In this document: positions 1 through 64,000 of the stretch, in pieces
Numbering within the stretch: the first letter of the stretch is position 1
Layout of the letters: each line of letters begins with the position of its first letter
Assembly (NCBI RefSeq): GCF_018308945.1
Contig: NZ_CP070501.1
Location: 2,604,001 to 2,668,000 of the forward strand
Direction of reading: 5' to 3'
From: Agrococcus sp. Marseille-Q4369
Lineage (GTDB): Bacteria; Actinomycetota; Actinomycetes; Actinomycetales; Microbacteriaceae
DNA length: 64,000 bases
The notes under the pieces: model-generated
What the model was told of the DNA's origin: nothing
Database searches by the model: none
What the model saw: only the letters and a program-made list of their open reading frames with translations
Translations under genes and position numbers: made by a program

Positions 1-102
1 GTCGTGAGCGACCGCTCGAAGGGGAGGGCCGCCGTCGTGCAGGGCTTCTTCCCGCTCGTCGCGGTCGTCACCGGCCTCGTCGCCCTCGGTCAGAGCGTCT
101 GA
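1..102 (+). CDS. C-terminal end of an unidentified membrane protein (partial)
   Basis: The window opens inside an open frame that runs to a TGA at 100-102. The 33 visible residues include a hydrophobic stretch ending in GLVALGQSV, which looks like a last membrane segment. The stop overlaps the ATG of the next gene (ATGA at 102), so the two are probably co-transcribed and translationally coupled. Too little is present to name a family. Confidence 0.55.
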   Translation, partial: VVSDRSKGRAAVVQGFFPLVAVVTGLVALGQSV

Positions 103-503
103 TGCCGCGCATCCGCACCGCCGCCCGCGTGCTGCTCGGCGCCTCCCTCGTGCTCGCCGGCGTCAGCCACCTCACGTTCGCGCGCGACGAGTTCCGCGCG
201 CAGGTGCCAGGCCTCATCATCGACCTCGCGCCCGTGAGCGAGGACGCGGTCGTGCTGGGCTCCGGCGTCGCCGAGGTCGCCCTCGGCGGTGCGCTGCTGC
301 TCGCGCCGCGCGGCCGCCGCCGGACCGTCGGTCGGATCGCTGCGGCATTCTTCGCCGCGGTCTTCCCCGGCAACGTCTCGCAGTGGCTGCACCGGCGGGA
401 TGCGTTCGGGCTCGACACCGACGGGAAGCGCTTCACGAGGCTGCTCTTCCAGCCGCTGCTCATCGCGTGGGCACTGTGGTCGACGCGACGACCGCGCCGC
501 TGA
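102..503 (+). CDS. DoxX-like small membrane protein
   Basis: A 133-residue protein with about four hydrophobic segments (roughly residues 8-26, 48-68, 78-92 and 114-126). The order, length and motifs such as AGVSHLTFARDEF and FPGNVSQWLHRRDAFGLDTD fit the DoxX/DoxD-like integral membrane family, whose function is poorly defined and sometimes linked to redox or thiol stress. The ATG overlaps the stop of the preceding gene, which sets the start. Its 3' end faces the convergent YihY gene five bases away. Confidence 0.75.
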   Translation: MPRIRTAARVLLGASLVLAGVSHLTFARDEFRAQVPGLIIDLAPVSEDAVVLGSGVAEVALGGALLLAPRGRRRTVGRIAAAFFAAVFPGNVSQWLHRRDAFGLDTDGKRFTRLLFQPLLIAWALWSTRRPRR

Positions 504-507
504 CAGC

Positions 508-1761
508 TCAGTCCTTGCGCGGGAAGATCCCGAGGAACTTCCGCTTGCCCGCTGGGCGATCCTCGCTCGAGGCGCGGACCGAGGCGCGAGCGTCGCCATC
601 GCGCGCCGAGCGCGAGCTGCGACCGTCGTCGCCGTCGCGAGCCCGGTCATCCGCGTCGTCGGCGCCGTCGCTGTGCTCCTCGCGGATCTCTCGGCCCTCG
701 GCCTCGAGCTTGTCGCGCGCCTCGGCCTTCTTCTCGACCTTCTTCGTCGAGCGGGGCGGCAGCTGGATGGTCTCCTCCGCCTCGATGCCGGTCTGGAGCT
801 GGCGTGCCCGCTCGGTCTCGGCGTCGACCTCGGCGCCGAGGATCAGCACGATGTTGAAGATCCAGAGCGCGAACAGCAGCGCCATGACCGTGCCGATCGT
901 GCCGTACGCGCTGTAGCCCGTGAGGAGGGTGAAGTAGAGGAAGAGCCCGACGGCCGCGAGCGCGATGCCGACGATCGCGAAGATGGAGCCGAGGCTCACC
1001 CACGTGAACTTCGGCTGCTGCACGTTCGGGGCGAGGTAGTAGAGGAGGGCGATCATCGCGACGACGATCGCGAGCATCACCGGCCACTTCACCCACGCCC
1101 AGACGGGCAGGAACGTCTGCAGCATGAAGGCGAGCAGCCCGCCGAGGCCGAGCGGCTCGGCGATCGGGCCGAGCACGCCCTCCACGAGCGACTCGTTGAG
1201 CGCGAGCGAGACGAGCAGCAGCACGACGCCCACGAGCAGCGCGATCGTGATGAGGAGCATCGTGGCGGTCTGCTTGATGAGGCCGCGACCCTCCTCGATG
1301 CCGTAGATGATGTTCATCGAGCGCGAGAACGCCTTGACGTAGGCGGAGGCCGACCACACGGCCGTCGCGATGCCGATGATGAGCGCGATGACGCCGCCGG
1401 TCGCCGAGCTCGTCATGGTCTCGACGAGGTCGACGACGAGCGGGGCGTAGTCCTCCGGCAGGCGCTGGGCGAGGTCGTCGACGAGGCTCGTGACGGTGCT
1501 CGCGTTGTTCGCGAGCACGAGCGCGATGATCGAGAAGACGGCGAGCAGGCCCGGGGCGAGCGAGAGCACCATGTAGTAGGTGAGCATCGCGGCGAGGTCG
1601 GTGCCCCCGTCGGTGCCGAACTCCTTGATGGCGCGCTTGAGCGCGTACTTCCAGCTCGCGCCCTCGAGCTTGGGCGGGGAGTCGGGCTTCGCGTCGTGGT
1701 CCGGCGCGGGGGCGTCCGCGGCTTCGAGTGTCGCGTCGAGGCGATCGCTGCTATCGGACAT
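508..1761 (-). CDS. YihY/BrkB family inner-membrane protein
   Basis: 417 residues. The N-terminal 300 contain about six membrane segments with typical YihY/virulence-factor BrkB landmarks (FGTDGGTDLAAMLTYYMVLS near residue 48 and SAYVKAFSRSMNIIYGIEEG near 140). The old annotation as RNase BN is not supported for this family; a transport role is suspected but unproven. The last ~95 residues form a highly charged Arg/Asp/Glu tail that is longer than usual and probably disordered and cytoplasmic. The start is the ATG at 1761, preceded by GGGAGAAGCGC. Convergent with the DoxX-like gene. Confidence 0.85.
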   Translation of the reverse strand: MSDSSDRLDATLEAADAPAPDHDAKPDSPPKLEGASWKYALKRAIKEFGTDGGTDLAAMLTYYMVLSLAPGLLAVFSIIALVLANNASTVTSLVDDLAQRLPEDYAPLVVDLVETMTSSATGGVIALIIGIATAVWSASAYVKAFSRSMNIIYGIEEGRGLIKQTATMLLITIALLVGVVLLLVSLALNESLVEGVLGPIAEPLGLGGLLAFMLQTFLPVWAWVKWPVMLAIVVAMIALLYYLAPNVQQPKFTWVSLGSIFAIVGIALAAVGLFLYFTLLTGYSAYGTIGTVMALLFALWIFNIVLILGAEVDAETERARQLQTGIEAEETIQLPPRSTKKVEKKAEARDKLEAEGREIREEHSDGADDADDRARDGDDGRSSRSARDGDARASVRASSEDRPAGKRKFLGIFPRKD

Positions 1762-1929
1762 GCGCTTCTCCCATCATCGTCCGGGAGCCCCCGGTGCGGG
1801 CGACTGTACCCCAGCGAGCCGAGGCGAACTTGGGAGTCGGCGGGAGTCGAGTCGGGGGATGCGCGGGCCATGGGAAGGGCCCGCGCCGAGTCGATCACGA
1901 CCGCCGCGCGGGCCCTTCGGCGCTGCTCC
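1762..1929. promoter_or_regulatory. Upstream region of the YihY gene
   Basis: 168 bases without a gene. On the minus strand a TACAGT (rc of 1803-1808) is a plausible -10 box 42 bases before the YihY ATG. The rest separates this gene from the end of the hpa operon. No clear terminator hairpin with a T run is seen. Confidence 0.3.
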
Positions 1930-3933
1930 TCAGGCCTCGGCGGAGACCTTCGCGCGCGCCCGCTGCAGCGCGCCCGGGCGCGGCTCGATCTCGACCGCCG
2001 GGTCGTGCTGCGGATCGGCCGGGAGCAGCACGCCGTCGAAGAACTCGGCGAGCAGCTCGGGGCGCTCGAGCGGCAGCACGGCGGCGACGAACATGTCGGG
2101 CCGCACGACCACGACGCACCCGTCGCGGCTGACCCCGCGGCGCTCGAAGATGTCGTCCTCCGGATCGGCGGCGTAGACGAGCTCCTCGTCGCGCAGCTGG
2201 AAGGGGCCGAAGCGCGGCCGGAAGACGTCGTCGACGTCGTGCGGCTCGATCGCGTCGTGGTCCTGCTGCCACACGACCTTGACGTCGAAGACGCTGCCGG
2301 CGTCGTCGCCCTCGCGGCGCGTGCGCACGTACGGCGACTCGGGCGAGGTGCGCAGCCACTGCGCCCACCCCTCGATCGCGCCGCCCTGCCCGGGCGCCTC
2401 GCGGCCCGCGAAGGCGTAGAGCCGCCAGCGGCCGTCGGCCCGCATGTGGTGGCCGAGCTCCATCGGCACCGCGTCGCACACGCGCACGACCGGCGCCGAC
2501 CAGCAGCGCTTGCCGATCGGGAACCCGGTCGCGAGGTGCTGGTGCTCGCCCGCCTCGACGATCATCGAGGGCTCGTAGTGCGTGCCGAAGCCCGAGGCCT
2601 GCACCTCGCTCTTGAGGTAGTGCGCCGTGACCTCCTTGGGGTCGACGCCGCCGAGCTCGGGGTGCTCGGGGTCGAGCACCTTCGCGCCCATGAGCGTCGA
2701 CCACTCGCGGTCGAAGTCGATGAGCTTCTGCGCGACGTCCTGGCGCTCGACCGAGTACGTGTCGAGCAGCGACTCGGGGGACCGGCCGGTGAGCACCGAG
2801 CCGAGCTTCCAACCGAGGTTGAAGGCGTCCTGCATCGACACGTTCATGCCCTGACCGGCCTTCGCCGAGTGCGTGTGGCACGCGTCCCCGGCGATGAACA
2901 CGTGCGGCTCGACCGTGCCGCGCTCCTCGGGCTTCACGTCGTCGAAGGTGTCGGTGAGGCGCTGCCCGACCTCGTAGATGCTCCACCAGGCGACGTCGCG
3001 CACCTCGAGCCGGTACGGGTGGAAGATCGACTGCGCGATCTCGACGATGCGCTCGAGCGGCGTCTCGCGCACCTTGCCGTGGTCCTCGGGCGCGATGTCG
3101 CCCATGTCGACGTAGATGCGGCACAGCGCGTTGCCCTCGCGGGGGATGAGCAGGATGCTGCCCGCCTCCGACTGGATCGCGCACTTCGTGCGGATGTCGG
3201 GGAAGTCGGTGTCGACGAGCACGTCCATGACGCCCCAAGCGTGGTTGCGCGAGTCGCCGAGCAGCTGCCCGCCGATCGACTTGCGCACGACCGAGCGCGC
3301 CCCGTCGCAGCCGACCGCGTACTTCGCCCGCACGACGCGCTCAGCGCCGGCATCCGGGCCCGCCGTGCGGCGGAGGGTCGCCTTCACGGGATGCGTCTCG
3401 CCGCCCTCGACCTCGAGCCCGAGCAGCTCCCAGCCGAAGTCGGGGTTCATGCGGCTCGGCGAGTTGGCCATGTACTCGCAGAAGTAGTCCTGCACGCGCG
3501 CCTGGTTGCAGATGACGTGCGGGAACTCGCTGAGCGTCGAGCCCTCGACGCCCGCGGAGTCGGGGGTCGACTCCGCGCGGTAGATGCGCGAGCGGTCGGC
3601 AGGGTGGGGGCGCCAGAACTGCATCTCGGTGATGCGGTACGCCTCCTGCAGCAGCCGCTCGGCGAAGCCGAAGGCCTGGAAGGTCTCGATCGAGCGGGCC
3701 TGGAGGCCGTCGGCCTGGCCGAGCTCGAGGCGGCCATCGCGACGCTCGATGATGCGCGTGTGCACCTCGGGGTACATCGACAGCTGCGCGCCGAGCAGCA
3801 CGCCCGCCGGACCGGTGCCGACGATGAGCACGTCCATCTCGTCCGGGAGCTCCGCGGGCCGGTCGAGGCCGATGCCCGCGGCGGGGAGGATGCGCGGGTC
3901 GCCCTTGACGTAGCCGTGGTGATGGAACTGCAT
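1930..3933 (-). CDS. Class A FAD-dependent aromatic hydroxylase (phenol 2-monooxygenase / 3-hydroxybenzoate 4-monooxygenase type)
   Basis: 667 residues. An N-terminal FAD-binding motif VGTGPAG lies at residues 38-44, the second FAD/NADPH motif GCDGARS near 210, and the GDACHTHSAKAGQGMN FAD-ribityl motif near 350. About 200 C-terminal residues have the thioredoxin-like fold typical of phenol hydroxylase (dimerisation region). Such enzymes add a hydroxyl ortho to a phenolic OH using NAD(P)H and O2. As the last gene of a homoprotocatechuate operon that lacks hpaBC, it probably makes homoprotocatechuate from 4- or 3-hydroxyphenylacetate; this is inferred from context. The start ATG has AAGGAG at 3943-3948. 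Confidence 0.85.
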   Translation of the reverse strand: MQFHHHGYVKGDPRILPAAGIGLDRPAELPDEMDVLIVGTGPAGVLLGAQLSMYPEVHTRIIERRDGRLELGQADGLQARSIETFQAFGFAERLLQEAYRITEMQFWRPHPADRSRIYRAESTPDSAGVEGSTLSEFPHVICNQARVQDYFCEYMANSPSRMNPDFGWELLGLEVEGGETHPVKATLRRTAGPDAGAERVVRAKYAVGCDGARSVVRKSIGGQLLGDSRNHAWGVMDVLVDTDFPDIRTKCAIQSEAGSILLIPREGNALCRIYVDMGDIAPEDHGKVRETPLERIVEIAQSIFHPYRLEVRDVAWWSIYEVGQRLTDTFDDVKPEERGTVEPHVFIAGDACHTHSAKAGQGMNVSMQDAFNLGWKLGSVLTGRSPESLLDTYSVERQDVAQKLIDFDREWSTLMGAKVLDPEHPELGGVDPKEVTAHYLKSEVQASGFGTHYEPSMIVEAGEHQHLATGFPIGKRCWSAPVVRVCDAVPMELGHHMRADGRWRLYAFAGREAPGQGGAIEGWAQWLRTSPESPYVRTRREGDDAGSVFDVKVVWQQDHDAIEPHDVDDVFRPRFGPFQLRDEELVYAADPEDDIFERRGVSRDGCVVVVRPDMFVAAVLPLERPELLAEFFDGVLLPADPQHDPAVEIEPRPGALQRARAKVSAEA

Positions 3934-3955
3934 GAGCTTCTCCTTCGAAGGATGT

Positions 3956-4765
3956 CTAGTAGCTGTCTGCCGCGGCGCGCGATTCGCGGATGCGGGCGAC
4001 GGCAGCCTCGGAGCCCCGCGCCATGAGCGTGACGTCGGCGGCGACGAACACGAACGCGGCGCCGCGCGCGAGCACGCGGTCCTGGTCGGCCTCCGCGAAG
4101 GCGTTGACGCCGACCGGCTTGCCCGCGCCGCGCACGGCGTCGATCGCCGCGTCGACCGCGGCGACGACCTCGGGCGCCCCCGGGGTGCCGGGGAAGCCCA
4201 TCGAGCCCGCGAGGTCGGCCGGGCCGATGAAGACGGCGTCCACGCCGTCGACGGCGGCGATCTCGGCGGCGTTCGCTACCGCGTCCGCCGTCTCGATCTG
4301 CACGGTCACCGACACGTGGCGGTCGGCGTCGCCGACGTAGCCGGTCGCCCGGCCCCAGCGCGCCGAGCGCGCGAGGGCCGAGCCGATGCCGCGCGTGCCG
4401 GGTCGCTCGCCCGCGGCGCCCGGGTAGCGCGCCGCGCGCACGGCGGCCTCGGCATCGGCGGCGGTCGACACCATCGGCACGACGATGTTCTGCGCGCCGA
4501 GGTCGAGCACCTGCTTGATGCGCACGGGGTCGTTCCAGGGGATGCGGACGATCGTCGTGACCGGGTAGGCCTCGGCCGCCTGCAGGATCTGCAGGATGTC
4601 GCGCAGCTCGATCGGCCCGTGCTCGCCGTCGACGAGCAGCAGGTCGGCGCCCGAGCCCGCCATGAGCTCGGCGGCGACGGGGCTCCCGGATGCGTTCCAC
4701 AGGCCCACGAGGGCACGGTCGGCACCCGCGAGCACGTCGCGCAGGGTCGGCTTGAGCGCCGTCAT
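3956..4765 (-). CDS. hpaI: 4-hydroxy-2-oxoheptanedioate aldolase (HpaI/HpcH family)
   Basis: 269 residues. It is a class II pyruvate aldolase that splits 4-hydroxy-2-oxoheptanedioate into pyruvate and succinate semialdehyde, the last ring-derived step of homoprotocatechuate breakdown. Visible family landmarks are LLVDGEHGP (catalytic His), QIETADAV (metal-ligand Glu) and VFIGPADLAGSMG (metal-ligand Asp). Length matches E. coli HpaI (about 262). Its ATG overlaps the hpaH stop (TCAT at 4762-4765). The longer open frame upstream is a shadow of hpaH. No succinate-semialdehyde dehydrogenase is seen in the operon. Confidence 0.92.
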   Translation of the reverse strand: MTALKPTLRDVLAGADRALVGLWNASGSPVAAELMAGSGADLLLVDGEHGPIELRDILQILQAAEAYPVTTIVRIPWNDPVRIKQVLDLGAQNIVVPMVSTAADAEAAVRAARYPGAAGERPGTRGIGSALARSARWGRATGYVGDADRHVSVTVQIETADAVANAAEIAAVDGVDAVFIGPADLAGSMGFPGTPGAPEVVAAVDAAIDAVRGAGKPVGVNAFAEADQDRVLARGAAFVFVAADVTLMARGSEAAVARIRESRAAADSY

Positions 4766-5598
4766 CGGAACGCCACCTCGACCATCCCCGCGTCCTGGAA
4801 CTCGACCCGCACGCGGTCGCCCGGGTGCACCCACACGGGGCGCGTGAACGAGCCGGCGAGGATGAGCTCGCCCGCCTCGAGCCGGTCGCCGTGCTGCGCG
4901 AGCTTGCCCGCGAGCCACGCGACGCCGTGGGCAGGGTGGCCGAGCACGCCGCCCGAGACCCCGGTCTCGATCACCTCGTCGTTGACGAAGCACTGCGCGC
5001 CGATCCAGGCGAGGTTGCGGTCGCGCGGACCGAGCTCGACATCGCCGACCACGACGGCGCCGAGCGCGGCGTTGTCGCTGATCGTGTCGACGATCGTGCG
5101 GCCCGCGAGCTCGATGTGCGAGTCGAGGATCTCGAGCGCCGGCACGACGACCTCGGTCGCGTCGAGCACCTCGTCGATCGAGAGGCCCTCGCCCTCGAGC
5201 GGCGAGCGCAGCACGAAGGCGAGCTCGACCTCGACCCGCACGTTCGACCACTGCGCGTGCTCGACCACGGCGCCCGAGCGGTAGGCCTGGTCGGCGAAGA
5301 TCACGCCGTAGTCCGGCTCGGTGATGCCCGTCGCATCCTGCATCGCCTTGCTCGTCAGCCCGATCTTGCGGCCCACGAGCCGGGCGCCGGCCTCCTCCCG
5401 GCGCGCGCGCCAGATGCGCTGCACCGCGTAGGAGTCCTCGATCGTCGCCTCGGGGTATCGGGTCGAGATCCGCTCGATGGTGCCGCGGCTGCGGGTGGCC
5501 TCGGCGAGCTCGTCGGCGATCGCCGTGACGGTCGCGTCGTCGAGGCCGCGCCCGCGCCCGGGTCCGGTGGACCCGGGCGGAACAAGACCAGGCGTCAC
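4762..5598 (-). CDS. hpaH: 2-oxo-hept-3-ene-1,7-dioate hydratase
   Basis: 278 residues in the FAH-fold 2-keto-4-pentenoate hydratase family (HpaH/MhpD). The conserved part begins at LDDATVTAIADELAEA (about residue 20) and includes GRKIGLTSKAMQDATGI, VEVELAFVL and NAALGAVVVGD. It adds water to the dienedioate formed by the FAH/RraA enzyme and gives the HpaI substrate. A GTG start at 5598 makes a GTGA overlap with the hpaD stop, giving an N-terminal extension of about 15 residues over E. coli HpaH. Its own stop overlaps the hpaI ATG, so hpaD-hpaH-hpaI are tightly coupled. Confidence 0.9.
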   Translation of the reverse strand: MTPGLVPPGSTGPGRGRGLDDATVTAIADELAEATRSRGTIERISTRYPEATIEDSYAVQRIWRARREEAGARLVGRKIGLTSKAMQDATGITEPDYGVIFADQAYRSGAVVEHAQWSNVRVEVELAFVLRSPLEGEGLSIDEVLDATEVVVPALEILDSHIELAGRTIVDTISDNAALGAVVVGDVELGPRDRNLAWIGAQCFVNDEVIETGVSGGVLGHPAHGVAWLAGKLAQHGDRLEAGELILAGSFTRPVWVHPGDRVRVEFQDAGMVEVAFR

Positions 5599-6689
5599 AG
5601 CTGGTTGCCGATCTTGAAGCCCTTCGCGGCCTCGCCCTTGTAGGTGCCCGAGTCGTCGCCCTCGCGGGTGTAGGAGAAGCCGTCGGCGCCGATCGTCACC
5701 TCCATCTCGCTCGAGTCGGTGCGCTCGACGATCTCTTGCGGCTTGCCGTCGAGGTCGAGCACCGGCGACGCCTCGGTGTACCAGGAGGGCACGACCGGGT
5801 TGCCCCACCAGTCGCGTCGCTGGTTGTCGTGCACGTCCCACGTGATGACGGGGTTGTCGGGGTCGCCGGTCCAGTAGTCCTGCGTGTAGATCTCGACGCG
5901 GTGGCCGTCGGGGTCGGTGATGTAGAGGTAGAACGCGTTCGAAACGCCGTGCCGGCCGGGGCCGCGCTCGATGTGGTCCGACATCCGCAGCGCGCCGAGC
6001 TTGTCGCAGATCTGGATGATGTTGTGCTTCTCGTGGGTCGAGAAGGCGATGTGGTGCATGCGCGGCCCGTTGCCGCCCGTGAGCGCGGTGTCGTGCACCG
6101 TGCCCTTGCGGTGCATCCACGCGGCGTAGGTGACGCCCTGGTCGTCCTGGATGTCCTCCGTGACGCGGAAGCCGAGATCCTCGAGGTACTTGCGGCCGCG
6201 CGGCACGTCGGGGGTGACCTGGTTGAAGTGGTCGAGGCGCACGAGCTCGCCCGCCGAGTAGAGGTCGTAGCGCTGGTGCAGCCGCTCGACGTGCTCGGTC
6301 GCGTAGAAGAACTCGTAGGGGAAGCCGAGCGGGTCCTCGACGCGCACGCTGTCGCCGAAGCCCCGCTGGAAGCCGTCCGCACGACGCTCGGTGCGGCATC
6401 CGAGCTCCCGGTAGTAGGCCTCGGCGCGGTCGACGTCCTCGGGGGTGCGCACGCGGTAGGCGAAGGCGGCGACGGCGGCGACCGGGCCCTTCCGCAGCAC
6501 GAGGTTGTGGTGGATGAACTCCTCGAACGACCGCAGGTAGATCGCCTCGTCATCCTCCTCGGTCACGTGCAGGCCGAGCACGTCGACGTAGAAGGCGCGG
6601 CTCGCGGCGAGGTCGGTGACGACGAGGTCCATCGCCGCGCAGCGGATGATGTCGGGCGCGGGGACGGAGGGCTTGGGGATCTCGTTCAT
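5595..6689 (-). CDS. hpaD: Homoprotocatechuate (3,4-dihydroxyphenylacetate) 2,3-dioxygenase
   Basis: 364 residues. It is an extradiol ring-cleaving dioxygenase of the vicinal oxygen chelate fold with two domains (about 15-135 and 150-290). The 2-His-1-Glu metal site is visible as His154 (RLDHFNQVT), His213 (MHHIAFS) and Glu266 (HRVEIYT). These correspond with an offset of one to His155/His214/Glu267 of the Brevibacterium fuscum Fe(II) enzyme and its Mn(II) relative in Arthrobacter, so this is the Gram-positive type, unrelated to the E. coli LigB-type HpaD. The metal cannot be told from sequence. ATG with AAGGAG upstream. Confidence 0.95.
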   Translation of the reverse strand: MNEIPKPSVPAPDIIRCAAMDLVVTDLAASRAFYVDVLGLHVTEEDDEAIYLRSFEEFIHHNLVLRKGPVAAVAAFAYRVRTPEDVDRAEAYYRELGCRTERRADGFQRGFGDSVRVEDPLGFPYEFFYATEHVERLHQRYDLYSAGELVRLDHFNQVTPDVPRGRKYLEDLGFRVTEDIQDDQGVTYAAWMHRKGTVHDTALTGGNGPRMHHIAFSTHEKHNIIQICDKLGALRMSDHIERGPGRHGVSNAFYLYITDPDGHRVEIYTQDYWTGDPDNPVITWDVHDNQRRDWWGNPVVPSWYTEASPVLDLDGKPQEIVERTDSSEMEVTIGADGFSYTREGDDSGTYKGEAAKGFKIGNQL

Positions 6690-6714
6690 GGTGCTGCTCC
6701 TTGGCAGGGGAGGG

Positions 6715-8208
6715 TCAGGCGGATGCGCCGAAGCGGGTGGTGTGGACGTCGCCGAGCGTGATGTGCACGGCCTGCTGGTCGCTGTAGAAGTCGAGCGAGC
6801 GGTAGCCGCCCTCGTGGCCGAGGCCCGAGGCCTTGACGCCGCCGAAGGGGCTGCGGAGGTCGCGCACGTTGTGGCTGTTGAGCCACACCATGCCCGCCTC
6901 GACGTCCTGCGCGAACAGGTGGGCGCGCTTGAGGTCGTTCGTCCAGATGTAGGCGGCGAGGCCGTACTTCGTGTTGTTCGCGAGCTCGAGCGCCTCCTCG
7001 TCGGAGTCGAACGGGGTGATCGCGACGACCGGGCCGAAGATCTCCTCCTGGAAGATGCGCGCGTCGGGCGCGACGTCGGCGAAGACGGTCGGGGCGACGT
7101 AGTTGCCCTCGGGGAAGCCCTCGGGGCGGCCGCCGCCCGCGAGGAGGCGGCCCTCGCCCTTGCCGATCTCGACGTACGACATGACCTTGTCGAAGTGCTC
7201 GGGGTGCACGAGCGCGCCGACCTCGGTCTTCGGGTCGCCGGGGTCGCCCACGACGATGTTCCTCGCCCGCTCGGCGTAGCGCTCGACGAACTCGTCGTAG
7301 ACGCTGCGCTCGACGAGGATGCGGCTGCCGGCGGTGCAGCGCTCGCCGTTGAGCGAGAAGACGCCGAAGAGCGTCGAGTCGATCGCCGCGTCGAGGTCGG
7401 CGTCGGCGAAGACGACGGCGGGGCTCTTGCCGCCGAGCTCCATCGAGAGCGCCTTGAGGTGCGGGGCGGCGTTGCCGAAGATGAGCTTGCCGGTGCTCGA
7501 CTCGCCCGTGAACGAGATGAGCGGCACATCCGGGTGCTTCACGAGCGCGTCGCCCGCGGTCTCGCCGAAGCCGTTGACGAGGTTGAAGACGCCGCGCGGC
7601 AGCTCGGCCTCCTCGAAGATACCGGCCCACAGCGACGCCGAGAGCGGCGTGAACTCGGCGGGCTTGAGCACGACGGTGCAGCCGGAGGCGAGCGCGGGGC
7701 CGAGCTTCCACGACTCGAGCATGAAGGGGGTGTTCCACGGGGTGATGAGGCCCGCGACGCCCTTGGGCTTGCGGTTGACGTAGTTCACCTGCATTCCGGG
7801 CACCTTGTAGGTGTCGTCGCGGCCGGCGACGATGAGGTCGGCGAAGAAGCGGAAGTTCTCGGCGGCGCGCTGCGCCTGGCCCTTCGCCTGCGTGATCGGC
7901 AGGCCCGAGTCCCACGACTCGAGCTGCGCGAGCTCCTGGTCGCGCGACTCGACGATGTCGGCGATGCGGGAGAGGATGCGCGCGCGCTCGCGATTCTTCA
8001 TGCGCGGCCACGGGCCCTCGTGGAAGGCGCGGTTCGCGGCGGCGACGGCGAGGTCGATGTCGGCCTGCTTGCCGGAGGCGGCGACGGTGTAGTCCTCGTT
8101 CGTGACGGGGTTGAGCACGCCGAACGTGTCGCCGTCGACGGACGCGACGCGCTCGCCGTCGATGTAGTGGGGGATGAGCTCGGGGATGCCTGCGGGCTGG
8201 TCGGCCAT
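6715..8208 (-). CDS. hpaE: 5-carboxymethyl-2-hydroxymuconate-6-semialdehyde dehydrogenase
   Basis: 497 residues, aldehyde dehydrogenase superfamily. The nucleophile is the Cys in SLNGERCTAGSR, the general-base Glu is in MELGGKSPAVVF, and the NAD-site motifs ITPWNTPFML and FTGESSTGK are present. It oxidises the product of HpaD to 5-carboxymethyl-2-hydroxymuconate. The start chosen is the ATG at 8208 (MADQPAGIPELIP), which gives the usual length; the frame stays open further upstream but without similarity. It lies 59 bases after the GntR gene and 25 before hpaD. Confidence 0.92.
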   Translation of the reverse strand: MADQPAGIPELIPHYIDGERVASVDGDTFGVLNPVTNEDYTVAASGKQADIDLAVAAANRAFHEGPWPRMKNRERARILSRIADIVESRDQELAQLESWDSGLPITQAKGQAQRAAENFRFFADLIVAGRDDTYKVPGMQVNYVNRKPKGVAGLITPWNTPFMLESWKLGPALASGCTVVLKPAEFTPLSASLWAGIFEEAELPRGVFNLVNGFGETAGDALVKHPDVPLISFTGESSTGKLIFGNAAPHLKALSMELGGKSPAVVFADADLDAAIDSTLFGVFSLNGERCTAGSRILVERSVYDEFVERYAERARNIVVGDPGDPKTEVGALVHPEHFDKVMSYVEIGKGEGRLLAGGGRPEGFPEGNYVAPTVFADVAPDARIFQEEIFGPVVAITPFDSDEEALELANNTKYGLAAYIWTNDLKRAHLFAQDVEAGMVWLNSHNVRDLRSPFGGVKASGLGHEGGYRSLDFYSDQQAVHITLGDVHTTRFGASA

Positions 8209-8267
8209 GATGGCTCCTTGTCTGTTCGGTTCGTCGCCGCGGGTGGCGGCTCGGGGCTGTCGGCAGC

Positions 8268-8969
8268 TCAGGGCTTGGGCTGCGTGCGGTGCAGGTAGGC
8301 GTCGGGCGTCGCGAGGCGGTGGGCGCGCACGGCGAGCTCGATGCGGCGGGGGTCGGCGCCCTTCTCGATGAGCCCGAGGATCGCCTCGTGCTCGTCGATC
8401 GCCGGCCCGGCGCGGTTCGGCACGAACGAGAAGGTCGACTGACGGAGCCTCGCGAGGCGCTTCCAGCACGTGTCGATGACGTCGCCGAGCACCTGGTTGG
8501 CGCAGACGTCGGTGAGCCGCCGGTGGAAGGCCTCGTTGAGCGCGGTGAACCGCACGGGGTCGAAGTCGGCGAGCGACTGCCGCATCTCGTCGTTGATCGC
8601 CTGCGCCGCCGCGACGTCAGAGGCGGAGTAGAGGCCGGCGGCGAGCGAGATCGCGGCGCCCTCGACGTAGGAGAGCGTCTCCATCGTGTCGTGGTACTCG
8701 AGCTCGTCGATCTCGGCGACCCGCGCGCCGATGTTGCGCTCGAAGGTGACGAGCCCCTCCGCCTCGAGGCGGCGGATCGCCTCCCGCACCGGCACGACGC
8801 TCATGTCGAGCTCGCGGCCGATCGCGTCGAGCACGAGCCGGAAGCCGGGGGAGTAGGTGCCGTCGACGATGCGGTCGTGCAGCAGCCGGTAGGCGCGCTG
8901 CGACTTCGAGGGGGCGACGGTGCCGCCCGACTCGGCGGCGGCAGCGGTCCGCGAGCGCCGGCCGCTCAC
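8268..8969 (-). CDS. GntR-family regulator (FCD/FadR subgroup) of the hpa operon
   Basis: 233 residues. The N-terminal winged helix reads SQRAYRLLHDRIVDGTYSPG, then the recognition region DMSVVPVREAIRRLEAEGLV; the C-terminal all-helical FCD effector domain has the expected metal-ligand pattern, with His in NEAFHRRL and DEHEAI. GTG at 8969 overlaps the preceding stop (GTGA). As the second gene of the operon it should autoregulate. The palindrome ATCGTATACGAT at 10487-10498 and the related site at 10585-10596 are its likely operators; the inducer is probably an aromatic or ring-cleavage acid (inference). Confidence 0.88.
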   Translation of the reverse strand: MSGRRSRTAAAAESGGTVAPSKSQRAYRLLHDRIVDGTYSPGFRLVLDAIGRELDMSVVPVREAIRRLEAEGLVTFERNIGARVAEIDELEYHDTMETLSYVEGAAISLAAGLYSASDVAAAQAINDEMRQSLADFDPVRFTALNEAFHRRLTDVCANQVLGDVIDTCWKRLARLRQSTFSFVPNRAGPAIDEHEAILGLIEKGADPRRIELAVRAHRLATPDAYLHRTQPKP

Positions 8970-10480
8970 GACCCCTCCGTCTGGGCCGTCTCGGCCTCGT
9001 ACTTCGCGCGCCACTCGGCGTCCATGGGGAAGAGGCCGTCGACGGGGTGGCCGGCGTCGACCTGCGCGGCGATCCACTCCTCCTCCGCCTCCTGCTGCAG
9101 GCACTCGTCGACGAGCTCGCGCGCGAGCGCGGGCGGGATGACGAGCACGCCGTCGTTGTCGCCGACGATGATGTCGCCGGGCTGCACGGTGGCGCCGCCG
9201 CACGCGATCGTCTCGTCGAACGACCACGGCACGTGCAGGCGCCCGAGCACCGCCGGGTGGCCGCCGCCGTGGTACGTCGGCACGCCGATCTCGGTGACGA
9301 CGTCGAGGTCGCGCACGCCGCCGTCGGTGACGAGGCCCGCGGCGCCGAGGTGGCGCGCGCGGAGCGCGAGGATGTCGCCGAGCGTGCCCGAGCGGTTGTC
9401 GCCGCGGGCCTCGATCACGACGACCTCGCCGGGCTGCAGCGAGTCGAAGAGGCGCTTCTGCGCGTTGTAGCCGCCGCCGTGGCGCTTGAAGAGGTCCTCG
9501 CGGTTCGGCACGTAGCGGAGCGTGCGCGCGGTGCCGACCATGCGCTTGCGCGGCTGCGTCGAGCGCAGCCCGTCGATCGAGACGTTGTTGAGGCCGCGCT
9601 TCCGGAGCCCCGAGGAGAGGGTCGCGAGGGCGACGCGCGAGAGCTTGTCGCGCAGGTCGTCGTCGAGCACCGGCGCGGTCGGCTCCTGGAACTCGGCGAT
9701 CGGGCGGCCGGATGCGTCGGCCCACTGCTCGGGGGTCGGCTTCGGCTGGGCGGAGTACGCGGGCAGCCGCTGCTCGCCGACCCGCACCGTCGACGCGAGC
9801 CGCCCGGTCGAGAGCTGCTCGCCGTCGAGGGTCGTCGCCGTCACCTCGACCTCGACGCGCTGGCCGGGGGAGAAGGTGGAGGCGTTCGCGGGGGTGCCGG
9901 TGAGGATGACGTCCCCGGGCTCGAGCGTGATGAGCTGCGAGAGGTCGCTCACGATCTGCGGCAGCGAGAAGACGAGCGTCGAGGTCGAGTCCTCCTGCAC
10001 GAGCTCGCCGTCGAGCCACGTGCGCACCTCGATCGCGAGCGGGTCGATGCGCGTGGCGTCGAGGAGCGCCGGGCCGATCGGCGTCATGCCGTCACCGCCC
10101 TTCGAGCGGAGGTTGGAGCCCTTGTCGACCCAGCGGAGGTCGAAGACGCCGAGGTCGTTCGACGCCGTGACCGACGCGACGTGCGCCCACGCATCCGCCT
10201 CGTCCACCGCTCGCGCGTGCGAGCCGATGACGATCGCGATCTCGCCCTCGAAGCCGAAGATCTCGGTGCCGGCGGGCACGACGACCTCGCCGCCGGTCGA
10301 GAGCGACGTCGCGGGCTTCAGGAAGTAGCCGGGCGCCTCGGGCGTGCGGCCCTTCTGCGCGGCGCGGGCGCGGTAGCCGATGTGCATGGCGAAGACCTTG
10401 GCGGGCCGGGTGCCGAGCAGCTCCCACGCGGCTTCGGCGGGTGCGAGGGACTCGGTGGGGAGCTGCGACGATGCCTGCAT
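8966..10480 (-). CDS. Fused fumarylacetoacetate-hydrolase-fold enzyme and RraA-like domain (HpaG-type isomerase/decarboxylase)
   Basis: 504 residues. Residues ~30-260 form an FAH-fold domain with FEGEIAIVIG and FDLRWVDKGSNLRSKGGDG, close in pattern to E. coli HpaG. Residues ~285-500 form an RraA-type domain with the motif TDGGVRDLDV, a family that includes HMG/CHA aldolases and oxaloacetate decarboxylases. In E. coli, HpaG performs both decarboxylation of OPET and isomerisation using two FAH domains; here one FAH and one RraA domain probably share these steps, and no hpaF is present. First gene of the operon. The ATG at 10480 lies 6 bases after TACGAT, so the transcript is probably leaderless. 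Confidence 0.85.
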   Translation of the reverse strand: MQASSQLPTESLAPAEAAWELLGTRPAKVFAMHIGYRARAAQKGRTPEAPGYFLKPATSLSTGGEVVVPAGTEIFGFEGEIAIVIGSHARAVDEADAWAHVASVTASNDLGVFDLRWVDKGSNLRSKGGDGMTPIGPALLDATRIDPLAIEVRTWLDGELVQEDSTSTLVFSLPQIVSDLSQLITLEPGDVILTGTPANASTFSPGQRVEVEVTATTLDGEQLSTGRLASTVRVGEQRLPAYSAQPKPTPEQWADASGRPIAEFQEPTAPVLDDDLRDKLSRVALATLSSGLRKRGLNNVSIDGLRSTQPRKRMVGTARTLRYVPNREDLFKRHGGGYNAQKRLFDSLQPGEVVVIEARGDNRSGTLGDILALRARHLGAAGLVTDGGVRDLDVVTEIGVPTYHGGGHPAVLGRLHVPWSFDETIACGGATVQPGDIIVGDNDGVLVIPPALARELVDECLQQEAEEEWIAAQVDAGHPVDGLFPMDAEWRAKYEAETAQTEGS

Positions 10481-10486
10481 GGCGGC

Positions 10487-10498
10487 ATCGTATACGAT
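10487..10498. promoter_or_regulatory. Operator palindrome over the hpa operon -10 box
   Basis: ATCGTATACGAT is a perfect 12-base palindrome of the kind bound by GntR/FadR-subgroup proteins. Read on the minus strand it contains TACGAT, a TANNNT -10 box ending 6 bases before the ATG at 10480, with a possible -35 TTGCAG (rc of 10511-10516, spacer 18). Binding would block RNA polymerase directly. Confidence 0.7.
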
Positions 10499-10567
10499 TC
10501 CGAATCTGGTCTGCAAGAGTCGCCGAGCACCGCTCGCCACCGGAGGCTCAGCGTCCGCGCAAGGCGC

Positions 10568-10596
10568 TTGTCGTCGTGCACGAAATCGTATATCTT
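10568..10596 (+). promoter_or_regulatory. Promoter and second operator for the MHS transporter
   Basis: TTGTCG at 10568-10573 and TATCTT at 10591-10596 are separated by 17 bases. The -10 box lies inside ATCGTATATCTT (10585-10596), whose first eight bases equal those of the palindrome at 10487. The two sites are 98 bases apart centre to centre, so one regulator probably controls both divergent units. Confidence 0.65.
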
Positions 10597-10649
10597 CCAC
10601 TCAGTCCCGGCACCGATCTCGGCGCCCTTCCCCTGACAAAGGAGTCAGC

Positions 10650-12062
10650 GTGTCTCATAGCACGACGCCTCGGACCTCCGCGCGAGAGCGGAACAAGGTC
10701 CTGGCCGCAGTCGTCGTCGGCACCACCATCGAGTGGTACGACTTCTTCATCTACGCCTTCATGGCGAACCTCGTCTTCGCGCAGCTCTTCTTCGAGCCGG
10801 CGGGCCCCGGCCTCGGCCAGATCATCTCGCTCGTCACGATCGGCATCTCGTTCCTCTTCCGCCCGCTCGGCGCGTTCCTCGCGGGGCACTTCGGCGACCG
10901 GATCGGCCGCCGCCCGATGCTCGTGCTGACGCTCCTGCTCATGGGTGTCGCGACCACGCTCGTCGGCGCGCTGCCCACCTACGAGCAGGTCGGCATCCTC
11001 GCCCCGATCATGCTGATGTTCCTCCGCATCCTGCAGGGCCTCTCGGCCGGCGGGGAGTGGGGCGGCGCGGTGCTCATGGCCATCGAGCACGCGCCCGCCA
11101 ACCGCCGCGGCCTCTACGGCTCCTTCGTGCAGGCGGGCGTGCCGATCGGCATGCTGCTCGCGACCGGCATCCTCGCGGGCATCCGCGCGATGTTCCCGGG
11201 CGACGCGTTCCTCGAGGTCGGCTGGCGCATCCCGTTCTTCATCTCGATCATCCTCGTGGTCGTGGGCTACCTCGTGCGCCGCTCGGTCGACGAGTCGCCG
11301 GTGTTCCAGGAGATCAAGGAGACGGCGCAGGAGCAGTCGGCGCCCATCGTGCAGGTCTTCAAGAAGTACGGCCTCGTCGTGCTCTTCGCCGCGTTCGTCT
11401 TCATGGCGAACAACGCGACGGGCTACATGACCACCGGCGGCTACGTGCAGGGCCTGGCGTCGCGCCCGGTCGACGCGCCCGTGCCGGGTCTCGGCTTCGA
11501 CCCGGTCGGCGTGCAGCTCGCGACCTTCGCCGGCTCGCTCTCGTGGCTCGTGTTCACGTTCGTCGCGGGCTGGGCGTCGGACCGCATCGGCCGCAAGCCC
11601 CTGTACCTGATCGGCTGGGCGGCGCTCGCAGCGGGCATCGTGCCGCTCTTCCTGCTCGTCGAGACGGGTGTCGCGGGCGTGGCCTGGGCGACGATCCTGC
11701 TGGGCGTGGGCCTCGGCCTCACGTACGGCGCGCAGGCCGCGTGGTACGCCGAGTCCTTCCCCGCCTCGGTGCGCTTCTCGGGCGTCTCGATCGCCTACGC
11801 GATCGGTGCGGTGATCGGCGGCGCGTTCGCTCCGACGATCGCGCAGGCGCTGCTGCAGGCGACCGGTTCGACGTGGGCGATCGTCGGCTACCTGCTGGCG
11901 ACCGTCGTGATCTCGCTCATCGGCACGCTGCTGCTCAAGGACCGCACGGGCATCCCGCTCTCGATCGAGTTCGAGAAGTCGGGCAAGTGGGACGGATGGA
12001 AGAAGGGCGACGAGTTCGTCGCGCTCTCCGAGGTCGACCGCGAGGCGGCCGTCGACCGCTGA
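10650..12062 (+). CDS. MFS transporter, metabolite:H+ symporter (MHS) type
   Basis: 470 residues with 12 predicted membrane segments. Family signatures are GTTIEWYDFFIYAFMANLVF near the N-terminus, GHFGDRIGRRPML in loop 2-3, LQGLSAGGEWGGAVLMAIEH, and ASDRIGRKPLYLIG in loop 8-9. These match the MHS branch (ProP, KgtP, ShiA, aromatic-acid permeases). Divergent from the hpa operon and sharing its operator, so it most likely imports a hydroxyphenylacetate or related acid; substrate is inferred. GTG start at 10650 with AAAGGAG at 10638-10644. Annotating from upstream ATGs would run back through the promoter. Confidence 0.9.
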   Translation: MSHSTTPRTSARERNKVLAAVVVGTTIEWYDFFIYAFMANLVFAQLFFEPAGPGLGQIISLVTIGISFLFRPLGAFLAGHFGDRIGRRPMLVLTLLLMGVATTLVGALPTYEQVGILAPIMLMFLRILQGLSAGGEWGGAVLMAIEHAPANRRGLYGSFVQAGVPIGMLLATGILAGIRAMFPGDAFLEVGWRIPFFISIILVVVGYLVRRSVDESPVFQEIKETAQEQSAPIVQVFKKYGLVVLFAAFVFMANNATGYMTTGGYVQGLASRPVDAPVPGLGFDPVGVQLATFAGSLSWLVFTFVAGWASDRIGRKPLYLIGWAALAAGIVPLFLLVETGVAGVAWATILLGVGLGLTYGAQAAWYAESFPASVRFSGVSIAYAIGAVIGGAFAPTIAQALLQATGSTWAIVGYLLATVVISLIGTLLLKDRTGIPLSIEFEKSGKWDGWKKGDEFVALSEVDREAAVDR

Positions 12063-12077
12063 GCCCTGCCAGCCAGG

Positions 12078-12104
12078 ACGGCCCCGCCCACGTGGCGGGG
12101 CCGT
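12078..12104. terminator. Hairpin between convergent genes
   Basis: Arms 12078-12088 (ACGGCCCCGCC) and 12094-12104 pair perfectly over 11 bases with a 5-base loop. It sits between the transporter stop and the convergent HtaA gene stop and may serve both strands. No T tract follows, as is common in high-GC actinobacteria. Confidence 0.65.
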
Positions 12105-12126
12105 TCGGCGTGCCGGGCAGGATCGG

Positions 12127-12543
12127 TCAGCGCTCGACGCGCGGGTCGTCGATCGGCGTGCCGGGCTCGTAGGGCCCGAAGAACAGGTCGGCGCCGTCCT
12201 GCGTGAGCGCGGTGCCGGAGGCCCGCTCGCCGTCGAACGCGGCGATCGTCGCGAAGGCGAGTCGTGCGCCCGGCTCGTGGGGGTCTGCGACCTCGAGCGT
12301 CCAGCCGCCCGGCGACTGGACGATCGCGGGCTCCGCGATGACGAGGCGCAGCATCCCGCCGTGCGCGGTGAGCGTCACGGAGCCGAGGAACGCGCCATCG
12401 GTGCCGGTCGTCCTCGATCCGGCGGGGAAGCGGAAGGCGTCGTGCTCAGCCGTCGCGCCGTCGGCGGCCTCGACCGAGCCCGCCCCGCGGCCGCGCACGT
12501 AGTCGAGCAGCGACGCCTTGATGCCCCAGACGAGCGCGGTCAC
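12127..12543 (-). CDS. Single HtaA-domain protein without signal peptide
   Basis: 138 residues that fit one HtaA domain end to end: LVWGIKASLLDYVRG at the start, then GSVEAADGAT, AFRFPAG, GSVTLTAHGGMLRLVIAEP and LAFATIAAFD. HtaA domains bind haem in corynebacterial surface proteins, usually as repeats behind a signal peptide and before a membrane anchor. Here there is neither, so the product should be cytoplasmic. The GTG at 12543 overlaps the LysR stop (GTGA), coupling it to that regulator, next to a haem-enzyme gene. The Tyr in LDYVRG is the expected haem-ligand position; haem binding here is inference. Confidence 0.7.
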   Translation of the reverse strand: MTALVWGIKASLLDYVRGRGAGSVEAADGATAEHDAFRFPAGSRTTGTDGAFLGSVTLTAHGGMLRLVIAEPAIVQSPGGWTLEVADPHEPGARLAFATIAAFDGERASGTALTQDGADLFFGPYEPGTPIDDPRVER

Positions 12544-13463
12544 CGCCGGCCCGGCCACGGGAGGGAGCGCGCGAACTCGATGAGCGCGCTCGTGCGGGCG
12601 GTCGGCTCGGGCGAGGCTGGCCAGATCACGTCGATGCCGACCGGCGGCACGCGCGGCGCGATCTCGAGCATGGCGACAGGGTAGCCCTCGTAGCTCGCGT
12701 AGTTCGCGGGACGCTGCACGAGGATCCCGTAGCCGAGGCCGCGGCCGACGAGCGCGCGCACGGCCTCCGAGCTCTGCACCCGGTGCCGCACGCGTGGCGT
12801 GACGCCCGCGGCCGCGAAGAGCGAGAGCGTGTGCTCGCTCGAGGGCGGCGCGTCGAGCAGGATGAGGTCGCGCTCGGCGAGCTCGGCGAGCCGCACCGAG
12901 CCGCGGCCGGCGAGCGGGTCGTCGCCCGCGACGACGACGTGCGCCGGGAGCGCGAAGAGCTTCGCGCGGCGCGGCTCGCCCGGCACGAGGGTGTCGTAGA
13001 CGAACGCGACGTCGATGCGGCCCGACTCGAGCCGGCCCTCGAGCCGGTCGTGCGTCGCCTCGACGATGTCGAGCTCGACCCGCGGATGCGCTCGGCCGAA
13101 GCCGGCGAGCAGGGGCGGGAGGATCGTCGGCGCGAGGGTCGGGTAGCAGCCGATCGTGACCGGCCCGACGAGCTCGCCAGGGGCTCCGCGCAGCGAGGTC
13201 TCGAGCTCGCGGGAGGTCGCGAGCAGCCCGCGGGCGCGAGCCACGACATCCGCCCCCGTGCTCGTGAGCGTCAGGCCGCGCGCCCGGCGGCGGACCGTGA
13301 GCTGCGAGCCCAGCTCGCGCTCGAGCTCGCTGATCGCCTCGGAGATCGCGGAGGGGGAGACGTGCAGGCGCGCTGCGGCGGCCGCGATCGTGCCCTCGTC
13401 GGCGGCGCACACGAGGTAGGAGAGCTGGCGCAGCGTGAACGCGGGCGCGTCGAGGGCATCCAT
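12540..13463 (-). CDS. LysR-family transcriptional regulator
   Basis: 307 residues. The N-terminal winged helix-turn-helix reads FTLRQLSYLVCAADEGTIAA then ARLHVSPSAISEAISELERE (about residues 10-55). The effector domain (residues 95-300) includes GPVTIGCYPTLAPTILPPLL. Divergent from the P450 fusion gene with a 98-base gap containing two inverted repeats, the classic arrangement for a LysR activator of its neighbour. ATG start at 13463. It is coupled to the HtaA gene downstream. Confidence 0.92.
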   Translation of the reverse strand: MDALDAPAFTLRQLSYLVCAADEGTIAAAAARLHVSPSAISEAISELERELGSQLTVRRRARGLTLTSTGADVVARARGLLATSRELETSLRGAPGELVGPVTIGCYPTLAPTILPPLLAGFGRAHPRVELDIVEATHDRLEGRLESGRIDVAFVYDTLVPGEPRRAKLFALPAHVVVAGDDPLAGRGSVRLAELAERDLILLDAPPSSEHTLSLFAAAGVTPRVRHRVQSSEAVRALVGRGLGYGILVQRPANYASYEGYPVAMLEIAPRVPPVGIDVIWPASPEPTARTSALIEFARSLPWPGRR

Positions 13464-13476
13464 GTTCGACTCCTCC

Positions 13477-13524
13477 GATGTAGAACGTCCGATACATCCG
13501 CTTTCGCCAACGTAGTCGTTGGCG
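13477..13524. promoter_or_regulatory. Two inverted repeats between LysR and the P450 fusion gene
   Basis: GATGTA (13477-13482) pairs with TACATC (13493-13498) across 10 bases, and CGCCAACG (13505-13512) pairs with CGTTGGCG (13517-13524) across 4 bases. The second can be lengthened outward by CATCCG/CGGATG at 13495-13500 and 13523-13528. Both fit LysR-type binding sites. Confidence 0.55.
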
Positions 13525-13561
13525 GATGATCGGGGGAGGACCGATCACGAGGATGTGCTCC

Positions 13562-16516
13562 ATGCCGACCGAAGCTCCCGTCGCTGACTGGGTGACGATC
13601 CCCGACCTGCACCGCGACCCGTTCCCGATCTACGAGCAGCTGCGCGCCGAGGGCGGCGTGCACTGGGTGCCCGCGGTCGGCCGCTACCTCATCACCTCCT
13701 ACGAGGCGGTGCACGAGACCGAGCTCGACCAGGAGGTGTTCTCGGCGAACGAGCAAGGCTCGCTGCAGATCCGCGCCATGGGCCACTCGATGCTGCGGCG
13801 CGACGACCCGGAGCACTACCTCGAGCGCAAGGCGTGGCAGCCGGCGCTGCGCCCCGGTGTCGTGCAGCGAGTGTGGCGCTCGAAGTTCGAGCGGAACGCC
13901 GAGCGCTACCTCGACGAGCTCATCGAGAAGGGGCCCGGCGCCGACCTCGTCTGGGACTTCGCCGCGCCGTACGCCGCCGAGAGCCTGCGCGAGATCATCG
14001 GCCTGCACAGCGCCGATCAGGAGGATCTGCAGCGCTGGTCGCAGACGATGATCGACGCGACCGGCAACTACGCCGATGACCCCGAGGTGTGGGCGAAGGG
14101 CCTGCGGTCGTTCGACGAGGTCGACGCCGCGCTCGACGACGTGCTGCCGTGGCACGCTGCGAACCCGAACGAGTCGCTGCTGTCGCAGCTCCTGCGCATC
14201 CCCGACTTCGAGATGCCCATCGAGCGCATCCGCGCGAACGTGAAGATGACGATCGGCGGCGGGCTCAACGAGCCGCGCGACGCGCTCGGCGTGGCTGCGT
14301 GGGCGCTGCTGACCCACCCCGAGCAGCGGCGCGCCGTCGAGGCCGACCCGTCGCTCTGGAACGCCGCGTTCGACGAGACGATCCGCTGGGTCGCGCCCAT
14401 CGGCCTCTACTCGCGTCAGGTCGCGCGCGACACCGAGCTCGCCGGCGTGCGGCTGCCGGCAGGAGCGCGCCTCGGCATCTGCATCCTCTCGGCGAACCGC
14501 GACGAGCGCGTGTGGCAGGACGCCGACCGCTTCGACGTGCGCCGCGAGGTCAAGCCGCACCTCGCCTTCGGCAAGGGCGTGCACGTGTGCCTCGGCGCAT
14601 GGGTCGCGCGCTCGGAGGTCGCCGACGTGGCGCTGCCGATGCTCTTCGAGCGCTTGCGCGGGCTCGACGTCGTACCCGACGCGCCGCCCGCCATCGCCGG
14701 CTGGGTATTCCGCGGCATGACGAGCCTGCCGGTGCGGTGGGACTCGGTCGCCGAGCCGGCGACGACCGCCGCGGCGCCCGTCGCCGCCTCGCAGGCCGCC
14801 CCGCGCATCGCGATCGTCGGCGCAGGCCCCGCGGGCTGCTTCACGGCGCAGGCGCTCCGCCGCCGCTTCCCGGCCGCCGAGCTCGAGGTGCTCGACGCGC
14901 TGCCCGTGCCGTACGGCCTCGTGCGCTCGGGCGTCGCCGCCGATCACCCCGGCACGAAGTCAGTCGCGCGGCAGTTCGACCGGCTCTTCCAGCACGACGG
15001 CGTGCGCTTCCGGGGCAGCGTGCGCGTCGGGGACGACGTGCCGCTCGACGCGGTGCGCGAGGCCTACGACGCGGTCGTGCTCGCGACCGGGCTGCGCGCC
15101 GATCGGCCGCTCGGCGTGCCGGGCGACTCGCTCGCGGGCATCCACGGCGCCGGCCGCATCACGCGCCTGCTCAACGCGCACGCCGACGAGGGCGACGCGC
15201 CCTCGCTCGGCGAGCGCGTCGTGGTCGTCGGCCTCGGCAACGTCGCGATGGACGTCGTGCGCATGCTCGCCCGCGACGCCGAGGGGCTCGGCGGCACCGA
15301 CGTCGACGACGAGGCGCACGAGCGGCTCGCTGCCGCCGTGCGCACGATCCACGTCGTGGGCCGCAGCGCCCCGAGCGACGCGCGCTTCGACCCCGTCATG
15401 GTGCGCGAGCTCGCGAGCCTGCCGGGCGTCGCCCATCGCGTGCACGGCGTCGCCCTCGACGGGATCGAGGCGGGCAAGGACGCGCGAGCGGATGCGGTGC
15501 GCGACCTGGTCGCGGAGCCCGCCGCGGCGCCGCGCGTCGAGGTGCACTGGTGGTTCGGGCTCTCGCCCGAGCGCATCGAGGGCGACGGCCGCGCCGAGCT
15601 GGCCGTCTTCCGCGGCGCCGACGGCGAGATCGCGCTCGAGGCGGACGCGATCGTCACGGCGGTCGGCTTCGCCGCGAGCGACGACTGCCTCGCCGAGCCC
15701 GGTGCGCACCCGAGCGGCCGGGTGGAGCCGGGCCTCTACACCGCGGGCTGGCTGCGGCGCGGTCCGCGCGGCACGATCCCGGACCAGCGCACCGACGCGC
15801 GCGAGCTCGCCCGCCTCGTCGCCGACGACCTCGAGGCGGGCGCGATCGCGATCGGGCGCGAGGGGCTGCCGCCGATCGAGGGGGAGACCGACTTCGAGGG
15901 CTGGCGGCGCATCGACGTGCGCGAGCAGCTCGGCGCCGCGCCGGGCCGCTCGCGCGCGAAGCTGCGCTCGCGCGCCGAGCTGCTCCAAGCGGCGCGAGAC
16001 GCGTCGATCCCGCTGCCGGCGGTCGCGACCGAGGAGAGCGCGTCGGAGGGCGCGGGGATCCCCGCGACGGTGCTGTTCGGCACCGAGTCGGGCGGGGCGG
16101 AGCTCGTCGCCGACGAGCTGCGGCGCGGGCTCGCTGGCCGTGCGGCCGTCGAGGTCGTCGACATCGCCGACGTCGCGCCAGGCGACCTCGACGCGAGCCG
16201 CCTGCACCTGCTCGTCTGCTCGACGTACGGCGACGGCGAGGTGCCGACGAGCGCCCGGGCGTTCCTCCGCGCGCTCGTCGAGGATCGGCCGGACCTGCGC
16301 GCGATGCGCTTCGCGGCCTTCGGGATGGGCGATCGCAGCTACACGAAGACCTACTCGCGCGGCAGCGAGCTCGTCGCCGAGGCGCTCGCGGCCTGTGGCG
16401 CCGAGCGGGTCGGGGAGTACGGGCGGCACGACGCCGGCGGGCCGGTGCCGGCGACCGAGGCCGCGCTCGAGTGGGCCGAGGGGGTGCTCGCCGAGGCGGC
16501 GGTGCCCGTCGGGTGA
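13562..16516 (+). CDS. Self-contained cytochrome P450: P450, adrenodoxin-reductase-like FAD domain and C-terminal flavodoxin in one chain
   Basis: 984 residues in three modules. P450 (1-395): ETIR at 272-275, haem loop FGKGVHVCLG at 336-345 with Cys343 as ligand, and an I helix reading GGGLNEPRD (232-240) without the usual acid-Thr pair. FAD/NADPH reductase of the adrenodoxin reductase/FprA type (about 414-770): GAGPAG at 420-425, NADPH motif VVVGLGNVAMD at 554-564 and GTIPDQRTDA at 737-746. Flavodoxin (834-984): FMN loop FGTESGGAELVA at 839-850, STYGDGEVP at 887-895 and GMGDRSYTKT at 921-930. All electron carriers from NADPH to haem are thus in one polypeptide. GAGG lies 9 bases before the ATG at 13562; an ATG at 13553 is possible. 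Substrate unknown. Confidence 0.9.
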   Translation: MPTEAPVADWVTIPDLHRDPFPIYEQLRAEGGVHWVPAVGRYLITSYEAVHETELDQEVFSANEQGSLQIRAMGHSMLRRDDPEHYLERKAWQPALRPGVVQRVWRSKFERNAERYLDELIEKGPGADLVWDFAAPYAAESLREIIGLHSADQEDLQRWSQTMIDATGNYADDPEVWAKGLRSFDEVDAALDDVLPWHAANPNESLLSQLLRIPDFEMPIERIRANVKMTIGGGLNEPRDALGVAAWALLTHPEQRRAVEADPSLWNAAFDETIRWVAPIGLYSRQVARDTELAGVRLPAGARLGICILSANRDERVWQDADRFDVRREVKPHLAFGKGVHVCLGAWVARSEVADVALPMLFERLRGLDVVPDAPPAIAGWVFRGMTSLPVRWDSVAEPATTAAAPVAASQAAPRIAIVGAGPAGCFTAQALRRRFPAAELEVLDALPVPYGLVRSGVAADHPGTKSVARQFDRLFQHDGVRFRGSVRVGDDVPLDAVREAYDAVVLATGLRADRPLGVPGDSLAGIHGAGRITRLLNAHADEGDAPSLGERVVVVGLGNVAMDVVRMLARDAEGLGGTDVDDEAHERLAAAVRTIHVVGRSAPSDARFDPVMVRELASLPGVAHRVHGVALDGIEAGKDARADAVRDLVAEPAAAPRVEVHWWFGLSPERIEGDGRAELAVFRGADGEIALEADAIVTAVGFAASDDCLAEPGAHPSGRVEPGLYTAGWLRRGPRGTIPDQRTDARELARLVADDLEAGAIAIGREGLPPIEGETDFEGWRRIDVREQLGAAPGRSRAKLRSRAELLQAARDASIPLPAVATEESASEGAGIPATVLFGTESGGAELVADELRRGLAGRAAVEVVDIADVAPGDLDASRLHLLVCSTYGDGEVPTSARAFLRALVEDRPDLRAMRFAAFGMGDRSYTKTYSRGSELVAEALAACGAERVGEYGRHDAGGPVPATEAALEWAEGVLAEAAVPVG

Positions 16517-16524
16517 ACCTGCGA

Positions 16525-16544
16525 GCCGGGCCGTCGGGTCCGGC
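16525..16544. terminator. Hairpin between the P450 fusion gene and convergent RimK-like gene
   Basis: GCCGGGCC (16525-16532) and GGTCCGGC (16537-16544) pair at seven of eight positions plus one G-T pair, with a 4-base loop. It lies in the 31-base gap between two convergent stops and can act in both directions. Confidence 0.5.
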
Positions 16545-16547
16545 GCC

Positions 16548-17744
16548 TCAGTCCTCCTGCGGCGGCAGCGGCACCTTCGGCAGCTTCTTCACCCGTGCGC
16601 GCCGCTTCGGCCGCGCGGGGATCATCGAGCGCATCTCCTCGAGCCGGCCGAAGCACAGCAGCCGGTCCTCGGCGTGCAGCACCTCCGAGCCCTTCGGGTT
16701 CGGGATGACGGCCGTGCCGCGGTGGAGCGTGAGCACCGTGATGTCGCGGTCGCGCAGGCCCGACTCGTCGAGCCGCTTGCCGACGAGGTCGGCGTCGCCG
16801 TGCACGACGAGCTCGGCGACGCCGAAGCCGGTCGAGACGGCGAGCCGCTCGCGCACGTCGATCTGCGGGAAGGCGACCTGGTTGTCGATGTAGTCGATGA
16901 TCGCGCCCGCGACGTCGAGCCGAGTCGCGCGCTCGATGCCCTCGAGCCCAGGGGAGGAGTTGACCTCCATCACCTGCGGGCCGTCGTTGCCCTCGAGCAT
17001 GTCGACGCCCGCGACCTTGAGCCCCATGATCTGCGCGGCGCGCACCGCGACGCGCTCGAAGTCGGGGTCGAGCGTGACCGGCTCGACGCTGCCGCCGCGG
17101 TGCACGTTCGAGCGGAACTCGTCGCCCTGGGCGCTGCGCCGCATGGCCGCGACGACGCGATCGCCGACCACGAGCGCGCGGATGTCGCGGCCCTTGCTCT
17201 CGGCGACGAAGCGCTGGATGAGCACTTGCTGCTTCGTGCTCTGCAGCGTCTCGATGATCGCCTCGGCGACCTTGATCGTCGGTGCGAGGATGACACCGAT
17301 GCCCTGCGTGCCCTCGAGCAGCTTGAGCACGACGGGCGCGCCGCCGACGCGCTCGATCGCGGGGATCACGTCGGCCCGGTCGCGCACGAACGTCGTGGGA
17401 GGCATCCCGATGTCGTGCCTCGCGAGGATCTGCGTCGCCCGCAGCTTGTCGCGCGAGTTCGCGATGCCGTTCGCGGTGTTGGGCGTGTAGACGTCCATCT
17501 GCTCGAACTGCCGCACGACCGCGGTGCCGAAGTACGTGATCGAGTTGCCGATGCGCGGCAGGATCGCGTCGTAGTCGGTCAGCTGCCGCCCGCGGAACTG
17601 CAGATCGGGCGCGTCGCTCGAGAGATCGATCGCGAAGCGCAGGGTGTTGAGCACCTTGACGTCGTGGCCGCGCTCGGCGGCCGCGGCGCGGAGCCGGCGG
17701 GTGCTGTAGGCGCGCGGCGCGCGCGAGAGGATGGCGAGCCTCAT
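16548..17744 (-). CDS. RimK-family ATP-grasp ligase with C-terminal TrkA-C-like domain
   Basis: 398 residues. Residues 1-290 match RimK (alpha-L-glutamate ligase): start MRLAILSRAPRAYSTRRL, ATP-grasp elements VVLKLLEGTQGIGVIL and VAGVDMLEG, and the metal-binding end MEVNSSPGLEGIE. E. coli RimK adds glutamates to ribosomal protein S6. About 100 further residues look like a TrkA-C/RCK-C ligand-binding domain followed by a basic Pro/Lys tail; this extension is absent from E. coli RimK. Divergent from the RimB-like/AspA-like pair, a frequent association of these three families. The substrate in this organism is not known. Confidence 0.85.
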   Translation of the reverse strand: MRLAILSRAPRAYSTRRLRAAAAERGHDVKVLNTLRFAIDLSSDAPDLQFRGRQLTDYDAILPRIGNSITYFGTAVVRQFEQMDVYTPNTANGIANSRDKLRATQILARHDIGMPPTTFVRDRADVIPAIERVGGAPVVLKLLEGTQGIGVILAPTIKVAEAIIETLQSTKQQVLIQRFVAESKGRDIRALVVGDRVVAAMRRSAQGDEFRSNVHRGGSVEPVTLDPDFERVAVRAAQIMGLKVAGVDMLEGNDGPQVMEVNSSPGLEGIERATRLDVAGAIIDYIDNQVAFPQIDVRERLAVSTGFGVAELVVHGDADLVGKRLDESGLRDRDITVLTLHRGTAVIPNPKGSEVLHAEDRLLCFGRLEEMRSMIPARPKRRARVKKLPKVPLPPQED

Positions 17745-17781
17745 GCGAGGTCGACCTGCCTTCCTGCTTGGATGGGGGCCT

Positions 17782-18270
17782 ATGGGCGACGACCATCCTC
17801 GCAGGCCTGCGATCGCCGGCTGGCGCGAATGGGTCGGCCTGCCGCATCTCGGCGTGCCGCACGTGAAGGCCAAGCTCGACACGGGCGCGCGCACGAGCGC
17901 GCTGCACGCGTTCGACATCGTCGAGACGACGCGGGACGGTGCCGACTGGGTGTGCTTCTCGGTGCACCCGTGGCAGCGCTCGGACGACGACGCGGTCGTC
18001 GTCGAGGTGCCGGTGCACGACCGCCGGCTCGTGCGCTCGTCGACGGGCCACGAGCAGGAGCGCATCGTCGTCCGCACGGCGCTCGAGCTGCTCGGCCGCG
18101 AGGTGCTCACCGAGGTGACGCTCGCGCGCCGCGACGAGATGGGCTTCCGGCTGCTCGTCGGGCGCGAGGCGCTCCGGCAGGGCTTCGCCGTCGACTCGGC
18201 GCGCTCGTACCTCGGCGGGCGGCCCACGCGCGACGTGCGGCTCAAGAACCGGGGGCGCGCCGGTGCGTGA
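17782..18270 (+). CDS. RimB-like retropepsin-type protease (PF05618 family)
   Basis: 162 residues. The active-site-like motif KLDTGARTSALHA is the hallmark of the family once called ATP-dependent zinc proteases and now seen as pepsin-like aspartic proteases such as Pseudomonas RimB. In that system RimB works against RimK glutamylation. The ATG at 17782 is preferred because the upstream ATG at 17731 would overlap the divergent RimK start and lacks family similarity; GGATGGGGG precedes 17782. Overlaps the next gene by 8 bases. Confidence 0.82.
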   Translation: MGDDHPRRPAIAGWREWVGLPHLGVPHVKAKLDTGARTSALHAFDIVETTRDGADWVCFSVHPWQRSDDDAVVVEVPVHDRRLVRSSTGHEQERIVVRTALELLGREVLTEVTLARRDEMGFRLLVGREALRQGFAVDSARSYLGGRPTRDVRLKNRGRAGA

Positions 18271-19228
18271 GTCGTTCGCGATCGGCGGCGTGCGCGTGCG
18301 CGCCGGGCAGGCGAGGGGCGTCGAGCTGCCGATCGCGCGGCTCGTCACGGGCGGCGACGTCTCGCTCCCCGTGCGCGTGCTGCACGGTCGCGAGGAGGGA
18401 CCGGTCGTCTGGATCGACGCCGCCATCCACGGCGACGAGGTCGTCGGCGTCGAGGTCATCCGGCAGGTGCTCGCGCAGGTGTCGCCCAAGCAGCTCCGCG
18501 GCACGCTCATCGCCGTGCCGGTCGTCAACGTGCTCGGCTTCCTGAACGGCGACCGCTACCTGCCCGATCGCCGCGACCTCAACCGCTCGTTCCCGGGCTC
18601 CGCGCGCGGATCGCTCGCGAGCCGCATCGCCCACCTGCTGATGACCGAGGTCGTCGGGCGCTGCGACGTCGGCATCGACCTCCACACGGGCTCCGACCGG
18701 CGCGACAACCTGCCGCAGATCCGTGCCGACCTCGACGATCCCGAGACGCGCCGGCTCGCCGCCGCCTTCGGCGCGCCCGTCATGCTGCACGCGAAGCTGC
18801 GCGACGGCTCGCTGCGCCAGGCCGCGCGCGAGGCAGGCGCGATCGCGCTGCTGTACGAGGCAGGCGAGGCGCTGCGGCTCGAGCAGGAGCCGATCGAGGT
18901 CGGCGTCGCCGGCGTGCTGCGCGTGCTCGCGGCGCTCGGCATGCTCGCGGCCGACGAGGCGGCGGATGCGTCGGCCGAGTGCCGCGCGAGCGGCTGGGTG
19001 CGCGCTCGCGGCACGGGCATCCTGCACCTCGACGTCGAGCTCGGCGACCGCGTCGAGTCGGGCGCGCGGCTCGGCCGGGTGGCGGATGCGCTCGGCACGG
19101 GCGGGCGGATCGTGCGCGCCGACCGCGACGGGATCGTCATCGGCCTCACGCGGGCGCCGATCGTGCACGCGGGCGACGCCGTCGCGCACCTCGCAACCCC
19201 CGAGCCTGAGGCATCTTCAACCGGGTAG
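18263..19228 (+). CDS. Succinylglutamate desuccinylase/aspartoacylase-family zinc hydrolase
   Basis: 321 residues. Zn ligands are visible as the His and Glu of IDAAIHGDEVVGVEV (about residues 50-64) and the His of VGIDLHTGSDRR (about 137). NRSFPGSARGS supplies the substrate-carboxylate Arg. The last ~80 residues form a beta-rich domain as in AstE/AspA-like proteins. The family cleaves N-acyl amino acids. Located with RimK- and RimB-like genes, it may release or trim a glutamyl modification; that is inference. The GTG start at 18263 overlaps the protease stop. Confidence 0.85.
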   Translation: MRESFAIGGVRVRAGQARGVELPIARLVTGGDVSLPVRVLHGREEGPVVWIDAAIHGDEVVGVEVIRQVLAQVSPKQLRGTLIAVPVVNVLGFLNGDRYLPDRRDLNRSFPGSARGSLASRIAHLLMTEVVGRCDVGIDLHTGSDRRDNLPQIRADLDDPETRRLAAAFGAPVMLHAKLRDGSLRQAAREAGAIALLYEAGEALRLEQEPIEVGVAGVLRVLAALGMLAADEAADASAECRASGWVRARGTGILHLDVELGDRVESGARLGRVADALGTGGRIVRADRDGIVIGLTRAPIVHAGDAVAHLATPEPEASSTG

Positions 19229-19277
19229 TCGGGTGGGGGAGCCGAATGCCGCCGTGCCCTACCGGCTGCCCGGTTGA
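19217..19277. repeat. Inverted repeat after the AspA-like gene
   Basis: TCAACCGGGTA (19217-19227) and TGCCCGGTTGA (19267-19277) pair at 10 of 11 positions across a 39-base loop. The left arm contains the last codons of the hydrolase gene. It may be an extended terminator between this gene and the convergent TauE gene; the long loop makes that uncertain. Confidence 0.4.
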
Positions 19278-19347
19278 GTCGAACTCAGCTCGTGGCGCAG
19301 CGCCAGCGGTTGGCGCGCTGGGCGGCGCGGCCCCGGTCGCGCGGGCG

Positions 19348-20100
19348 CTAGGCGAGCAGGGCGACCGCGCCCGTCGCGATGAGCGCGAGGCCGCCCGCGA
19401 GCGAGAGGCCGATGATCGACCACTTCACGACCGCGCGGTTCACGAGGTGCGCGAGCCGGTTGCCGAGCAGCACGCCCGCGACGACGGGGACCACGAGGAG
19501 CGCCCACCCCCACCAGGGCCACTCGGGCGCGCCCTCCGGCGCGACGAGCGGCCGGACCGCGACGATCACGCCGCTCACGATCACCCAGAAGGGCTGCATC
19601 GTCGCGACGAACGTGCGGTCCTGCCAGCCCGAGAGCAGCGTGTAGATGCCGAGCGCGGGCGCGCCCATGCCGACGCTCGCGTTGAGCACGCCCATCGTCG
19701 CGCCCGCCGCGACGCGCAGCGGAGGGCCGTCGAGCACTCGCGCGCCGCTCGTGAAGGCGACGGAGGCGACCACCCCGATGACCGCGATGACGCCCACGAT
19801 GACGCGCAGCGCATCCGTGTCCGCACCCCTCGCGAGCAGCAGCCCCGGCACCATCATCGCGACCGCCGGGACGGCGAGCCACGCGAGCCGTCGCCAGTCG
19901 ATGTTGCGCCAGACGCTCGGCAGGATCACGAGGCACGCGAGCGCGCCGTAGAGGTTGACGACGAGCACCGCCGCGAGCGGACCCGCGACGAGCGCGACCG
20001 CGGGTGTGACGACGAGGCCCCAGCCCATGCCGATCATGCGCTGTCCCGCGGCGCCGATGAGCACGGCAACGGCCGCGACGACGAGGGAGGGGAGGTCCAC
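19348..20100 (-). CDS. TauE/SafE-family permease (copy 1)
   Basis: 250 residues, about eight hydrophobic segments. The N-terminal motif IGAAGQRMIGMGWGLVVTPA and the repeated TGARVLDGPPLRV/GASVGMGAPALGIY elements fit the TauE/SafE (sulfite or organosulfonate exporter) family. Substrate is unknown. GTG start at 20100. A paralogue lies at 21353-22114 and the two flank a MerR/flavoprotein pair, so the four genes may form one functional unit. Confidence 0.85.
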   Translation of the reverse strand: MDLPSLVVAAVAVLIGAAGQRMIGMGWGLVVTPAVALVAGPLAAVLVVNLYGALACLVILPSVWRNIDWRRLAWLAVPAVAMMVPGLLLARGADTDALRVIVGVIAVIGVVASVAFTSGARVLDGPPLRVAAGATMGVLNASVGMGAPALGIYTLLSGWQDRTFVATMQPFWVIVSGVIVAVRPLVAPEGAPEWPWWGWALLVVPVVAGVLLGNRLAHLVNRAVVKWSIIGLSLAGGLALIATGAVALLA

Positions 20101-20118
20101 GGCCGTCAGCGTAGGTGC

Positions 20119-20553
20119 TCAGGGGGATGCGCGACGGTGCAGGCGCGCCGAGTGCGCGATCGGCTGCGGCTCGGCGGTGATGAGCTCGCGGAAGCCGGGG
20201 CATTGGGCGAAGTCGCTGTGGGTGCACGACTGGAGGTGGCGGATGACGGCGAGCGCGGCCTCGAGCTCGGCCTGCTGCCGCTCGAGGCGCGTCACGTGGT
20301 CGGCGAGCAGCGCGTGCCGCTCGGCGGCGCTCTCGGTCGCGAGCACCGAGCGGATCGTCGCGAGCGACATGCCCGCGTCCTGCGCGCGGAGGATCGTGCC
20401 GATGCGCATGCGGGCGCTCTCGTCGTAGCGGCGCTTGCCGCCGACGCGCGTCGTGGGTTCGAGCACGCCCTCGGCCTCCCAGTGCCGCAGCACGTGCGGG
20501 GCGAGCTCGAACTCGGCGGCGAGCTCGCCGATCGACAGCAGACTTGACCTCAT
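20119..20553 (-). CDS. MerR-family transcriptional regulator
   Basis: 144 residues. N-terminal MerR helix-turn-helix with LLSIGELAAEFELAPHVLRH and VGGKRRYDESARMRI, then a coiled coil around residues 80-110 and a C-terminal pair of cysteines in CTHSDFAQCPGF that could sense metal or thiol stress. Divergent from the truncated flavoprotein gene. Its start codon lies inside a 24-base near-palindrome at 20545-20568, so it should repress itself while controlling the neighbour. Confidence 0.88.
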   Translation of the reverse strand: MRSSLLSIGELAAEFELAPHVLRHWEAEGVLEPTTRVGGKRRYDESARMRIGTILRAQDAGMSLATIRSVLATESAAERHALLADHVTRLERQQAELEAALAVIRHLQSCTHSDFAQCPGFRELITAEPQPIAHSARLHRRASP

Positions 20554-20574
20554 GTCGACATGAAGTCACATGCT
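20544..20574 (+). promoter_or_regulatory. MerR-type promoter with 19-base spacer
   Basis: TTGACC (20544-20549) and CATGCT (20569-20574) are 19 bases apart, the stretched spacing typical of MerR-activated promoters. The spacer holds the core of a 24-base near-palindrome (20545-20568; 22 of 24 positions symmetric; centre TCATGTCGACATGA). The -10 box ends 7 bases before the ATG at 20582, consistent with a leaderless transcript. Confidence 0.7.
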
Positions 20575-20581
20575 GGAGCGC

Positions 20582-21328
20582 ATGGCAACTCACGACTCCT
20601 CCCAGGACCCTTCGCGAGCCGGCTCCGAGCCGCTCGACTGCGTCGTCGTCGGCGGCGGACCCGCCGGGCTGCAGGCCGCGCTCACGCTCGCGCGCGTGCA
20701 CCGCTCCGTCGCGCTCGTCGACGCCGGTCCGGGTCGCAACGCATCCGCGGCCCACATGCACAACGTCGTCTCGCGCGACGGCACGCCGCCGGCGGACTTC
20801 CGCGCGGTCGCGCGCGAGCAGCTCGCGGGCTACGCGACCGTGCGGCTCGTCGACGACCGGGTCGCCTCGGCCGAGGTCGGGGACGACGCCGTCGCGGTCG
20901 AGCTCGGGAGCGGCGCGCGGCTCGACGCGCGATTCCTGCTGCTCGCGACGGGCGTCGCCGACGTGCCGCTGCCGCTCGGGCTCGCGGTGATCGCGGCGCG
21001 CGGGGTCGAGGTCGACGAGCGGCGCGCGACCGGCATCGTCGAGGAGGGCGGCAGGCTCACGGCGATCGAGCTCGAGGGCGGCGCGGTGCTGCCGTGCACC
21101 GGCGTGCTCGCGGGCGGCGAGTTCCGGCAGGAGTCGTCGCTGCCGGCGGCGCTCGGCTGCGCGCTGCGGCCCGACGGCACGATCGAGGTCGACATGGTCG
21201 GCCGCACGAGCGTGCCGCGCGTGCTCGCCGCGGGCGATGCCGCGCTCTCGGGCGGGCACTCGGTCATCGCGGCAGCGGCGGCGGGCCAGCTCGCGGCGGC
21301 GGGGATCGTGCGGAAGCTCATCGCGTGA
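20582..21328 (+). CDS. FAD oxidoreductase of thioredoxin-reductase type lacking the NADPH/CxxC region
   Basis: 248 residues. FAD motif VVGGGPAGLQAAL at 22-34, second motif LLLATGVADVPLP at 119-131 and the C-terminal FAD motif VLAAGDAALSGGHSVIAAAA at 214-233 are all present. Relatives in this group have about 60 more residues after the second motif, carrying CPYCHG and a GxGxxA nucleotide fold; here the chain passes straight from VPLPLG to LAVIAARGVEVDERR. It therefore should bind FAD but not NADPH and has no redox Cys pair. The ATG at 20570 falls in the -10 box, so 20582 is the likely start. Confidence 0.75.
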   Translation: MATHDSSQDPSRAGSEPLDCVVVGGGPAGLQAALTLARVHRSVALVDAGPGRNASAAHMHNVVSRDGTPPADFRAVAREQLAGYATVRLVDDRVASAEVGDDAVAVELGSGARLDARFLLLATGVADVPLPLGLAVIAARGVEVDERRATGIVEEGGRLTAIELEGGAVLPCTGVLAGGEFRQESSLPAALGCALRPDGTIEVDMVGRTSVPRVLAAGDAALSGGHSVIAAAAAGQLAAAGIVRKLIA

Positions 21329-21352
21329 GCCGCGGCGGCGTGCGGGGTGGGG

Positions 21353-22114
21353 TCACGCCGCGGCGAGCAGCCCCGCGACGCCGGTGCCGATGACGGCGAC
21401 GCCGCCGACGATCGAGAGCACGACGACCGCGGCGCGCGCGACGCCCGCCGGCACCCGGTGGGCGATGCGATGGGCGAGCAGCGTGCCGAGCGCCGCGGCG
21501 GCCGAGGCGCCCGCCCACGCCCACCACGGCCACTCGGGGAACCCCTCGGGCGCGAGCACCGCCCGTTGCCCGAGCGTCACGAGATTGAGCACGACCCAGA
21601 ACGGCTGCATGGTCGCGGCGAGCACGAGCGGATCCCACCGGCTCACGAGCGCGTAGATCCCCACGAGCGGGGCGCCGACGCCGACCGCGGCGTTGAAGCC
21701 GCCGATCGCGAGGCCGGAGCCGATGCGCGTGCCCGGGCCGTCGAGCGTGTGGCGCGAGCGCGTGAAAACGACGGAGATCAGCACGCCCGCGATCGCGAGG
21801 ATCCCGACCGCGATGCGGAGCGCATCCGCCGACACGACGCGCGCCAGGAGCAGCCCCACGACGCTCGCGGGCACCGCGGGCAGCAGCAGCCACGTGAGCC
21901 GCCGCCAGTCGACGTCGCGCCACACGCCGGGCAGCATGAGCGAGCACGCGACGACGGCGAAGATGCAGTTGAGCGGCACGGCCGCGATCGGTCCGGCGAC
22001 GATCGCCGAGACCGGGCCCATCACGAGCCCGAAGCCGAGGCCGACGACGCGCTGGGCGACCGTCGCGACGAAGATGGCCGCCGCGTAGAGCAGCAGCGTG
22101 AGCGGATCGATCAC
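21353..22114 (-). CDS. TauE/SafE-family permease (copy 2)
   Basis: 253 residues with about eight membrane segments. It resembles the copy at 19348-20100 throughout (QRVVGLGFGLVMGPVSAIVA; VGAPLVGIYALVSRWDPL), so the pair probably arose by duplication. GTG start at 22114. It lies 28 bases before the stop of the metallo-hydrolase gene, which is read in the same direction, so the two may be co-transcribed. Substrate unknown. Confidence 0.85.
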   Translation of the reverse strand: MIDPLTLLLYAAAIFVATVAQRVVGLGFGLVMGPVSAIVAGPIAAVPLNCIFAVVACSLMLPGVWRDVDWRRLTWLLLPAVPASVVGLLLARVVSADALRIAVGILAIAGVLISVVFTRSRHTLDGPGTRIGSGLAIGGFNAAVGVGAPLVGIYALVSRWDPLVLAATMQPFWVVLNLVTLGQRAVLAPEGFPEWPWWAWAGASAAAALGTLLAHRIAHRVPAGVARAAVVVLSIVGGVAVIGTGVAGLLAAA

Positions 22115-22142
22115 GCGGTCGCGCCCGGGCGGCGCGTGGCCA

Positions 22143-22784
22143 TCAGTGCTCGCCGATGGGCAGCGAGTCGCCGTTCTCGAGCCGGTGGTGCGTGCCTCCG
22201 TGCTCGGCGGCGGCCGCCTCGATGCGCGCGTGCGCCATGCCGAGGCCCATGGGCGAGAGCGGTGCGTCGTGCACCGCGAAGGTCGCGCGCGGCGCGACCG
22301 CGGTGACGAAGTCCATCACCTCGCCGATCTTGAGCCACGGCGCGCCGGCGGGCGCGGCGAGCACCTCGACCTTGACGTCGGGCGTGGCGTACGAGTCGCC
22401 CGGGTAGTAGAAGCGCTCGTTGACGAGCACGCCGAGGTTGTCGACGAGCGGGATCGAGCGGTGGATCTCGGCGTGCGTGCCGCCGAAGAAGCGCAGCCGG
22501 AAGGGGCCGGCGGTGACGCGCTCGCCCGCCTCGACGACGGTGACCTTGAACTCCGACGCGGCGGCGGCGACGCCGGCGGGCGCGTAGATCGGCGTGCCGG
22601 GGTTGGCCGCGAGCAGCTCGCGCAGCCGGCCCGCGTCCCAGTGATCGGCGTGCTCGTGCGTGATGACGATCGCGATGAGGTCGGGGGCCGAGACGGGGCC
22701 GGTCTGGTTGCCGGGGTCGATGACGAGCTGGCGTCCGTCCTCGTCGAGGATCATGCAGGCGTGCTCTCGCTTGGTCACTCGCAT
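22143..22784 (-). CDS. MBL-fold metal-dependent hydrolase
   Basis: 213 residues. The metallo-beta-lactamase signature is THEHADHWD, with further ligands expected in FGGTHAEIH, YPGDSYATP and FAVHDAPLS. The overall pattern fits the UPF0173/UlaG-like branch of metal-dependent hydrolases. Start at ATG 22784 (MRVTKREHACMILDED) rather than the longer upstream frame, which crosses the promoter of the divergent gene. Substrate unknown. Confidence 0.82.
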   Translation of the reverse strand: MRVTKREHACMILDEDGRQLVIDPGNQTGPVSAPDLIAIVITHEHADHWDAGRLRELLAANPGTPIYAPAGVAAAASEFKVTVVEAGERVTAGPFRLRFFGGTHAEIHRSIPLVDNLGVLVNERFYYPGDSYATPDVKVEVLAAPAGAPWLKIGEVMDFVTAVAPRATFAVHDAPLSPMGLGMAHARIEAAAAEHGGTHHRLENGDSLPIGEH

Positions 22785-22847
22785 GGCATCCACGATAGGC
22801 GGTGCGCTCGGCGAGCGCAGGTGCTCGGCGCGGGGGCGCGCCTCGCT

Positions 22848-22860
22848 TAGGCTCGCAGCC
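22848..22860 (+). promoter_or_regulatory. Leaderless promoter of the lipid-kinase-like gene
   Basis: TAGGCT at 22848-22853 followed by 7 bases and then the GTG start at 22861. No Shine-Dalgarno sequence is present, so transcription probably begins at the start codon. Confidence 0.55.
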
Positions 22861-23751
22861 GTGCACATCGTCGTCGCCTCGAAGCCTGCCGACCGACCCG
22901 GTCGAGGCGGTGCGGTCGGTGCGCGGACGGCTGCGCGCGTCGCCGAGCTCGGCCACGAGGTGCGGCACGTCGCCGCCGCCGACTACCGCGGTCAGCTCGA
23001 GCAGACGCGCTTCGCGATGACGACGGCGGATGCGCTCGTCGTCGTGGGCGGGGACGGCATGGTGCACCTCGGCGTCAACATCGTCGGCGGCACGTCGAAG
23101 CGCCTCGTGATCGTGCCGGCTGGCAGCGGCAACGACTTCGCCGCGTCGCTCGGGATCCGGAGCGCCGAGCAGGCGCTCGACGGGCTCGAGGCGGCGCTCG
23201 CCGCAGACCCTGAGCGCTTCGACCTCGTGCGGATCGAGCACCCGGAGGGGGTCTCGCTCGCCGCTGGCGTCGTCTCGGTGGGCTTCGACGCCGACGTCAC
23301 GGTGCGCTCGAACCGGTTCACGCGAGTGCCGAGCGCGCTCCGCTACCGCGCCGCGATCGTCGCGACGCTCCTGCGGCCGCGGCACCGCACGTTCCGGATG
23401 CGCTTCGACGGCGGCGAGGAGCGCTCGTGGCGCACCCTCATCGTGGCGATCGCGAACAACAGCACGTTCGGGGGAGGAGTGCCGATCGCGCCGAGCGCGT
23501 CGCTGCACGACGGGCGGCTGACGGCGGTGCTCGCCGATGAGGTGTCGTACCCGCGCTTCCTCATCACGCTCGCGAAGGCGATGCGCGGCACGCACGAGGC
23601 GGATCCGCGGGTGCACATCCTCGATTGCGAGTCGGTCGACATCGCGAGCGACGACGCCGTGACGGTGTGCGGGGACGGCGAGATCGTGGGCCGGCTGCCG
23701 GTGCGCTGCACCGCGATGCCGGGCGCCCTGCAGGTGCTCCGCGCGCCCTGA
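22861..23751 (+). CDS. Diacylglycerol/sphingosine-kinase-family lipid kinase
   Basis: 296 residues. The catalytic-domain signature VVVGGDGMVHLGVNI lies near residue 60, followed by VPAGSGNDFAASLG, then the beta-sandwich domain with SVGFDADVTVRSN and ANNSTFGGGVPIAP. This is the DAGK catalytic family (DgkB/YegS-like) that phosphorylates diacylglycerol or related lipids using ATP. Start is the GTG at 22861 (VHIVVASKPADRPGRGG), set by the -10 box just upstream. Divergent from the MBL hydrolase. Confidence 0.88.
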   Translation: MHIVVASKPADRPGRGGAVGARTAARVAELGHEVRHVAAADYRGQLEQTRFAMTTADALVVVGGDGMVHLGVNIVGGTSKRLVIVPAGSGNDFAASLGIRSAEQALDGLEAALAADPERFDLVRIEHPEGVSLAAGVVSVGFDADVTVRSNRFTRVPSALRYRAAIVATLLRPRHRTFRMRFDGGEERSWRTLIVAIANNSTFGGGVPIAPSASLHDGRLTAVLADEVSYPRFLITLAKAMRGTHEADPRVHILDCESVDIASDDAVTVCGDGEIVGRLPVRCTAMPGALQVLRAP

Positions 23752-23834
23752 CCGGCCCGTGCTCGCTCCGATTTGGCGCACCCCCGGATCGTGTGGCACA
23801 CTATCCAGGTTGCTTTCGCGAGCGAGAGCAGCAC

Positions 23835-23907
23835 GGCCCCATCGTATAGCGGCCTAGTACGCCGCCCTCTCACGGCGGTAACGCGGGTTCGAATCCCGCT
23901 GGGGTCA
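23835..23907 (+). tRNA. tRNA-Glu (anticodon CTC)
   Basis: 73 bases folding as a full cloverleaf. Acceptor GGCCCCA (23835-23841) pairs with TGGGGTC (23900-23906) including one G-T pair, with discriminator A23907. The anticodon stem CCGCC/GGCGG encloses the loop CTCTCAC with CTC at 23869-23871, and the T arm is GCGGGTTCGAATCCCGC. CCA is not encoded. The 3' side is followed by a decayed gene on the other strand. Confidence 0.97.
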
Positions 23908-23910
23908 CAG

Positions 23911-24205
23911 CAGAAGCGCCCTCGGTCTCACGGCCGGGGGCGCTTCGCCGTTCCCGGCCCGGTCTCGCGACCCGCTCACCCTGCGAGCCGCACCGGTCGA
24001 GCCCTTCCTCGTCGAGGAGCCCCTGGTGCAGCGCGCTGTCGATCGAAGCGATCGCGTCGTCCCGCTCGACGCGCCGCGCGAGCTGCGCGAGCGCATCGAC
24101 GAGGCTCACGCGCCACGGCTTCTCGTCGACGGTGAAGTCGCCCCAGATGTGCTCGCCCTCCGGCACGCGCGGCGGGCTGGAGTGCGGGCGGGTGGCGATC
24201 GGCAC
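23911..24205 (-). pseudogene. Relic of an AbiEi/DUF559-type protein beside tRNA-Glu
   Basis: On the minus strand the residues GEHIWGDFTVDEKPWRVSLV and ALAQLARRVERDDAIASIDS, then ALHQGLLDEEGLDR, resemble the middle of actinobacterial proteins with an AbiEi-antitoxin-like head and DUF559 nuclease tail. Only about 65 recognisable residues remain. The frame then continues into the tRNA antisense strand (VTPAGFEPALPP), which is not coding. Both ends are missing, so this is a fragment. The resemblance is from memory of the family. Confidence 0.5.
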
Positions 24206-24218
24206 CGGGAAGCGCGGC

Positions 24219-25205
24219 TCAGCCCAGGTAGCCGAGCGCCCGCACCTGCTCGCGCTCCTGCTCGAGCTCGGCGACCGACGCGCGCAGCTGCTCGGCGACC
24301 TCCGGCTCGAGCTCGAGGTCGTCGACGATCGACCACTCGCCGTCGGCGGTCGTCACCGGGAACGACGAGACGAGCCCCTCGGGCACGTCGTACTCGCCGC
24401 GCGAGACGACCGACATCGAGGTCCAGTCGTCGGGTGCCGTGCCGAGCATCCACGACCGCACGTGGTCGATCGTCGCCGACGCCGCCGACGCGGCAGAGGA
24501 GGCGCCGCGCGCAGCGATGACCGCCGCGCCCCGGTTCGCGACCGTCGGCGCGAACTCGTCGCGCACCCACTCGCGCTCGACGAGGTCGGTCGCGAGCGAC
24601 TCCCCGACGATCGCGTGCGTGAGGTCGGGCACCTGCGTCGTGGAGTGGTTGCCCCACACGATCATGCGCCGGATCCCCGCGACCGGCTCGCCCGTCCGCG
24701 CCGCGAGCTGCGCGATCGCGCGGTTGTGGTCGAGCCGCGTCAGCGCCGAGAAGCGCTCGCGCGGGATGTCGCGCGCCGCGGCGGCCGCGATGAGCGCGTT
24801 CGTGTTGGCGGGGTTCCCCGTCACGGTGATGCGGATGTCCTGGCTCGCGTGCTCCTGGATCGCGCGTCCCTGGGCGCTGAAGATCGCGCCGTTCGCGGCG
24901 AGCAGGTCGGAGCGCTCCATGCCCGGGCCGCGCGGCCTCGCGCCCACGAGCAGCGCGTGGTCGGCGCCCTCGAAGGCGACCGACGCGTCCGCCGTCGTGT
25001 CGACGGAGTGCAGCAGCGGGAAGGCCGAGTCGTGCAGCTCCATCACGACGCCCTCGAGCGCGGGCAGCGCATCCGGGATCTCGAGGATCCGCAGCCGCAC
25101 GGGCTGGTCGGGTCCGAGCATGTCGCCGGCGGCGATGCGGAACAGCAGCTGGTAGCCGATCTGGCCTGCGCCGCCCGTGACGGCGACGGTGATGGGAGCG
25201 CGCAT
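24219..25205 (-). CDS. mdh: Malate dehydrogenase
   Basis: 328 residues, the type used by actinobacteria with long N-terminus. NAD motif [20 protein letters not shown] at residues 10-29; substrate and catalytic residues are visible in [13 protein letters not shown] (mobile-loop Args), [11 protein letters not shown] and [13 protein letters not shown] (catalytic His). It interconverts malate and oxaloacetate in the TCA cycle. ATG start at 25205; the frame upstream crosses the leuC promoter. Confidence 0.95.
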
Positions 25206-25292
25206 GCGCCCATCGTGCCCTGCGCATGCTGGACGAGGCCAGGGCAGGCGCGCGTCGTGTTCGCCGACAGAGGAGCGGCACCGGCCCCCGCG

Positions 25293-25341
25293 TAGACTGG
25301 GCGGATGGTCGATCGCGGCCACGCGCGTGCTGGGAGGGCAG
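25293..25341 (+). promoter_or_regulatory. leuC promoter and short leader
   Basis: TAGACT at 25293-25298 is a good -10 box. Transcription starting near 25305 leaves a ~37-base leader with GGGAGG (25332-25337) before the leuC ATG at 25342. An ATG lies exactly at 25305 and opens an 18-codon frame ending inside leuC. Confidence 0.5.
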
Positions 25342-26787
25342 ATGGGCAAGACGCTCGCTGAGAAGGTGTGGGACGACCACGTGGTGGTGAAGGGCGAGGA
25401 CGGCGCGCCCGACCTCATCTACATCGACCTCCACCTCGTGCACGAGGTGACGAGCCCGCAGGCCTTCGACGGCCTCCGGCAGGCAGGCAGGCCGCTGCGC
25501 CGCACCGACCTCACGGTGGCGACCGAGGACCACAACACGCCGACGCTCGACATCGACAAGCCCATCCAGGACCCGACGAGCAGGAAGCAGATCGAGACGC
25601 TGCGGCAGAACGCCGCGGAGTTCGGCGTGCGCATCCACTCGCTCGGCGACAAGGAGCAGGGCATCGTGCACCTCGTCGGCCCGCAGCTCGGCCTCACGCT
25701 CCCGGGCGTCACCGTCGTCTGCGGCGACTCGCACACCTCGACGCACGGCGCGTTCGGCGCGATGGCGTTCGGCATCGGCACGAGCGAGGTCGAGCACGTC
25801 ATGGCGACGCAGACGCTCCCGCTCAAGCCCTTCAAGACGATGGCGATCAACGTCGAGGGCGAGCTGCGCCCCGGCGTGACCGCGAAGGACATCATCCTCG
25901 CCGTGATCGCGAAGATCGGCACGGGCGGCGGCGCCGGCTACGTCTTCGAGTACCGCGGCAGCGCCATCCGCTCGCTCTCGATCGAGGGCCGCATGACGAT
26001 CTGCAACATGTCGATCGAGGCGGGGGCGCGCGCGGGCATGGTCGCCCCCGACGAGACGACCTTCGCCTACGTCAAGGACAAGCCGCACGCGCCCAAGGGC
26101 GCCGACTGGGATGCCGCGCTCGAGTACTGGAAGACGCTCCCGACCGACGACGACGCCGTCTTCGACAACGAGATCTTCATCGACGCATCCGAGCTCGAGC
26201 CCTTCGTCACGTGGGGCACGAACCCCGGCCAGGGCGTCTCGCTCTCGGGCGAGGTGCCGGCTCCCGAGTCGTTCGACGACCCGACCGACCGCTCGGCCGC
26301 CGAGCGCGCGCTCGAGTACATGGACCTCACACCCGGCACGCGGCTCAAGGACATCGCGGTCGACACCGTCTTCATCGGCTCGTGCACGAACTCGCGCATG
26401 GAGGACCTCTCGGCGGCGGCCGAGATCATCCGCGGTCGGAAGAAGGCGGATGGGGTGCGCGTGCTGGTCGTGCCGGGCTCGGCTCGAGTGCGGCTCGAGG
26501 CAGAGGCCGCCGGGCTCGACAAGGTCTTCACGGACTTCGGCGCCGAGTGGCGCTTCGCCGGCTGCTCGATGTGCCTCGGCATGAACCCCGACCAGCTCGC
26601 GCCGGGGGAGCGCTGCGCGTCGACCTCGAACCGCAACTTCGAGGGCAGGCAGGGCAAGGGCGGTCGCACGCACCTCGTCTCGCCGCTCGTCGCCGCGGCG
26701 ACCGCGATCCGCGGCACGCTCTCGAGCCCGTGGGACCTGCTGGACGCCGAAGCCGAGCCGGAGCTCGCGAGGGACGGAGTCGCCTGA
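25342..26787 (+). CDS. leuC: 3-isopropylmalate dehydratase large subunit
   Basis: 481 residues, full length for LeuC. The three [4Fe-4S] ligands are the Cys in [13 protein letters not shown] and the two in [13 protein letters not shown]. Other family landmarks are [13 protein letters not shown] at the start and [13 protein letters not shown]. With LeuD it isomerises 2-isopropylmalate to 3-isopropylmalate in leucine synthesis. Its stop overlaps the leuD ATG by one base (TGATG). First gene of a run that continues through murA, plsC, gpsA and ddl. Confidence 0.97.
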
Positions 26788-27455
26788 TGGAGCAGATCAG
26801 CACGCTGACCGGCCCGATCGTGCCGCTCGAGCGCTCGAACGTCGACACCGACCAGATCATCCCCGCCGTCTTCCTCAAGCGGGTCACGAAGACCGGCTAC
26901 GACGACGCGCTCTTCCACTCGTGGCGGCAGGACCCCGACTTCGTGCTCAACCGGGAGCCGTACCGGCACGGCGGCATCCTCGTCGTCGGCTACGACTTCG
27001 GCACCGGCTCGAGCCGCGAGCACGCCGTGTGGGCGCTGCGCGACTTCGGCATCACCGCCGTGCTCGGGCCCCGCTTCGGCGAGATCTTCCGCGGCAACGC
27101 CGGCAAGCAAGGCCTGCTCGTCGGCCAGATCTCCGAGGAGGCGACGGAGGCCCTATGGGCCGCCGCGCGCGCGAACCCGGGGGAGCCCGTGACGGTCGAC
27201 CTCGAGGCTCGCACCGCGACCGCAGCCGGAGTCAGCCATGCCTTCCAGATCGATGACTACACTCGCTGGCGCCTGCTCGAGGGCCTCGATGACATCGCAC
27301 TCACCCTGCGCGACGAAGCCGCGATCTCCGCGTTCGAGGCCAAGCGTCCGTCGTGGCTGCCCACGACGCAGGATCGGACGCCGCAGGGCCGGACGCCGCA
27401 GGGCCGGACGCCGCAGGGCCGGACGCCGCAGGCACGAACCCAAGGAGCCTCGTGA
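26787..27455 (+). CDS. leuD: 3-isopropylmalate dehydratase small subunit with repeat-encoded C-terminal tail
   Basis: 222 residues. The first ~197 match Leu[37 protein letters not shown] and [18 protein letters not shown]. The usual length is 195-205. The last ~25 residues are a tail of Arg-Thr-Pro-Gln-Gly units encoded by a 15-base tandem repeat at 27376-27434. The tail is unlikely to matter for catalysis and may vary between strains. The stop overlaps the murA GTG. Confidence 0.95.
27376..27434 (+). repeat. 15-base tandem repeat in leuD
   Basis: The unit CGGACGCCGCAGGGC occurs three times exactly (27376, 27391 and 27406) and then once more almost complete (27421-27434). It is in frame and encodes RTPQG repeats at the LeuD C-terminus. 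Being a multiple of three, gain or loss of units keeps the frame and the downstream murA overlap. Confidence 0.95.
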
Positions 27456-28813
27456 ACCTCACCGAGTTCAGCAAGAGCGCCGGAGCCGCCGTCGGCATGA
27501 ACGTCGACCGCATCACCGTGCGCGGCGGCAAGCCGCTGCAGGGTCGCATCCAGATGAAGGGCGCGAAGAACCTCGTCACGAAGGCGATGGTCGCGGCGCT
27601 GCTCGGCGAGACGCCGAGCGAGCTGCGCAGCGTCCCCGAGATCAGCGACGTGCGCGTCGTGCAGGGCCTGCTCGAGCTCCACGGGGTGACCGTCGAGCGC
27701 GACGGCGACACCCTGCGCCTCGACCCGGCGAAGGTGCGCACCGCGCACGAGACGTCGATCAACGCGCACGCGGGCTCCTCCCGCATCCCCATCCTGTTCT
27801 GCGGCCCGCTGCTGCACCAGCTCGGCGAGGCGTTCATCCCCGACCTCGGCGGCTGCCACATCGGCGACCGGCCGATCGACTACCACCTCGACGTGCTGCG
27901 CAACTTCGGCGCGGTCGTCGAGAAGCTGCCGAGCGGCATCCGGATGTCGGCGCCGGGCGGCCTGCACGGCGCGAAGATCCACCTGCCCTACCCGTCGGTC
28001 GGCGCGACCGAGCAGGTGCTGCTCGGCGCGGTGCGCGCGAAGGGCCGCACGGAGCTCACGGGCGCCGCGGTCGAGCCAGAGATCATGGACCTCATCGCGA
28101 TCCTGCAGAAGATGGGCGCAGAGATCCAGGTCGACACCGACCGCACGATCCGCATCGAGGGCGTCGACAAGCTCGTCGGCTACCGCCACACGGCGCTCTT
28201 CGACCGCAACGAGGCCGCCTCGTGGGCGTGCGCGGCGCTCGCGACCGGCGGCGACGTCTTCCTCGAGGGCGCTCGCCAGCCGGAGATGACGACCTTCCTC
28301 AACGTCTTCCGCAAGGCGGGCGGCGCGTTCGAGATCGAGGACGACGGCATCCGCTTCTGGCACCCGGGCGGCGACCTCAAGCCCGTCGTCGTCGAGACCG
28401 ACGTGCACCCCGGCTTCATGACCGATTGGCAGCAGCCGCTCGTCGTGGCGCTCGCGAAGGCCAACGGCATCTCGATCGTGCACGAGACCGTCTACGAGCA
28501 GCGCTTCGGCTTCACGGAGGCGCTCGTCGAGATGGGTGCGCGCATCCAGATCCACACCGATTGCCTCGGCAGCCACGCGTGCCGCTTCGGGCAGCGCAAC
28601 TACCAGCACTCCGCCGTCATCGCCGGACCGGTCGAGCTCCACGGCGCCGACATCGTGGTGCCCGACCTGCGCGGCGGCTTCAGCCACCTCGTGGCGGCGC
28701 TGACCGCCGAGGGCACGAGCCGCATCTCCAACGTCGGGATCATCGCCCGGGGCTACGAGCGCTTCATCGAGAAGCTCGAGGCCCTCGGCGCGGACTTCGA
28801 CGTGGAGGGCTGA
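27452..28813 (+). CDS. murA: UDP-N-acetylglucosamine 1-carboxyvinyltransferase
   Basis: 453 residues, EPSP-synthase-like fold. It transfers enolpyruvate to UDP-GlcNAc, the first committed step of peptidoglycan synthesis. Landmarks are [17 protein letters not shown] with the catalytic Lys near residue 39 and the loop [13 protein letters not shown], whose Cys135 corresponds to E. coli Cys115, the residue modified by fosfomycin (Mycobacterium has Asp). The GTG at 27452 has AAGGAG at 27442-27447 and overlaps the leuD stop. The N-terminus is about 18 residues longer than in E. coli. Confidence 0.95.
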
Positions 28814-29628
28814 TGGGGCTGCCCGGCCGCCCGCCGAAGCCGGAGCGCACGCCCGTCTACGTCGGGCTCGCGGCGACGATCATCCCGCCGATGACGGCGA
28901 TGGCGAAGCTCCGCATCCTCGGGCACGAGCACGTGCCCGAGCGCGGCGCGTTCGTGCTCTCGCCCAACCACTACAGCGAGATCGATCCGATCATCATGGC
29001 GATGGCGGTGTGGAAGGCCGGCCGCGTGCCGCGCTTCATGGCGAAGGCGAGCCTGTTCAGGATCCCCGTCGTCGGGGCGATCCTGCGCGCCGCTGGCCAG
29101 ATCCCGGTCGAGCGCGCGGGCCGCAGCGCCCCAGCGGCGCCGATGGAGGCAGCGCGCACGCTCGTGCGCGACGAGCTCGGCGTCATCATCTACCCCGAGG
29201 GCTCGCTCACGCGCGAGCCTGACCTCTGGCCCATGCGCGGCAAGACCGGTGCCGTGCGCATGGCGCTCGAGGCGGGCGTGCCGCTCATCCCCGCCGCCCA
29301 CTGGGGCACGCAGCACCTCATGCCGCGCTACGGCAAGGCGATCCGCCCCTTCCCGCGGAAGACGATCGACATCGTCTTCGGTCCGCCCGTCGACCTCTCC
29401 GACTTCGCGGGCAAGACCGACCAGGCGTCGATGACCGCGGCGACCGACCGCGTCATGGGCGCGATCGCAGGGCTGCTCGGCGAGCTGCGCGGCGAGCAGC
29501 CGCCCGCGGTGCGCTACGACCCCTCGCACTACGGGCAGGCCGAGACGGGCCGCTTCGAGCCGGGCCAGCAGGGGCCGGATGCGTCGGCTCGCGACGCGCG
29601 GGACGAGGACGGGCGCGCGGATGGCTGA
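28813..29628 (+). CDS. plsC: 1-acyl-sn-glycerol-3-phosphate acyltransferase
   Basis: 271 residues. Acyltransferase motif I is SPNHYSEIDP (NHx4D), and motif III is IYPEGSLTRE, with PLIPAAHWG as motif IV. It makes phosphatidate from lysophosphatidate at the membrane. The C-terminal ~45 residues are hydrophilic and variable. The ATG overlaps the murA stop, and the 3' end overlaps gpsA by 8 bases. Confidence 0.9.
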   Translation: MGLPGRPPKPERTPVYVGLAATIIPPMTAMAKLRILGHEHVPERGAFVLSPNHYSEIDPIIMAMAVWKAGRVPRFMAKASLFRIPVVGAILRAAGQIPVERAGRSAPAAPMEAARTLVRDELGVIIYPEGSLTREPDLWPMRGKTGAVRMALEAGVPLIPAAHWGTQHLMPRYGKAIRPFPRKTIDIVFGPPVDLSDFAGKTDQASMTAATDRVMGAIAGLLGELRGEQPPAVRYDPSHYGQAETGRFEPGQQGPDASARDARDEDGRADG

Positions 29629-30619
29629 CGTTGCGGTCCTCGGCGCGGGCAGCTGGGGCACGACGTTCGCGAAGGCGCTCGCCGACGGCGGCACCGACAC
29701 GGTGCTGTGGGCGAGGCGGCCGGAGGCCGCGCGCGAGATCGACGAGTCGCGCCGCAACACGCGCTACCTACCGGGCATCACGCTCCCGGCGACCCTGCAC
29801 GCGACGAGCGACATCCGCGCGGCGCTCGACGGCGCATCCCAGGTCTACCTCGCCGTGCCGAGCCAGCAGCTGCGCGAGCTGCTGCGCGAGCACGGCGGCG
29901 CGATCGGACCGGACGCGCCGATCGTGAGCCTCATCAAGGGCGTCGAGGCCGGCTCGCGGCTGCGCATGAGCGAGGTGATCGCCCAGGAGCTCGCGATCGA
30001 CGCCGGCCGCATCGCGGTCGTCTCGGGACCCAACCTCGCGCTCGAGATCGCGCAGGAGCACCCGACGGCCGCGGTCGTCTCGTCGTCGAGCTCCCAGACG
30101 GCTCGCGAGGTCGCGAAGCGCGCGCGGAACGACTACTTCCACTCGTTCATCAACACCGACGTCGTCGGCACCGAGTTCGGCGGCGTGCTGAAGAACCTCG
30201 TCGCGCTCGCGATCGGCATCGTCGACGGGGTCGGCTACGGCGAGAACACGAAGGCGTCGATCATCACGCGCGGCCTCGCCGAGGTGACCGACTTCGCCGT
30301 CGCCCACGGCGCCGAGCGCGAGACGATGAGCGGCCTCGCCGGTCTCGGCGACCTCATCGCGACGTGCGGCTCGCCGCTCTCGCGCAACTTCACCGCCGGC
30401 CGGCTGCTCGGCATGGGCTACTCGCGCACCGACGTCGTCGCCCGCATGGAGCAGGTCGCCGAGGGCCTCGCGTCGGTCGAGCCCGTCGCGCAGCTCGCGG
30501 CCGCGGCGGGCGTGCGGATGCCGATCCTCGAGCAGGTGCGGCTCGTGCTCGACGGCGAGATGGACCCGCGCGACATCGCGCCCCACCTGACGACCGACGA
30601 CGAGCCGATCCAGGAGTGA
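29621..30619 (+). CDS. gpsA: Glycerol-3-phosphate dehydrogenase [NAD(P)+]
   Basis: 332 residues. NAD(P) motif VLGAGSWGTTFAKALADGG at residues 5-23; catalytic Lys in FGGVLKNLVALAIGIVDG; substrate region GLAGLGDLIATCGSPLSRN. It makes sn-glycerol-3-phosphate for phospholipids and so fits with plsC. The start MADVAVLG at 29621 is preferred to an upstream ATG at 29579 because it puts the nucleotide fold at the N-terminus. Confidence 0.95.
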   Translation: MADVAVLGAGSWGTTFAKALADGGTDTVLWARRPEAAREIDESRRNTRYLPGITLPATLHATSDIRAALDGASQVYLAVPSQQLRELLREHGGAIGPDAPIVSLIKGVEAGSRLRMSEVIAQELAIDAGRIAVVSGPNLALEIAQEHPTAAVVSSSSSQTAREVAKRARNDYFHSFINTDVVGTEFGGVLKNLVALAIGIVDGVGYGENTKASIITRGLAEVTDFAVAHGAERETMSGLAGLGDLIATCGSPLSRNFTAGRLLGMGYSRTDVVARMEQVAEGLASVEPVAQLAAAAGVRMPILEQVRLVLDGEMDPRDIAPHLTTDDEPIQE

Positions 30620-30621
30620 CC

Positions 30622-31731
30622 GTGACCGAGACCCCCGAGACCGGGCCGGCCCGGCGCATCCGCGTCGCCATCCTCTTCGGCGGCCGCTCGAGCGAGCACT
30701 CGATCTCGTGCGCGACCGCGGGCAGCGTGCTGCGGCACCTCGATCGCGAGCGCTTCGAGCCGATCGTCGTCGGCATCGCGCCGTCGGGCGCGTGGACGCT
30801 GTGGGATGGCGACCCTGCCGAGCTCACGCTCGAGGCGATGCCGGTCGTCGCCGACAACGGCTCGCGCGTGCGGCTGCCGCAGGTCGCGGGGGAGCGCGCG
30901 CTCGAGGTCGAGGACGCCGCCGGGCGCCGGCTCGAGCCGATCGACGTCGTGCTCCCGATCCTGCACGGCCCCTTCGGCGAGGACGGCACGGTGCAGGGCG
31001 CGCTCGAGCTCGCCGGCCTCCCGTACGTCGGCAACGGCGTGCTCGCGAGCGCGGTCGGGATGGACAAGCACTACACGAAGACGGTGCTCGAGCACGCGGG
31101 CATCCGCGTCGCGCCCTGGATCACGGTCTCGCGCGCCGAGTGGGCGCGCGACCCGGAGGCGGTGCGCGCGCGGCTCGAGGGCTTCCCGATGCCGGTGTTC
31201 GTCAAGCCCGCGCGCGCCGGCTCGTCCGTGGGCGTCAGTCGCGTCGCGACGATCGCGGAGCTCGACGACGCGATGACGGCCGCGCTCGCCGAGGACTCGC
31301 GCGCGCTCGTCGAGGTGGGCGTGCGCGGCCGCGAGATCGAGCTCGGCGTGCTCGCCGGCCGCGACGGCGCCCCGCCCCGGGCGTCGCTGCCGGGCGAGAT
31401 CGAGCTCGACGAGGGCCGCTTCTACGACTTCGACCTCAAGTACCGCGGCGGCTCGGGCGCGCGCGTCGTGTGCCCAGCCGCGATCGACGACGCGTCGCTC
31501 GCCGAGCTTCAGGCGACCGCGGTCCGCGCATTCGAGGCGATCGAGGGGGCGGGGCTCGCGCGCGTCGACTTCTTCCTCTCGCCCGAGCACGGCGTCGTCG
31601 TCAACGAGATCAACACCATGCCGGGCTTCACGTCGATCTCGATGTTCCCGGTGCTGTGGGAAGCGAGCGGCATCGCCTACGCCGACCTCATCACCGAGCT
31701 CATCGAGCTGGGCCTCGAGGAGCAGCGATAG
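30622..31731 (+). CDS. ddl: D-alanine--D-alanine ligase
   Basis: 369 residues, ATP-grasp. Landmarks are AILFGGRSSEHSIS, LPILHGPFGEDGTVQGALEL, FVKPARAGSSVGVSRV and NEINTMPGFTSISMFP (Mg ligands). It makes the D-Ala-D-Ala dipeptide of peptidoglycan. Two in-frame GTG codons compete: 30616 overlaps the gpsA stop, while 30622 has CAGGAG five bases upstream; 30622 is taken. Nothing suggests a D-lactate-type vancomycin-resistance ligase, though this depends on one active-site residue not checked here. Confidence 0.94.
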   Translation: MTETPETGPARRIRVAILFGGRSSEHSISCATAGSVLRHLDRERFEPIVVGIAPSGAWTLWDGDPAELTLEAMPVVADNGSRVRLPQVAGERALEVEDAAGRRLEPIDVVLPILHGPFGEDGTVQGALELAGLPYVGNGVLASAVGMDKHYTKTVLEHAGIRVAPWITVSRAEWARDPEAVRARLEGFPMPVFVKPARAGSSVGVSRVATIAELDDAMTAALAEDSRALVEVGVRGREIELGVLAGRDGAPPRASLPGEIELDEGRFYDFDLKYRGGSGARVVCPAAIDDASLAELQATAVRAFEAIEGAGLARVDFFLSPEHGVVVNEINTMPGFTSISMFPVLWEASGIAYADLITELIELGLEEQR

Positions 31732-32276
31732 CCGCCGCCCTCGTCACCGTCGGCCACGGCCGGCTCGACGGCGACGGCCTGCGCTCGCTCCTCGCGGGTG
31801 CGGGGGTCGAGCTCGTCGTCGACATCCGGCGCTTCCCGGGCAGCCGCGCGAACCCCGCCGCGTCGCGCGACGCGATCGAGGGCGAGCTCGCCGCGGGCGG
31901 CATCGCGTGGCGCTGGGAGGAGCGGCTCGGCGGCCGGCGCCGGCTGCGGGCAGAGGAGGACGCCGCCTCGCCCGACGGCTGGTGGCGCGTCGACGCCTTC
32001 CGCGCCTACGCCGCCTGGACGCGGACGTCGGAGTTCGAGGCGGGCATGGCGTCGGTGCTGGCGGATGCGTCGGCTCGGCGCACGGCGGTCATGTGCTCGG
32101 AGGCGGTGTGGTGGCGGTGCCACCGGCGGGTCGTCGCCGATGTGGCCGCGAAGCTGCACGGCGTGCCGGTCGAGCACCTCATGCACGACGGATCGCTGCG
32201 GCCGCACGAGCCGAGCGAGACCGCGACCGTCAGCGATGGGGCGCTGCGGTGGCCGCCGGCGCCGGTCGCCGGCTGA
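31656..32276 (+). CDS. DUF488-family protein with uncertain, possibly non-standard start
   Basis: Similarity to DUF488 starts at LVTVGHGRL (about 31740) and includes VVDIRRFPGSRANP and the Cys motif MCSEAVWWRCHRRVVADV. Function is unknown; some members are linked to haem or thiol chemistry. The nearest standard start in frame is the GTG at 31656, giving 206 residues and a 76-base overlap with ddl, but it has no ribosome-binding site. An ATA at 31728 sits five bases after GAGGAG (31717-31722) at the right place for the domain. The 3' end overlaps a relic on the other strand. Confidence 0.7.
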   Translation: MGSERHRLRRPHHRAHRAGPRGAAIAAALVTVGHGRLDGDGLRSLLAGAGVELVVDIRRFPGSRANPAASRDAIEGELAAGGIAWRWEERLGGRRRLRAEEDAASPDGWWRVDAFRAYAAWTRTSEFEAGMASVLADASARRTAVMCSEAVWWRCHRRVVADVAAKLHGVPVEHLMHDGSLRPHEPSETATVSDGALRWPPAPVAG

Positions 32277-32394
32277 GCGCCCGGTCGGGCACGCGCGTGA
32301 GCGCGACGCCGACGAGGCACACGAGCCCGCCGATGAGCGCGAGCGGGGGCTGCACCTCGCCGAGCAGCGGGCACGCCGCGGCCGTCGCGAGCCT
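32230..32394 (-). pseudogene. C-terminal relic of an EamA/DMT-family transporter
   Basis: The minus strand reads RLATAAACPLLGEVQPPLAL then IGGLVCLVGVALTRVPDRAL and a stop at 32230-32232. This is the last two membrane helices and tail of an EamA (drug/metabolite) transporter, where GE-x-PL-LIGG-LVL-GV is typical. No further similarity is seen upstream: the neighbouring hydrolase gene starts its 3' end at 32425. Only about 55 residues survive, sharing bases with the DUF488 3' end. Confidence 0.65.
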
Positions 32395-32424
32395 GCCGCG
32401 ATCCGTCGAGATCCCGCCAGCGCG

Positions 32425-33198
32425 TCAGAGCAGCACGTGGGTCGGCTCGAGCAGCCAGTGGTCGACCCCGCCGCGCAGCCAGTCGCGCAGCATCGCGTTG
32501 AAGCGCTTCGGGTTCTCGATGTTCCAGATGTAGCGCATGCCCGGCGCCGTGCGCTTCTCGGCGTGGGGCACGACCTCGCGGAGCGCCTCGAGCGACTCCG
32601 CCATCACCGCGGGGTCGAGCTCTCCCGCGAGCAGCAGCATCCGCCCCCGGTACCGGTCGAGCCCCTCGGGCATCGCGCCTGCCGAGATCTCGTCGAGCAG
32701 CACCCGCGCGGTCGTGCGGCGCACCGAGAGCCCGTGCTCGACGTAGCGCTCGACCGCCTCGGCGGTCAGGCCGAGCGCGCTCGCCTGCGCGCGCCACATC
32801 GCGCGACGGTTCCAGAGCATGAGCTGCAGCGCCGAGAGCGCGCGAGCCGTGCCGACGACAGGCATGACCGCGGTGCCGCTCGTGAGCACCGAGGCGACGA
32901 GCTGCGGGTGCCGCGCGACCACACCCCCGAGCGAGAGGCCGACGAGGTCGACGGGGCCCTCGGCTCCGAGATCGCGGATGCGTCGGGCCAGGTCGTCCGC
33001 CGCGCCTGTGATGCCCGGCCACTCCTCGGCGATACGCTCCCCGAACCCCGGGAGGTGCGGCGTGAGCGCGAGTCGGTCGCGCACAGCGGGCAGCTGCGGC
33101 TCCCACATCCAGTTCGCCGCGCTCCCGGCGTGCAGCAGCACCACGGGCCGGTGCGTGCTCGCGACCGACGGCCGGTGAGCTTCGGGGAAGGCGGTCAT
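32425..33198 (-). CDS. Alpha/beta-hydrolase-fold protein, probably without a catalytic His
   Basis: 257 residues. Oxyanion region VVLLHAGSAANWMW, nucleophile elbow GLSLGGVVARH and acid region LLAGELDPAVM are visible. Related enzymes end with a GHxWN-type motif carrying the catalytic His; here the matching position reads GMRYIWNIENPKRFN, with Tyr in place of His. Helix C after the nucleophile is also about six residues shorter than usual. It may be non-catalytic or decaying. ATG at 33198. Confidence 0.75.
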   Translation of the reverse strand: MTAFPEAHRPSVASTHRPVVLLHAGSAANWMWEPQLPAVRDRLALTPHLPGFGERIAEEWPGITGAADDLARRIRDLGAEGPVDLVGLSLGGVVARHPQLVASVLTSGTAVMPVVGTARALSALQLMLWNRRAMWRAQASALGLTAEAVERYVEHGLSVRRTTARVLLDEISAGAMPEGLDRYRGRMLLLAGELDPAVMAESLEALREVVPHAEKRTAPGMRYIWNIENPKRFNAMLRDWLRGGVDHWLLEPTHVLL

Positions 33199-33392
33199 GG
33201 CCAGGGTGCTCCGGTGCCGAGCCGCGTGCGCCTGTGGGCGGAGCGGTCGCTGGGGGTCGTGCGCGAGGGTCGTCGCGCGATTCGGGGGACGGGACGTGTC
33301 AGGACCGAGTCGACCACCCCGCCGACCGCAGTGTCAACTCCGCGCCCCGTGCGTCCCATCGAACGACCGGCCGCCGACCGCCCCGCGACCGC

Positions 33393-33596
33393 TCAGGTGC
33401 CGCTCGGCGCGTCGGGGTCGAAGCCCTCTGCGGGGCTCTCGTCGATGCTCTCGCCGATCGCGGGATCGGGCTCGCTCGAGTGCGTCTGCCCGGTGTCGAT
33501 GCCCTCGTCGACGACCGCTTCGTCCGGCGAATGGCTCGAGCGCTGCGTCGGGTCGACCTGCTCGCCGGGGGCGTCGGACTCGTGCTCGTCGTGCAT
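33393..33596 (-). CDS. Small acidic hydrophilic protein
   Basis: 67 residues (MHDEHESDAPGEQVDPTQRS at the start), rich in Asp, Glu, Ser and Pro, no hydrophobic segment, probably disordered. No family recognised. The ATG at 33596 is chosen because GAGGAG lies 7 bases upstream; the frame extends to 33770 but through the promoter region. It shares a promoter-like element with the acidic protein at 36130-36459. Confidence 0.65.
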   Translation of the reverse strand: MHDEHESDAPGEQVDPTQRSSHSPDEAVVDEGIDTGQTHSSEPDPAIGESIDESPAEGFDPDAPSGT

Positions 33597-33637
33597 GGTG
33601 CTCTCCTCGTCCGCGGCGTCGTCGCCGCTGGTGGCCG

Positions 33638-33655
33638 ACGCTACGCGCCGAGGCT
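33638..33655 (-). promoter_or_regulatory. Shared promoter element upstream of the 67-residue acidic protein
   Basis: On the minus strand AGCCT, 7 bases, then TAGCGT (rc of 33651-33655 and 33638-33643), with identical flanks to the element at 36513-36530. It lies 42 bases before the ATG at 33596. Possibly an alternative-sigma promoter. Confidence 0.45.
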
Positions 33656-33717
33656 GGGGGAGCGCCGAGCCGGGCGGGTCGGCGTCGCGCCGCCCGCCCG
33701 GCTCCGCTGCGGCCGCC

Positions 33718-34800
33718 TCAGACGACGACGGCGGTGCGAGCCGACGGCGCTCGCGAGCCGCGGGCGGCATCGATGCGCGCCGCGGCGAGCGCCTCGGCGG
33801 CGGCGAGCGGCGTGATGCCGCGCTCGCGCGCGCTCGCCATGACGCCGCGCACGGTGTCGGCGATGCCGGTCAGGCGCTCGGCGATCGCGGGCCACTCCTG
33901 GCCGTGGGCCATGCCCTCGAGGTGGATGACGCCGCCGGCGTTGACGACGAAGTCGGGCGCGTAGACGATGCCGCGCTCCTGCAGGCGCGCGGCGCCCGAG
34001 CGGTCGGCGAGCGGGTTGTTGGCCGGCCCGACGACCGCGCGCACGGGCAGCGCGTCGATCGCCTCGTCGGTGAGGATGCCGCCGAGACCGGCGGGCACGA
34101 GCACGTCAGCGGGCGTCGAGAGCGCCAGCTCCGGCGCGATCCAGCGGGCGCCGAGCTCGTCGGCGAGCTGGCGCTTGCGCTCGTCGATGTCGGTGACGAT
34201 GAGCTCCGCGCCGTGACCGGCGAGCATGCGCGCGAGCCGCCCGCCCACCTGGCCGAGGCCCGAGACGACGAACGAGCGTCCCTCGATCTGCTCCGAGCCG
34301 AACGCCTCGCCGAGCGTCGGCGCGATCGCCGAGAAGACGCCGAGCGCGGTCGCCCCAGCGGGCTCGCCCGCGCCGCCGCTCTCGGCGGGGAGGCCGACGA
34401 CGTGCTCGGTGCGCTCGCGCACGACGAGCATGTCGTGCTCCGTCGTCCCGACGTCCTCGGCCGTGCGGTAGCGGCCATCGAGCGCCTCGACGAGGTCGCC
34501 GAGGTCGAGCAGCGCGGCGCGGCGGCGGTCGGGGTCGAGCGCCTCGCCCATCGGCAGCGCGATGACCGACTTGCCGCCGCCGGCGTCGAGCCCGGCCGCG
34601 GCGTTCTTGAGCGTCATCGCCGCCGAGAGCCGCAAGGCGTCCGCCTGGCCGTCGGCCCAGGTCGGGTAGCTCCACATGCGGCAGCCGCCGAGCGCGGGCC
34701 CGAGTGCGCTCGAGTGGAGTGCGACGGTGATGACGAGTCCGCTGCGGGCGCCCATGGAGGTCAGGACGCGCTCGTGCGAGAACTCAGGGATTGCGCTCAT
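33718..34800 (-). CDS. Glu/Leu/Phe/Val-type amino acid dehydrogenase
   Basis: 360 residues. Substrate-binding domain with ALGGCRMWSY and MTLKNAAAGLDAGGGKSVI, holding the two conserved lysines; NAD domain with VVSGLGQVGGRLARMLAGHG and ADVLVPAGLGGILTDE; then GPANNPLAD and YAPDFVVNAGGVIHLEG. It deaminates a branched-chain or aromatic amino acid with NAD+. Leucine/valine dehydrogenase is more likely than glutamate dehydrogenase by length. Start ATG 34800 with GGAGAG eight bases upstream. Confidence 0.9.
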   Translation of the reverse strand: MSAIPEFSHERVLTSMGARSGLVITVALHSSALGPALGGCRMWSYPTWADGQADALRLSAAMTLKNAAAGLDAGGGKSVIALPMGEALDPDRRRAALLDLGDLVEALDGRYRTAEDVGTTEHDMLVVRERTEHVVGLPAESGGAGEPAGATALGVFSAIAPTLGEAFGSEQIEGRSFVVSGLGQVGGRLARMLAGHGAELIVTDIDERKRQLADELGARWIAPELALSTPADVLVPAGLGGILTDEAIDALPVRAVVGPANNPLADRSGAARLQERGIVYAPDFVVNAGGVIHLEGMAHGQEWPAIAERLTGIADTVRGVMASARERGITPLAAAEALAAARIDAARGSRAPSARTAVVV

Positions 34801-34977
34801 GGCGGCTCTCCTCATTGAGTGTCGGCGCCGCTCTCGGCGCCGTGGGTCGGGGCCGCGGATCGCGCGGCTTCCCACCATGGTGGTGCGGATGCGCGGTGCG
34901 CGCAAGCGCGTCGGCGCCCGTTGCGCGCGGAGCGCAGCCGGGCTCGCGGGAGCGCGTCAGGACTGCGCAGCCTGCCC

Positions 34978-35712
34978 TCAGCGGCGGTCGTCGCCGTCCG
35001 GCTCGATGCCGTCGCCCTCGACCACGATCTCCTCGCGCTGCACGGGCACCTGGATCGTCTGCATCTCGGTCACGATGCGCCGCCGCAGGCGCGGGCCACC
35101 GGCGCCGCTCGCGCTCGTCGCCCCGCGGCTCGCGTCGTGGTCGTCGTCGGTGCCGCGGCCGCGCACGCCGCGCTCGTCATCCGAGCCGCTGCCGCTCGAG
35201 TCGGCGCTGCCGGCGTCGTGCCCGCCGCCGTAGGGCGTGCGGTCGGCGTGCGCGGTCGAGGGGCCCGTGTCGTCCGCGTCGCCCGAGTGGCGCGCGTCGG
35301 CGCGCTGCAGGTGACCGCCGACGCCGCGGTCGCGGTCGTCGTCGTGGTGGTCGTGAGCGCCCTGCCCGTGGTCGCCGACGGCCGCGCGCTGCTGCAGCGG
35401 CGGCTCGACGCCGTAGTAGCGGTAGAGCTCCGCCTCCTGCTCGACCGAGAGCTCGCTCGCGTCGTCGATGCGCGGCGCGTCCTTCACGAACGCCTTCTCG
35501 AAGGGCACGACGATCTCGTCGCCGCGCTCCGTCGCGCCGGCGACCGGGATGAACGACTCGTGCATGCCGAACAGCCCCGTCTTCACGGTGATCCAGGTCG
35601 GCTCGTCGGTGCCCTCGAGCACGAAGACCTGTCCCACCTCGCCGATGCGATGGCCGTCGCTGCCGAACACCTCGCGGCCGGCCAGCTGGTCGATGTTGCC
35701 CTGGAACGTCAC
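34978..35712 (-). CDS. PRC-barrel domain protein with DUF2382-like C-terminus
   Basis: 244 residues. Residues 1-80 form a PRC-barrel (AGREVFGSDGHRIGEVGQVF; TGLFGMHESFIPVAGA). Residues 120-200 are a low-complexity His/Asp/Gly/Ser linker. The end RRRIVTEMQTIQVPVQREEI is the core of DUF2382. This PRC/DUF2382 architecture is common in stress-associated actinobacterial and cyanobacterial proteins with no known reaction. GTG at 35712 has GGGGAG five bases upstream. Confidence 0.85.
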   Translation of the reverse strand: MTFQGNIDQLAGREVFGSDGHRIGEVGQVFVLEGTDEPTWITVKTGLFGMHESFIPVAGATERGDEIVVPFEKAFVKDAPRIDDASELSVEQEAELYRYYGVEPPLQQRAAVGDHGQGAHDHHDDDRDRGVGGHLQRADARHSGDADDTGPSTAHADRTPYGGGHDAGSADSSGSGSDDERGVRGRGTDDDHDASRGATSASGAGGPRLRRRIVTEMQTIQVPVQREEIVVEGDGIEPDGDDRR

Positions 35713-35857
35713 GATGTCTCCCCACGGTTCGGGTCCCCGTCGAGCTGCGCCGCAGGCTCCCGGCCCGCTGCGCCGACGAGGGCGGCTGTCGCCTGGCCGC
35801 GACGGTACGCGCGGATCCTGAGCAGCCCGTGACAGCCCGCTTGCGATCCGGGCGGCT

Positions 35858-36133
35858 TCAGCGCACCGCGAAGCCGGTCTCGCCGCGCGCCTCGATCGAC
35901 TCGGTCTCGACGCGATCGACGCGAGCCGTGTCGGGGCCGTGCGCGAGCCACGCGCCGAACGCCGCCACCGCATCCGCCGCACCCTCGGCCTCCGCCTCGA
36001 CCGTGCCGTCGAAGCGGTTGCGCACCGAGCCGGCGAGCCCGAGCCGCTCCGCCTCGCGGCGCGCGGCCATGCGGAAGCCGACGCCCTGCACGGTGCCGTG
36101 CACCACGAAGCGGCGTCGGGTGCGCTCGCTCAG
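35858..36133 (-). CDS. acyP: Acylphosphatase, possibly with a CTG start
   Basis: 91 residues if begun at CTG 36133, which overlaps the stop of the preceding gene (CTGA) and gives the usual length. The next standard start, GTG 36106, would start at VHGTVQGVGFRM and remove the first beta-strand residues. Active-site Arg is in VQGVGFRMAARREAE and the Asn in GSVRNRFDGTVEAEAEG. It hydrolyses acyl phosphates. Coupled to the acidic protein upstream. Confidence 0.85.
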   Translation of the reverse strand: MSERTRRRFVVHGTVQGVGFRMAARREAERLGLAGSVRNRFDGTVEAEAEGAADAVAAFGAWLAHGPDTARVDRVETESIEARGETGFAVR

Positions 36134-36459
36134 CGGCCGTCGCCCTCGAGGCTCGGGGCGTCCTGCTCGCGCGCGGCGTCCTCGAGGTCGCGCTGGCCCT
36201 CGGCGTCCAGCTCCTCGGGCTGCTCGGCGTCGCGGCCGCCGGAGAAGTCGTCGTTCGGCGCCTCCTTGGCCTGGCCGTCGCCGTGCACCGTCTCGCCCGT
36301 GCGCGCGTCGACGCCCGCGCCGGACTTGCCGTCCTCGGGCACGAACTCGTTGTGGCGGGCGTCGAACGAGCTCGCCGAGCCGCTGTCCGCCGGCGGTGCT
36401 TCGTGGTAGACCGGGTCGCCCTCGCGCGAGTCGTAGGTCGGGTCGTTCTGGTTTGCCAT
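36130..36459 (-). CDS. Acidic hydrophilic protein, probably disordered
   Basis: 109 residues, starting MANQNDPTYDSREGDPVYHE, rich in Asp, Glu, Gly and Ala, with no hydrophobic segment. No family recognised. GGAGGAGAG lies just upstream of the ATG at 36459. It resembles in composition the 67-residue protein at 33393-33596, with which it shares the promoter element. Stop overlaps the probable acylphosphatase start. Confidence 0.72.
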   Translation of the reverse strand: MANQNDPTYDSREGDPVYHEAPPADSGSASSFDARHNEFVPEDGKSGAGVDARTGETVHGDGQAKEAPNDDFSGGRDAEQPEELDAEGQRDLEDAAREQDAPSLEGDGR

Positions 36460-36512
36460 GATCGCTCTCCTCCGCGGTCCGTCCCGCAGCCGTCGGCTGC
36501 GCTGTGGGCACG

Positions 36513-36530
36513 ACGCTACGCGGGGAGGCT
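36513..36530 (-). promoter_or_regulatory. Shared promoter element upstream of the 109-residue acidic protein
   Basis: On the minus strand AGCCT (rc of 36526-36530), 7 bases, then TAGCGT (rc of 36513-36518), as at 33638-33655. It lies 54 bases before the ATG at 36459. Confidence 0.45.
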
Positions 36531-36558
36531 GGGAGGAGGGAAGGGTGCCGTCCGCCGC

Positions 36559-37341
36559 TCACGCCGGGCGGCGCGAGCGCCCGCGCAGGTCGCGGGCCAC
36601 GGGCACGCTCGCGAAGACGAGCAGCAGCACCGCGGTCGGCACGACGGTGACGAACCCGATTGCCTGATAGGCGAGCGCGCCGGTGATGCCGCCGGCGAAG
36701 AAGGCGCTCACGAGCAGCACGTGCAGGCCGAGCCGTCCGAGCCGCGGCCGCACGGGGTCGGGGTCGTCCGCGCGCTTCGGGTAGACGAGCTTGCCGAGCT
36801 CGATGCCGATGTCGGTCACCATGCCGGTCACGTGCGTCGTGCGGATCTGCGCGTCGGAGATCTTCGTGATCACCGCGTTCTGCAGGCCCATCGTGAAGCC
36901 GAGCAGCGCGATGAGCACCCACTCGCGCCCCGCGTCGGCGGTGAGCTCGTGCGCGACGAGCCCGATGAAGAGCGCGAGCGCCGCCTCGAGCAGCAGCACG
37001 ATCGCGAACCGGCTCTGCAGCCCGCGGCGCCTCGCCCAGTTGAACAGCAGCGCGCACACCGCGGCCCCGACGACGAACGACAGCAGGCCCGTGAGGCACA
37101 GCAGCGCGATGTCGAGCGAGCCGAGCACGAGGCTGTCGGCGAGCATCGCCGTGAGGCCCGTCATGTGCGAGGTGTAGAGGGCGATCGCCATGAAGCCGAC
37201 GGAGTTGAGGATGCCCGCCGTGAGCGCGAGCAGCACCGCGAGGTCGCGGTTCGTGCGCGGCGTGCGATCCGGGCCCGCGATGCCCCGGAGGTACGCGACG
37301 AGGGGCGCGGCCCGTCCGCCCGGCCCCGGTGACGCATCCAT
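36559..37341 (-). CDS. DUF1275 (YoaK-like) membrane protein
   Basis: 260 residues with about six membrane segments. DUF1275 landmarks are AGILNSVGFMAIALYTSHMT near the first helix and GFTMGLQNAVITKISDAQIR and TTHVTGMVTDIGIELGKL in the middle. Function unknown. The ATG at 37341 is preceded by 7 bases and TAGCCT (rc of 37349-37354), suggesting a leaderless transcript. Divergent from ychF. Confidence 0.88.
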   Translation of the reverse strand: MDASPGPGGRAAPLVAYLRGIAGPDRTPRTNRDLAVLLALTAGILNSVGFMAIALYTSHMTGLTAMLADSLVLGSLDIALLCLTGLLSFVVGAAVCALLFNWARRRGLQSRFAIVLLLEAALALFIGLVAHELTADAGREWVLIALLGFTMGLQNAVITKISDAQIRTTHVTGMVTDIGIELGKLVYPKRADDPDPVRPRLGRLGLHVLLVSAFFAGGITGALAYQAIGFVTVVPTAVLLLVFASVPVARDLRGRSRRPA

Positions 37342-37395
37342 GGTCCCGAGGCTAGTGCGGCAGGTCGTCGGGCCAGGGCGGCGGATGCGCGCCGG

Positions 37396-37409
37396 TAGGC
37401 TCGTCAGTC
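37396..37409 (+). promoter_or_regulatory. ychF -10 box, near-leaderless
   Basis: TAGGCT at 37396-37401 followed by 8 bases and the GTG at 37410. No Shine-Dalgarno sequence lies between. A second TANNNT box serving the divergent DUF1275 gene is at 37349-37354. Confidence 0.5.
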
Positions 37410-38483
37410 GTGGCACTCACGATCGGCATCGTCGGACTCCCCAACGTGGGCAAGTCGACCCTCTTCAACGCTCTCACCAAGAACACCGTGCTCGCGGCGA
37501 ACTACCCGTTCGCGACGATCGAGCCGAACATCGGGGTGGTCGAGCTGCCGGACGAGCGCCTCACGCGCCTCGCGGCGATCTTCGGCTCGGCCAAGATCCT
37601 GCCCGCGACCGTCTCGTTCGTGGACATCGCCGGCATCGTGAAGGGTGCGAGCGAGGGCGAGGGCCTCGGCAACCAGTTCCTCGCGAACATCCGCGAGGCC
37701 GACGCGATCGCGCAGGTCGTGCGCGGCTTCAGCGACTCGGATGTCGTGCACGTCGACGGCAAGGTCGACCCGGCCTCCGACATGGAGACGATCAACACCG
37801 AGCTCATCCTCGCCGACCTGCAGACGCTCGAGAAGGCGGTGCCGCGCCTCGAGAAGGAGGTGCGCGGCAAGAAGGCCGACCCGGCCGTGCTCGCGGCGGC
37901 GGTCGAGGCGCAGGCCATCCTGAACGCGGGCACGACGCTCTCGCAGGCGGGCTTCGACATCGCGCCGATCCGCGAGCTCGGCCTCCTGACGGCGAAGCCG
38001 CAGCTGTTCGTGTTCAACGTCGACGAGGCGGTGCTCTCGGACGAGGCGAAGAAGGCAGAGCTCGCGGCGCTCGTCGCGCCCGCGAAGGCCGTCTTCCTCG
38101 ACGCGCAGGTCGAGTCGGAGCTCATCGACCTCGACCAGGACGAGGCGCTCGAGCTGCTGCAGTCGCTCGGGCAGGACGAGTCGGGCCTCGACCAGCTCGC
38201 CCGCATCGGCTTCGACACGCTCGGCCTGCAGACGTACCTCACGGCCGGCCCGAAGGAGTCGCGCGCCTGGACGATCCGCAAGGGCTGGACCGCGCCGCAG
38301 GCGGCGGGTGTCATCCACACCGACTTCGAGCGCGGCTTCATCAAGGCGGAGGTCGTCTCGTTCGCCGACCTCGATCAGTACGGGTCGATGGCGGAGGCGA
38401 AGGCAGCCGGCCGCGTGCGCATCGAGGGCAAGGACTACGTCATGGTCGACGGCGACGTGGTGGAGTTCCGGTTTAACGTCTAG
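37410..38483 (+). CDS. ychF: Redox-regulated ATPase YchF (Obg-like)
   Basis: 357 residues, full length. G1 motif GIVGLPNVGKSTLFNALTKN near the start, switch II VDIAGIVKGASEGEGLGNQF, the NxxE-type nucleotide motif FVFNVDE in place of NKxD, and a C-terminal TGS domain ending VVEFRFNV. Ribosome-associated ATPase of the Obg group. The last codons (CGG TTT AAC GTC TAG) use TTT in a TTC-preferring genome, while copies of this end at 39922 and 51715 use CGC TTC AAC GTG. This suggests the present 3' end was brought in by an integrated element. Confidence 0.95.
   Translation: MALTIGIVGLPNVGKSTLFNALTKNTVLAANYPFATIEPNIGVVELPDERLTRLAAIFGSAKILPATVSFVDIAGIVKGASEGEGLGNQFLANIREADAIAQVVRGFSDSDVVHVDGKVDPASDMETINTELILADLQTLEKAVPRLEKEVRGKKADPAVLAAAVEAQAILNAGTTLSQAGFDIAPIRELGLLTAKPQLFVFNVDEAVLSDEAKKAELAALVAPAKAVFLDAQVESELIDLDQDEALELLQSLGQDESGLDQLARIGFDTLGLQTYLTAGPKESRAWTIRKGWTAPQAAGVIHTDFERGFIKAEVVSFADLDQYGSMAEAKAAGRVRIEGKDYVMVDGDVVEFRFNV
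38451..38483 (+). repeat. Left junction: ychF 3' end (copy A)
   Basis: The first 20 bases (38451-38470) recur exactly at 39922-39941. The remaining 13 differ only at silent positions and the stop codon. This is the left boundary of the proposed integrated region. Confidence 0.8.
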
Positions 38484-38489
38484 CGTTAA
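38473..38489. promoter_or_regulatory. Inverted repeat upstream of higB
   Basis: TTAACG (38473-38478) and CGTTAA (38484-38489) flank 5 bases. Another CGTTA half-site is at 38500. It includes the ychF stop codon. It could be the HigA operator or a core recombination site. Confidence 0.4.
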
Positions 38490-38504
38490 TGACGCTCGCC
38501 GTTA

Positions 38505-38516
38505 TATACTGGTTCC
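38505..38516 (+). promoter_or_regulatory. Leaderless promoter of higB
   Basis: TATACT at 38505-38510 followed by GGTTCC and the GTG at 38517. This is the best -10 box in the window and has the spacing of a leaderless start. Confidence 0.6.
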
Positions 38517-38798
38517 GTGATCAGATCGTTCGGCGACAAGGAGACCGAACGGCTGTGGCGTCGTGAACGCGTGAGGTCGATTGATCCGAGGATCCATCGA
38601 GTCGCATTGCGCAAACTTCGTCAGGTGGGGTCCGCGGAGTCCATCGAGGACCTCCGTGTCCCACCCGGCAACCGCCTCGAAGCTCTCAAGGGCGACCGTG
38701 CCGGGCAGCACAGCATCAGGATCAACGACCAGTGGCGGATCTGCTTCGTGTGGACCGCCGCCGGACCAGAGGAGGTGCAGATCGTTGACGACCACTGA
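38517..38798 (+). CDS. higB: HigB-type toxin (RelE superfamily mRNA interferase)
   Basis: 93 residues. The pattern FGDKETERLWRRERVRSIDP, LRVPPGNRLEALKGDRAGQH and SIRINDQWRICFVW fits HigB/killer-protein toxins that cut mRNA on the ribosome. Conserved Arg, His and Trp in the GQHSIRINDQWR segment are the catalytic neighbourhood. The toxin precedes the antitoxin, as usual for higBA. Leaderless GTG start. Overlaps higA by 14 bases. Confidence 0.9.
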   Translation: MIRSFGDKETERLWRRERVRSIDPRIHRVALRKLRQVGSAESIEDLRVPPGNRLEALKGDRAGQHSIRINDQWRICFVWTAAGPEEVQIVDDH

Positions 38799-39087
38799 CA
38801 AGATCGAGCCGATCCACCCGGGCGAGGTGCTCATGGAGGACTTCATCGAGGGCTTCGGCATCACGCAGAACAAGCTCGCCGTATCCATCGGCGTGCCGCC
38901 GCGACGGATCAACGAGATCGTGCACGGCAAGCGAGGGATCACCGCAGACACGGCGCTGCGGCTCGCGAAGTACTTCGGCACCTCGGCCGAGTTCTGGATC
39001 AACCTGCAGAGCCATTACGAGCTTGACCGCGCCGAGGACGCGGCAGGTGAGCAGATCGCGGCGATCGCGCCGCTGCAGGTCGCGTGA
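38785..39087 (+). CDS. higA: HigA-type antitoxin (XRE helix-turn-helix)
   Basis: 100 residues. IEPIHPGEVLMEDFIEGFGI and TQNKLAVSIGVPPRRINEIV then HGKRGITADTALRLAKYFGT are the HigA DNA-binding domain (about residues 8-75). It neutralises HigB and represses the operon. The start is a TTG at 38785 with AGGAGG at 38770-38775, inside higB. The stop overlaps the GTG of the hydrolase gene, so three genes are coupled. Confidence 0.9.
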   Translation: MTTTDKIEPIHPGEVLMEDFIEGFGITQNKLAVSIGVPPRRINEIVHGKRGITADTALRLAKYFGTSAEFWINLQSHYELDRAEDAAGEQIAAIAPLQVA

Positions 39088-39908
39088 CCAGCTGCGTCGT
39101 GCAGCGCCCCGGAGGCGTCTGCATCGCCGTCACCGACCTCGGCGGCCACGGCCCTGTCGTCGTGCTGCTGCACGGGCTTGCCGGGAGCTCGCGAGAGTTG
39201 CTGCGCACGGCGCGAGCGTTGCAGGATCATCGGGTCCTGATCGTGGATCAGCGAGGGCACGGTGCGAGCACGCGCCTTCCCGATGATCTATCCCGCGACG
39301 CCTTCGTCGGCGACGTCGTGGCGGCGATCGAGGAGCTCGCCCCAGGGCGTCGAGCGACGCTCGTCGGGCAGTCGATGGGAGCCCACACTGCTTTTCTCGC
39401 AGCAGCAGCGCATCCAGACCTGGTCGAGGGGCTCGTGATGCTCGAAGGTCATGTGTCGGGGAGCGACGATCCGCGCGAGGCTGCTGGTCTCGGCGCGTAC
39501 TTCGCGTCCTGGCCGGTTCCGTTCCGGGGAGAGGCCGCTGCCCGCGAGTTCCTCGGTGATGACGCGATCGTTGATGCCTGGGTAGCGGATCTCCAGTCGA
39601 CGGATGATGGGCTCGTCCCGCGTTTCGACTCCGCGGTCATGCAACGCACGATCCAGGCTGTGCATGAACCGCGCTGGGACGAGTGGAAAGCTCTGCAGGT
39701 TCCGACGCTCGCGATTTTCGCCAAGCACGGGATGTTCAGCGATGCCGACAAGGACGAGCTGATCCGGCGCAGGCCCGAGACGGTCAGAGTCGATCTCTCC
39801 GGCGGCAGCCATGATGCGCACCTCGACGCCTTCGACGAGTGGATCGACGTGCTTCGCCGCTGGTTATCCCGCGATCAGGCGAGCGACTCGCGGACCAGTG
39901 TCCGCTGA
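39084..39908 (+). CDS. Alpha/beta hydrolase coupled to higBA
   Basis: 274 residues. VVLLHGLAGSSREL (oxyanion), VGQSMGAHTAFLA (nucleophile Ser), and GGSHDAHLD near residue 253 (catalytic His) give an intact triad, unlike the hydrolase at 32425. The GTG at 39084 overlaps the higA stop, so it belongs to the toxin-antitoxin transcript. Substrate unknown. Codon use is slightly less GC-biased than the neighbourhood. The ychF-end repeat follows 13 bases after its stop. Confidence 0.85.
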   Translation: MTSCVVQRPGGVCIAVTDLGGHGPVVVLLHGLAGSSRELLRTARALQDHRVLIVDQRGHGASTRLPDDLSRDAFVGDVVAAIEELAPGRRATLVGQSMGAHTAFLAAAAHPDLVEGLVMLEGHVSGSDDPREAAGLGAYFASWPVPFRGEAAAREFLGDDAIVDAWVADLQSTDDGLVPRFDSAVMQRTIQAVHEPRWDEWKALQVPTLAIFAKHGMFSDADKDELIRRRPETVRVDLSGGSHDAHLDAFDEWIDVLRRWLSRDQASDSRTSVR

Positions 39909-39921
39909 GGTTGGTAGCTGC

Positions 39922-39955
39922 GGCGACGTGGTGGAGTTCCGCTTCAACGTGTGAG
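39922..39955 (+). repeat. Internal copy of the ychF 3' end (copy B)
   Basis: It would encode GDVVEFRFNV and a TGA stop, exactly the YchF C-terminus, but is not attached to a gene. 39922-39941 equals 38451-38470, and 39937-39952 equals 51715-51730. It joins the two units of the island like the middle attachment site of a tandem integration. Confidence 0.8.
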
Positions 39956-40159
39956 ACACCCGCAGACCGGCCGAAATACAAGGGAAGCGACTGGCCCCAA
40001 CGGTGCTCAGTCCGCGAAGAGTCCGCACGGCGCGGCGCACGATGTCGGGGATCGCCTGCGCGAAGGTTCACGGCTCCCAAGAGACCTAGGCCGGAGGGGA
40101 GCGCCCGGAGGAGCATGAACCACGGACGTTCCGCTCGGGCGTAGTGAATCGCCCCGGGT

Positions 40160-41089
40160 TCAGTGGAGGGCGAGTTCTCCCAGCATCGGCTGAGGCTGGG
40201 AGTTGATCTCACGGTAGTACGCGTTCTCCGCCTCGATCGGCGTGAGATATCCGATCGAGGAGTGGAGCCGGTTCTCGTTGAACCAGTGGACCCAGGACAG
40301 CGTCGCGAGCTCGAGCTCGTCGACGGTCCGGAACGGGCCGTCGAGCTTCACGCACTCGGTCTTGTAGAGGCCGACGACCGACTCGGCCAGAGCGTTGTCG
40401 TACGAGTCGCCAACGGTGCCGATGGAGGCGATCGCGCCGGCGTCGGCGAGCCGCTCGGCGTAGCGAATCGCTGTGTATTGACTGCCTGCATCGCTGTGAT
40501 GGATGAGCCCGTCGACCGGCTCGCCAGCCCGCTCGCGCACCCAGAGCGCCATCTCCAGCGCGTCCAGCGGCAGCTCCGTCGGCATCCGGTTCGTGGTGCG
40601 CCAGCCGACGAGCTTGCGGGAGAACACGTCGGTGACGAAGGCCGTGAAGCCCATGCCTGACCAGGTCGGCACGTACGTGAAGTCGACGACCCAGAGCTGG
40701 TTCGGACGCTCCGCGGTGAAGCAGCGCTGCACGTGATCCGGTGGCCGCACGGCCGACTCGTCGGGGCGGGTAGTGACGAACCGCTTGCCGCGGCGCACGC
40801 CCTGCAGGCCCGCTTGGCGCATGAGCCGCTCGACCGTGCAGCGCGCGACCTCAATGCCCTCGCGGCGCAGCAGCCGCCAGATCTTCCGGGCGCCGGAGAT
40901 GCCGCGGCCGAGCTTCCGGTCCCAGAAGATCCGATCGATCTCCACCAGCAGCTCCGCATCGCGCAGCGACCGCTGGGAGGGCGGGCGCTGCTTGAAGGCG
41001 TAGTAGCCGGACGGCGCGATCGGCACGCCGTGCTCGGTGAGCACGCGGCAGATCGGCGCGACGCCGAACTGGTCTCGGTGGTCGTCCAC
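40160..41089 (-). CDS. IS3-family transposase OrfB (DDE integrase core)
   Basis: 309 residues. The rve catalytic triad is visible as WVVDFTYVPTW (Asp), LIHHSDAGSQYT (Asp) and YDNALAESVVGLYKTE (Glu), followed by NENRLHSSIGYLTPIE. The GTG at 41089 is nominal; OrfB is probably made mainly by -1 frameshifting from OrfA, because its frame continues upstream as ALVVAF joined to the OrfA end ARELDP. Frame intact, so the element may still be active. Confidence 0.93.
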   Translation of the reverse strand: MDDHRDQFGVAPICRVLTEHGVPIAPSGYYAFKQRPPSQRSLRDAELLVEIDRIFWDRKLGRGISGARKIWRLLRREGIEVARCTVERLMRQAGLQGVRRGKRFVTTRPDESAVRPPDHVQRCFTAERPNQLWVVDFTYVPTWSGMGFTAFVTDVFSRKLVGWRTTNRMPTELPLDALEMALWVRERAGEPVDGLIHHSDAGSQYTAIRYAERLADAGAIASIGTVGDSYDNALAESVVGLYKTECVKLDGPFRTVDELELATLSWVHWFNENRLHSSIGYLTPIEAENAYYREINSQPQPMLGELALH

Positions 41090-41097
41090 GAACGCGA

Positions 41098-41433
41098 CTA
41101 CCAGGGCAAACGCGGGTCGAGCTCCCGCGCGAAGAAACTCGAGGCCGCCAACAAGATCTCGTTCGCGCGCTTGAGCTCACGAACCTCGGCCTCGAGATCC
41201 TTGATGCGCTTCGCATCCGAGGCGGTCACGCCGGGACGTTCGCCTGAATCGATCGCGGCCTGCTTCATCCATCCGCGGAGCGTGTCGGCGTTCACGCCCG
41301 TGCGCTGTCCGATCCGCACGACCGCCGCGTTCAGCGATAGCTCCGGATCCTCCTTGCGCGCCTCCTGCACGAGCCGCATGGCCCGCTCCCGCAACTCCTG
41401 CGGGTACTTCTTTGGTGCTGGCATGGCCATCAT
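41098..41433 (-). CDS. IS3-family transposase OrfA (helix-turn-helix, leucine zipper)
   Basis: 111 residues. N-terminal HTH (KKYPQELRERAMRLVQEAR, then GVNADTLRGWMKQA) and a C-terminal coiled coil DLEAEVRELKRANEILLAAS. It binds the terminal repeats. It ends FFARELDPRLPW 8 bases before the nominal orfB start, the usual place for programmed frameshifting. Confidence 0.92.
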   Translation of the reverse strand: MMAMPAPKKYPQELRERAMRLVQEARKEDPELSLNAAVVRIGQRTGVNADTLRGWMKQAAIDSGERPGVTASDAKRIKDLEAEVRELKRANEILLAASSFFARELDPRLPW

Positions 41434-41476
41434 CCTCTCGGGGAATCAGACCCTCCACCAGAACCGGGGCGATTCA

Positions 41477-42020
41477 GTGGGTAGTTGAATGCAAAGCCCA
41501 CCGGCGTCCCATCGCGAAGGATCGCGTCCACGTTCTACGGGACGTCGTCGCCGATGTCGGTGCAGACCGAGGCATCCTGCTGTCGGAGAGCGGCTTCCAG
41601 TCGGGGGCTCGGAGCGCTGCCAACCTGACCAACGTCCGCGTCACGTCGCTGGCGGAGCTCAGGTCGACGAGCGAAGAGGAGATGCTGGACGTCGCATTGT
41701 CGTCTCTCGCGGTGCGAGTGCACGCTGCACAGGCTCGGATCCTCGCGCTATCGCGGCGCGACAGGCCCGGCTCATGGACATCGCCTTCCGTCCCGCGGTC
41801 GGTCTGGCCTGAAGGCGTTCTAGGTCTCAGCGGCCGCCTAGCGATACTCGAGGGGGGAGTCCAGCGCGCGCAGCAACGTTCGTTCCCCGCGGCCTACGGC
41901 GTCGGGGACGGCGGCGTCATGCTCAAGGCCGATCGGGGCAGCTTCGTCAAAGCCGCTGCCGAGGTCCTGGAACAACTTGAGCCAGTCGTTGCGACACTTC
42001 GAGCGCCGAAGGAACGCTGA
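41477..42020 (+). pseudogene. Mrr-like restriction nuclease, 5' end removed by the IS
   Basis: The open frame enters from the IS end and reads WVVECKAHRRPIAKDRVHVL and VADVGADRGILLSESGFQSG, the E-x-K active-site strand and following helix of an Mrr-type restriction endonuclease core. About 100 further residues follow to a stop at 42020. No matching 5' part is seen on the other side of the IS (39957-40144), so the upstream half was lost rather than just interrupted. Confidence 0.7.
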
Positions 42021-42086
42021 CGCCGAGAGCACACAGCCGTAGTGGCGCACTCGCGCCGCGCTGTGGCGGTACCCGCGCCGTCGACC

Positions 42087-42752
42087 TCAGGCGGGAGCCA
42101 CGCCGAGCTGCTCCAGCATGCGGTCGACGTGGTCGATGATCTCGTCGCGGATGCGTCGCACATCGTCCGGCGTCGCGTGCTCCGGGTCGGTGAGCTGCCA
42201 GTCCTCGTAGTGCTTGCCGGGGTAGATGGGGCACGCGTCGCCGCACCCCATCGTCACCACGACGTCCGCGGCGCGCACGACGTCGTCAGTCAGCGGCTTC
42301 GGGAACTCCGCGGTGAGGTCGAGCCCCACCTCCGCCATCGCCGAGACGACGGCGGGATTCAGAGAGGCGGCAGGCATGGAGCCGGCGGACCGCACGACCA
42401 GCCCGCCCTCCGAGCGCTCCGCGGCGATGGCGGCGGCCATCTGCGAGCGTCCCGCGTTCTGGACGCAGACGAACAGCACGCTGGGTCGGTCCTGGGGAAT
42501 CGCACCCTTCGCCTCGGCGAGGGCGCGCAGCCGGTCCTTCGCGAAGCGCGTGACGCGCGCGACGAGGTGCGCCTTCACGACGGAGGTGCGGAGGAGCGCC
42601 GCATAGGACTCGAGGACGTACCGCTCGATCGTCTCGGCGGCGAAGATGCCTTGGTAGGCCGCGCTCAGCTCGTCGGTGAGGGCGTGCAGGAATCGCTCGG
42701 GATAGTCGATCCCGGGCAGGCCGCGTCGGCCGCGCACGTCGAACTCGGCCAT
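42087..42752 (-). CDS. arsC: Arsenate reductase with N-terminal helical domain (mycothiol type)
   Basis: 221 residues. Residues 1-85 are a three-helix region (ERFLHALTDELSAAYQGIFA; AHLVARVTRFAKDRL); residues 90-221 are the low-molecular-weight phosphatase fold with P-loop VCVQNAGRSQM. MGCGDACPIYPGKHYEDW supplies further Cys residues. It probably reduces arsenate through a mycothiol adduct as in other actinobacteria. Last gene of the ars operon, 2 bases after the shorter ArsC. Confidence 0.9.
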   Translation of the reverse strand: MAEFDVRGRRGLPGIDYPERFLHALTDELSAAYQGIFAAETIERYVLESYAALLRTSVVKAHLVARVTRFAKDRLRALAEAKGAIPQDRPSVLFVCVQNAGRSQMAAAIAAERSEGGLVVRSAGSMPAASLNPAVVSAMAEVGLDLTAEFPKPLTDDVVRAADVVVTMGCGDACPIYPGKHYEDWQLTDPEHATPDDVRRIRDEIIDHVDRMLEQLGVAPA

Positions 42753-42754
42753 CG

Positions 42755-43165
42755 TCAGCTCGTGCTCGGGACGAGTTCGGCGAGTAGGCGCTCGACGCGG
42801 CCGCGGATGTCGTCGCGGACGCGGCGGACCGTCTCGATGTCCTTGCCGGCCGGGTCCTCGAGCTCCCAGTCCTCGTAGCGCTTGCCGGGGAAGATGGGGC
42901 AGGCGTCGCCGCAGCCCATGGTGATGACCGCGTCGGACTCGCGGACAGCATCGACGGTAAGCACCTTCGGGGTGTTGCCGGCGATGTCGATGCCGACCTC
43001 GGCCATCGCCTCGATCGCGACGGGATTGATCTGGTCCTTCGGTGCGCTGCCGGCGGACAGCACTTCGACGGCGCCGTTCGAGAGCGCCGTCGCGAAGCCG
43101 GCGGCCATTTGGGAGCGGCCGGCGTTGTGCACGCAGACGAACAGGACGGTGGGGTTCTCGGTCAT
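42755..43165 (-). CDS. arsC: Arsenate reductase (LMW phosphatase fold)
   Basis: 136 residues. P-loop VLFVCVHNAGRSQMAAGF with the nucleophilic Cys at residue 11; SAGSAPKDQINPVAIEAMAE; MGCGDACPIFPGKRYEDWEL near residue 85. Short, single-domain form. It converts arsenate to arsenite for export by Acr3. ATG at 43165 sits 107 bases after the stop of the ArsR-ArsC fusion gene. Confidence 0.92.
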   Translation of the reverse strand: MTENPTVLFVCVHNAGRSQMAAGFATALSNGAVEVLSAGSAPKDQINPVAIEAMAEVGIDIAGNTPKVLTVDAVRESDAVITMGCGDACPIFPGKRYEDWELEDPAGKDIETVRRVRDDIRGRVERLLAELVPSTS

Positions 43166-43272
43166 CGTGACTCTCTCTCGGTCAGGTGCAGACCTAGTCG
43201 GCACCGCTGCATTTGTACGGGTCAGGGGTTTCGGACGGGTGAACGCACGTGGTGCAAGGGATGGCCGGTGAC

Positions 43273-44247
43273 TCAGACGAGCTCGTCGACGAGACGGACG
43301 ACGCGCTGCGCGATGTCGTCGAGGATCGCCGCCACGCCCTCGGCTGATGCGAGTGCCGGGTCGCCGACCGCCCAGTCCTCGTAGCGGACACCGGGGATGA
43401 TCGGGCAGACGTCGCCGCAACCCATGGTGACGACGACATCCGCGGCGCGGACGGCGTCATCGGTGAGCGGCTTGGGGAAGGCCTCGTCGGAGTCGTCGAC
43501 GTTCTCGAGCAGCGGCCGCACGTTCGGGTGGATGGCAGAGGCGGGCGACGAGCCTGCGGAGCGTGCGACGACGCGGCCGCGTGCTGCCTGGTTGACGAGG
43601 GCGGCTGCGAGCTGCGACCGGCCCGCGTTGGCCACGCAGACGAACAGCACCTGCGGCACGCCCGTCGATCGGTCGCGCGTTAGGTCGGCGAGGCGCTGCC
43701 GGGCGAACCGGTCCGTGAGCGGCACGAGGTGTGCTGTGATCCGCGCTGTTCGAGCGAGCCCGGCGTAGGACTCGCGCACGACGCCCGTGACGGCGTCGGC
43801 GCTCAGCTGCGGGTAACGGGATGCCAGGGAGTCGGCGAGATGCGTGAGTGCCTCGTCGACGTCGTCGAGGCCGTGGTAGGCGTCAGTGTCGCGGGGCGGC
43901 GCGAGTGCTGCGGGCGCGAAGCTCTCGAGCAGGGTGGTGATCGCGGGGCGTGCGGCCGCGTCGATCGAGTACCAGACCCATGTGCCTCGGCGCTCGGAGA
44001 CGAGCACGCCGGCGTCCTTGAGCACCTTGAGGTGGTGGGAGACGGTGGGTTGCGAGACGTCCGCGAGCTCCGCGAGGTCGCACACGCACGACTCTCCCCG
44101 TGGGTCGGAGGCGATGGCCGACAGCATGCGGAGCCGCAGTGGGTCGGCGAGCGACTTGAGCGTGGCCGCGACGGTTGAGGCGGCATGCTCGCTGATGGCG
44201 TGCGACGCGATGGGCGAGCACAGTGCGGCTTCCGACGTGGTGGTCAT
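43273..44247 (-). CDS. ArsR repressor fused to an arsenate reductase domain
   Basis: 324 residues. Residues 20-110 are an ArsR winged helix with metal site ESCVCDLAELADVSQPTVSH, whose Cys pair is the classic arsenite-sensing CxC. Residues 125-190 form a helical domain, and 195-324 are an LMW-phosphatase ArsC with VCVANAGRSQLAAAL and MGCGDVCPIIPGVRYEDW. Sensor and enzyme are thus in one chain. The ATG overlaps the acr3 stop (ATGA). The longer frame upstream lacks similarity. Confidence 0.92.
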   Translation of the reverse strand: MTTTSEAALCSPIASHAISEHAASTVAATLKSLADPLRLRMLSAIASDPRGESCVCDLAELADVSQPTVSHHLKVLKDAGVLVSERRGTWVWYSIDAAARPAITTLLESFAPAALAPPRDTDAYHGLDDVDEALTHLADSLASRYPQLSADAVTGVVRESYAGLARTARITAHLVPLTDRFARQRLADLTRDRSTGVPQVLFVCVANAGRSQLAAALVNQAARGRVVARSAGSSPASAIHPNVRPLLENVDDSDEAFPKPLTDDAVRAADVVVTMGCGDVCPIIPGVRYEDWAVGDPALASAEGVAAILDDIAQRVVRLVDELV

Positions 44248-45383
44248 GATCCTTCCCGTTCGTGGCTGGGCTGCGAAGCGGGGTGGAGGTCTTGCGGCAA
44301 CGGGTCGGTGCGGAACCAGACGCGGCCGGCCCACAGCGACACGTAGACGAGGCCGACGAGCACGGGCACCTCGATCAGGGGTCCGACGACGCCGGCGAGC
44401 GCCTGGCCCGAGGCGGCGCCGAAGGCGCCGATCGCGACCGCGATCGCCAGCTCAAAGTTGTTGCCCGCGGCGGTGAACGCGAGGGTGGTGGAACGGGCGT
44501 AGCCCAGCCCCAATGCCTTGCCTGTGACGAGGCCGATCGACCACATCAGCGCGAAGTAGACGAGCAACGGCAGCGCGATCCGGGCGACGTCGAGGGGCCG
44601 CTGCACGACGTTCTCGCCCTGGAGCGCGAAGAGCAGCACGATCGTGAAGAGCAGTCCGTAGAGCGCCCAGGGGCCGACGGCCGGGAGGTAGGTGCGCTCG
44701 TACCAGTCGCGGCCTCGGGTGCGCTCGCCGATCCAGCGCGATGCGAATCCGGCCGCCAGGGGGATGCCGAGGAAGATGAGCACGTTGATCGCGATCTCGC
44801 CCATGGAGATGTCGAGTCCCTGCGTCTCGAGGCCGAGCCATGTCGGCAGCACGGTGAGGTAGAACCAGCCCAGCAGCGCGAAGGCGCCGACCTGGAAGAC
44901 GGAGTTGATGGCGACGAGCACCGCGGCCGCTTCCCGGTCGCCGCAGGCGAGGTCGTTCCAGATGACGACCATGGCGATGCAGCGCGCGAGCCCGACGATG
45001 ATGAGGCCGGTGCGGTACTCGGGCAGGTCCGGCAGGAGCAGCCAGGCGAGCGCGAACATGAGCGCCGGTCCGACGAGCCAGTTGAGCACGAGCGACGAGA
45101 TCAAGAGGCGGCGGTCGCCGGTGATGGCGGCGACGCGGTCGTAGCGGACCTTGGCGAGCACCGGATACATCATCACGAGCAGCCCGAGCGCGATCGGCAA
45201 CGAGATGCCGCCGATCTCGAGCTGGGCGAGGAGCGTCCCGACGGCAGGCACGGTGCTGCCGAGCACCAGTCCGGCGCCCATGGCAAGCGCGATCCACAGC
45301 GGGAGCCAGCGGTCCAGCGCAGACAGGCGGCGCGGCGCGGCCGCCGCGATCGGCGCCCGCTCGGGGCTGGTCGCGACGCTCAC
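44244..45383 (-). CDS. acr3: Arsenite efflux permease Acr3
   Basis: 379 residues with 10 membrane segments. Landmarks are LVMMYPVLAKVRYDRVAAIT, the Cys-containing helix IIVGLARCIAMVVIWNDLAC with the family's essential Cys, and AFTAAGNNFELAIAVAIGAF. It exports arsenite using the proton gradient. GTG start overlaps the trxB stop (GTGA). Confidence 0.95.
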   Translation of the reverse strand: MSVATSPERAPIAAAAPRRLSALDRWLPLWIALAMGAGLVLGSTVPAVGTLLAQLEIGGISLPIALGLLVMMYPVLAKVRYDRVAAITGDRRLLISSLVLNWLVGPALMFALAWLLLPDLPEYRTGLIIVGLARCIAMVVIWNDLACGDREAAAVLVAINSVFQVGAFALLGWFYLTVLPTWLGLETQGLDISMGEIAINVLIFLGIPLAAGFASRWIGERTRGRDWYERTYLPAVGPWALYGLLFTIVLLFALQGENVVQRPLDVARIALPLLVYFALMWSIGLVTGKALGLGYARSTTLAFTAAGNNFELAIAVAIGAFGAASGQALAGVVGPLIEVPVLVGLVYVSLWAGRVWFRTDPLPQDLHPASQPSHEREGS

Positions 45384-46354
45384 GCGACGACGCTCTCGAG
45401 GCGGTGAGCGGGCGCTGCAGGCTCAAGTGCCGCAAGGTAGTGCTGGGCGTCCTGCGCGGCTGCGCAGCCGGTGCCGGCTGCGGTGATCGCCTGCCGGTAG
45501 ATGTGGTCGACGAGGTCGCCCGCGGCGAAGACGCCAGCGACGCTCGTGCGCGTCGAGGGGTGGTCGACGATCACGTACCCGTCGCCGTCGGTCGTGACCT
45601 GTCCGGCGACCAGCTCGGAGCGGGGGTCGTGGCCGATCGCGATGAACGCTCCGCTCACAGGCAGGGAGCGCTCGGCACCGGTCTCGGTGTCACGGAGGGA
45701 GATGGAATCGAGCTGCTGCTCGCCGACGAAATCGACGACCTCGCTGTTCCATGCCACCTCGACCTTGGGGTGGGTGAGGGCGCGCTCGGCCATGATGCGC
45801 GAGGCCCGGAAGGCGTCGCGGCGGTGCACGATCGTGACCTTGGATGCGAACCGGGTGAGGAACAGCGCCTCCTCCATCGCCGAGTCGCCGCCGCCGATGA
45901 CGGCGACCTCCCGCTCGCGGAAGAAGAAGCCGTCGCACGTCGCGCACCACGAGACGCCGTGGCCGCTCAGGCGATCCTCGGCCGGCAGCCCGAGCCTCCG
46001 GTAGGCCGAACCCATCGTCAGGATCACGGCGCTCGCGGCGTACTCGTCGCCGGAGCCGGTGCGGATGCGCTTCACCGGTCCCTCGAGGTCCAGCTCGGTG
46101 GCGTCGTCGAGAAGGAGGCGGGCGCCGAAGCGCTCTGCCTGCGCCCGCAGCGACTCCATCAGCTCAGGGCCCTGGACGCCATCCACGAAGCCTGGAAAGT
46201 TCTCCACTTCGGTGGTGGTCATCAGGGCGCCGCCCGCGGTGACCGACCCCGCGATGACCACGGGCGCCAGGCCCGCTCGACCCGCATAGATGGCCGCGGT
46301 GTAGCCCGCGGGACCGGACCCAATGATTATCAGGTCTGTACTCTGTATCGACAC
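45380..46354 (-). CDS. trxB: Thioredoxin reductase of the ars operon
   Basis: 324 residues. FAD motif IIIGSGPAGYTAAIYAGRAG near residue 8, redox motif WCATCDGFFFRER near 137, NADPH motif AVIGGGDSAMEEALFLTRFA and the C-terminal FAVFAAGDLVDH region. It recycles the reductant for arsenate reduction. First gene of the operon. GTG at 46354 (VSIQSTDLIIIGSG) is taken; the frame upstream runs through the promoter region without similarity. Confidence 0.93.
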   Translation of the reverse strand: MSIQSTDLIIIGSGPAGYTAAIYAGRAGLAPVVIAGSVTAGGALMTTTEVENFPGFVDGVQGPELMESLRAQAERFGARLLLDDATELDLEGPVKRIRTGSGDEYAASAVILTMGSAYRRLGLPAEDRLSGHGVSWCATCDGFFFREREVAVIGGGDSAMEEALFLTRFASKVTIVHRRDAFRASRIMAERALTHPKVEVAWNSEVVDFVGEQQLDSISLRDTETGAERSLPVSGAFIAIGHDPRSELVAGQVTTDGDGYVIVDHPSTRTSVAGVFAAGDLVDHIYRQAITAAGTGCAAAQDAQHYLAALEPAAPAHRLESVVA

Positions 46355-46378
46355 GCTTCTATATTGGCGGTTGTCGAT
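46347..46378. promoter_or_regulatory. Candidate ars operator
   Basis: ATCGACA (46347-46353) and TGTCGAT (46372-46378) are an exact 7-base inverted repeat 18 bases apart, next to and overlapping the trxB GTG. An AT-rich patch between them (TATAGA on the minus strand) may be the -10 region. Probable target of the ArsR fusion. Confidence 0.4.
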
Positions 46379-46689
46379 GTCACTCGCAACTTCCTGCGCG
46401 GCACGAAGTAGCCGCCGGGAGCCAGATTCGCGCCAACCTCGCTTGGGCATGTTCGAGCCTTCACCGTCCGACGCGCCGTCATCGCGTCGTTGGCTTCTTC
46501 ACTGCGTGACCAGCACGCGAGTCCCGGCCCCGTTTGGCAGCGCATGCAGCCGCACCAGGCGGATCTCACGGTGACGTTTACGGGCGGCGCCACGGAGTTC
46601 CCTGGTCGGAGCCCCGCTGGGAGCGTTGTGGAGGAATCGCTCAGCGGTGCGAGGGGAATCGCTCCCGGCCGCTCCGTCGTGCACGTGGC
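46379..46689. other. Gene-poor stretch between the ars operon and the flavoprotein relic
   Basis: 311 bases with only short frames in all phases and none with similarity I recognise. It is flanked by a 5' relic of a flavoprotein, so it probably contains decayed sequence at a deletion or insertion joint. Confidence 0.4.
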
Positions 46690-46764
46690 TCAACTCGGCG
46701 TCGCTGGTTGGCCCGAGCCGGCCATGCCTTCACCGATGATCAGGAGGTCGAAGTAGTCGCTCAT
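46690..46764 (-). pseudogene. N-terminal relic of an FAD disulfide reductase (mercuric-reductase-like)
   Basis: The ATG at 46764 overlaps the stop of the thioredoxin-like gene and opens MSDYFDLLIIGEGMAGSGQP, then stops after 24 codons. The start is the beta strand and GxGxAG FAD loop of MerA/lipoamide-dehydrogenase-like proteins. Similarity ends abruptly after GMAG. The rest of the gene is missing. Confidence 0.6.
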
Positions 46765-47075
46765 CGACGCATGCTTTCGGCGGTCTCGATCGCGTCGCGT
46801 AGCTGCTCCAGCGTTGGCGAGCCGGCGAATCCATCGGGAGTGAGGTAGATCCGGCAGGACAGCCCGGGCGGCGAGTCAGGCGTTGGGAAGAGAGGAACCC
46901 CGTCGATGAGCAGTGAGGGAGAGCCGTGAAAGCCCAACTCTTCCGCGTCTATCTGTGTTGCCACGAGCTGCCTGTGGACGGTCAGGTCGGGCCGTTCGGT
47001 TGCGATGGCTGCGAGGCGTTCGGCGACGGTCTCCCAACTTGGGCATCCATCGAAGTACTGCAAGGTGATCTCCAT
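46761..47075 (-). CDS. Thioredoxin-fold protein of a MerR-controlled metal operon
   Basis: 104 residues. ITLQYFDGCPSWETVAERLA near the start and ELGFHGSPSLLIDGVPLFPT then LSCRIYLTPDG match a small thioredoxin-like family found next to MerR regulators and MerA-like flavoproteins in actinobacteria. The first motif has a single Cys where CxxC would be expected. It may bind or pass on metal (inference). Driven by the divergent MerR-type promoter at 47083-47113. Confidence 0.75.
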   Translation of the reverse strand: MEITLQYFDGCPSWETVAERLAAIATERPDLTVHRQLVATQIDAEELGFHGSPSLLIDGVPLFPTPDSPPGLSCRIYLTPDGFAGSPTLEQLRDAIETAESMRR

Positions 47076-47082
47076 GTGCTGA

Positions 47083-47113
47083 CCGTAAACGTTGCAGCAC
47101 GGTGCAAGGTCAA
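47083..47113 (-). promoter_or_regulatory. MerR-type promoter for the thioredoxin-fold gene
   Basis: On the minus strand TTGACC (rc of 47108-47113), a 19-base spacer, and TTACGG (rc of 47083-47088). The spacer holds the perfect dyad TTGCA/TGCAA (47092-47096, 47103-47107) with a 6-base centre. This is the classic arrangement of MerR-activated mer promoters. Confidence 0.75.
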
Positions 47114-47129
47114 GTGGTGTGATGGGAGC

Positions 47130-47528
47130 ATGCGCATAGGACACCTCGCCGCCCTCACCGGCGTCAGCACGCAAGCCCTACGGTTCTACGAGCGGAAGGG
47201 CCTCTTGCCGACCGCAGCACGAGAGAGCAACGGGTACCGGGTCTACGAGGACGACGCTGCCGTAGCGCGAGTCGGCTTCATCCGTGCGGCTCAGGGCGCC
47301 GGGCTGAAGTTGACCGAGATCGCCGGCGTCCTTGAGCTTCGCGAGGCTGGTCAGGCCCCGTGTTCTCACGTCCGCTCCCTCCTAAATCGAGAGCGCGAGG
47401 AGATTCGCGCCCGGCAGACAGAACTCGCTCGCCTCGAAGCAGAATTAAGTCGCATGATCGAGGCAAGCCTGGCACTCGACCCGTCAGCATGCTCCCCGAG
47501 CAGCGTCTGCAATGTCATCCCGCACTAG
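47130..47528 (+). CDS. MerR-family metal-responsive regulator
   Basis: 132 residues. HTH MRIGHLAALTGVSTQALRFY then ESNGYRVYEDDAAVARVGFI; dimerisation helix; cysteines in GQAPCSHVRSLL (about residue 83) and SACSPSSVCNVIPH (two Cys near 121 and 127). The spacing of one Cys, about 38 residues and a Cys pair is that of Hg/Zn-type MerR sensors. ATG at 47130 is divergent from the thioredoxin-fold gene and close to the promoter dyad. Confidence 0.88.
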   Translation: MRIGHLAALTGVSTQALRFYERKGLLPTAARESNGYRVYEDDAAVARVGFIRAAQGAGLKLTEIAGVLELREAGQAPCSHVRSLLNREREEIRARQTELARLEAELSRMIEASLALDPSACSPSSVCNVIPH

Positions 47529-47752
47529 GACGTCTTTGACGTCTGCCTTGAAGCTCGAGCGGAGCGAACGAGAGCCCGCAACGACGGTTCGAGGAGCGGC
47601 GATCGCGTATGGGTCTACCAAGCAACCTGCCTCCCAGGCTCCTAAGCGGGCGCTGCTCGACGGGCTGGGCCTCCGCACAAGCGAAGCGGGCTTGTGCATG
47701 GTGGCGGAAGCGCTGACGGGTGGCCGGCTCCGCGCGACGACTGGACAATGTC

Positions 47753-47908
47753 ATGGCTGACGCGCGCGTGCGATGCTCGTGTTGCGGTAAGGAGTACCCG
47801 CGACGAAAGGTCCACGCGATCGGCAGGGACGGAACGTTCATCTGCCGACGATGCGGTCTCTGGGTGGCACTGCGGCTTCGGGGTGATCGAGAGGACGAGA
47901 AGCGCTGA
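47753..47908 (+). CDS. Small zinc-ribbon protein
   Basis: 51 residues. CSCCGKEYPRRKVHAIGRDG followed by TFICRRCGLWVALRLRGD gives two CxxC pairs 20 or so residues apart, a zinc ribbon, then a basic/acidic tail. No family name known. Lies between the MerR and cadD modules of the island. Metal storage or nucleic-acid binding are both possible. ATG at 47753; an upstream ATG at 47720 adds 11 residues. Confidence 0.55.
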   Translation: MADARVRCSCCGKEYPRRKVHAIGRDGTFICRRCGLWVALRLRGDREDEKR

Positions 47909-48167
47909 CCCTTGGATGGCTGACTCTGGATGCAGGAGCGTCGAATCGCCTCGTCAGCACTCGGTCAACCGCAGACTCCCCGCGGCCGCGCGTGTCGCGA
48001 AGTCGTCGAGGTCGCGCGCGGGGCGCAGGCGCGAAAGATGCCCCCTCGTTCGGCCATTTCCCTAGATACCCCGACGTCTCTCTGCGCCGGCCCGAGATCA
48101 GAGGTGGCCGCAGTCCTGTGGGAATCAGCTGCACTACTTGCAGCCCTCGCTCGGGGTGAGCCGGGTC
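47909..48167. other. Non-coding stretch before cadD terminator
   Basis: About 260 bases with no frame on either strand that resembles a known protein. It separates the zinc-ribbon gene from the 3' side of cadD, which is read in the opposite direction. Confidence 0.4.
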
Positions 48168-48197
48168 GGGTCGGCGCGGCTGCGCTCGCGCCGACCC
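48168..48197. terminator. Hairpin after cadD
   Basis: GGGTCGGCGCG (48168-48178) pairs perfectly with CGCGCCGACCC (48187-48197) across an 8-base loop, 20 bases after the cadD stop on the minus strand. No T run follows. Confidence 0.65.
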
Positions 48198-48217
48198 GGC
48201 CCAGCGGGCGCCAGATG

Positions 48218-48817
48218 CTACAGCCCGAACGCGCCGCCTTCGATCAGAATGAAGACGCCCAGTCCGATCAGGACGATCGGGAAGAGCACATGCTCCCACC
48301 GCTCCAAGACTTCGGCGATCGGCCGACGGGTAGCGACAAACTTTGCGAGGAGCACCAGAACCGCGACGAGGGCTAGGAAGACGACGCAGTAGGCGACCAC
48401 GGCGGCCGGACCGACGCTGAGGAAGACGGGGACGTAGACACCGATGTTGTCGCCGCCGTTCGCAAAGGTGACGCCTGCCACCGCCCAGACCGCGACGTTC
48501 TTGGCCTCAACCTTGGCGTCGTCATCATCGTCATCGTCGCTGCGCCACGCCTTCCACGCCGCCCACAGCCCGAGTCCCAGTGGGATGAGACCGAAGTAGG
48601 GGATCACCTCCGGGGGCAGGAACGCGCTCGCCCCAAGAGACACGAGCACGGCCGCCCCGAGGATGCCTGCGAACCCGAGGTATTGCCCGACCAGGATGCG
48701 GGCTGTCGTGCCGCGCTGTCCCGCGCCTCTGGCGAAGAACAGGGAGAGGACGATGATGTCGTCGATGTTGGTGACGAGGAACAAGCCGATCGCCTGCACC
48801 GCGGACGCAAGGATCAC
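48218..48817 (-). CDS. cadD: CadD-family cadmium resistance transporter
   Basis: 199 residues with five or six membrane segments. AVQAIGLFLVTNIDDIIVLS at the start and VTFANGGDNIGVYVPVF in the middle are CadD signatures with conserved Asp residues in membrane helices. A cytoplasmic loop contains a run of seven Asp (WRSDDDDDDDAK) that may bind cations. The GTG at 48817 overlaps the stop of a 47-codon upstream frame (GTGA). Part of the CmtR-controlled set. Confidence 0.85.
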   Translation of the reverse strand: MILASAVQAIGLFLVTNIDDIIVLSLFFARGAGQRGTTARILVGQYLGFAGILGAAVLVSLGASAFLPPEVIPYFGLIPLGLGLWAAWKAWRSDDDDDDDAKVEAKNVAVWAVAGVTFANGGDNIGVYVPVFLSVGPAAVVAYCVVFLALVAVLVLLAKFVATRRPIAEVLERWEHVLFPIVLIGLGVFILIEGGAFGL

Positions 48818-48957
48818 GAGCGGACTCCGTGGGCGTAGGCGTCGAGGGCCGCGGATCGGCAGGCCCGTGACAAGGCAAGCTGCGGCGGGCCCTCCGGCTC
48901 CACAGTCCAGACGGTCATGGTCGGGGGCACGAAACGCCCACAAGTCTTGGTCAGCAC
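48814..48957 (-). CDS. 47-residue leader ORF coupled to cadD
   Basis: The GTG at 48957 lies 6 bases after the -10 box TATAGT inside the 19-base CmtR-type element, so the transcript should be leaderless and start here. The frame runs VLTKTCGRFVPPTMTVWTVE on to a TGA that overlaps the cadD GTG (GTGA). No similarity is recognised. Its job may be only to deliver ribosomes to cadD, which has no clear Shine-Dalgarno sequence, or it may be a small product in its own right. Confidence 0.5.
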   Translation of the reverse strand: MLTKTCGRFVPPTMTVWTVEPEGPPQLALSRACRSAALDAYAHGVRS

Positions 48958-48969
48958 TCGATGACTATA
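48951..48969 (-). promoter_or_regulatory. CmtR-type operator/promoter, copy 1 (cadD unit)
   Basis: On the minus strand TATAGTCATCGAGTGCTGA. It contains the -10 box TATAGT and the GTG start of the leader frame. The same pattern TATRGTCA, 4 bases, RTGCTGA occurs at 49595-49613 and 49691-49709. Confidence 0.7.
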
Positions 48970-49022
48970 CAGGATGCGCTGAACCGTCAATGTCCGTGCT
49001 CAGTCGCAGGCGCCTGCCGTGA

Positions 49023-49601
49023 TTACGGGACTTGCGTCGCCGGAGCAAGCCGGTCAGGGCGCGTCACGAGGGTCGTGCGCAGCGCCCATAGCGCGATCCC
49101 GCACGTGGTGAAGATGTCCGCGACGTTGAAGATGGCGAACCAGTCGACCGCGATGAAGTCGACGACCCGACCCGTCAGCGGCGGCTCGCCGGCTCGGAAG
49201 ATGCGGTCCGAAAGGTTCCCGAGCCCCCCGCCGGCGGCGATCGCCAGCAGTGCCGTGCCGACGAGATCGTCATCGCGAACAACACGAGCACATACCCAGC
49301 CGAGCAGCGCCGCATTGAGGACTATCAGTCCCACGACCAACGGCGCGCCAGCATCAGCCCCGATGCCGAAGGCGACGCCAGGATTGAAGACCAGCCGGAG
49401 CTCAACGAACGGCAAGATCGGGACGGTGGTGCCGCCCGACAGCGCCGACAGGGCCCAGGCCTTGGATGCCTGGTCGAGCGAGAATGCACCAACGACCGCG
49501 ACGGCCGCCGCAACGGCGGCGCGCATCCGCTTCCCGGAGTTCCCCGCCAAGGGCGCCGCGACTGCGACTGCTCGGTCGGCGTCGGCATGTCGATTCAGCA
49601 C
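49023..49601 (-). CDS. lspA: Lipoprotein signal peptidase (metal-island copy)
   Basis: 192 residues with four membrane segments. Catalytic Asp pair is in GNLSDRIFRAGEPP and FAIFNVADIFTTCGI; SLDQASKAW marks the first helix. Such copies accompany lead/cadmium genes (PbrC-like). There it is thought to act with a periplasmic phosphatase that precipitates lead; no phosphatase gene is seen here. The GTG at 49601 lies inside the CmtR-type element, 6 bases after TATAGT, so it is leaderless; the frame upstream is not coding. Confidence 0.9.
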   Translation of the reverse strand: MLNRHADADRAVAVAAPLAGNSGKRMRAAVAAAVAVVGAFSLDQASKAWALSALSGGTTVPILPFVELRLVFNPGVAFGIGADAGAPLVVGLIVLNAALLGWVCARVVRDDDLVGTALLAIAAGGGLGNLSDRIFRAGEPPLTGRVVDFIAVDWFAIFNVADIFTTCGIALWALRTTLVTRPDRLAPATQVP

Positions 49602-49613
49602 TGGCTGACTATA
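49595..49613 (-). promoter_or_regulatory. CmtR-type operator/promoter, copy 2 (lspA)
   Basis: On the minus strand TATAGTCAGCCAGTGCTGA: -10 box, 6 bases, then the lspA GTG start, within the shared 19-base pattern. Confidence 0.7.
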
Positions 49614-49690
49614 GCGGACCGCCGTTGCCGACTGCGTCGTCGCCCGGCCACGCCTTGGCGGGTGGCTGCAACCGACCGGCAACCGACTGC

Positions 49691-49709
49691 TATGGTCACT
49701 GTATGCTGA
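49691..49709 (+). promoter_or_regulatory. CmtR-type operator/promoter, copy 3 (cmtR)
   Basis: TATGGTCACTGTATGCTGA on the plus strand: -10 box TATGGT, 6 bases, then the cmtR ATG at 49703. Shares the pattern of the copies at 48951 and 49595. Confidence 0.7.
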
Positions 49710-50056
49710 CCATTCCCAGTCGTCTCGATGTCATGCATCGGCTCGGGCGTGCCATGGCGGACCCGACGCGCGCGCGGATTCTGCTGCAGTTGCTGGAGAA
49801 GCCGAGCTATCCGGCGGAGCTGGCGCGCGACCTGGCCCTGTCACGCACCAACGTCTCGAATCATCTCGCATGCCTCCGAGACTGCGGGATCGCTGTCGCT
49901 GAGCCCGAAGGCCGCCAGACGCGCTACGAGATCGCCGACCCGCACCTCACGCGAGCGATCGAGGCGCTGCTGGAGGTGACGCTCGCAGTCGACGCGGACG
50001 CCCCCTGCATGGACGCCGCCTGTCCCATCGACGGCTGCTGCGAGGCCTCCTCGTGA
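49703..50056 (+). CDS. cmtR: CmtR-type cadmium/lead-sensing ArsR-family repressor
   Basis: 117 residues. Winged helix ADPTRARILLQLLEKPSYPA and LALSRTNVSNHLACLRDCGI. Cys57, Cys61 and Cys102 fall at exactly the positions of the Cd/Pb ligands reported for Mycobacterium tuberculosis CmtR. A further Cys cluster (ACPIDGCC) ends the chain. It should repress its own leaderless transcript, and cadD and lspA through the shared 19-base element. Stop overlaps the GTG of the efflux gene. Confidence 0.92.
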   Translation: MLTIPSRLDVMHRLGRAMADPTRARILLQLLEKPSYPAELARDLALSRTNVSNHLACLRDCGIAVAEPEGRQTRYEIADPHLTRAIEALLEVTLAVDADAPCMDAACPIDGCCEASS

Positions 50057-50718
50057 CCGCGACGCTCGCGGGCGACCGTCGCACGAGGCTGCGGCGCCGA
50101 GTGCGCTGGATCGTGGGCTTCACCATCACATACAACGTGATCGAGGCGATCGTCGCGATCTGGGCGGGCACCGTGGCGTCCTCCGCGGCGCTGATCGGGT
50201 TCGGCCTCGACTCCGTGGTCGAGGTGATGTCGGCGGCGGCGGTCGCGTGGCAGTTCACGCGCAAGGACCCCGAGCGATGGGAGGCCGTCACCGTCAAGGT
50301 GATCGCCATCGCGTTCTTCGCCCTCGCCGCGTACGTCACGATCGACGCGGTGCTCTCGCTCGCCGGAGTCGGCGAGGTCGAGCAGAGCCCGGTCGGGATC
50401 GCGATCGCCGCGCTCAGCGTCGTGGTGATGCCCGCTCTCGCATGGTTCGAACTGCGAACGGGCAAGGAGTTGAGGTCGCGCAGCGTGCAGGCGGACGCGA
50501 AGCAGCTGCTCGTGTGCACGTACCTGTCGGCAGCGGTACTCGTCGGCCTGCTCGCTAACTCGCTCTTCGGCTGGTGGTGGGCCGACTCCCTCGCCGCCCT
50601 CGTTGTCGCCGGCCTCGCCGTACGCGAAGGCATCGAGGCGTGGCGCGGCGACCTCTGCTGCGCACCGAACCTGGGACGCGACGGCGACGTTGACGAGGAC
50701 GACTGCTGCGACTCCTGA
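50053..50718 (+). CDS. CDF-family cation efflux protein
   Basis: 221 residues, with about five or six membrane segments: FTITYNVIEAIVAIWAGTVA and SSAALIGFGLDSVVEVMSAA carry the family's helix 2 Asp; ANSLFGWWWADSLAALVVAG carries the second Asp site. The chain ends in CCAPNLGRDGDVDEDDCCDS, a Cys/Asp-rich tail, and lacks the usual C-terminal cytoplasmic domain. It probably exports Cd, Zn or Pb. GTG at 50053 overlaps the cmtR stop. Confidence 0.85.
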   Translation: MTATLAGDRRTRLRRRVRWIVGFTITYNVIEAIVAIWAGTVASSAALIGFGLDSVVEVMSAAAVAWQFTRKDPERWEAVTVKVIAIAFFALAAYVTIDAVLSLAGVGEVEQSPVGIAIAALSVVVMPALAWFELRTGKELRSRSVQADAKQLLVCTYLSAAVLVGLLANSLFGWWWADSLAALVVAGLAVREGIEAWRGDLCCAPNLGRDGDVDEDDCCDS

Positions 50719-50738
50719 GGCAGCGGCCGGAAGCAGCT

Positions 50739-51443
50739 GTGAGCCCGAACCATCCCGCCGCCAGCACACGCCGCAGGGTAGGGGCGGCCATCGCGATCGT
50801 CGCATCAGCAGTGGCTGTCGTGATCGTGGCGGTGCTGATGGTCGTCCGCCCTTGGGAGTCCCAGGGCGCGACCGGAGCGCAACCGCGGGCCGCCGAGACC
50901 GCACCGCCGGCTGTCCTCGTGGATGAGACGACACACGTGCTCGACGATGCCGGCCCCGATGCTCCCGTCGTCGTTGAGTTCCTCGACTTCGAGTGCGAGG
51001 TGTGCGGAGCTGTCTTCCCGACGATGGAAGAACTGCGCGAGGAGTATGCCGGTCAGGTGACCTTCGCTGTGCGCTACTTCCCGCTGCCTGGCCACTTCAA
51101 CTCGGGCAACGCGGCGGTCGCGGTCGAGGCGGCCGCCCGGCAGGGACAGTTCGAGGCCATGTACCGGCGCATGTTCGAGACCCAGGCAGAATGGGGCGAA
51201 GGCCGCACCTCGGAGGCTGCGCGCTTCCGCAGCTATGCGGACGACCTGGGTCTCGACATGGCCGCCTTCGACGCTGCAGTCGCAGACCCGGCCACGCTGG
51301 CACGGGTGGAGCACGACTTCCGAGCGGGGATGAACCTGGGTGTCACAGGGACGCCCGGGATCTTCGTCGACGGGGAGCAGCTGCAACTATCGCGGCTGAC
51401 CGACATCGAGGCCGCGATCCAGGTTGCGCTCGAGGACGGCTAA
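50739..51443 (+). CDS. DsbA-like membrane-anchored thiol protein
   Basis: 234 residues. One N-terminal membrane segment (about 14-36) and an outward thioredoxin fold: VVVEFLDFECEVCGAVFPTM has the CEVC active site near residue 86, and LGVTGTPGIFVDGEQ has the cis-Pro loop. Likely forms or isomerises disulfides outside the membrane. It follows the cation efflux gene by 20 bases and may help mature metal-exposed proteins. GTG start at 50739. Confidence 0.85.
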   Translation: MSPNHPAASTRRRVGAAIAIVASAVAVVIVAVLMVVRPWESQGATGAQPRAAETAPPAVLVDETTHVLDDAGPDAPVVVEFLDFECEVCGAVFPTMEELREEYAGQVTFAVRYFPLPGHFNSGNAAVAVEAAARQGQFEAMYRRMFETQAEWGEGRTSEAARFRSYADDLGLDMAAFDAAVADPATLARVEHDFRAGMNLGVTGTPGIFVDGEQLQLSRLTDIEAAIQVALEDG

Positions 51444-51714
51444 GCGCGCGCCTACGCGGTGCCCGGACGGCGCTTAACGTGAAGGGCGCGGGCAAGCGAC
51501 AGCGCGGTTCGGGATCGGAGCCTGAGCGTTCGTTCAGCGGGTCGCGGTCTCCGAGCGCGAGGAAACCGAGGGCGCGGATGCGAGGCCTGAAGTCCGCAGC
51601 CAGTCCGCAGGAGTCTCCGCAAGTGGCGGTGCGTGCCCGTGCCGGACCGGCGTGATTCCGCTGAACTGCGGGGCTAGTTGGCCGACTCAGTACTGGTCGG
51701 GGTGCTAGACCACG
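51444..51714. other. Right-end non-coding stretch of the island
   Basis: 271 bases without a supported gene. It includes clustered AGTCCGCA-type direct repeats (51594-51619; similar pairs at 40009-40030 near the other junction), which might be integrase arm sites. No recombinase fragment recognised. Confidence 0.4.
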
Positions 51715-51732
51715 TTCCGCTTCAACGTGTAG
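51715..51732 (+). repeat. Right junction: ychF 3' end (copy C)
   Basis: TTCCGCTTCAACGTGTAG encodes FRFNV and a TAG stop, the YchF end, with no ychF gene before it. 16 bases equal 39937-39952. Its codons match the genome's usage, so this is probably the original chromosomal end of ychF. Confidence 0.78.
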
Positions 51733-51778
51733 CCGAGCGTCGTCGGGCTCGCGCAGGTCGATGCGGCACGCTGGAGGC

Positions 51779-52504
51779 ATGACGAACCCGACTGCCGCGA
51801 TGCTCGTGATCGGTGACGAGATCCTCTCCGGGCGCACTCGTGAGGCGAACGCCTACCACCTGGCCGGCCGGCTCGGTGAGGTCGGCATCGACTTGCGCGA
51901 GATCCGCGTCGTCCCCGACGACCACGCCGTCATCGTCGCGGCGCTGCGCGATCTCAGCGCCGCGCACGCCCACGTCTTCACCTCCGGCGGCATCGGGCCC
52001 ACGCACGACGACATCACCGCCGACGCGGTGGCGGATGCGTTCGGTGTCGGCGTCGAGGTGCGCGACGACGCCCGCGCCGCACTGCAGGCGGCCGTCGGGC
52101 CCGGGCGCACCCTCACCGATGCGCACCTGCGCATGGCACGTATCCCGCACGGCGCGGACCTCATCGAGAACCGCATCAGCGGAGCACCCGGCTTCCGCAT
52201 GGGCAACGTGCACGTCATGGCCGGCGTGCCCGCGATCTTCGTCGCGATGCTGGACGCGGTGCTGCCGCAGCTCGAGTCGGGCCTGCCCGTCGTCTCCGAG
52301 GAGCTTCGCTTCGAGGTGGGGGAGGGCCGGATCGCCGATCCGTTGCGCGTCCTCGCTGCCGAGATGCCGGAGCTCAGCATCGGCTCCTACCCGTTCCGCG
52401 ACGGCGGCGTCTTCGGCACCAACATCGTGGTGCGCGGCACCGACCCGGCGCTCGTGCGGGAGGCGATGGAGCGGCTCCGCGCGATCCACCGCGCCGTGGG
52501 TTAG
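51779..52504 (+). CDS. CinA-type molybdopterin-binding domain protein
   Basis: 241 residues. AAMLVIGDEILSGRTREANA at the start and TSGGIGPTHDDITADAVADA are the MoCF-biosynthesis-like domain of CinA; GFRMGNVHVMAGVPAIFVAM follows. The C-terminal deamidase domain of full CinA is absent. Relatives act on ADP-ribose or NAD-related nucleotides, but this short form has no firm role. The ATG at 51779 gives the family N-terminus. First resident gene after the island, and likely the original downstream neighbour of ychF. Confidence 0.87.
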   Translation: MTNPTAAMLVIGDEILSGRTREANAYHLAGRLGEVGIDLREIRVVPDDHAVIVAALRDLSAAHAHVFTSGGIGPTHDDITADAVADAFGVGVEVRDDARAALQAAVGPGRTLTDAHLRMARIPHGADLIENRISGAPGFRMGNVHVMAGVPAIFVAMLDAVLPQLESGLPVVSEELRFEVGEGRIADPLRVLAAEMPELSIGSYPFRDGGVFGTNIVVRGTDPALVREAMERLRAIHRAVG

Positions 52505-52570
52505 GCCAGCACGACGCATCCGTCGGTCGTGCTCAGCATGCTTGCGGGGGATTCGCGAGAGGCTGGCGTG

Positions 52571-55141
52571 ATGGATGCACTGGCGAGCGGAGCGCAGGAC
52601 GGTCTCGATCGAGTGCGGGTACGCGGTGCTCGAGAGCACAACCTGCAAAGCGTCGACCTCGACATCCCGCGGGACGCGCTCGTGGCGTTCACCGGGATCT
52701 CCGGCTCGGGCAAGAGCTCGCTCGCGTTCGGCACGATCTACGCCGAGTCGCAGCGCCGCTACTTCGAGTCCGTCGCGCCCTACGCTCGCCGCCTGATGAG
52801 CCAGGTCGGGGTGCCCGACGTCGACGCGATCGACGGCCTGCCGCCGGCGGTCGCGCTCCCGCAGCAGCGCTCGGGCGGCTCCGCGCGCTCGACCGTCGGC
52901 AGCGCCACCTCGATCTCGAACGTCGTCCGCATGCTCTACTCGCGCGTCGGCACCTACCCGCCCGGCGCGCCGATGCTCTACGCGGAGGACTTCTCCACGA
53001 ACACCGTGCAGGGCGCATGCCCGACATGCCACGGGCTCGGCCAGGTGCATGACGTGCCCGATTCGCTCATGGTGCCCGACGCATCCCTGACGATCCGCGA
53101 GGGCGCGCTCGCCGCCTGGCCGACCGCCTGGCACGGCAAGCAGCTGCGCGACAGCCTCATCTCGCTCGGCTACGACATCGACGTGCCGTGGCGCGAGCTG
53201 CCGCGCGAGCAGCGCGACTGGGCGCTCTACACCGACGAGTCGCCACAGGTGCCGATCTACACCGACCGCGGCCCCGCCGAGGTGCGGCAGGCGATCGCCG
53301 ACGGCACCCCGCCGCGCTACATGAGCACCTTCCAGGGCGTGCGTCGCTATGTACTCAACACCTTCGCGGGTTCGAAGAGCGCACGGATGCGCGAGCGCGC
53401 CGCGTCGTTCATGGTGAGCGTCCCGTGCCCCGAGTGCGGCGGTCGCCGGCTGAAGAGGGAGGCGCTCGCGGTCACGTTCGAGGGGCTCGCCATCACCGAG
53501 CTCGCCGCGATGCCGCTCCGCGACGTCGCCGCCCTGCTGCAGGGCGTGCTCGAGCCGGATTGGCGGCCGCGCGGCGGTGGCGACGAGCATCCCGAGCAGC
53601 TGCTCGCCGCTCGCCGCCTGGTCTCCGACCTGCTCGCCCGCCTCGCGCTCATCATCGACCTCGGGCTCGGCTCCCTCTCGCTCGACCGCACCACCGCATC
53701 CCTCTCCTCCGGTGAGCTGCAGCGCATGCGCCTCGCGACGCAAGTGCTGTCGCAGCTCTTCGGCGTCGTCTTCGTGCTGGACGAGCCCTCCGCCGGCCTG
53801 CACCCCGCCGACACCGAGTCGCTGCTGGGCATCCTCCGACGGCTGCGCGACACCGGCAACTCCGTCTTCTTCGTCGAGCACTCGCTCGACGTCATCCGCG
53901 AGGCCGACTGGATCGTCGACATCGGTCCGGGCGCTGGCTCCGAGGGCGGCGAGGTCGTCTACTCCGGGCCGATCGACGGGCTCCGAGCAGCGGATGCGTC
54001 CGTCACCCGCCGCTACCTGTTCGACGCACCGAGCCCGAGTCGTGAGCGGCGCGAGCGCCGGCAGGGCGATGGAGCGCTCGAGCTGACGGATGTGTCGAGG
54101 CACAACGTGCAGGACCTCTCGGTCTCGTTCCCGCTCGGCGCGCTCACCGCCGTCACCGGTGTCTCGGGCTCTGGCAAGTCGACGCTCGTCGTCCAGGCGC
54201 TCCCGGAGCTGCTGCGGGCGAGCCTCGCGAGCGAGGTCGAGGACACCGCAGCGGTGGACGACGCGGCCGCCGTCGAGGATCCGCTCACGCAACGCTCTGA
54301 GGCGGAGACCGCGGGTCGCGCTCGTGGGCCCGCGGGGCGGCTGCGCCGCGTGGTGCAGGTGAGCCAGCGGCCGATCGGCCGCACCTCGCGCTCGAACGTC
54401 GCGACCTACACGGGGCTCTTCGACCGCGTCCGCGCCCTGTTCGCCGCGACGCCCGAGGCGAGGCGGCGCCGCTACGCCCCGAGCCGGTTCTCGTTCAACC
54501 TGCCGGCCGGGCGCTGCCCGACGTGCAAGGGCGAAGGGACGATGGAGGTCGAGCTGCTCTTCCTGCCGACCGTGCATGCGCCGTGCACGACGTGCGCCGG
54601 CACCCGCTACAACGCCGAGACGCTCGAGATCGAGCTCGACGGGCGCTCGATCGCGGACGTGCTGGCGATGAGCGTGCGCGACGCCCGCGCATCCCTCACC
54701 GACGATGCAGACGTCAACCGGCACCTCGACGCGCTGCTCGACGTCGGGCTCGGCTACGTCGCCCTCGGGCAGCCCGCGACCCAGCTCTCCGGCGGCGAGG
54801 CGCAGCGCGTCAAGCTCGCCGCCGAGCTGCAGCGGGGCCAGCGCGGCGACACGCTCTACCTGCTCGACGAGCCGACCTCGGGGCTCCACGCGGCCGACGC
54901 CGACCGGCTCTTGCAGCACCTGCACCACCTCGTCGACGGCGGCAGCACCGTCATCATGGTCGAGCACGACATGCGCATCGTCGCCGAGGCCGACTGGGTG
55001 ATCGACCTCGGCCCGGGGTCGGGGGATGCGGGGGGCCGGGTGGTCGCGGAGGGCACGCCCGAGCAAGTGGCCGAGAGTGACGCGAGTGCGACCGCGCCCT
55101 ACCTCGCGGCGGCGCTCTCGGCGCGCGGGTCGGACGCGTAA
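52571..55141 (+). CDS. UvrA-like ATPase (UvrA2 type, lacking UvrB-binding domain)
   Basis: 856 residues. Two ABC modules: Walker A GISGSGKSSLAF (about residue 44) and GVSGSGKSTLVV (about 535), with LSSGELQRMRLA and LSGGEAQRVKLA signatures. Zinc motifs are CPTCHGLGQV, CPECGGRRL and CPTCKGEG with CTTC. The first module moves from QVGVPDVDAIDGLPPAVALP without the long UvrB-interaction insertion, as in the UvrA2/DrrC group linked to drug or lesion tolerance. The ATG at 52571 has GAGAGG 8 bases upstream; an earlier ATG at 52529 is less likely. Confidence 0.9.
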   Translation: MDALASGAQDGLDRVRVRGAREHNLQSVDLDIPRDALVAFTGISGSGKSSLAFGTIYAESQRRYFESVAPYARRLMSQVGVPDVDAIDGLPPAVALPQQRSGGSARSTVGSATSISNVVRMLYSRVGTYPPGAPMLYAEDFSTNTVQGACPTCHGLGQVHDVPDSLMVPDASLTIREGALAAWPTAWHGKQLRDSLISLGYDIDVPWRELPREQRDWALYTDESPQVPIYTDRGPAEVRQAIADGTPPRYMSTFQGVRRYVLNTFAGSKSARMRERAASFMVSVPCPECGGRRLKREALAVTFEGLAITELAAMPLRDVAALLQGVLEPDWRPRGGGDEHPEQLLAARRLVSDLLARLALIIDLGLGSLSLDRTTASLSSGELQRMRLATQVLSQLFGVVFVLDEPSAGLHPADTESLLGILRRLRDTGNSVFFVEHSLDVIREADWIVDIGPGAGSEGGEVVYSGPIDGLRAADASVTRRYLFDAPSPSRERRERRQGDGALELTDVSRHNVQDLSVSFPLGALTAVTGVSGSGKSTLVVQALPELLRASLASEVEDTAAVDDAAAVEDPLTQRSEAETAGRARGPAGRLRRVVQVSQRPIGRTSRSNVATYTGLFDRVRALFAATPEARRRRYAPSRFSFNLPAGRCPTCKGEGTMEVELLFLPTVHAPCTTCAGTRYNAETLEIELDGRSIADVLAMSVRDARASLTDDADVNRHLDALLDVGLGYVALGQPATQLSGGEAQRVKLAAELQRGQRGDTLYLLDEPTSGLHAADADRLLQHLHHLVDGGSTVIMVEHDMRIVAEADWVIDLGPGSGDAGGRVVAEGTPEQVAESDASATAPYLAAALSARGSDA

Positions 55142-55257
55142 CCCATCCGGCCGGGACGCGTCTTCAGCCGGCCCTCGGAGGACTCCCAGCCAGGCCCGAC
55201 ATGATCGCTCTCGGAACTCCTGGGGCGCCCGATGCCTTGGACGAAGGCCACGCGAAT

Positions 55258-55285
55258 GCCCCTCCGCAGCGACTGCGAGAGGGGC
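55258..55285. terminator. Hairpin between convergent UvrA-like gene and small membrane protein gene
   Basis: GCCCCTCCGCAG (55258-55269) pairs with CTGCGAGAGGGGC (55273-55285) with one unpaired base and a 3-base loop. It lies in the 164-base gap between the two stops. Confidence 0.5.
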
Positions 55286-55305
55286 TCTCGCCGTTCCGGG
55301 CGGCG

Positions 55306-55635
55306 TCAGCCGATGCCGGCGCCGGCGCCGAAGGGCGGGTGGAGCGCCATGGCGAGCGCGAGGGCGACGACAGCGGCCCCGATGGCGAACAGGCTCGGCG
55401 CCAGCGGCGGGCTCGTCGCCCCCCGCGCACGCCACATCGCGAGCAGCGCGACGACCACCGCGAGGGTCGACCACGCGAGCAGCACCCACCCCAGCAGCCA
55501 CGCCAGCTCGACCGGCGCCTGCGGCAGGAGGTCCATCGCCGCCGCGACCTGCAGCGAGAGCGCGCCGAGCGCCGCGAGCACCGCGGCGATGAGCGCCGGC
55601 GCCCACGCGTCGTGGGTCGCGCCCGCCTTCAGCAT
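55306..55635 (-). CDS. Small integral membrane protein
   Basis: 109 residues with three hydrophobic segments (about 13-33, 42-66 and 80-98) and short charged loops. No family recognised. ATG at 55635. It stands alone between the UvrA-like gene and the CBS-domain protein. Confidence 0.6.
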   Translation of the reverse strand: MLKAGATHDAWAPALIAAVLAALGALSLQVAAAMDLLPQAPVELAWLLGWVLLAWSTLAVVVALLAMWRARGATSPPLAPSLFAIGAAVVALALAMALHPPFGAGAGIG

Positions 55636-55688
55636 GACGGGAGCGTAATCGCGACTGCGACTGCTCCGCTAGGGGCCTTGGACCGGCG

Positions 55689-57002
55689 TCACGCCTCGCC
55701 GCGCGTCTCGCCCTCCGGAGCCGGGTCGACGACGGGCGTGACGAAGAGCTCGGCGATGCGATGCCGGTCGAGCGCCGTGACCTTCAGCAGCGCTCCGTCG
55801 ATCCCCACGACGTCACCGACCTTCGCCAGGCGCCCGAGCCGCTCGAGCACGAAGCCGGCGACGGTGTCGGCGGAGCTGCTCGGCAGCCGCACGCCCGTCG
55901 CCTCCTCGAAGTCCTGGAAGTTGAGTCGGCCGTCGACCGTGCCGCCCTCCGTCGAGAGCTCACTCGGCCCGGTCTCGGTGTCGTACTCGTCGAAGATCTC
56001 GCCGACGACCTCCTCGAGGAGATCCTCGAGCGTGACGATGCCGTCGGTGCCGCCGTACTCGTCGATGATGACCGCGATGTGGTGCCCCTCGGCACGCATC
56101 GTCGCGAGCGTCGGCAGCACGCGAGCGGTTGCCGGGAAGTAGGGGATCGGCCGGCCGATGTCGTCGAGGGTCGCGGCCGAGCGGTCCTGGAGCGCGTCGA
56201 AGAGGTCACGCACGTGGACGAACGCGGTGATGTCGTCGATGCCGCGATCGATGAGCGGGTAGCGCGAGTACGGCTGCTCGCGCACGGAGGCCGCTGCCTG
56301 CTCGATGGTCGCGGTGCCGTCGAGCGCGGCGACCTCGGGTCGCGGCCGCATGACCTCGCTGAGCTGGCGGTCGCGGAGCGACAGCACGTCGTCCAGGATC
56401 CGCCGCTCCTCGTCGGGGAAGCCGGCGTGGGTCGAGACCATGTCGCGCAGCTCCTCCTCCGTCATCTCCTCTCCCGTCTTGTGGGGATCGCCGCCGAGCA
56501 GGCGCACGATGAGGTTCGTCGAGACGGACAGGAACCAGATGACGGGCTTCATGACGATCGCGAAGCCGTTCAGGACCGGCGCGACCGCGTAGGCGAACGC
56601 GGTGTTGCGCTGGATCGCGAGCCGCTTGGGCGCGAGCTCGCCGAGCACGAGCGAGAGGTAGGCGATCGCGAGCGTGAGCACGACGGTCGCGACCGTGCCG
56701 GCGACCTGCTCGCTCAAGCCGAGCTGCGTCAGCAGCGGCGTGACGTGCGGCGCGATCGACGAGGCGCCGAAGGCGGCCGAGGCGAAGCCCGCGACGGTGA
56801 CGCCGATCTGGACCGCGGAGAGGAAGGTGTTGGGGTTGCGGGCGAGCGCCGCGACCTTCGCGCCGCGCTTGCCGCGAGCGGCGAGCGCGTTGAGCTGACC
56901 CTCGCGAAGGGTGACGAGCGCCATCTCCGTGGCGGCGAACACGCCGCCGATCAGGACGAACGCCACGACGAGGGCGATGTTCGTCGCGAGATCCGCGCTC
57001 AT
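55689..57002 (-). CDS. CNNM/CorC-type CBS-domain membrane protein (hemolysin-like)
   Basis: 437 residues. N-terminal DUF21/CNNM membrane domain of four segments (GGVFAATEMALVTLREGQLN; VQIGVTVAGFASAAFGASSI; LVLGELAPKRLAIQ), two CBS domains (about 205-330, with VMRPRPEVAAL and DEYGGTDGIVTLEDLLEEVV), then a CorC/HlyC domain (360-430). The family is linked to Mg2+/Co2+ efflux; the older name hemolysin is not a proven activity here. ATG at 57002. Confidence 0.9.
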   Translation of the reverse strand: MSADLATNIALVVAFVLIGGVFAATEMALVTLREGQLNALAARGKRGAKVAALARNPNTFLSAVQIGVTVAGFASAAFGASSIAPHVTPLLTQLGLSEQVAGTVATVVLTLAIAYLSLVLGELAPKRLAIQRNTAFAYAVAPVLNGFAIVMKPVIWFLSVSTNLIVRLLGGDPHKTGEEMTEEELRDMVSTHAGFPDEERRILDDVLSLRDRQLSEVMRPRPEVAALDGTATIEQAAASVREQPYSRYPLIDRGIDDITAFVHVRDLFDALQDRSAATLDDIGRPIPYFPATARVLPTLATMRAEGHHIAVIIDEYGGTDGIVTLEDLLEEVVGEIFDEYDTETGPSELSTEGGTVDGRLNFQDFEEATGVRLPSSSADTVAGFVLERLGRLAKVGDVVGIDGALLKVTALDRHRIAELFVTPVVDPAPEGETRGEA

Positions 57003-57152
57003 CGGCGGAGCTCCGCGGGCTGGGGCGCGCCCAGGGTCACCTGGGCGTTCGGACTATGACCGTCGGGGGCGTCCCGGCTCGCGTTGCGTCGCACGGAGAC
57101 AGGCTCGAACCCGCTGCTCTGCGCGGACCCAGCGCGAGCGCTGGTCGCGCGC

Positions 57153-57503
57153 TCAGGCCTCGAGGCGGCGCGCGCAGTCGATGCACGTCGTCGCCTGGGG
57201 CCGCGCCTCGAGCCGCTCGGGCGCGATCGGCTTGCCGCAGACGCTGCACAGCGAGTCCTCGCCTCGCTCGTGCCGGGCGCTCGCTTCGCCGATCGCGGTC
57301 AGTGCCTCGCGCTGCGTCTGCCGGAGCCCTTCGAGTCGCGACCACTCGGAGGAGAGGGAGACGCCGTCGGGGTCGTGCTCGTCGTCGTCGTTCAGGCCCT
57401 CCCGCATCCGTCGCAGCTCCACGAGCTCGCGCTCGAGCTCCTCGAGCCGCGCGAGCACCTCGCGGCGGCGCTCAGCGATGCTGTCGGCGCGTGATGGATG
57501 CAT
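57153..57503 (-). CDS. DksA/TraR-type zinc-finger protein
   Basis: 116 residues. An N-terminal coiled coil (about 8-40, ERRREVLARLEELERELVEL) and a C-terminal C4 zinc finger SLCSVCGKPIAPERLEARPQ with TTCIDCARRLE. This is the DksA/TraR family that binds the RNA polymerase secondary channel. ATG at 57503. Frame and spacing leave no other choice. Confidence 0.88.
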   Translation of the reverse strand: MHPSRADSIAERRREVLARLEELERELVELRRMREGLNDDDEHDPDGVSLSSEWSRLEGLRQTQREALTAIGEASARHERGEDSLCSVCGKPIAPERLEARPQATTCIDCARRLEA

Positions 57504-57570
57504 ACGGGGTCCTCTCCTCCAGACCGGGTCGTCGGGCCAGGCTAGCTGTGGCCGCTGACATCCCGGCTCG

Positions 57571-58011
57571 TCACTCCGGGCGGGGAGGGCGGCGGTGCTG
57601 CTTGGTCGCGGAGCGCCGGAGCTTCGCCTCGACCCGGCGCAGCTGGGAGCCGCGCGTCGGGCGGGTCGCGCGGCGCGCCCGCTGCGGCACGACGGCGTCG
57701 CGGAGCAGGTCCGCGAGGCGGCGCCTGGCAGCCATGCGGTTGTCGAGCTGCGAGCGATGCTCCGAGGCGCTGATGGTGAGCACCGTGCCCGCGAGGCGCG
57801 GCGCCAGGCCGTCGAGCGCCCGGCGGCGCTGATCGTCGTCGAGTGCCGTGGTCGCTCCGAGGTCGAGGCTCAGCTGCACGCGGGAGTCGGCAGTGTTGAC
57901 GCCCTGCCCGCCGGGGCCCGACGACCGGGAGAACTGCTCGACGAGCTCGGTCGCGGGCACGCGCAGGCCACGCGGGGCGCCGGGGCCGGGCGGCACGAGC
58001 AGATCGTCCAT
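57571..58011 (-). CDS. arfB: Peptidyl-tRNA hydrolase ArfB (YaeJ type)
   Basis: 146 residues. SRSSGPGGQGVNTADSRVQL holds the GGQ catalytic motif near residue 35, and the C-terminal ~30 residues are strongly basic (KLRRSATKQHRRPP), the tail that enters the empty mRNA channel of stalled ribosomes. It rescues non-stop ribosomes. ATG at 58011 gives the standard length. Confidence 0.93.
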   Translation of the reverse strand: MDDLLVPPGPGAPRGLRVPATELVEQFSRSSGPGGQGVNTADSRVQLSLDLGATTALDDDQRRRALDGLAPRLAGTVLTISASEHRSQLDNRMAARRRLADLLRDAVVPQRARRATRPTRGSQLRRVEAKLRRSATKQHRRPPRPE

Positions 58012-58140
58012 GCCTCGAGTGTGCCCGGTCGCTCGTCGACGTGCCCGCGCGACCACTGTCGCGATCGACGATCGAGCCGGGCACCGATCATCGGGTGCGC
58101 TGTCGGGCTCGCGATCACGATGGAGTGCGGAAGGAGGACC

Positions 58141-58583
58141 ATGATCGGCACGCTGAACGCTCTCGTCGAGCTCGTCGAGCGCGACCCGGCCGAGCCGATC
58201 GACGCTGCTCGCCTCGCCCGGGAGCACGCGACGACCGAGTACCACGTGCGCCGGATGTTCTCGGCGCTCGCGGGGATGCCGCTGTCGGAGTACGTGCGAC
58301 GGCGGCGCATGACGCTCGCAGCCGCGGAGCTCGTGCGCGGGGCGCCGAGCCTGGCGGGATCCTCGCCGTCGACGTCGTGCGGGCGGACGCCGGCACGTGG
58401 GCGGTCTTCCGCTCGAGCGGACCGTTCCCCGATGCGCTGCAGTCGATGATGGCCGCGACCGCGACCGACCGGTTCCCGTCGAACCCGTGGCGGCTGCGCC
58501 CCGGCCCATCGATCTTGCGGCACCTCGAGCTCACCCAGTCGCACGCGACGTGCGAGTACTGGCTGCCGATCGAGGCGGCGTGA
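58141..58583 (+). pseudogene. Decayed AraC/GyrI-type regulator with internal deletion and frameshift
   Basis: From the ATG at 58141 the frame reads LNALVELVERDPAEPIDAAR and TTEYHVRRMFSALAGMPLSE, then RRRRMTLAAAELVRGAPSL: the first half of an AraC-type DNA-binding domain. Around 58355-58370 similarity jumps to another frame with ADAGTWAVFRSSGPFPDALQ, LRPGPSILRHLEL and a stop at 58583, the end of a GyrI-like effector domain. The second HTH and most of the effector domain, about 150 residues, are missing. Confidence 0.75.
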
Positions 58584-58608
58584 CACCGCCGCGCCGCACT
58601 GCTGCGGA

Positions 58609-59187
58609 TCAGTAGCGCTCCGGCCATCCGTACGGATCACCGTCACCCAGCAGGTCGCTCGCGGCGTCGATCTCGGCCGCGACGCGTTGACGGAATCGAG
58701 CGTCGATGCCGCGCCTGAGCAGCTCGCGACCGAGCTGCCGACGGACCGCTGCGAGCTCCATGTCGGAGCTCCTGGCGACGGCGACCGCGAACGCCAGCGC
58801 CAGGAGCTCGGCATCCTCCAGTGCCGGGATGCCTCGCTCGGCGCGCGCCGCCTCCGCCTCGCGCTGCGCCTCCCACGGCGATGGGAGGCGCTGCGCGAGT
58901 GCCGCGAGCCAGTCGTAGTCGCCGTTCGCGTCGAGCTGGCGCAGCCGCGGCAGCACGAGGTCGGCGGCCAGGTGCCGCTCGTCGGCGGGCAGCATGCGGT
59001 GCAGCTGGCCTCGGAGGCCCTGCTCGGTGCGACCGACGCGAGCGGCGATCTCGTCGAGCGAGCCGCCGTCGCGGATCGCGCGCATGACCGCGCGGTAGTC
59101 CTCCTCCGTCCACGGCTTGCCGTGGCGTCGCGGCAGCGGATCGCCTGGCAGATGTGCGACGAGGTCGTCGCGCGTGATGTTCGTCAT
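58609..59187 (-). CDS. Unknown protein with SANT/Myb-like N-terminal helices
   Basis: 192 residues. HGKPWTEEDYRAVMRAIRDG and GSLDEIAARVGRTEQGLRGQ look like a Myb/SANT-type tri-helical DNA- or protein-binding motif (about residues 20-62). The rest is helical and acidic with no known domain. ATG at 59187 chosen because upstream frame crosses the divergent promoter region. Divergent from the ABC-F gene. Confidence 0.65.
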   Translation of the reverse strand: MTNITRDDLVAHLPGDPLPRRHGKPWTEEDYRAVMRAIRDGGSLDEIAARVGRTEQGLRGQLHRMLPADERHLAADLVLPRLRQLDANGDYDWLAALAQRLPSPWEAQREAEAARAERGIPALEDAELLALAFAVAVARSSDMELAAVRRQLGRELLRRGIDARFRQRVAAEIDAASDLLGDGDPYGWPERY

Positions 59188-59281
59188 GTCCGGCACTGTG
59201 CCGGGTCCCGCGAGCGCAGGAGCGAGCAGCGGCGGTGCCTGTGGATGAGCGCCGCGTGCGTGCGGCTGGGAGGATGGCGGG

Positions 59282-60946
59282 ATGACCGCAACCCTCGTCG
59301 CGCAGGGGCTGGCCGGCGGCCACGGCCACCGCACGCTCTTCGACTCCCTCGACCTCACCGTCGCACCCGGCGATGTCGTCGGCGTGGTCGGGGCCAACGG
59401 CGCGGGGAAGTCGACGCTGCTGCGGATCCTCGCGGGCGTCGACGAGCCGCAGGCCGGCACCGTGTCGCTCGCGCCGGCCGACGCCTTCGTCGGCTGGCTG
59501 CCGCAGGAGCACGAGCGGGTCCCGGGCGAGACCGTCGTCGACTACATCGCCCGCCGCACCGGCTGCGCAGCCGCGACGCGCGAGATGGATGCTGCCGCGG
59601 ACGCGCTGGGTGACCCCTCGCTCGCGCCGGTCGGGACCGACCCGGCCGACACCTACGCATCCGCCCTCGAACGCTGGCTCGCGAGCGGCGCGGCGGATCT
59701 CGAGGAGCGCACGCCGATCGTGCTCGCCGAGCTCGGCCTCGAGCTCGACGGCGAGCCGATCGAGCAGGCGCTCATGACCTCGCTCTCGGGCGGGCAGGCA
59801 GCGCGCGTGGGGCTCGCGGCGCTGCTGCTGAGCCGCTTCGACATCGTGCTGCTCGACGAGCCGACGAACGACCTCGACCTCGACGGGCTCGAGCGGCTCG
59901 AGTCGTTCGTGCAGGGGCTCCGCGGCGGCGTCGCGCTCGTGAGCCACGACCGCGAGTTCCTCGCCCGCTGCGTCACGCGCGTGCTCGAGCTCGACCTCGC
60001 GCAGTCGTCGAACCGCATCTACGGCGGCGGCTACGACTCGTACCTCGAGGAGCGCGCGACGCTCCGGCGGCACGCCCGGGAGCAGTACGAGGAGTTCGCC
60101 GAGCAGAAGGCCGACCTCGTCGCCCGCGCCCGCCGCACCCGCGAGTGGTCGAGCCAGGGCGTGCGCAACGCGATGAAGAAGGCGCCCGACAACGACAAGA
60201 ACCGCCGCCGAGCGATGACGGAGTCGAGCGAGAAGCAAGCGCAGAAGGTGCGGCAGATGGAGAGCCGCATCGCGCGGCTCGAGGAGGTCGAGGAGCCCCG
60301 CAAGGAGTGGCAGCTGCAGTTCGAGATCGGCGCTGCGCCGCGCTCGAGCACGGTCGTCGCGACCCTCAACGGCGCGGTCGTGCGGCAGGGCGCGTTCACG
60401 CTCGGGCCCGTCTCGCTGCAGGTGAACGCGGGGGAGCGGATCGGCATCACCGGGCCGAACGGCGCCGGCAAGTCGACGCTGCTGCGCGCGCTGCTCGGCC
60501 GCCGGGAGCCCGACGAAGGATCGGCGAGCCTCGGCTCGAGCGTGCAGGTGGGCGAGATCGACCAGGCGCGCTCGCTGCTCGCGGGCACGAGGCCGCTGGC
60601 GGATGCGTTCGAGTCGCTCGTGCCGGAGCTCGCGTCGGGTGAGGTGCGCACCCTGCTCGCGAAGTTCGGGCTGCGCGCCGATCACGTCGGACGCGCCGTC
60701 GACGAGCTCTCGCCCGGCGAGCGCACGCGCGCCGCGATGGCCCTGCTGCAGGCGCGCGGCGCCAACCTGCTCGTGCTCGACGAGCCGACGAACCACCTCG
60801 ACCTGCCCGCGATCGAGCAGCTCGAGCAGGCGCTCGAGACCTACGACGGCACCCTCTTGCTCGTCACGCACGATCGGCGGATGCTCGAGGCGGTCACGCT
60901 CGACCGGCACTGGAGCGTGGAGGCGGGGGTCGTGTCCGAGCGTTGA
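59282..60946 (+). CDS. ABC-F family ATPase (ribosome-associated)
   Basis: 554 residues. Two ATPase domains: Walker A GANGAGKSTLLRIL and GPNGAGKSTLLRAL; signatures LSGGQAARVGLAALLL and LSPGERTRAAMALL; Walker B LLDEPTNDLDL and VLDEPTNHLDL. A charged linker of about 70 residues joins them (KKAPDNDKNRRRAMTESSEK). No membrane segments. ABC-F proteins act on the ribosome E site and include macrolide-type resistance factors and translation factors; which kind this is cannot be told. ATG at 59282. Confidence 0.92.
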   Translation: MTATLVAQGLAGGHGHRTLFDSLDLTVAPGDVVGVVGANGAGKSTLLRILAGVDEPQAGTVSLAPADAFVGWLPQEHERVPGETVVDYIARRTGCAAATREMDAAADALGDPSLAPVGTDPADTYASALERWLASGAADLEERTPIVLAELGLELDGEPIEQALMTSLSGGQAARVGLAALLLSRFDIVLLDEPTNDLDLDGLERLESFVQGLRGGVALVSHDREFLARCVTRVLELDLAQSSNRIYGGGYDSYLEERATLRRHAREQYEEFAEQKADLVARARRTREWSSQGVRNAMKKAPDNDKNRRRAMTESSEKQAQKVRQMESRIARLEEVEEPRKEWQLQFEIGAAPRSSTVVATLNGAVVRQGAFTLGPVSLQVNAGERIGITGPNGAGKSTLLRALLGRREPDEGSASLGSSVQVGEIDQARSLLAGTRPLADAFESLVPELASGEVRTLLAKFGLRADHVGRAVDELSPGERTRAAMALLQARGANLLVLDEPTNHLDLPAIEQLEQALETYDGTLLLVTHDRRMLEAVTLDRHWSVEAGVVSER

Positions 60947-61140
60947 CCCGGATCTCGCTCGGTGCGGATCGCGGAGCCCCGCTCTCGGCCTCGCGGCAGA
61001 CCGTGCCGCGACCCACGAGCGACGCGACGATGCCCGAGCCGGGAGCGACCGGCGAGGAGCTGGCCGCGGAGCTGACGAAGGCCGAGGCGTCGGAGCACGT
61101 CGAGCGCCTCCGCGACCAGCAGAGCGGCACCTCAGCCTGA
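60943..61140 (+). CDS. Possible small protein after the ABC-F gene
   Basis: Up to 65 residues from a TTG overlapping the ABC-F stop, or 36 from the ATG at 61030 (MPEPGATGEELAAELTKAEA). The second half is helical and charged and looks protein-like; the first half does not. No similarity recognised. Its end overlaps the convergent RibD-like gene by 9 bases. Confidence 0.35.
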   Translation: MTRISLGADRGAPLSASRQTVPRPTSDATMPEPGATGEELAAELTKAEASEHVERLRDQQSGTSA

Positions 61141-61743
61141 GCGAGCTGCGTCGCGCACGACGCGGTAGGTCACGTGCGCGACGAGCGGGTTCGCGCGCGC
61201 CGAGACCGTCTCGAGCCGCACATCGCCCGAGCGCACGAAGAGCCGCTCGCCGGCCCCGAGCACGATCGGCGCGACGTGCAGCCGCAGCTCGTCGATGAGT
61301 CCCGCCGCGAGGAACTGGTCGACCGTGCTCGCGCCGCCCGCGATCGAGATCGAGCGCTCGCCGGCCGCTTCGCGCGCTCGCGCGAACGCCGCCTCCACGC
61401 CGTCGGTGACGAAGTGGAAGACGGTGCCGCCCGCCATCCCGATCGGCTCCCGCTGGTGGTGGGTGAGCACGAACACCGCCGCGCGGTACGGCGGCTCCCG
61501 GCCCCACCAGCCGTCCCACGGCTCGTCCCACGGCCCGCGGATCGGCCCGAACATGTTGCGGCCCATGATGTATGCGCCGTGCCCGAGGATCGCGTCGATC
61601 TCCTCGCGGTTCTCCTCCGGCGCCTCGAACATCCAGCGGTGCAGGTCCTCGCCGCCGACGCCGAGCGGCTCCTCGCGGCTCTGCGACGGCCCCGCGGCGA
61701 AGCCGTCGACCGAGACGCCGATGTCGCAGCTGACGATCCCCAT
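61132..61743 (-). CDS. RibD C-terminal-type reductase (dihydrofolate reductase fold)
   Basis: 203 residues. CDIGVSVDGFAAGPSQSREE at the start, YIMGRNMFGPIRGPWDEPWD in the middle and SIAGGASTVDQFLAAGLIDE then LRLHVAPIVLGAG are hallmarks of the YyaP/YwjB branch of the RibD-C/DHFR-like family. NADPH-binding is expected; the substrate is unknown. ATG at 61743; the frame upstream overlaps the divergent promoter. Confidence 0.87.
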   Translation of the reverse strand: MGIVSCDIGVSVDGFAAGPSQSREEPLGVGGEDLHRWMFEAPEENREEIDAILGHGAYIMGRNMFGPIRGPWDEPWDGWWGREPPYRAAVFVLTHHQREPIGMAGGTVFHFVTDGVEAAFARAREAAGERSISIAGGASTVDQFLAAGLIDELRLHVAPIVLGAGERLFVRSGDVRLETVSARANPLVAHVTYRVVRDAARSG

Positions 61744-61862
61744 GGCGCCGCATCCTGCCGTGCCGGGGCCCCGAGCACCACCCTCGATCGCATTCGAGCG
61801 GGGGGCGGATGCGTCGGGCGGCGCGAGCGCGCCCGGCACTGCCCGAGGCGCGCCGCGAGGAG

Positions 61863-61874
61863 TAGCGTCGCGGC
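61863..61874 (+). promoter_or_regulatory. Leaderless promoter of the monooxygenase-fold gene
   Basis: TAGCGT at 61863-61868, then CGCGGC, then the ATG at 61875. No Shine-Dalgarno sequence. Confidence 0.55.
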
Positions 61875-62192
61875 ATGAGCGAGCAGCAGCCGGTCGTGCG
61901 GGTGTGGACCTGCGCCGTGCGCACCCAGGACCGCGAGGAGTACGTCGACTACGTCGAGCGTACCGGCATGGAGGCCTACCGCTCGACGCCCGGCAACCTC
62001 GACGCGTGGATCCTCACGCGCGACCTCGGCGACGGCCACACCGAGATCACGACCGTCTCGCGCTGGGAGTCGATGGCGGCGGTCATCGCGTTCGCGGGCG
62101 ATGACCCAGAGCGCGCCGTCTACTACCCGGAGGACGACCGCTACCTCGTCGAGCGCGACGACCGCGTGCGGCACTACCTGCAGCGCGCCTGA
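61875..62192 (+). CDS. Antibiotic-biosynthesis-monooxygenase-fold protein
   Basis: 105 residues with the ABM-type dimeric alpha/beta barrel pattern: VRVWTCAVRTQDREEYVDYV, TPGNLDAWILTRDLGDGHTE and TTVSRWESMAAVIAFAGDDP. Proteins of this family are small oxygenases or haem/quinone-modifying enzymes, many without known substrate. Leaderless ATG start. Convergent with the AsnC regulator. Confidence 0.8.
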   Translation: MSEQQPVVRVWTCAVRTQDREEYVDYVERTGMEAYRSTPGNLDAWILTRDLGDGHTEITTVSRWESMAAVIAFAGDDPERAVYYPEDDRYLVERDDRVRHYLQRA

Positions 62193-62213
62193 CGCAGCGA
62201 CGGGCACTGCGCC

Positions 62214-62663
62214 TCAGCGCACGCCCCACGCGTACGTCTGCTGCTGCAGCTTCAAGTACATGAGCGTGTCGGTCTCGCGCACGCCGTCGATCTGTCGGAT
62301 GCGGCCCGAGACGAGATCGAGCAAGTGGGCGTCGCTCTCGCACACGACCTCGGCGAGCACGTCGTAGCTGCCCGCCGTGATGACGACGTAGTCGACCTCC
62401 GGCAGCGCCGCGAGCGCCTCCGCGACCGGCTCGAGCGCGCCCGACGCGCGGATGCCGATCATCGCCTGGCGCGCGAAGCCGAGCTGCATCGGGTCGGTGA
62501 CGGCCACGATCTGCATGACCCCCGCATCCGTCAACCGCTTCACGCGGTTGCGCACCGCGGTCTCGCTCAGGCCGACGGCGTGCCCGATCGCCGCGTACGA
62601 CGCGCGGCCGTCGCGCTGCAGCTCGGCGATGATCGCCTTGTCGTGGCCGTCGGGCAGACTCAC
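62214..62663 (-). CDS. Lrp/AsnC-family regulator
   Basis: 149 residues. HTH DKAIIAELQRDGRASYAAIG and SETAVRNRVKRLTDAGVMQI, then the RAM effector domain (AEALAALPEVDYVVITAGSY). GTG at 62663 overlaps the aminotransferase stop (GTGA); an in-frame GTG at 62675 would add four residues. Coupled to the aminotransferase, whose amino or diamine substrate may be its signal. Confidence 0.9.
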   Translation of the reverse strand: MSLPDGHDKAIIAELQRDGRASYAAIGHAVGLSETAVRNRVKRLTDAGVMQIVAVTDPMQLGFARQAMIGIRASGALEPVAEALAALPEVDYVVITAGSYDVLAEVVCESDAHLLDLVSGRIRQIDGVRETDTLMYLKLQQQTYAWGVR

Positions 62664-64000
62664 AGGTGCGACCACGCCTCCGAGAGCACGCTCCGCAGGA
62701 TCTGCCCCATCTCGTCGAAGTGCGACCGATCGCAGATGAGCGGGGGAGAGAGCTGGATGACGGGGTCGCCGCGGTCGTCGGCCCGGCAGTAGAGCCCGGC
62801 GTCGAACAGCGCCGTCGAGAGGAAGCCGCGCAGCAGCCGCTCCGCCTCGTCGTCATCGAAGGTCTCGCGCGACTCCTTGTCCTTCACGAGCTCGAGCCCA
62901 AAGAAGTAGCCGTCGCCGCGCACGTCGCCGACGATCGGCAGATCGGTGAGGCCCTCGAGCGTCGCGCGGAACGCGCCCTCGTTCGCCCGCACGTGCTCAA
63001 GCACGCCCTCGCGCTCGAACGCCTCGAGGTTCGCGAGGCCGACCGCGGTCGCGACCGGGTGGCCGCCGAACGTGTAGCCGTGCGCGAACATCGCGCCGGG
63101 CTCGGCGAAGGGCTCGAACAGCCGGTCGCTCGCGATCATCGCGCCGAGCGGCGCGTAGCCCGACGTGAGCCCCTTCGCGCACGTGATGATGTCGGGCTGG
63201 TAGCCGTAGCGCTCGGCGCCGAACATCGTGCCGAGCCGGCCGAACGCGCAGATCACCTCGTCCGAGACGAGCAGCACGTCGTACCGATCGCAGATCTCGC
63301 GCACGCGCTGGAAGTAGCCCGGCGGCGGCGGGAAGCAGCCGCCCGAGTTCTGCACCGGCTCGAGGAAGACCGCCGCGACCGTCTCAGGCCCCTCCTGCTC
63401 GATCGCGACCGCGATCTGGTCAGCGGCCCAGCGGCCGAACGCCTCGGGGTCGTCGCGGTGCACGGGCGCGCGGTAGATGTTCGTGCTCGGCACGCGGAAC
63501 GTCGAGGGCACGAGCGGCTCGAACATCTGCTTGAGGCCCGGGAGCCCCGTGATCGACAGCGCCCCGTGCGTCGTGCCGTGGTAGGCGATCGCGCGGCTGA
63601 TGACCTTGTGCTTCTGCGGCTTGCCCGTCAGGCGGAAGTAGTTCTTCGCGAGCTTCCACGCGCTCTCAACCGCCTCGCCGCCGCCGGAGGTGAAGAAGAT
63701 GCGGTTCAGGTCGCCGGGCGTGAGCGACGCGAGCTTGTCGGCGAGCTCGATCGCGCTCGGGTGCGCGTACGACCAGACGGGGAAGAAGGCGAGCGTCTCC
63801 GCTTGCTTCGCCGCGACCGCCGCGAGGTCGGCGCGGCCATGTCCGAGCTGGTTGACGAACAGGCCGGCGAGCCCGTCGAGGTAGCGCTTGCCGCGGTCGT
63901 CCCAGATGTAGGCGCCCTCCCCGCGCACGATGACGGGCGCCCGGTCGGCGTCCGCCATCCGGGTGAAGTGCATCCACAGGTGGTCGGCGGGCGTGCTCAT
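62660..64000 (-). CDS. Class III PLP aminotransferase (omega-amino acid or putrescine:pyruvate type)
   Basis: 446 residues, complete up to an ATG on the last bases of the window. TSGGGEAVESAWKLAKNYFR, AYHGTTHGALSITG, VFLEPVQNSGGCFPPPPGYF, VSDEVICAFGRLGTMFGAER and the PLP-lysine motif ITCAKGLTSGYAPLGA identify the class III family. The patterns fit beta-alanine/putrescine:pyruvate aminotransferases. Exact donor unknown. Stop overlaps the AsnC regulator start. A start further upstream outside the window cannot be excluded. Confidence 0.9.
   Translation of the reverse strand: MSTPADHLWMHFTRMADADRAPVIVRGEGAYIWDDRGKRYLDGLAGLFVNQLGHGRADLAAVAAKQAETLAFFPVWSYAHPSAIELADKLASLTPGDLNRIFFTSGGGEAVESAWKLAKNYFRLTGKPQKHKVISRAIAYHGTTHGALSITGLPGLKQMFEPLVPSTFRVPSTNIYRAPVHRDDPEAFGRWAADQIAVAIEQEGPETVAAVFLEPVQNSGGCFPPPPGYFQRVREICDRYDVLLVSDEVICAFGRLGTMFGAERYGYQPDIITCAKGLTSGYAPLGAMIASDRLFEPFAEPGAMFAHGYTFGGHPVATAVGLANLEAFEREGVLEHVRANEGAFRATLEGLTDLPIVGDVRGDGYFFGLELVKDKESRETFDDDEAERLLRGFLSTALFDAGLYCRADDRGDPVIQLSPPLICDRSHFDEMGQILRSVLSEAWSHL

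Follow-up and report, generated by a model that had tools for sequence, protein, structure and literature searches.

A cytochrome P450, an adrenodoxin-reductase-type module and a flavodoxin in one chain: a predicted self-sufficient P450 of Agrococcus and its relatives

Self-sufficient cytochrome P450s are useful as catalysts since they need no partner proteins, and the natural ones named in the available portions of reviews fall into few layouts. In P450 BM3 (CYP102, class VIII) an N-terminal P450 shares its chain with FMN and FAD domains, in the order FMN then FAD. According to the accessible part of PMC9687028, the BM3 reductase belongs to the cytochrome P450 reductase family, and CYP116B (class VII) and P450chc, which are also self-contained single-chain P450s, use 2Fe-2S domains (PMC11173547 and PMC9687028, both available in part). 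The P450cin system (class III type) consists of three separate proteins in which electrons run from FAD to FMN to haem, and the partial text of PMC9687028 describes cindoxin reductase as resembling NADPH-dependent ferredoxin reductases. In XplA/XplB (class VI), the flavodoxin is N-terminal to the P450 and the reductase is separate. The same partial source reports that an Arthrobacter cluster encodes two P450s whose partners are a flavodoxin and a flavodoxin reductase (PMC9687028).

The window analysed here is a stretch of 64,000 nucleotides from Agrococcus sp. Marseille-Q4369, in which a gene at 13562..16516 (+) encodes a P450, an adrenodoxin-reductase (AdR)-type module and a flavodoxin in a single frame of 984 amino acids with one terminal stop. 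A sequence-only reading had placed the three modules in this order, and translation, Pfam and PDB phmmer searches confirm it: p450 (PF00067, residues 266 to 354), Pyr_redox_2 (PF07992, residues 415 to 712) and Flavodoxin_1 (PF00258, residues 837 to 968) match one after the other, each above its curated cut-off. An alternative in-frame ATG at 13526 would give 996 amino acids; alignments of relatives start at about residue 1 to 5 of the frame from ATG 13562, and the GAGGA at 13549..13553 (+), 8 bases 5' of that ATG, is a likely ribosome binding site.

The P450 domain (residues 4 to 396; 13571..14749, +) matches PDB 6g71_A over those residues (E = 6e-166), with 61% identity over 391 residues, and GcoA, an aromatic O-demethylase, is among the next PDB matches. 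The haem-ligand Cys343 (14588..14590, +) and the ExxR residues Glu272 and Arg275 are invariant in 42 aligned fusions; with PF00067, they mark the protein as a predicted haem-thiolate cytochrome P450. We take 6g71 to be CYP1232A24, an O2-using methoxyphenylacetate O-demethylase that Klenk et al. reportedly described from Arthrobacter in 2019; a literature text search for 6G71 returned nothing relevant. Since a P450 is assigned to a subfamily at an identity of at least 55% to a named member, 61% would place the domain in CYP1232A, provided that 6g71 is CYP1232A24. The I-helix segment around GGGLNEPRD (residues about 231 to 241; 14252..14284, +) is without the usual Asp/Glu-Thr pair; G232 to G234 and N236 to D240 are invariant in the 42 aligned fusions, and the GGGLNEPRD letters are identical in 6g71. 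Despite this likeness, the partners of CYP1232A24 are separate in the Arthrobacter cluster, as far as the available part of PMC9687028 describes it, whereas those of the fusion are in the same chain.

The AdR/FprA-type FAD module (residues 413 to 825; 14798..16036, +) contains the PF07992 match and resembles adrenodoxin reductase 1cjc (E = 3e-46) and FprA (E = 4e-45); with the whole chain as query, 1cjc matches from residue 411 (E = 5e-45) and FprA 1lqt over residues 416 to 758 (E = 5e-43). Both glycine motifs of AdR and FprA are present and invariant in the 42 fusions, that is, the FAD motif GxGxxG (Gly420, Gly422 and Gly425) and the pyridine-nucleotide motif GxGNxA, here GLGNVA (residues 557 to 562; 15230..15247, +; G557, G559, N560, V561 and A562). 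AdR/FprA reductases have an Arg-Arg pair with a role in contacts with the NADPH 2'-phosphate; in our alignments this pair is present in 1cjc and in the genome's own FprA, and the fusion has Arg601-Ser602 (15362..15367, +), which is invariant in the 42 fusions. A recent derivation of the module from the genome's FprA is unsupported, as the two share 33% identity and FprA lies on a distant branch of the AdR tree (a quick tree of 43 fused and 24 unfused rows, without bootstrap, omitting L137 to L152 as well as L017, L044, L054, L082 and L088, which are broken or cut).

The flavodoxin domain (residues 834 to 984; 16061..16513, +; PF00258 E = 1e-21) has cindoxin 4oxx as its best PDB match (E = 6e-25), and its Glu842-Ser843-Gly844 and Gly921/923-Asp924 are invariant in the 42 aligned fusions. 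The modules are joined by an Ala/Pro-rich linker (residues 397 to 412; 14750..14797, +; dN/dS 0.26 to 0.92), the gap between the P450 and AdR matches being 7 to 40 residues across the 42 fusions, and by a short second linker with an approximate boundary (residues about 826 to 833; 16037..16060, +; dN/dS 0.18 to 1.28 over residues 823 to 833). In five pairwise comparisons dN/dS was 0.10 to 0.49 for every one of the three domains, which indicates purifying selection on each.

The protein had also been described as being like XplA and XplB combined in one chain. This holds for the redox part, since the AdR module is 43% identical to XplB and the flavodoxin 44% identical to that of XplA, but not for the P450, which is only 25% identical to the XplA P450 against 61% to 6g71; an XplA-like P450 was thus ruled out. 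The identity of the compared genes as XplB and XplA follows the available part of PMC10820124. With its flavodoxin at the C terminus and the AdR in the same chain, the fusion also falls outside class VI. The kinship of the redox module to XplB/XplA, together with the I helix, whose missing Asp/Glu-Thr pair is tied to reductive XplA in the accessible portion of PMC8081977, could suggest a reductive enzyme that passes electrons mainly to its substrate and does not activate O2. We consider this very improbable given the low identity to the XplA P450, the same I-helix letters in 6g71, taken to be an O2-using demethylase, and the adjoining gene for the extradiol dioxygenase HpaD.

Comparison with the remaining systems leads to a similar separation. 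Like BM3, the fusion has an N-terminal P450 with FAD and FMN modules in the same chain, but its FAD module precedes the flavodoxin and matches PF07992, 1cjc and FprA, with an FNR-type family in none of the four Pfam matches, which sets it apart from class VIII. It likewise differs from class VII and P450chc, as no ferredoxin family was found among the four Pfam matches or the best 25 of 37 NCBIfam matches. The P450cin system shares a cindoxin-type flavodoxin and the presumed FAD to FMN to haem order, but its three separate proteins contrast with a single frame. On plasmid pA of Rhodococcus pyridinivorans, nearly abutting genes for a P450, an AdR and a flavodoxin follow one another in the order seen in the fusion, but as three genes and with about 35% identity across the whole query. 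The sequence-only reading knew of no described class with this layout, and a literature search aimed at it turned up no description.

The layout recurs widely. Among the fetched loci, 75 frames (56 distinct sequences) contain all three domains, always in the same order, and 42 of these are among the 72 loci of a named-genome scan, in 12 named genera. Within the genus, the fusion is a single frame in 16 of 24 genomes (15 full-length matches plus G006), and in a 17th (G023) it is divided over two frames. A sequencing error joining two genes, foreseen in the sequence-only reading as grounds for rejection, is not borne out: a three-gene operon in this order does exist on the Rhodococcus plasmid, but the recurrence of the single frame in 42 named-genome loci (one, L040, with a stop within the flavodoxin) and in the 16 genus genomes refutes an assembly or frame artefact. 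Regarding an internal start upstream of the AdR, the stretch examined is free of in-frame ATG, GTG and TTG codons in 7 of the 42 fusions; many others have an in-frame GTG within the last residues of the P450, where such a start is possible. On plasmids, the single-chain version was found in none of the 10 records inspected, these being the ones, among 1346 matching records, in which a single place covers 80% or more of the query. A phage or virus origin was rejected, as scanning viral contigs for short peptide patterns revealed no relative and PHROGs gave only one weak, partial match.

The unfused relatives have a different electron supply. In the named-genome scan, genes for a 2Fe-2S ferredoxin and its reductase follow the P450 in 23 of 23 unfused relatives, and in none of the 42 fused loci when the whole locus DNA was examined, a scope that a distant ferredoxin gene could escape; of 23 further unfused P450s from other genomes, 3 have an incomplete set of partner genes or none. 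The absence of these genes is expected if the fused module took their place, and the redox partners were therefore probably exchanged and not simply joined. In the P450 tree, 6g71 is sister to the fused P450s (98*; a quick tree without bootstrap in which several long branches were flagged, built from 6g71, 33 unfused rows and 43 fused ones, the latter being the window and 42 loci). It could be argued that the AdR-flavodoxin part mainly serves other P450s, or that the P450 still requires a separate ferredoxin, since AdR-flavodoxin gene pairs occur elsewhere as separate units and the genome has its own FprA; the fixed domain order in the 75 frames and the contrast in partner genes make this improbable. 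AdR-flavodoxin was also found fused in another order, AdR-flavodoxin-P450, in one other genome (G098). Taken together, the P450-AdR-flavodoxin proteins likely constitute a natural class of their own among self-sufficient P450s, spanning at least three actinobacterial families and adding a layout on a different reductase fold; a CYP1232 P450 would have replaced the ferredoxin and the putidaredoxin-reductase-type protein that served it with an XplB/XplA-type AdR-flavodoxin pair carried in its own chain, and AdR-flavodoxin would be a third plug-in P450 reductase, beside the CPR and phthalate-dioxygenase-reductase types, joined to P450s repeatedly and with differing domain orders. The probable exchange can be traced in related P450s that share a divergent LysR gene of one kind and have two different electron supplies, which would make the cost and gain of fusion directly measurable.

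A homoprotocatechuate meta-cleavage cluster adjoins the fusion gene. On the reverse strand it comprises HpaD, 3,4-dihydroxyphenylacetate 2,3-dioxygenase (5598..6638; TIGR02295, 437 bits, cut-off 321.4), HpaE, 5-carboxymethyl-2-hydroxymuconate semialdehyde dehydrogenase (6715..8226; TIGR02299, 654.4 bits, cut-off 638.35), an HpaH-like hydratase (4765..5583; 290.5 bits, below the 351.5 cut-off), an HpaI-like aldolase (3956..4738; 256.7 bits, below 368.8) and a fumarylacetoacetate-hydrolase/RraA double protein with a putative HpaG-like role (8966..10489; PRK12764, 723.5 bits, cut-off 444). Also on this strand are a GntR-family regulator (8268..8963; GntR-type matches below cut-offs with query 8289-8963) and a phenol-2-monooxygenase-type FAD hydroxylase (1930..3933; PRK08294, 942 bits, cut-off 560; PF01494 and PF07976). 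A ShiA-like MFS metabolite/H+ symporter at 10647..12062 (+; TIGR00883, 361.8 bits, below the 443 cut-off) is a candidate importer of the aromatic acid, and a divergent LysR-family gene upstream of the fusion (12540..13463, -) may control it. Of the 42 fused loci, 34 have such a divergent gene, as do 24 of 25 rows scored unfused with enough upstream DNA. In 70 upstream stretches (top two palindromes each) no palindrome was common beyond close relatives, and a CCAAC-N6-GTTGG-type repeat, noticed by eye in the window, was absent from all of them.

Based on domains and neighbours, we propose, with a probability of roughly 0.62, a self-sufficient P450 that most likely O-demethylates methoxylated phenylacetates. 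NAD(P)H would reduce the FAD of the AdR-type module, which would hand single electrons to the FMN of the C-terminal flavodoxin; the latter, swinging on its linker, would reduce the N-terminal CYP1232-type haem for activation of O2; the missing Asp/Glu-Thr pair of the I helix counts against this proposal. Homovanillate and 3,4-dimethoxyphenylacetate would thereby yield 3,4-dihydroxyphenylacetate, to be cleaved and degraded by the HpaD-E-(FAH/RraA)-H-I cluster. The likely role would thus be demethylation of lignin-type aromatic acids, a step that is often a key bottleneck according to the available part of PMC6021390. The same electron path might instead drive hydroxylation of a phenylacetate or some other aromatic acid, on the ring or the side chain, as the gene neighbourhood determines the likely product pool and not the reaction; HpaD and HpaE occur together at 12 of the 42 fused loci and were not both seen at the other 30 within up to 10 kb per side, less at contig ends (one of these 30, L086, has HpaE at the edge of the locus), so that a strong connection to the pathway is confined to Agrococcus, Subtercola and some Microbacterium. 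The closeness to 6g71, including the shared I-helix segment, and the GcoA match speak against hydroxylation, which we regard as a doubtful but real contender to O-demethylation. An HpaB-like gene is present elsewhere in the genome, and dihydroxyphenylacetate can therefore have another source.

The gene at 13562-16516 (+) of the window encodes 984 residues in a single frame, in which Pfam detects p450, Pyr_redox_2 and Flavodoxin_1 in this order, every one above the cut-off. In a search of solved structures, residues 4-396 match 6g71, the structure nearest the P450 domain (E 6e-166), while the middle part matches adrenodoxin reductase and FprA (hence AdR-type) and the C-terminal part matches cindoxin, the FMN partner of P450cin according to the accessible part of PMC9687028. 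The frame, the Pfam domains and the structure matches thus bear out the sequence-only reading, which had placed P450, AdR-type and flavodoxin modules in one chain in that order. Cys343, Glu272 and Arg275 are invariant across 42 aligned fusions, as are the FAD glycines, the pyridine-nucleotide glycines and the FMN-loop residues. The I helix, GGGLNEPRD, lacks an Asp/Glu-Thr pair and is identical in its letters to that of 6g71. In AdR-type enzymes, the two arginines of the GRR motif function in NADPH binding; our alignments show GRS in the fusion where the adrenodoxin reductase structure 1cjc and the genome's own FprA have GRR, and Arg-Ser is also found at this site in XplB, the separate reductase of the flavodoxin-P450 fusion XplA. 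XplB assays with NADH are cited in the review PMC8081977, in the part available. The P450-AdR-flavodoxin architecture is real and conserved and, judging from its anatomy, the protein is very likely self-sufficient.

This layout is absent from the classes described in the accessible text of PMC11173547 and from the further layouts in that of PMC9687028, and a literature search of titles and abstract openings, covering few subscription journals, found no description of it. The sequence-only reading, to which no described class with this layout was known, stands on this point within the literature searched, and the architecture is, as far as searched, undescribed. For GcoAB, the partner layout was the reason for publishing it as a new class of P450 (PMC6021390).

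The host genome is one contig of 2.74 Mb, and the loci nearest to the window fusion among named ones are from Agrococcus. Scanning titled genomes yielded 72 loci, 42 of which have the three domains in one frame (L040, with a stop within the flavodoxin, is counted among them). These carry 12 genus names from at least three families: Agrococcus, Leucobacter, Microbacterium, Brevibacterium, Gulosibacter, Citricoccus, Pseudoglutamicibacter, Enteractinococcus, Subtercola, Yaniella, Labedella and Zimmermannella. The remaining 30 comprise 23 unfused P450s, four fusion copies that are cut or broken (L044, L054, L082, L088) and three loci that are either a distant P450 or fragments at contig ends. In the genus sample, 15 of 24 genomes have one full-length match, G006 has a split match in what is a single frame, and in G023 the fusion is divided over two frames. 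A sequencing error joining two genes, which the sequence-only reading had allowed for, is contradicted by the single frame in the 42 titled-genome loci and 16 of the 24 genus genomes. One full-length match was also found in 10 of 299 genomes of the family sample (plus a split match in single frame in G297) and in 10 of 396 of the order sample (E limit 1e-60); in the phylum sample, at E 1e-70, 9 of 346 genomes match, and of these the window does so over the full length while the other eight match in the P450 part. A search with 6g71 of the Micrococcaceae-type family to which G409 belongs gave matches in 70 of 395 genomes at E 1e-100, and the best 16 of those 70 matches lie in frames of >1000 aa with P450 and AdR together, the retrieved stretch ending before or within the flavodoxin. 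All loci together hold 75 three-domain frames, always in the order P450-AdR-flavodoxin, which are only 56 distinct sequences since some genomes were sampled more than once. The fusion copies of L040, L054, L082, L088 and L017 are interrupted by a stop or a frame break or have lost an internal part, through either sequencing error or decay.

Pairwise Nei-Gojobori comparisons with five relatives gave dN/dS values of 0.10-0.28 (P450), 0.27-0.49 (AdR) and 0.10-0.39 (flavodoxin domain), and 0.18-1.28 for the two short linkers, of 11-16 codons only. The gap between P450 and AdR ranges from 7 to 40 residues.

All 23 unfused P450s of the titled-genome scan (from Arthrobacter, Paeniglutamicibacter, Saccharopolyspora and others) are followed within 1.5 kb by genes for a 2Fe-2S ferredoxin and a putidaredoxin-reductase-type flavoprotein, whereas neither was detected, with limits of >30 bits for the ferredoxin and >100 bits for the reductase, over the whole retrieved stretch of any of the 42 fused loci. 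Among 23 further unfused P450s above 300 bits from outside that scan, some of them from the same genomes, 20 have both partner genes. L122 has the ferredoxin gene only, and the P450s of L110 and L129 have neither gene just downstream; nor does a further one, the second P450 of L058 (304 bits), which like these two is a more distant relative. P450s with missing or partial partner genes score 304-496 bits; above 500 bits every unfused row has the two genes, except for L054, a broken fusion copy. A divergent LysR gene lies upstream in 34 of 42 fused loci and in 24 of 25 rows scored unfused. It would seem, therefore, that the P450 switched from one electron supply to another.

In the P450 tree, 43 fused rows lie on one side of a branch (SH-aLRT 85, unstarred) with 6g71 as their sister (98, starred); a single origin of the fused P450s is favoured, not proven. 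The AdR tree places the fused modules together with the unfused AdRs of L106 (G205) and L108 (G133) (96, starred), so that one later split of the fusion, or a second fusion, is possible. Each of these two AdR genes, whose wider stretches are L170 and L171, has a flavodoxin gene next to it (order flavodoxin-AdR), and the 7 kb examined showed no CYP1232-like P450. AdR-flavodoxin gene pairs also occur apart from the P450 of the fusion, one example being Rhodococcus pyridinivorans, which has P450-AdR-flavodoxin as three genes. The proposal that the protein is XplA and XplB combined holds for the reductase (43% identity to XplB) and the flavodoxin (44% to that of XplA) but not for the P450 (25% to XplA), the compared genes being taken as XplB and XplA from the PMC10820124 sequences (425/425 and 552/552 residues) and PDB 2wiv. 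Other unfused pairs are as close, among them the Nitratireductor pair with 45% identity. Enterobacter and Klebsiella plasmids (L133, L191-L194) carry the gene set AdR-flavodoxin-P450; in the four annotated plasmid records, an annotated MFS gene comes next.

An AdR-flavodoxin-P450 frame of 1001 residues in genome G098 (contig C14; L173:781-3783, minus strand) is an independent three-way fusion with a different P450 and order. It is full-length in one of four genomes of its genus and 1 of 398 of its family sample; in seven other genomes of the family its P450 and AdR are matched at separate places.

The genes beside the window fusion form a homoprotocatechuate meta-cleavage cluster, with HpaD and HpaE above cut-off, HpaH-like and HpaI-like proteins below it, an MFS symporter, GntR and LysR regulators, a phenol-hydroxylase-type monooxygenase and, at 8966-10489 (-), a FAH/RraA double protein (fumarylacetoacetate-hydrolase and RraA-type domains) of the known family PRK12764. 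We take 6g71 to be CYP1232A24, which presumably turns dimethoxyphenylacetate into dihydroxyphenylacetate. The kinship of the fusion's P450 with 6g71 and the Hpa cluster point to O-demethylation of methoxyphenylacetates, a reasoned guess at the fusion's substrate. CYP1232A24 work is mentioned in the accessible part of the review PMC9687028. Of the 42 fused loci, 12 have both HpaD and HpaE nearby (nine from Agrococcus, two from Microbacterium and one from Subtercola), and so does the unfused P450 of L071. Against the proposed reaction speak the other 30, in whose retrieved stretches this neighbourhood was not found, and an HpaB-like hydroxylase gene at another place in the window's genome (G000 contig C1, 92424-92981; 109 bits), possibly a second source of dihydroxyphenylacetate. 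The Saccharopolyspora indica locus L071 (about 9674-20400) combines an unfused CYP1232-like P450, which has a ferredoxin and a reductase of its own, with HpaD, HpaE and an FAD hydroxylase next to it; this may be how the same pathway was arranged earlier. At 16653-18267, a RimK-type ATP-grasp gene with a TrkA_C domain is divergent from a gene for a Zn_protease family protein (PF05618).
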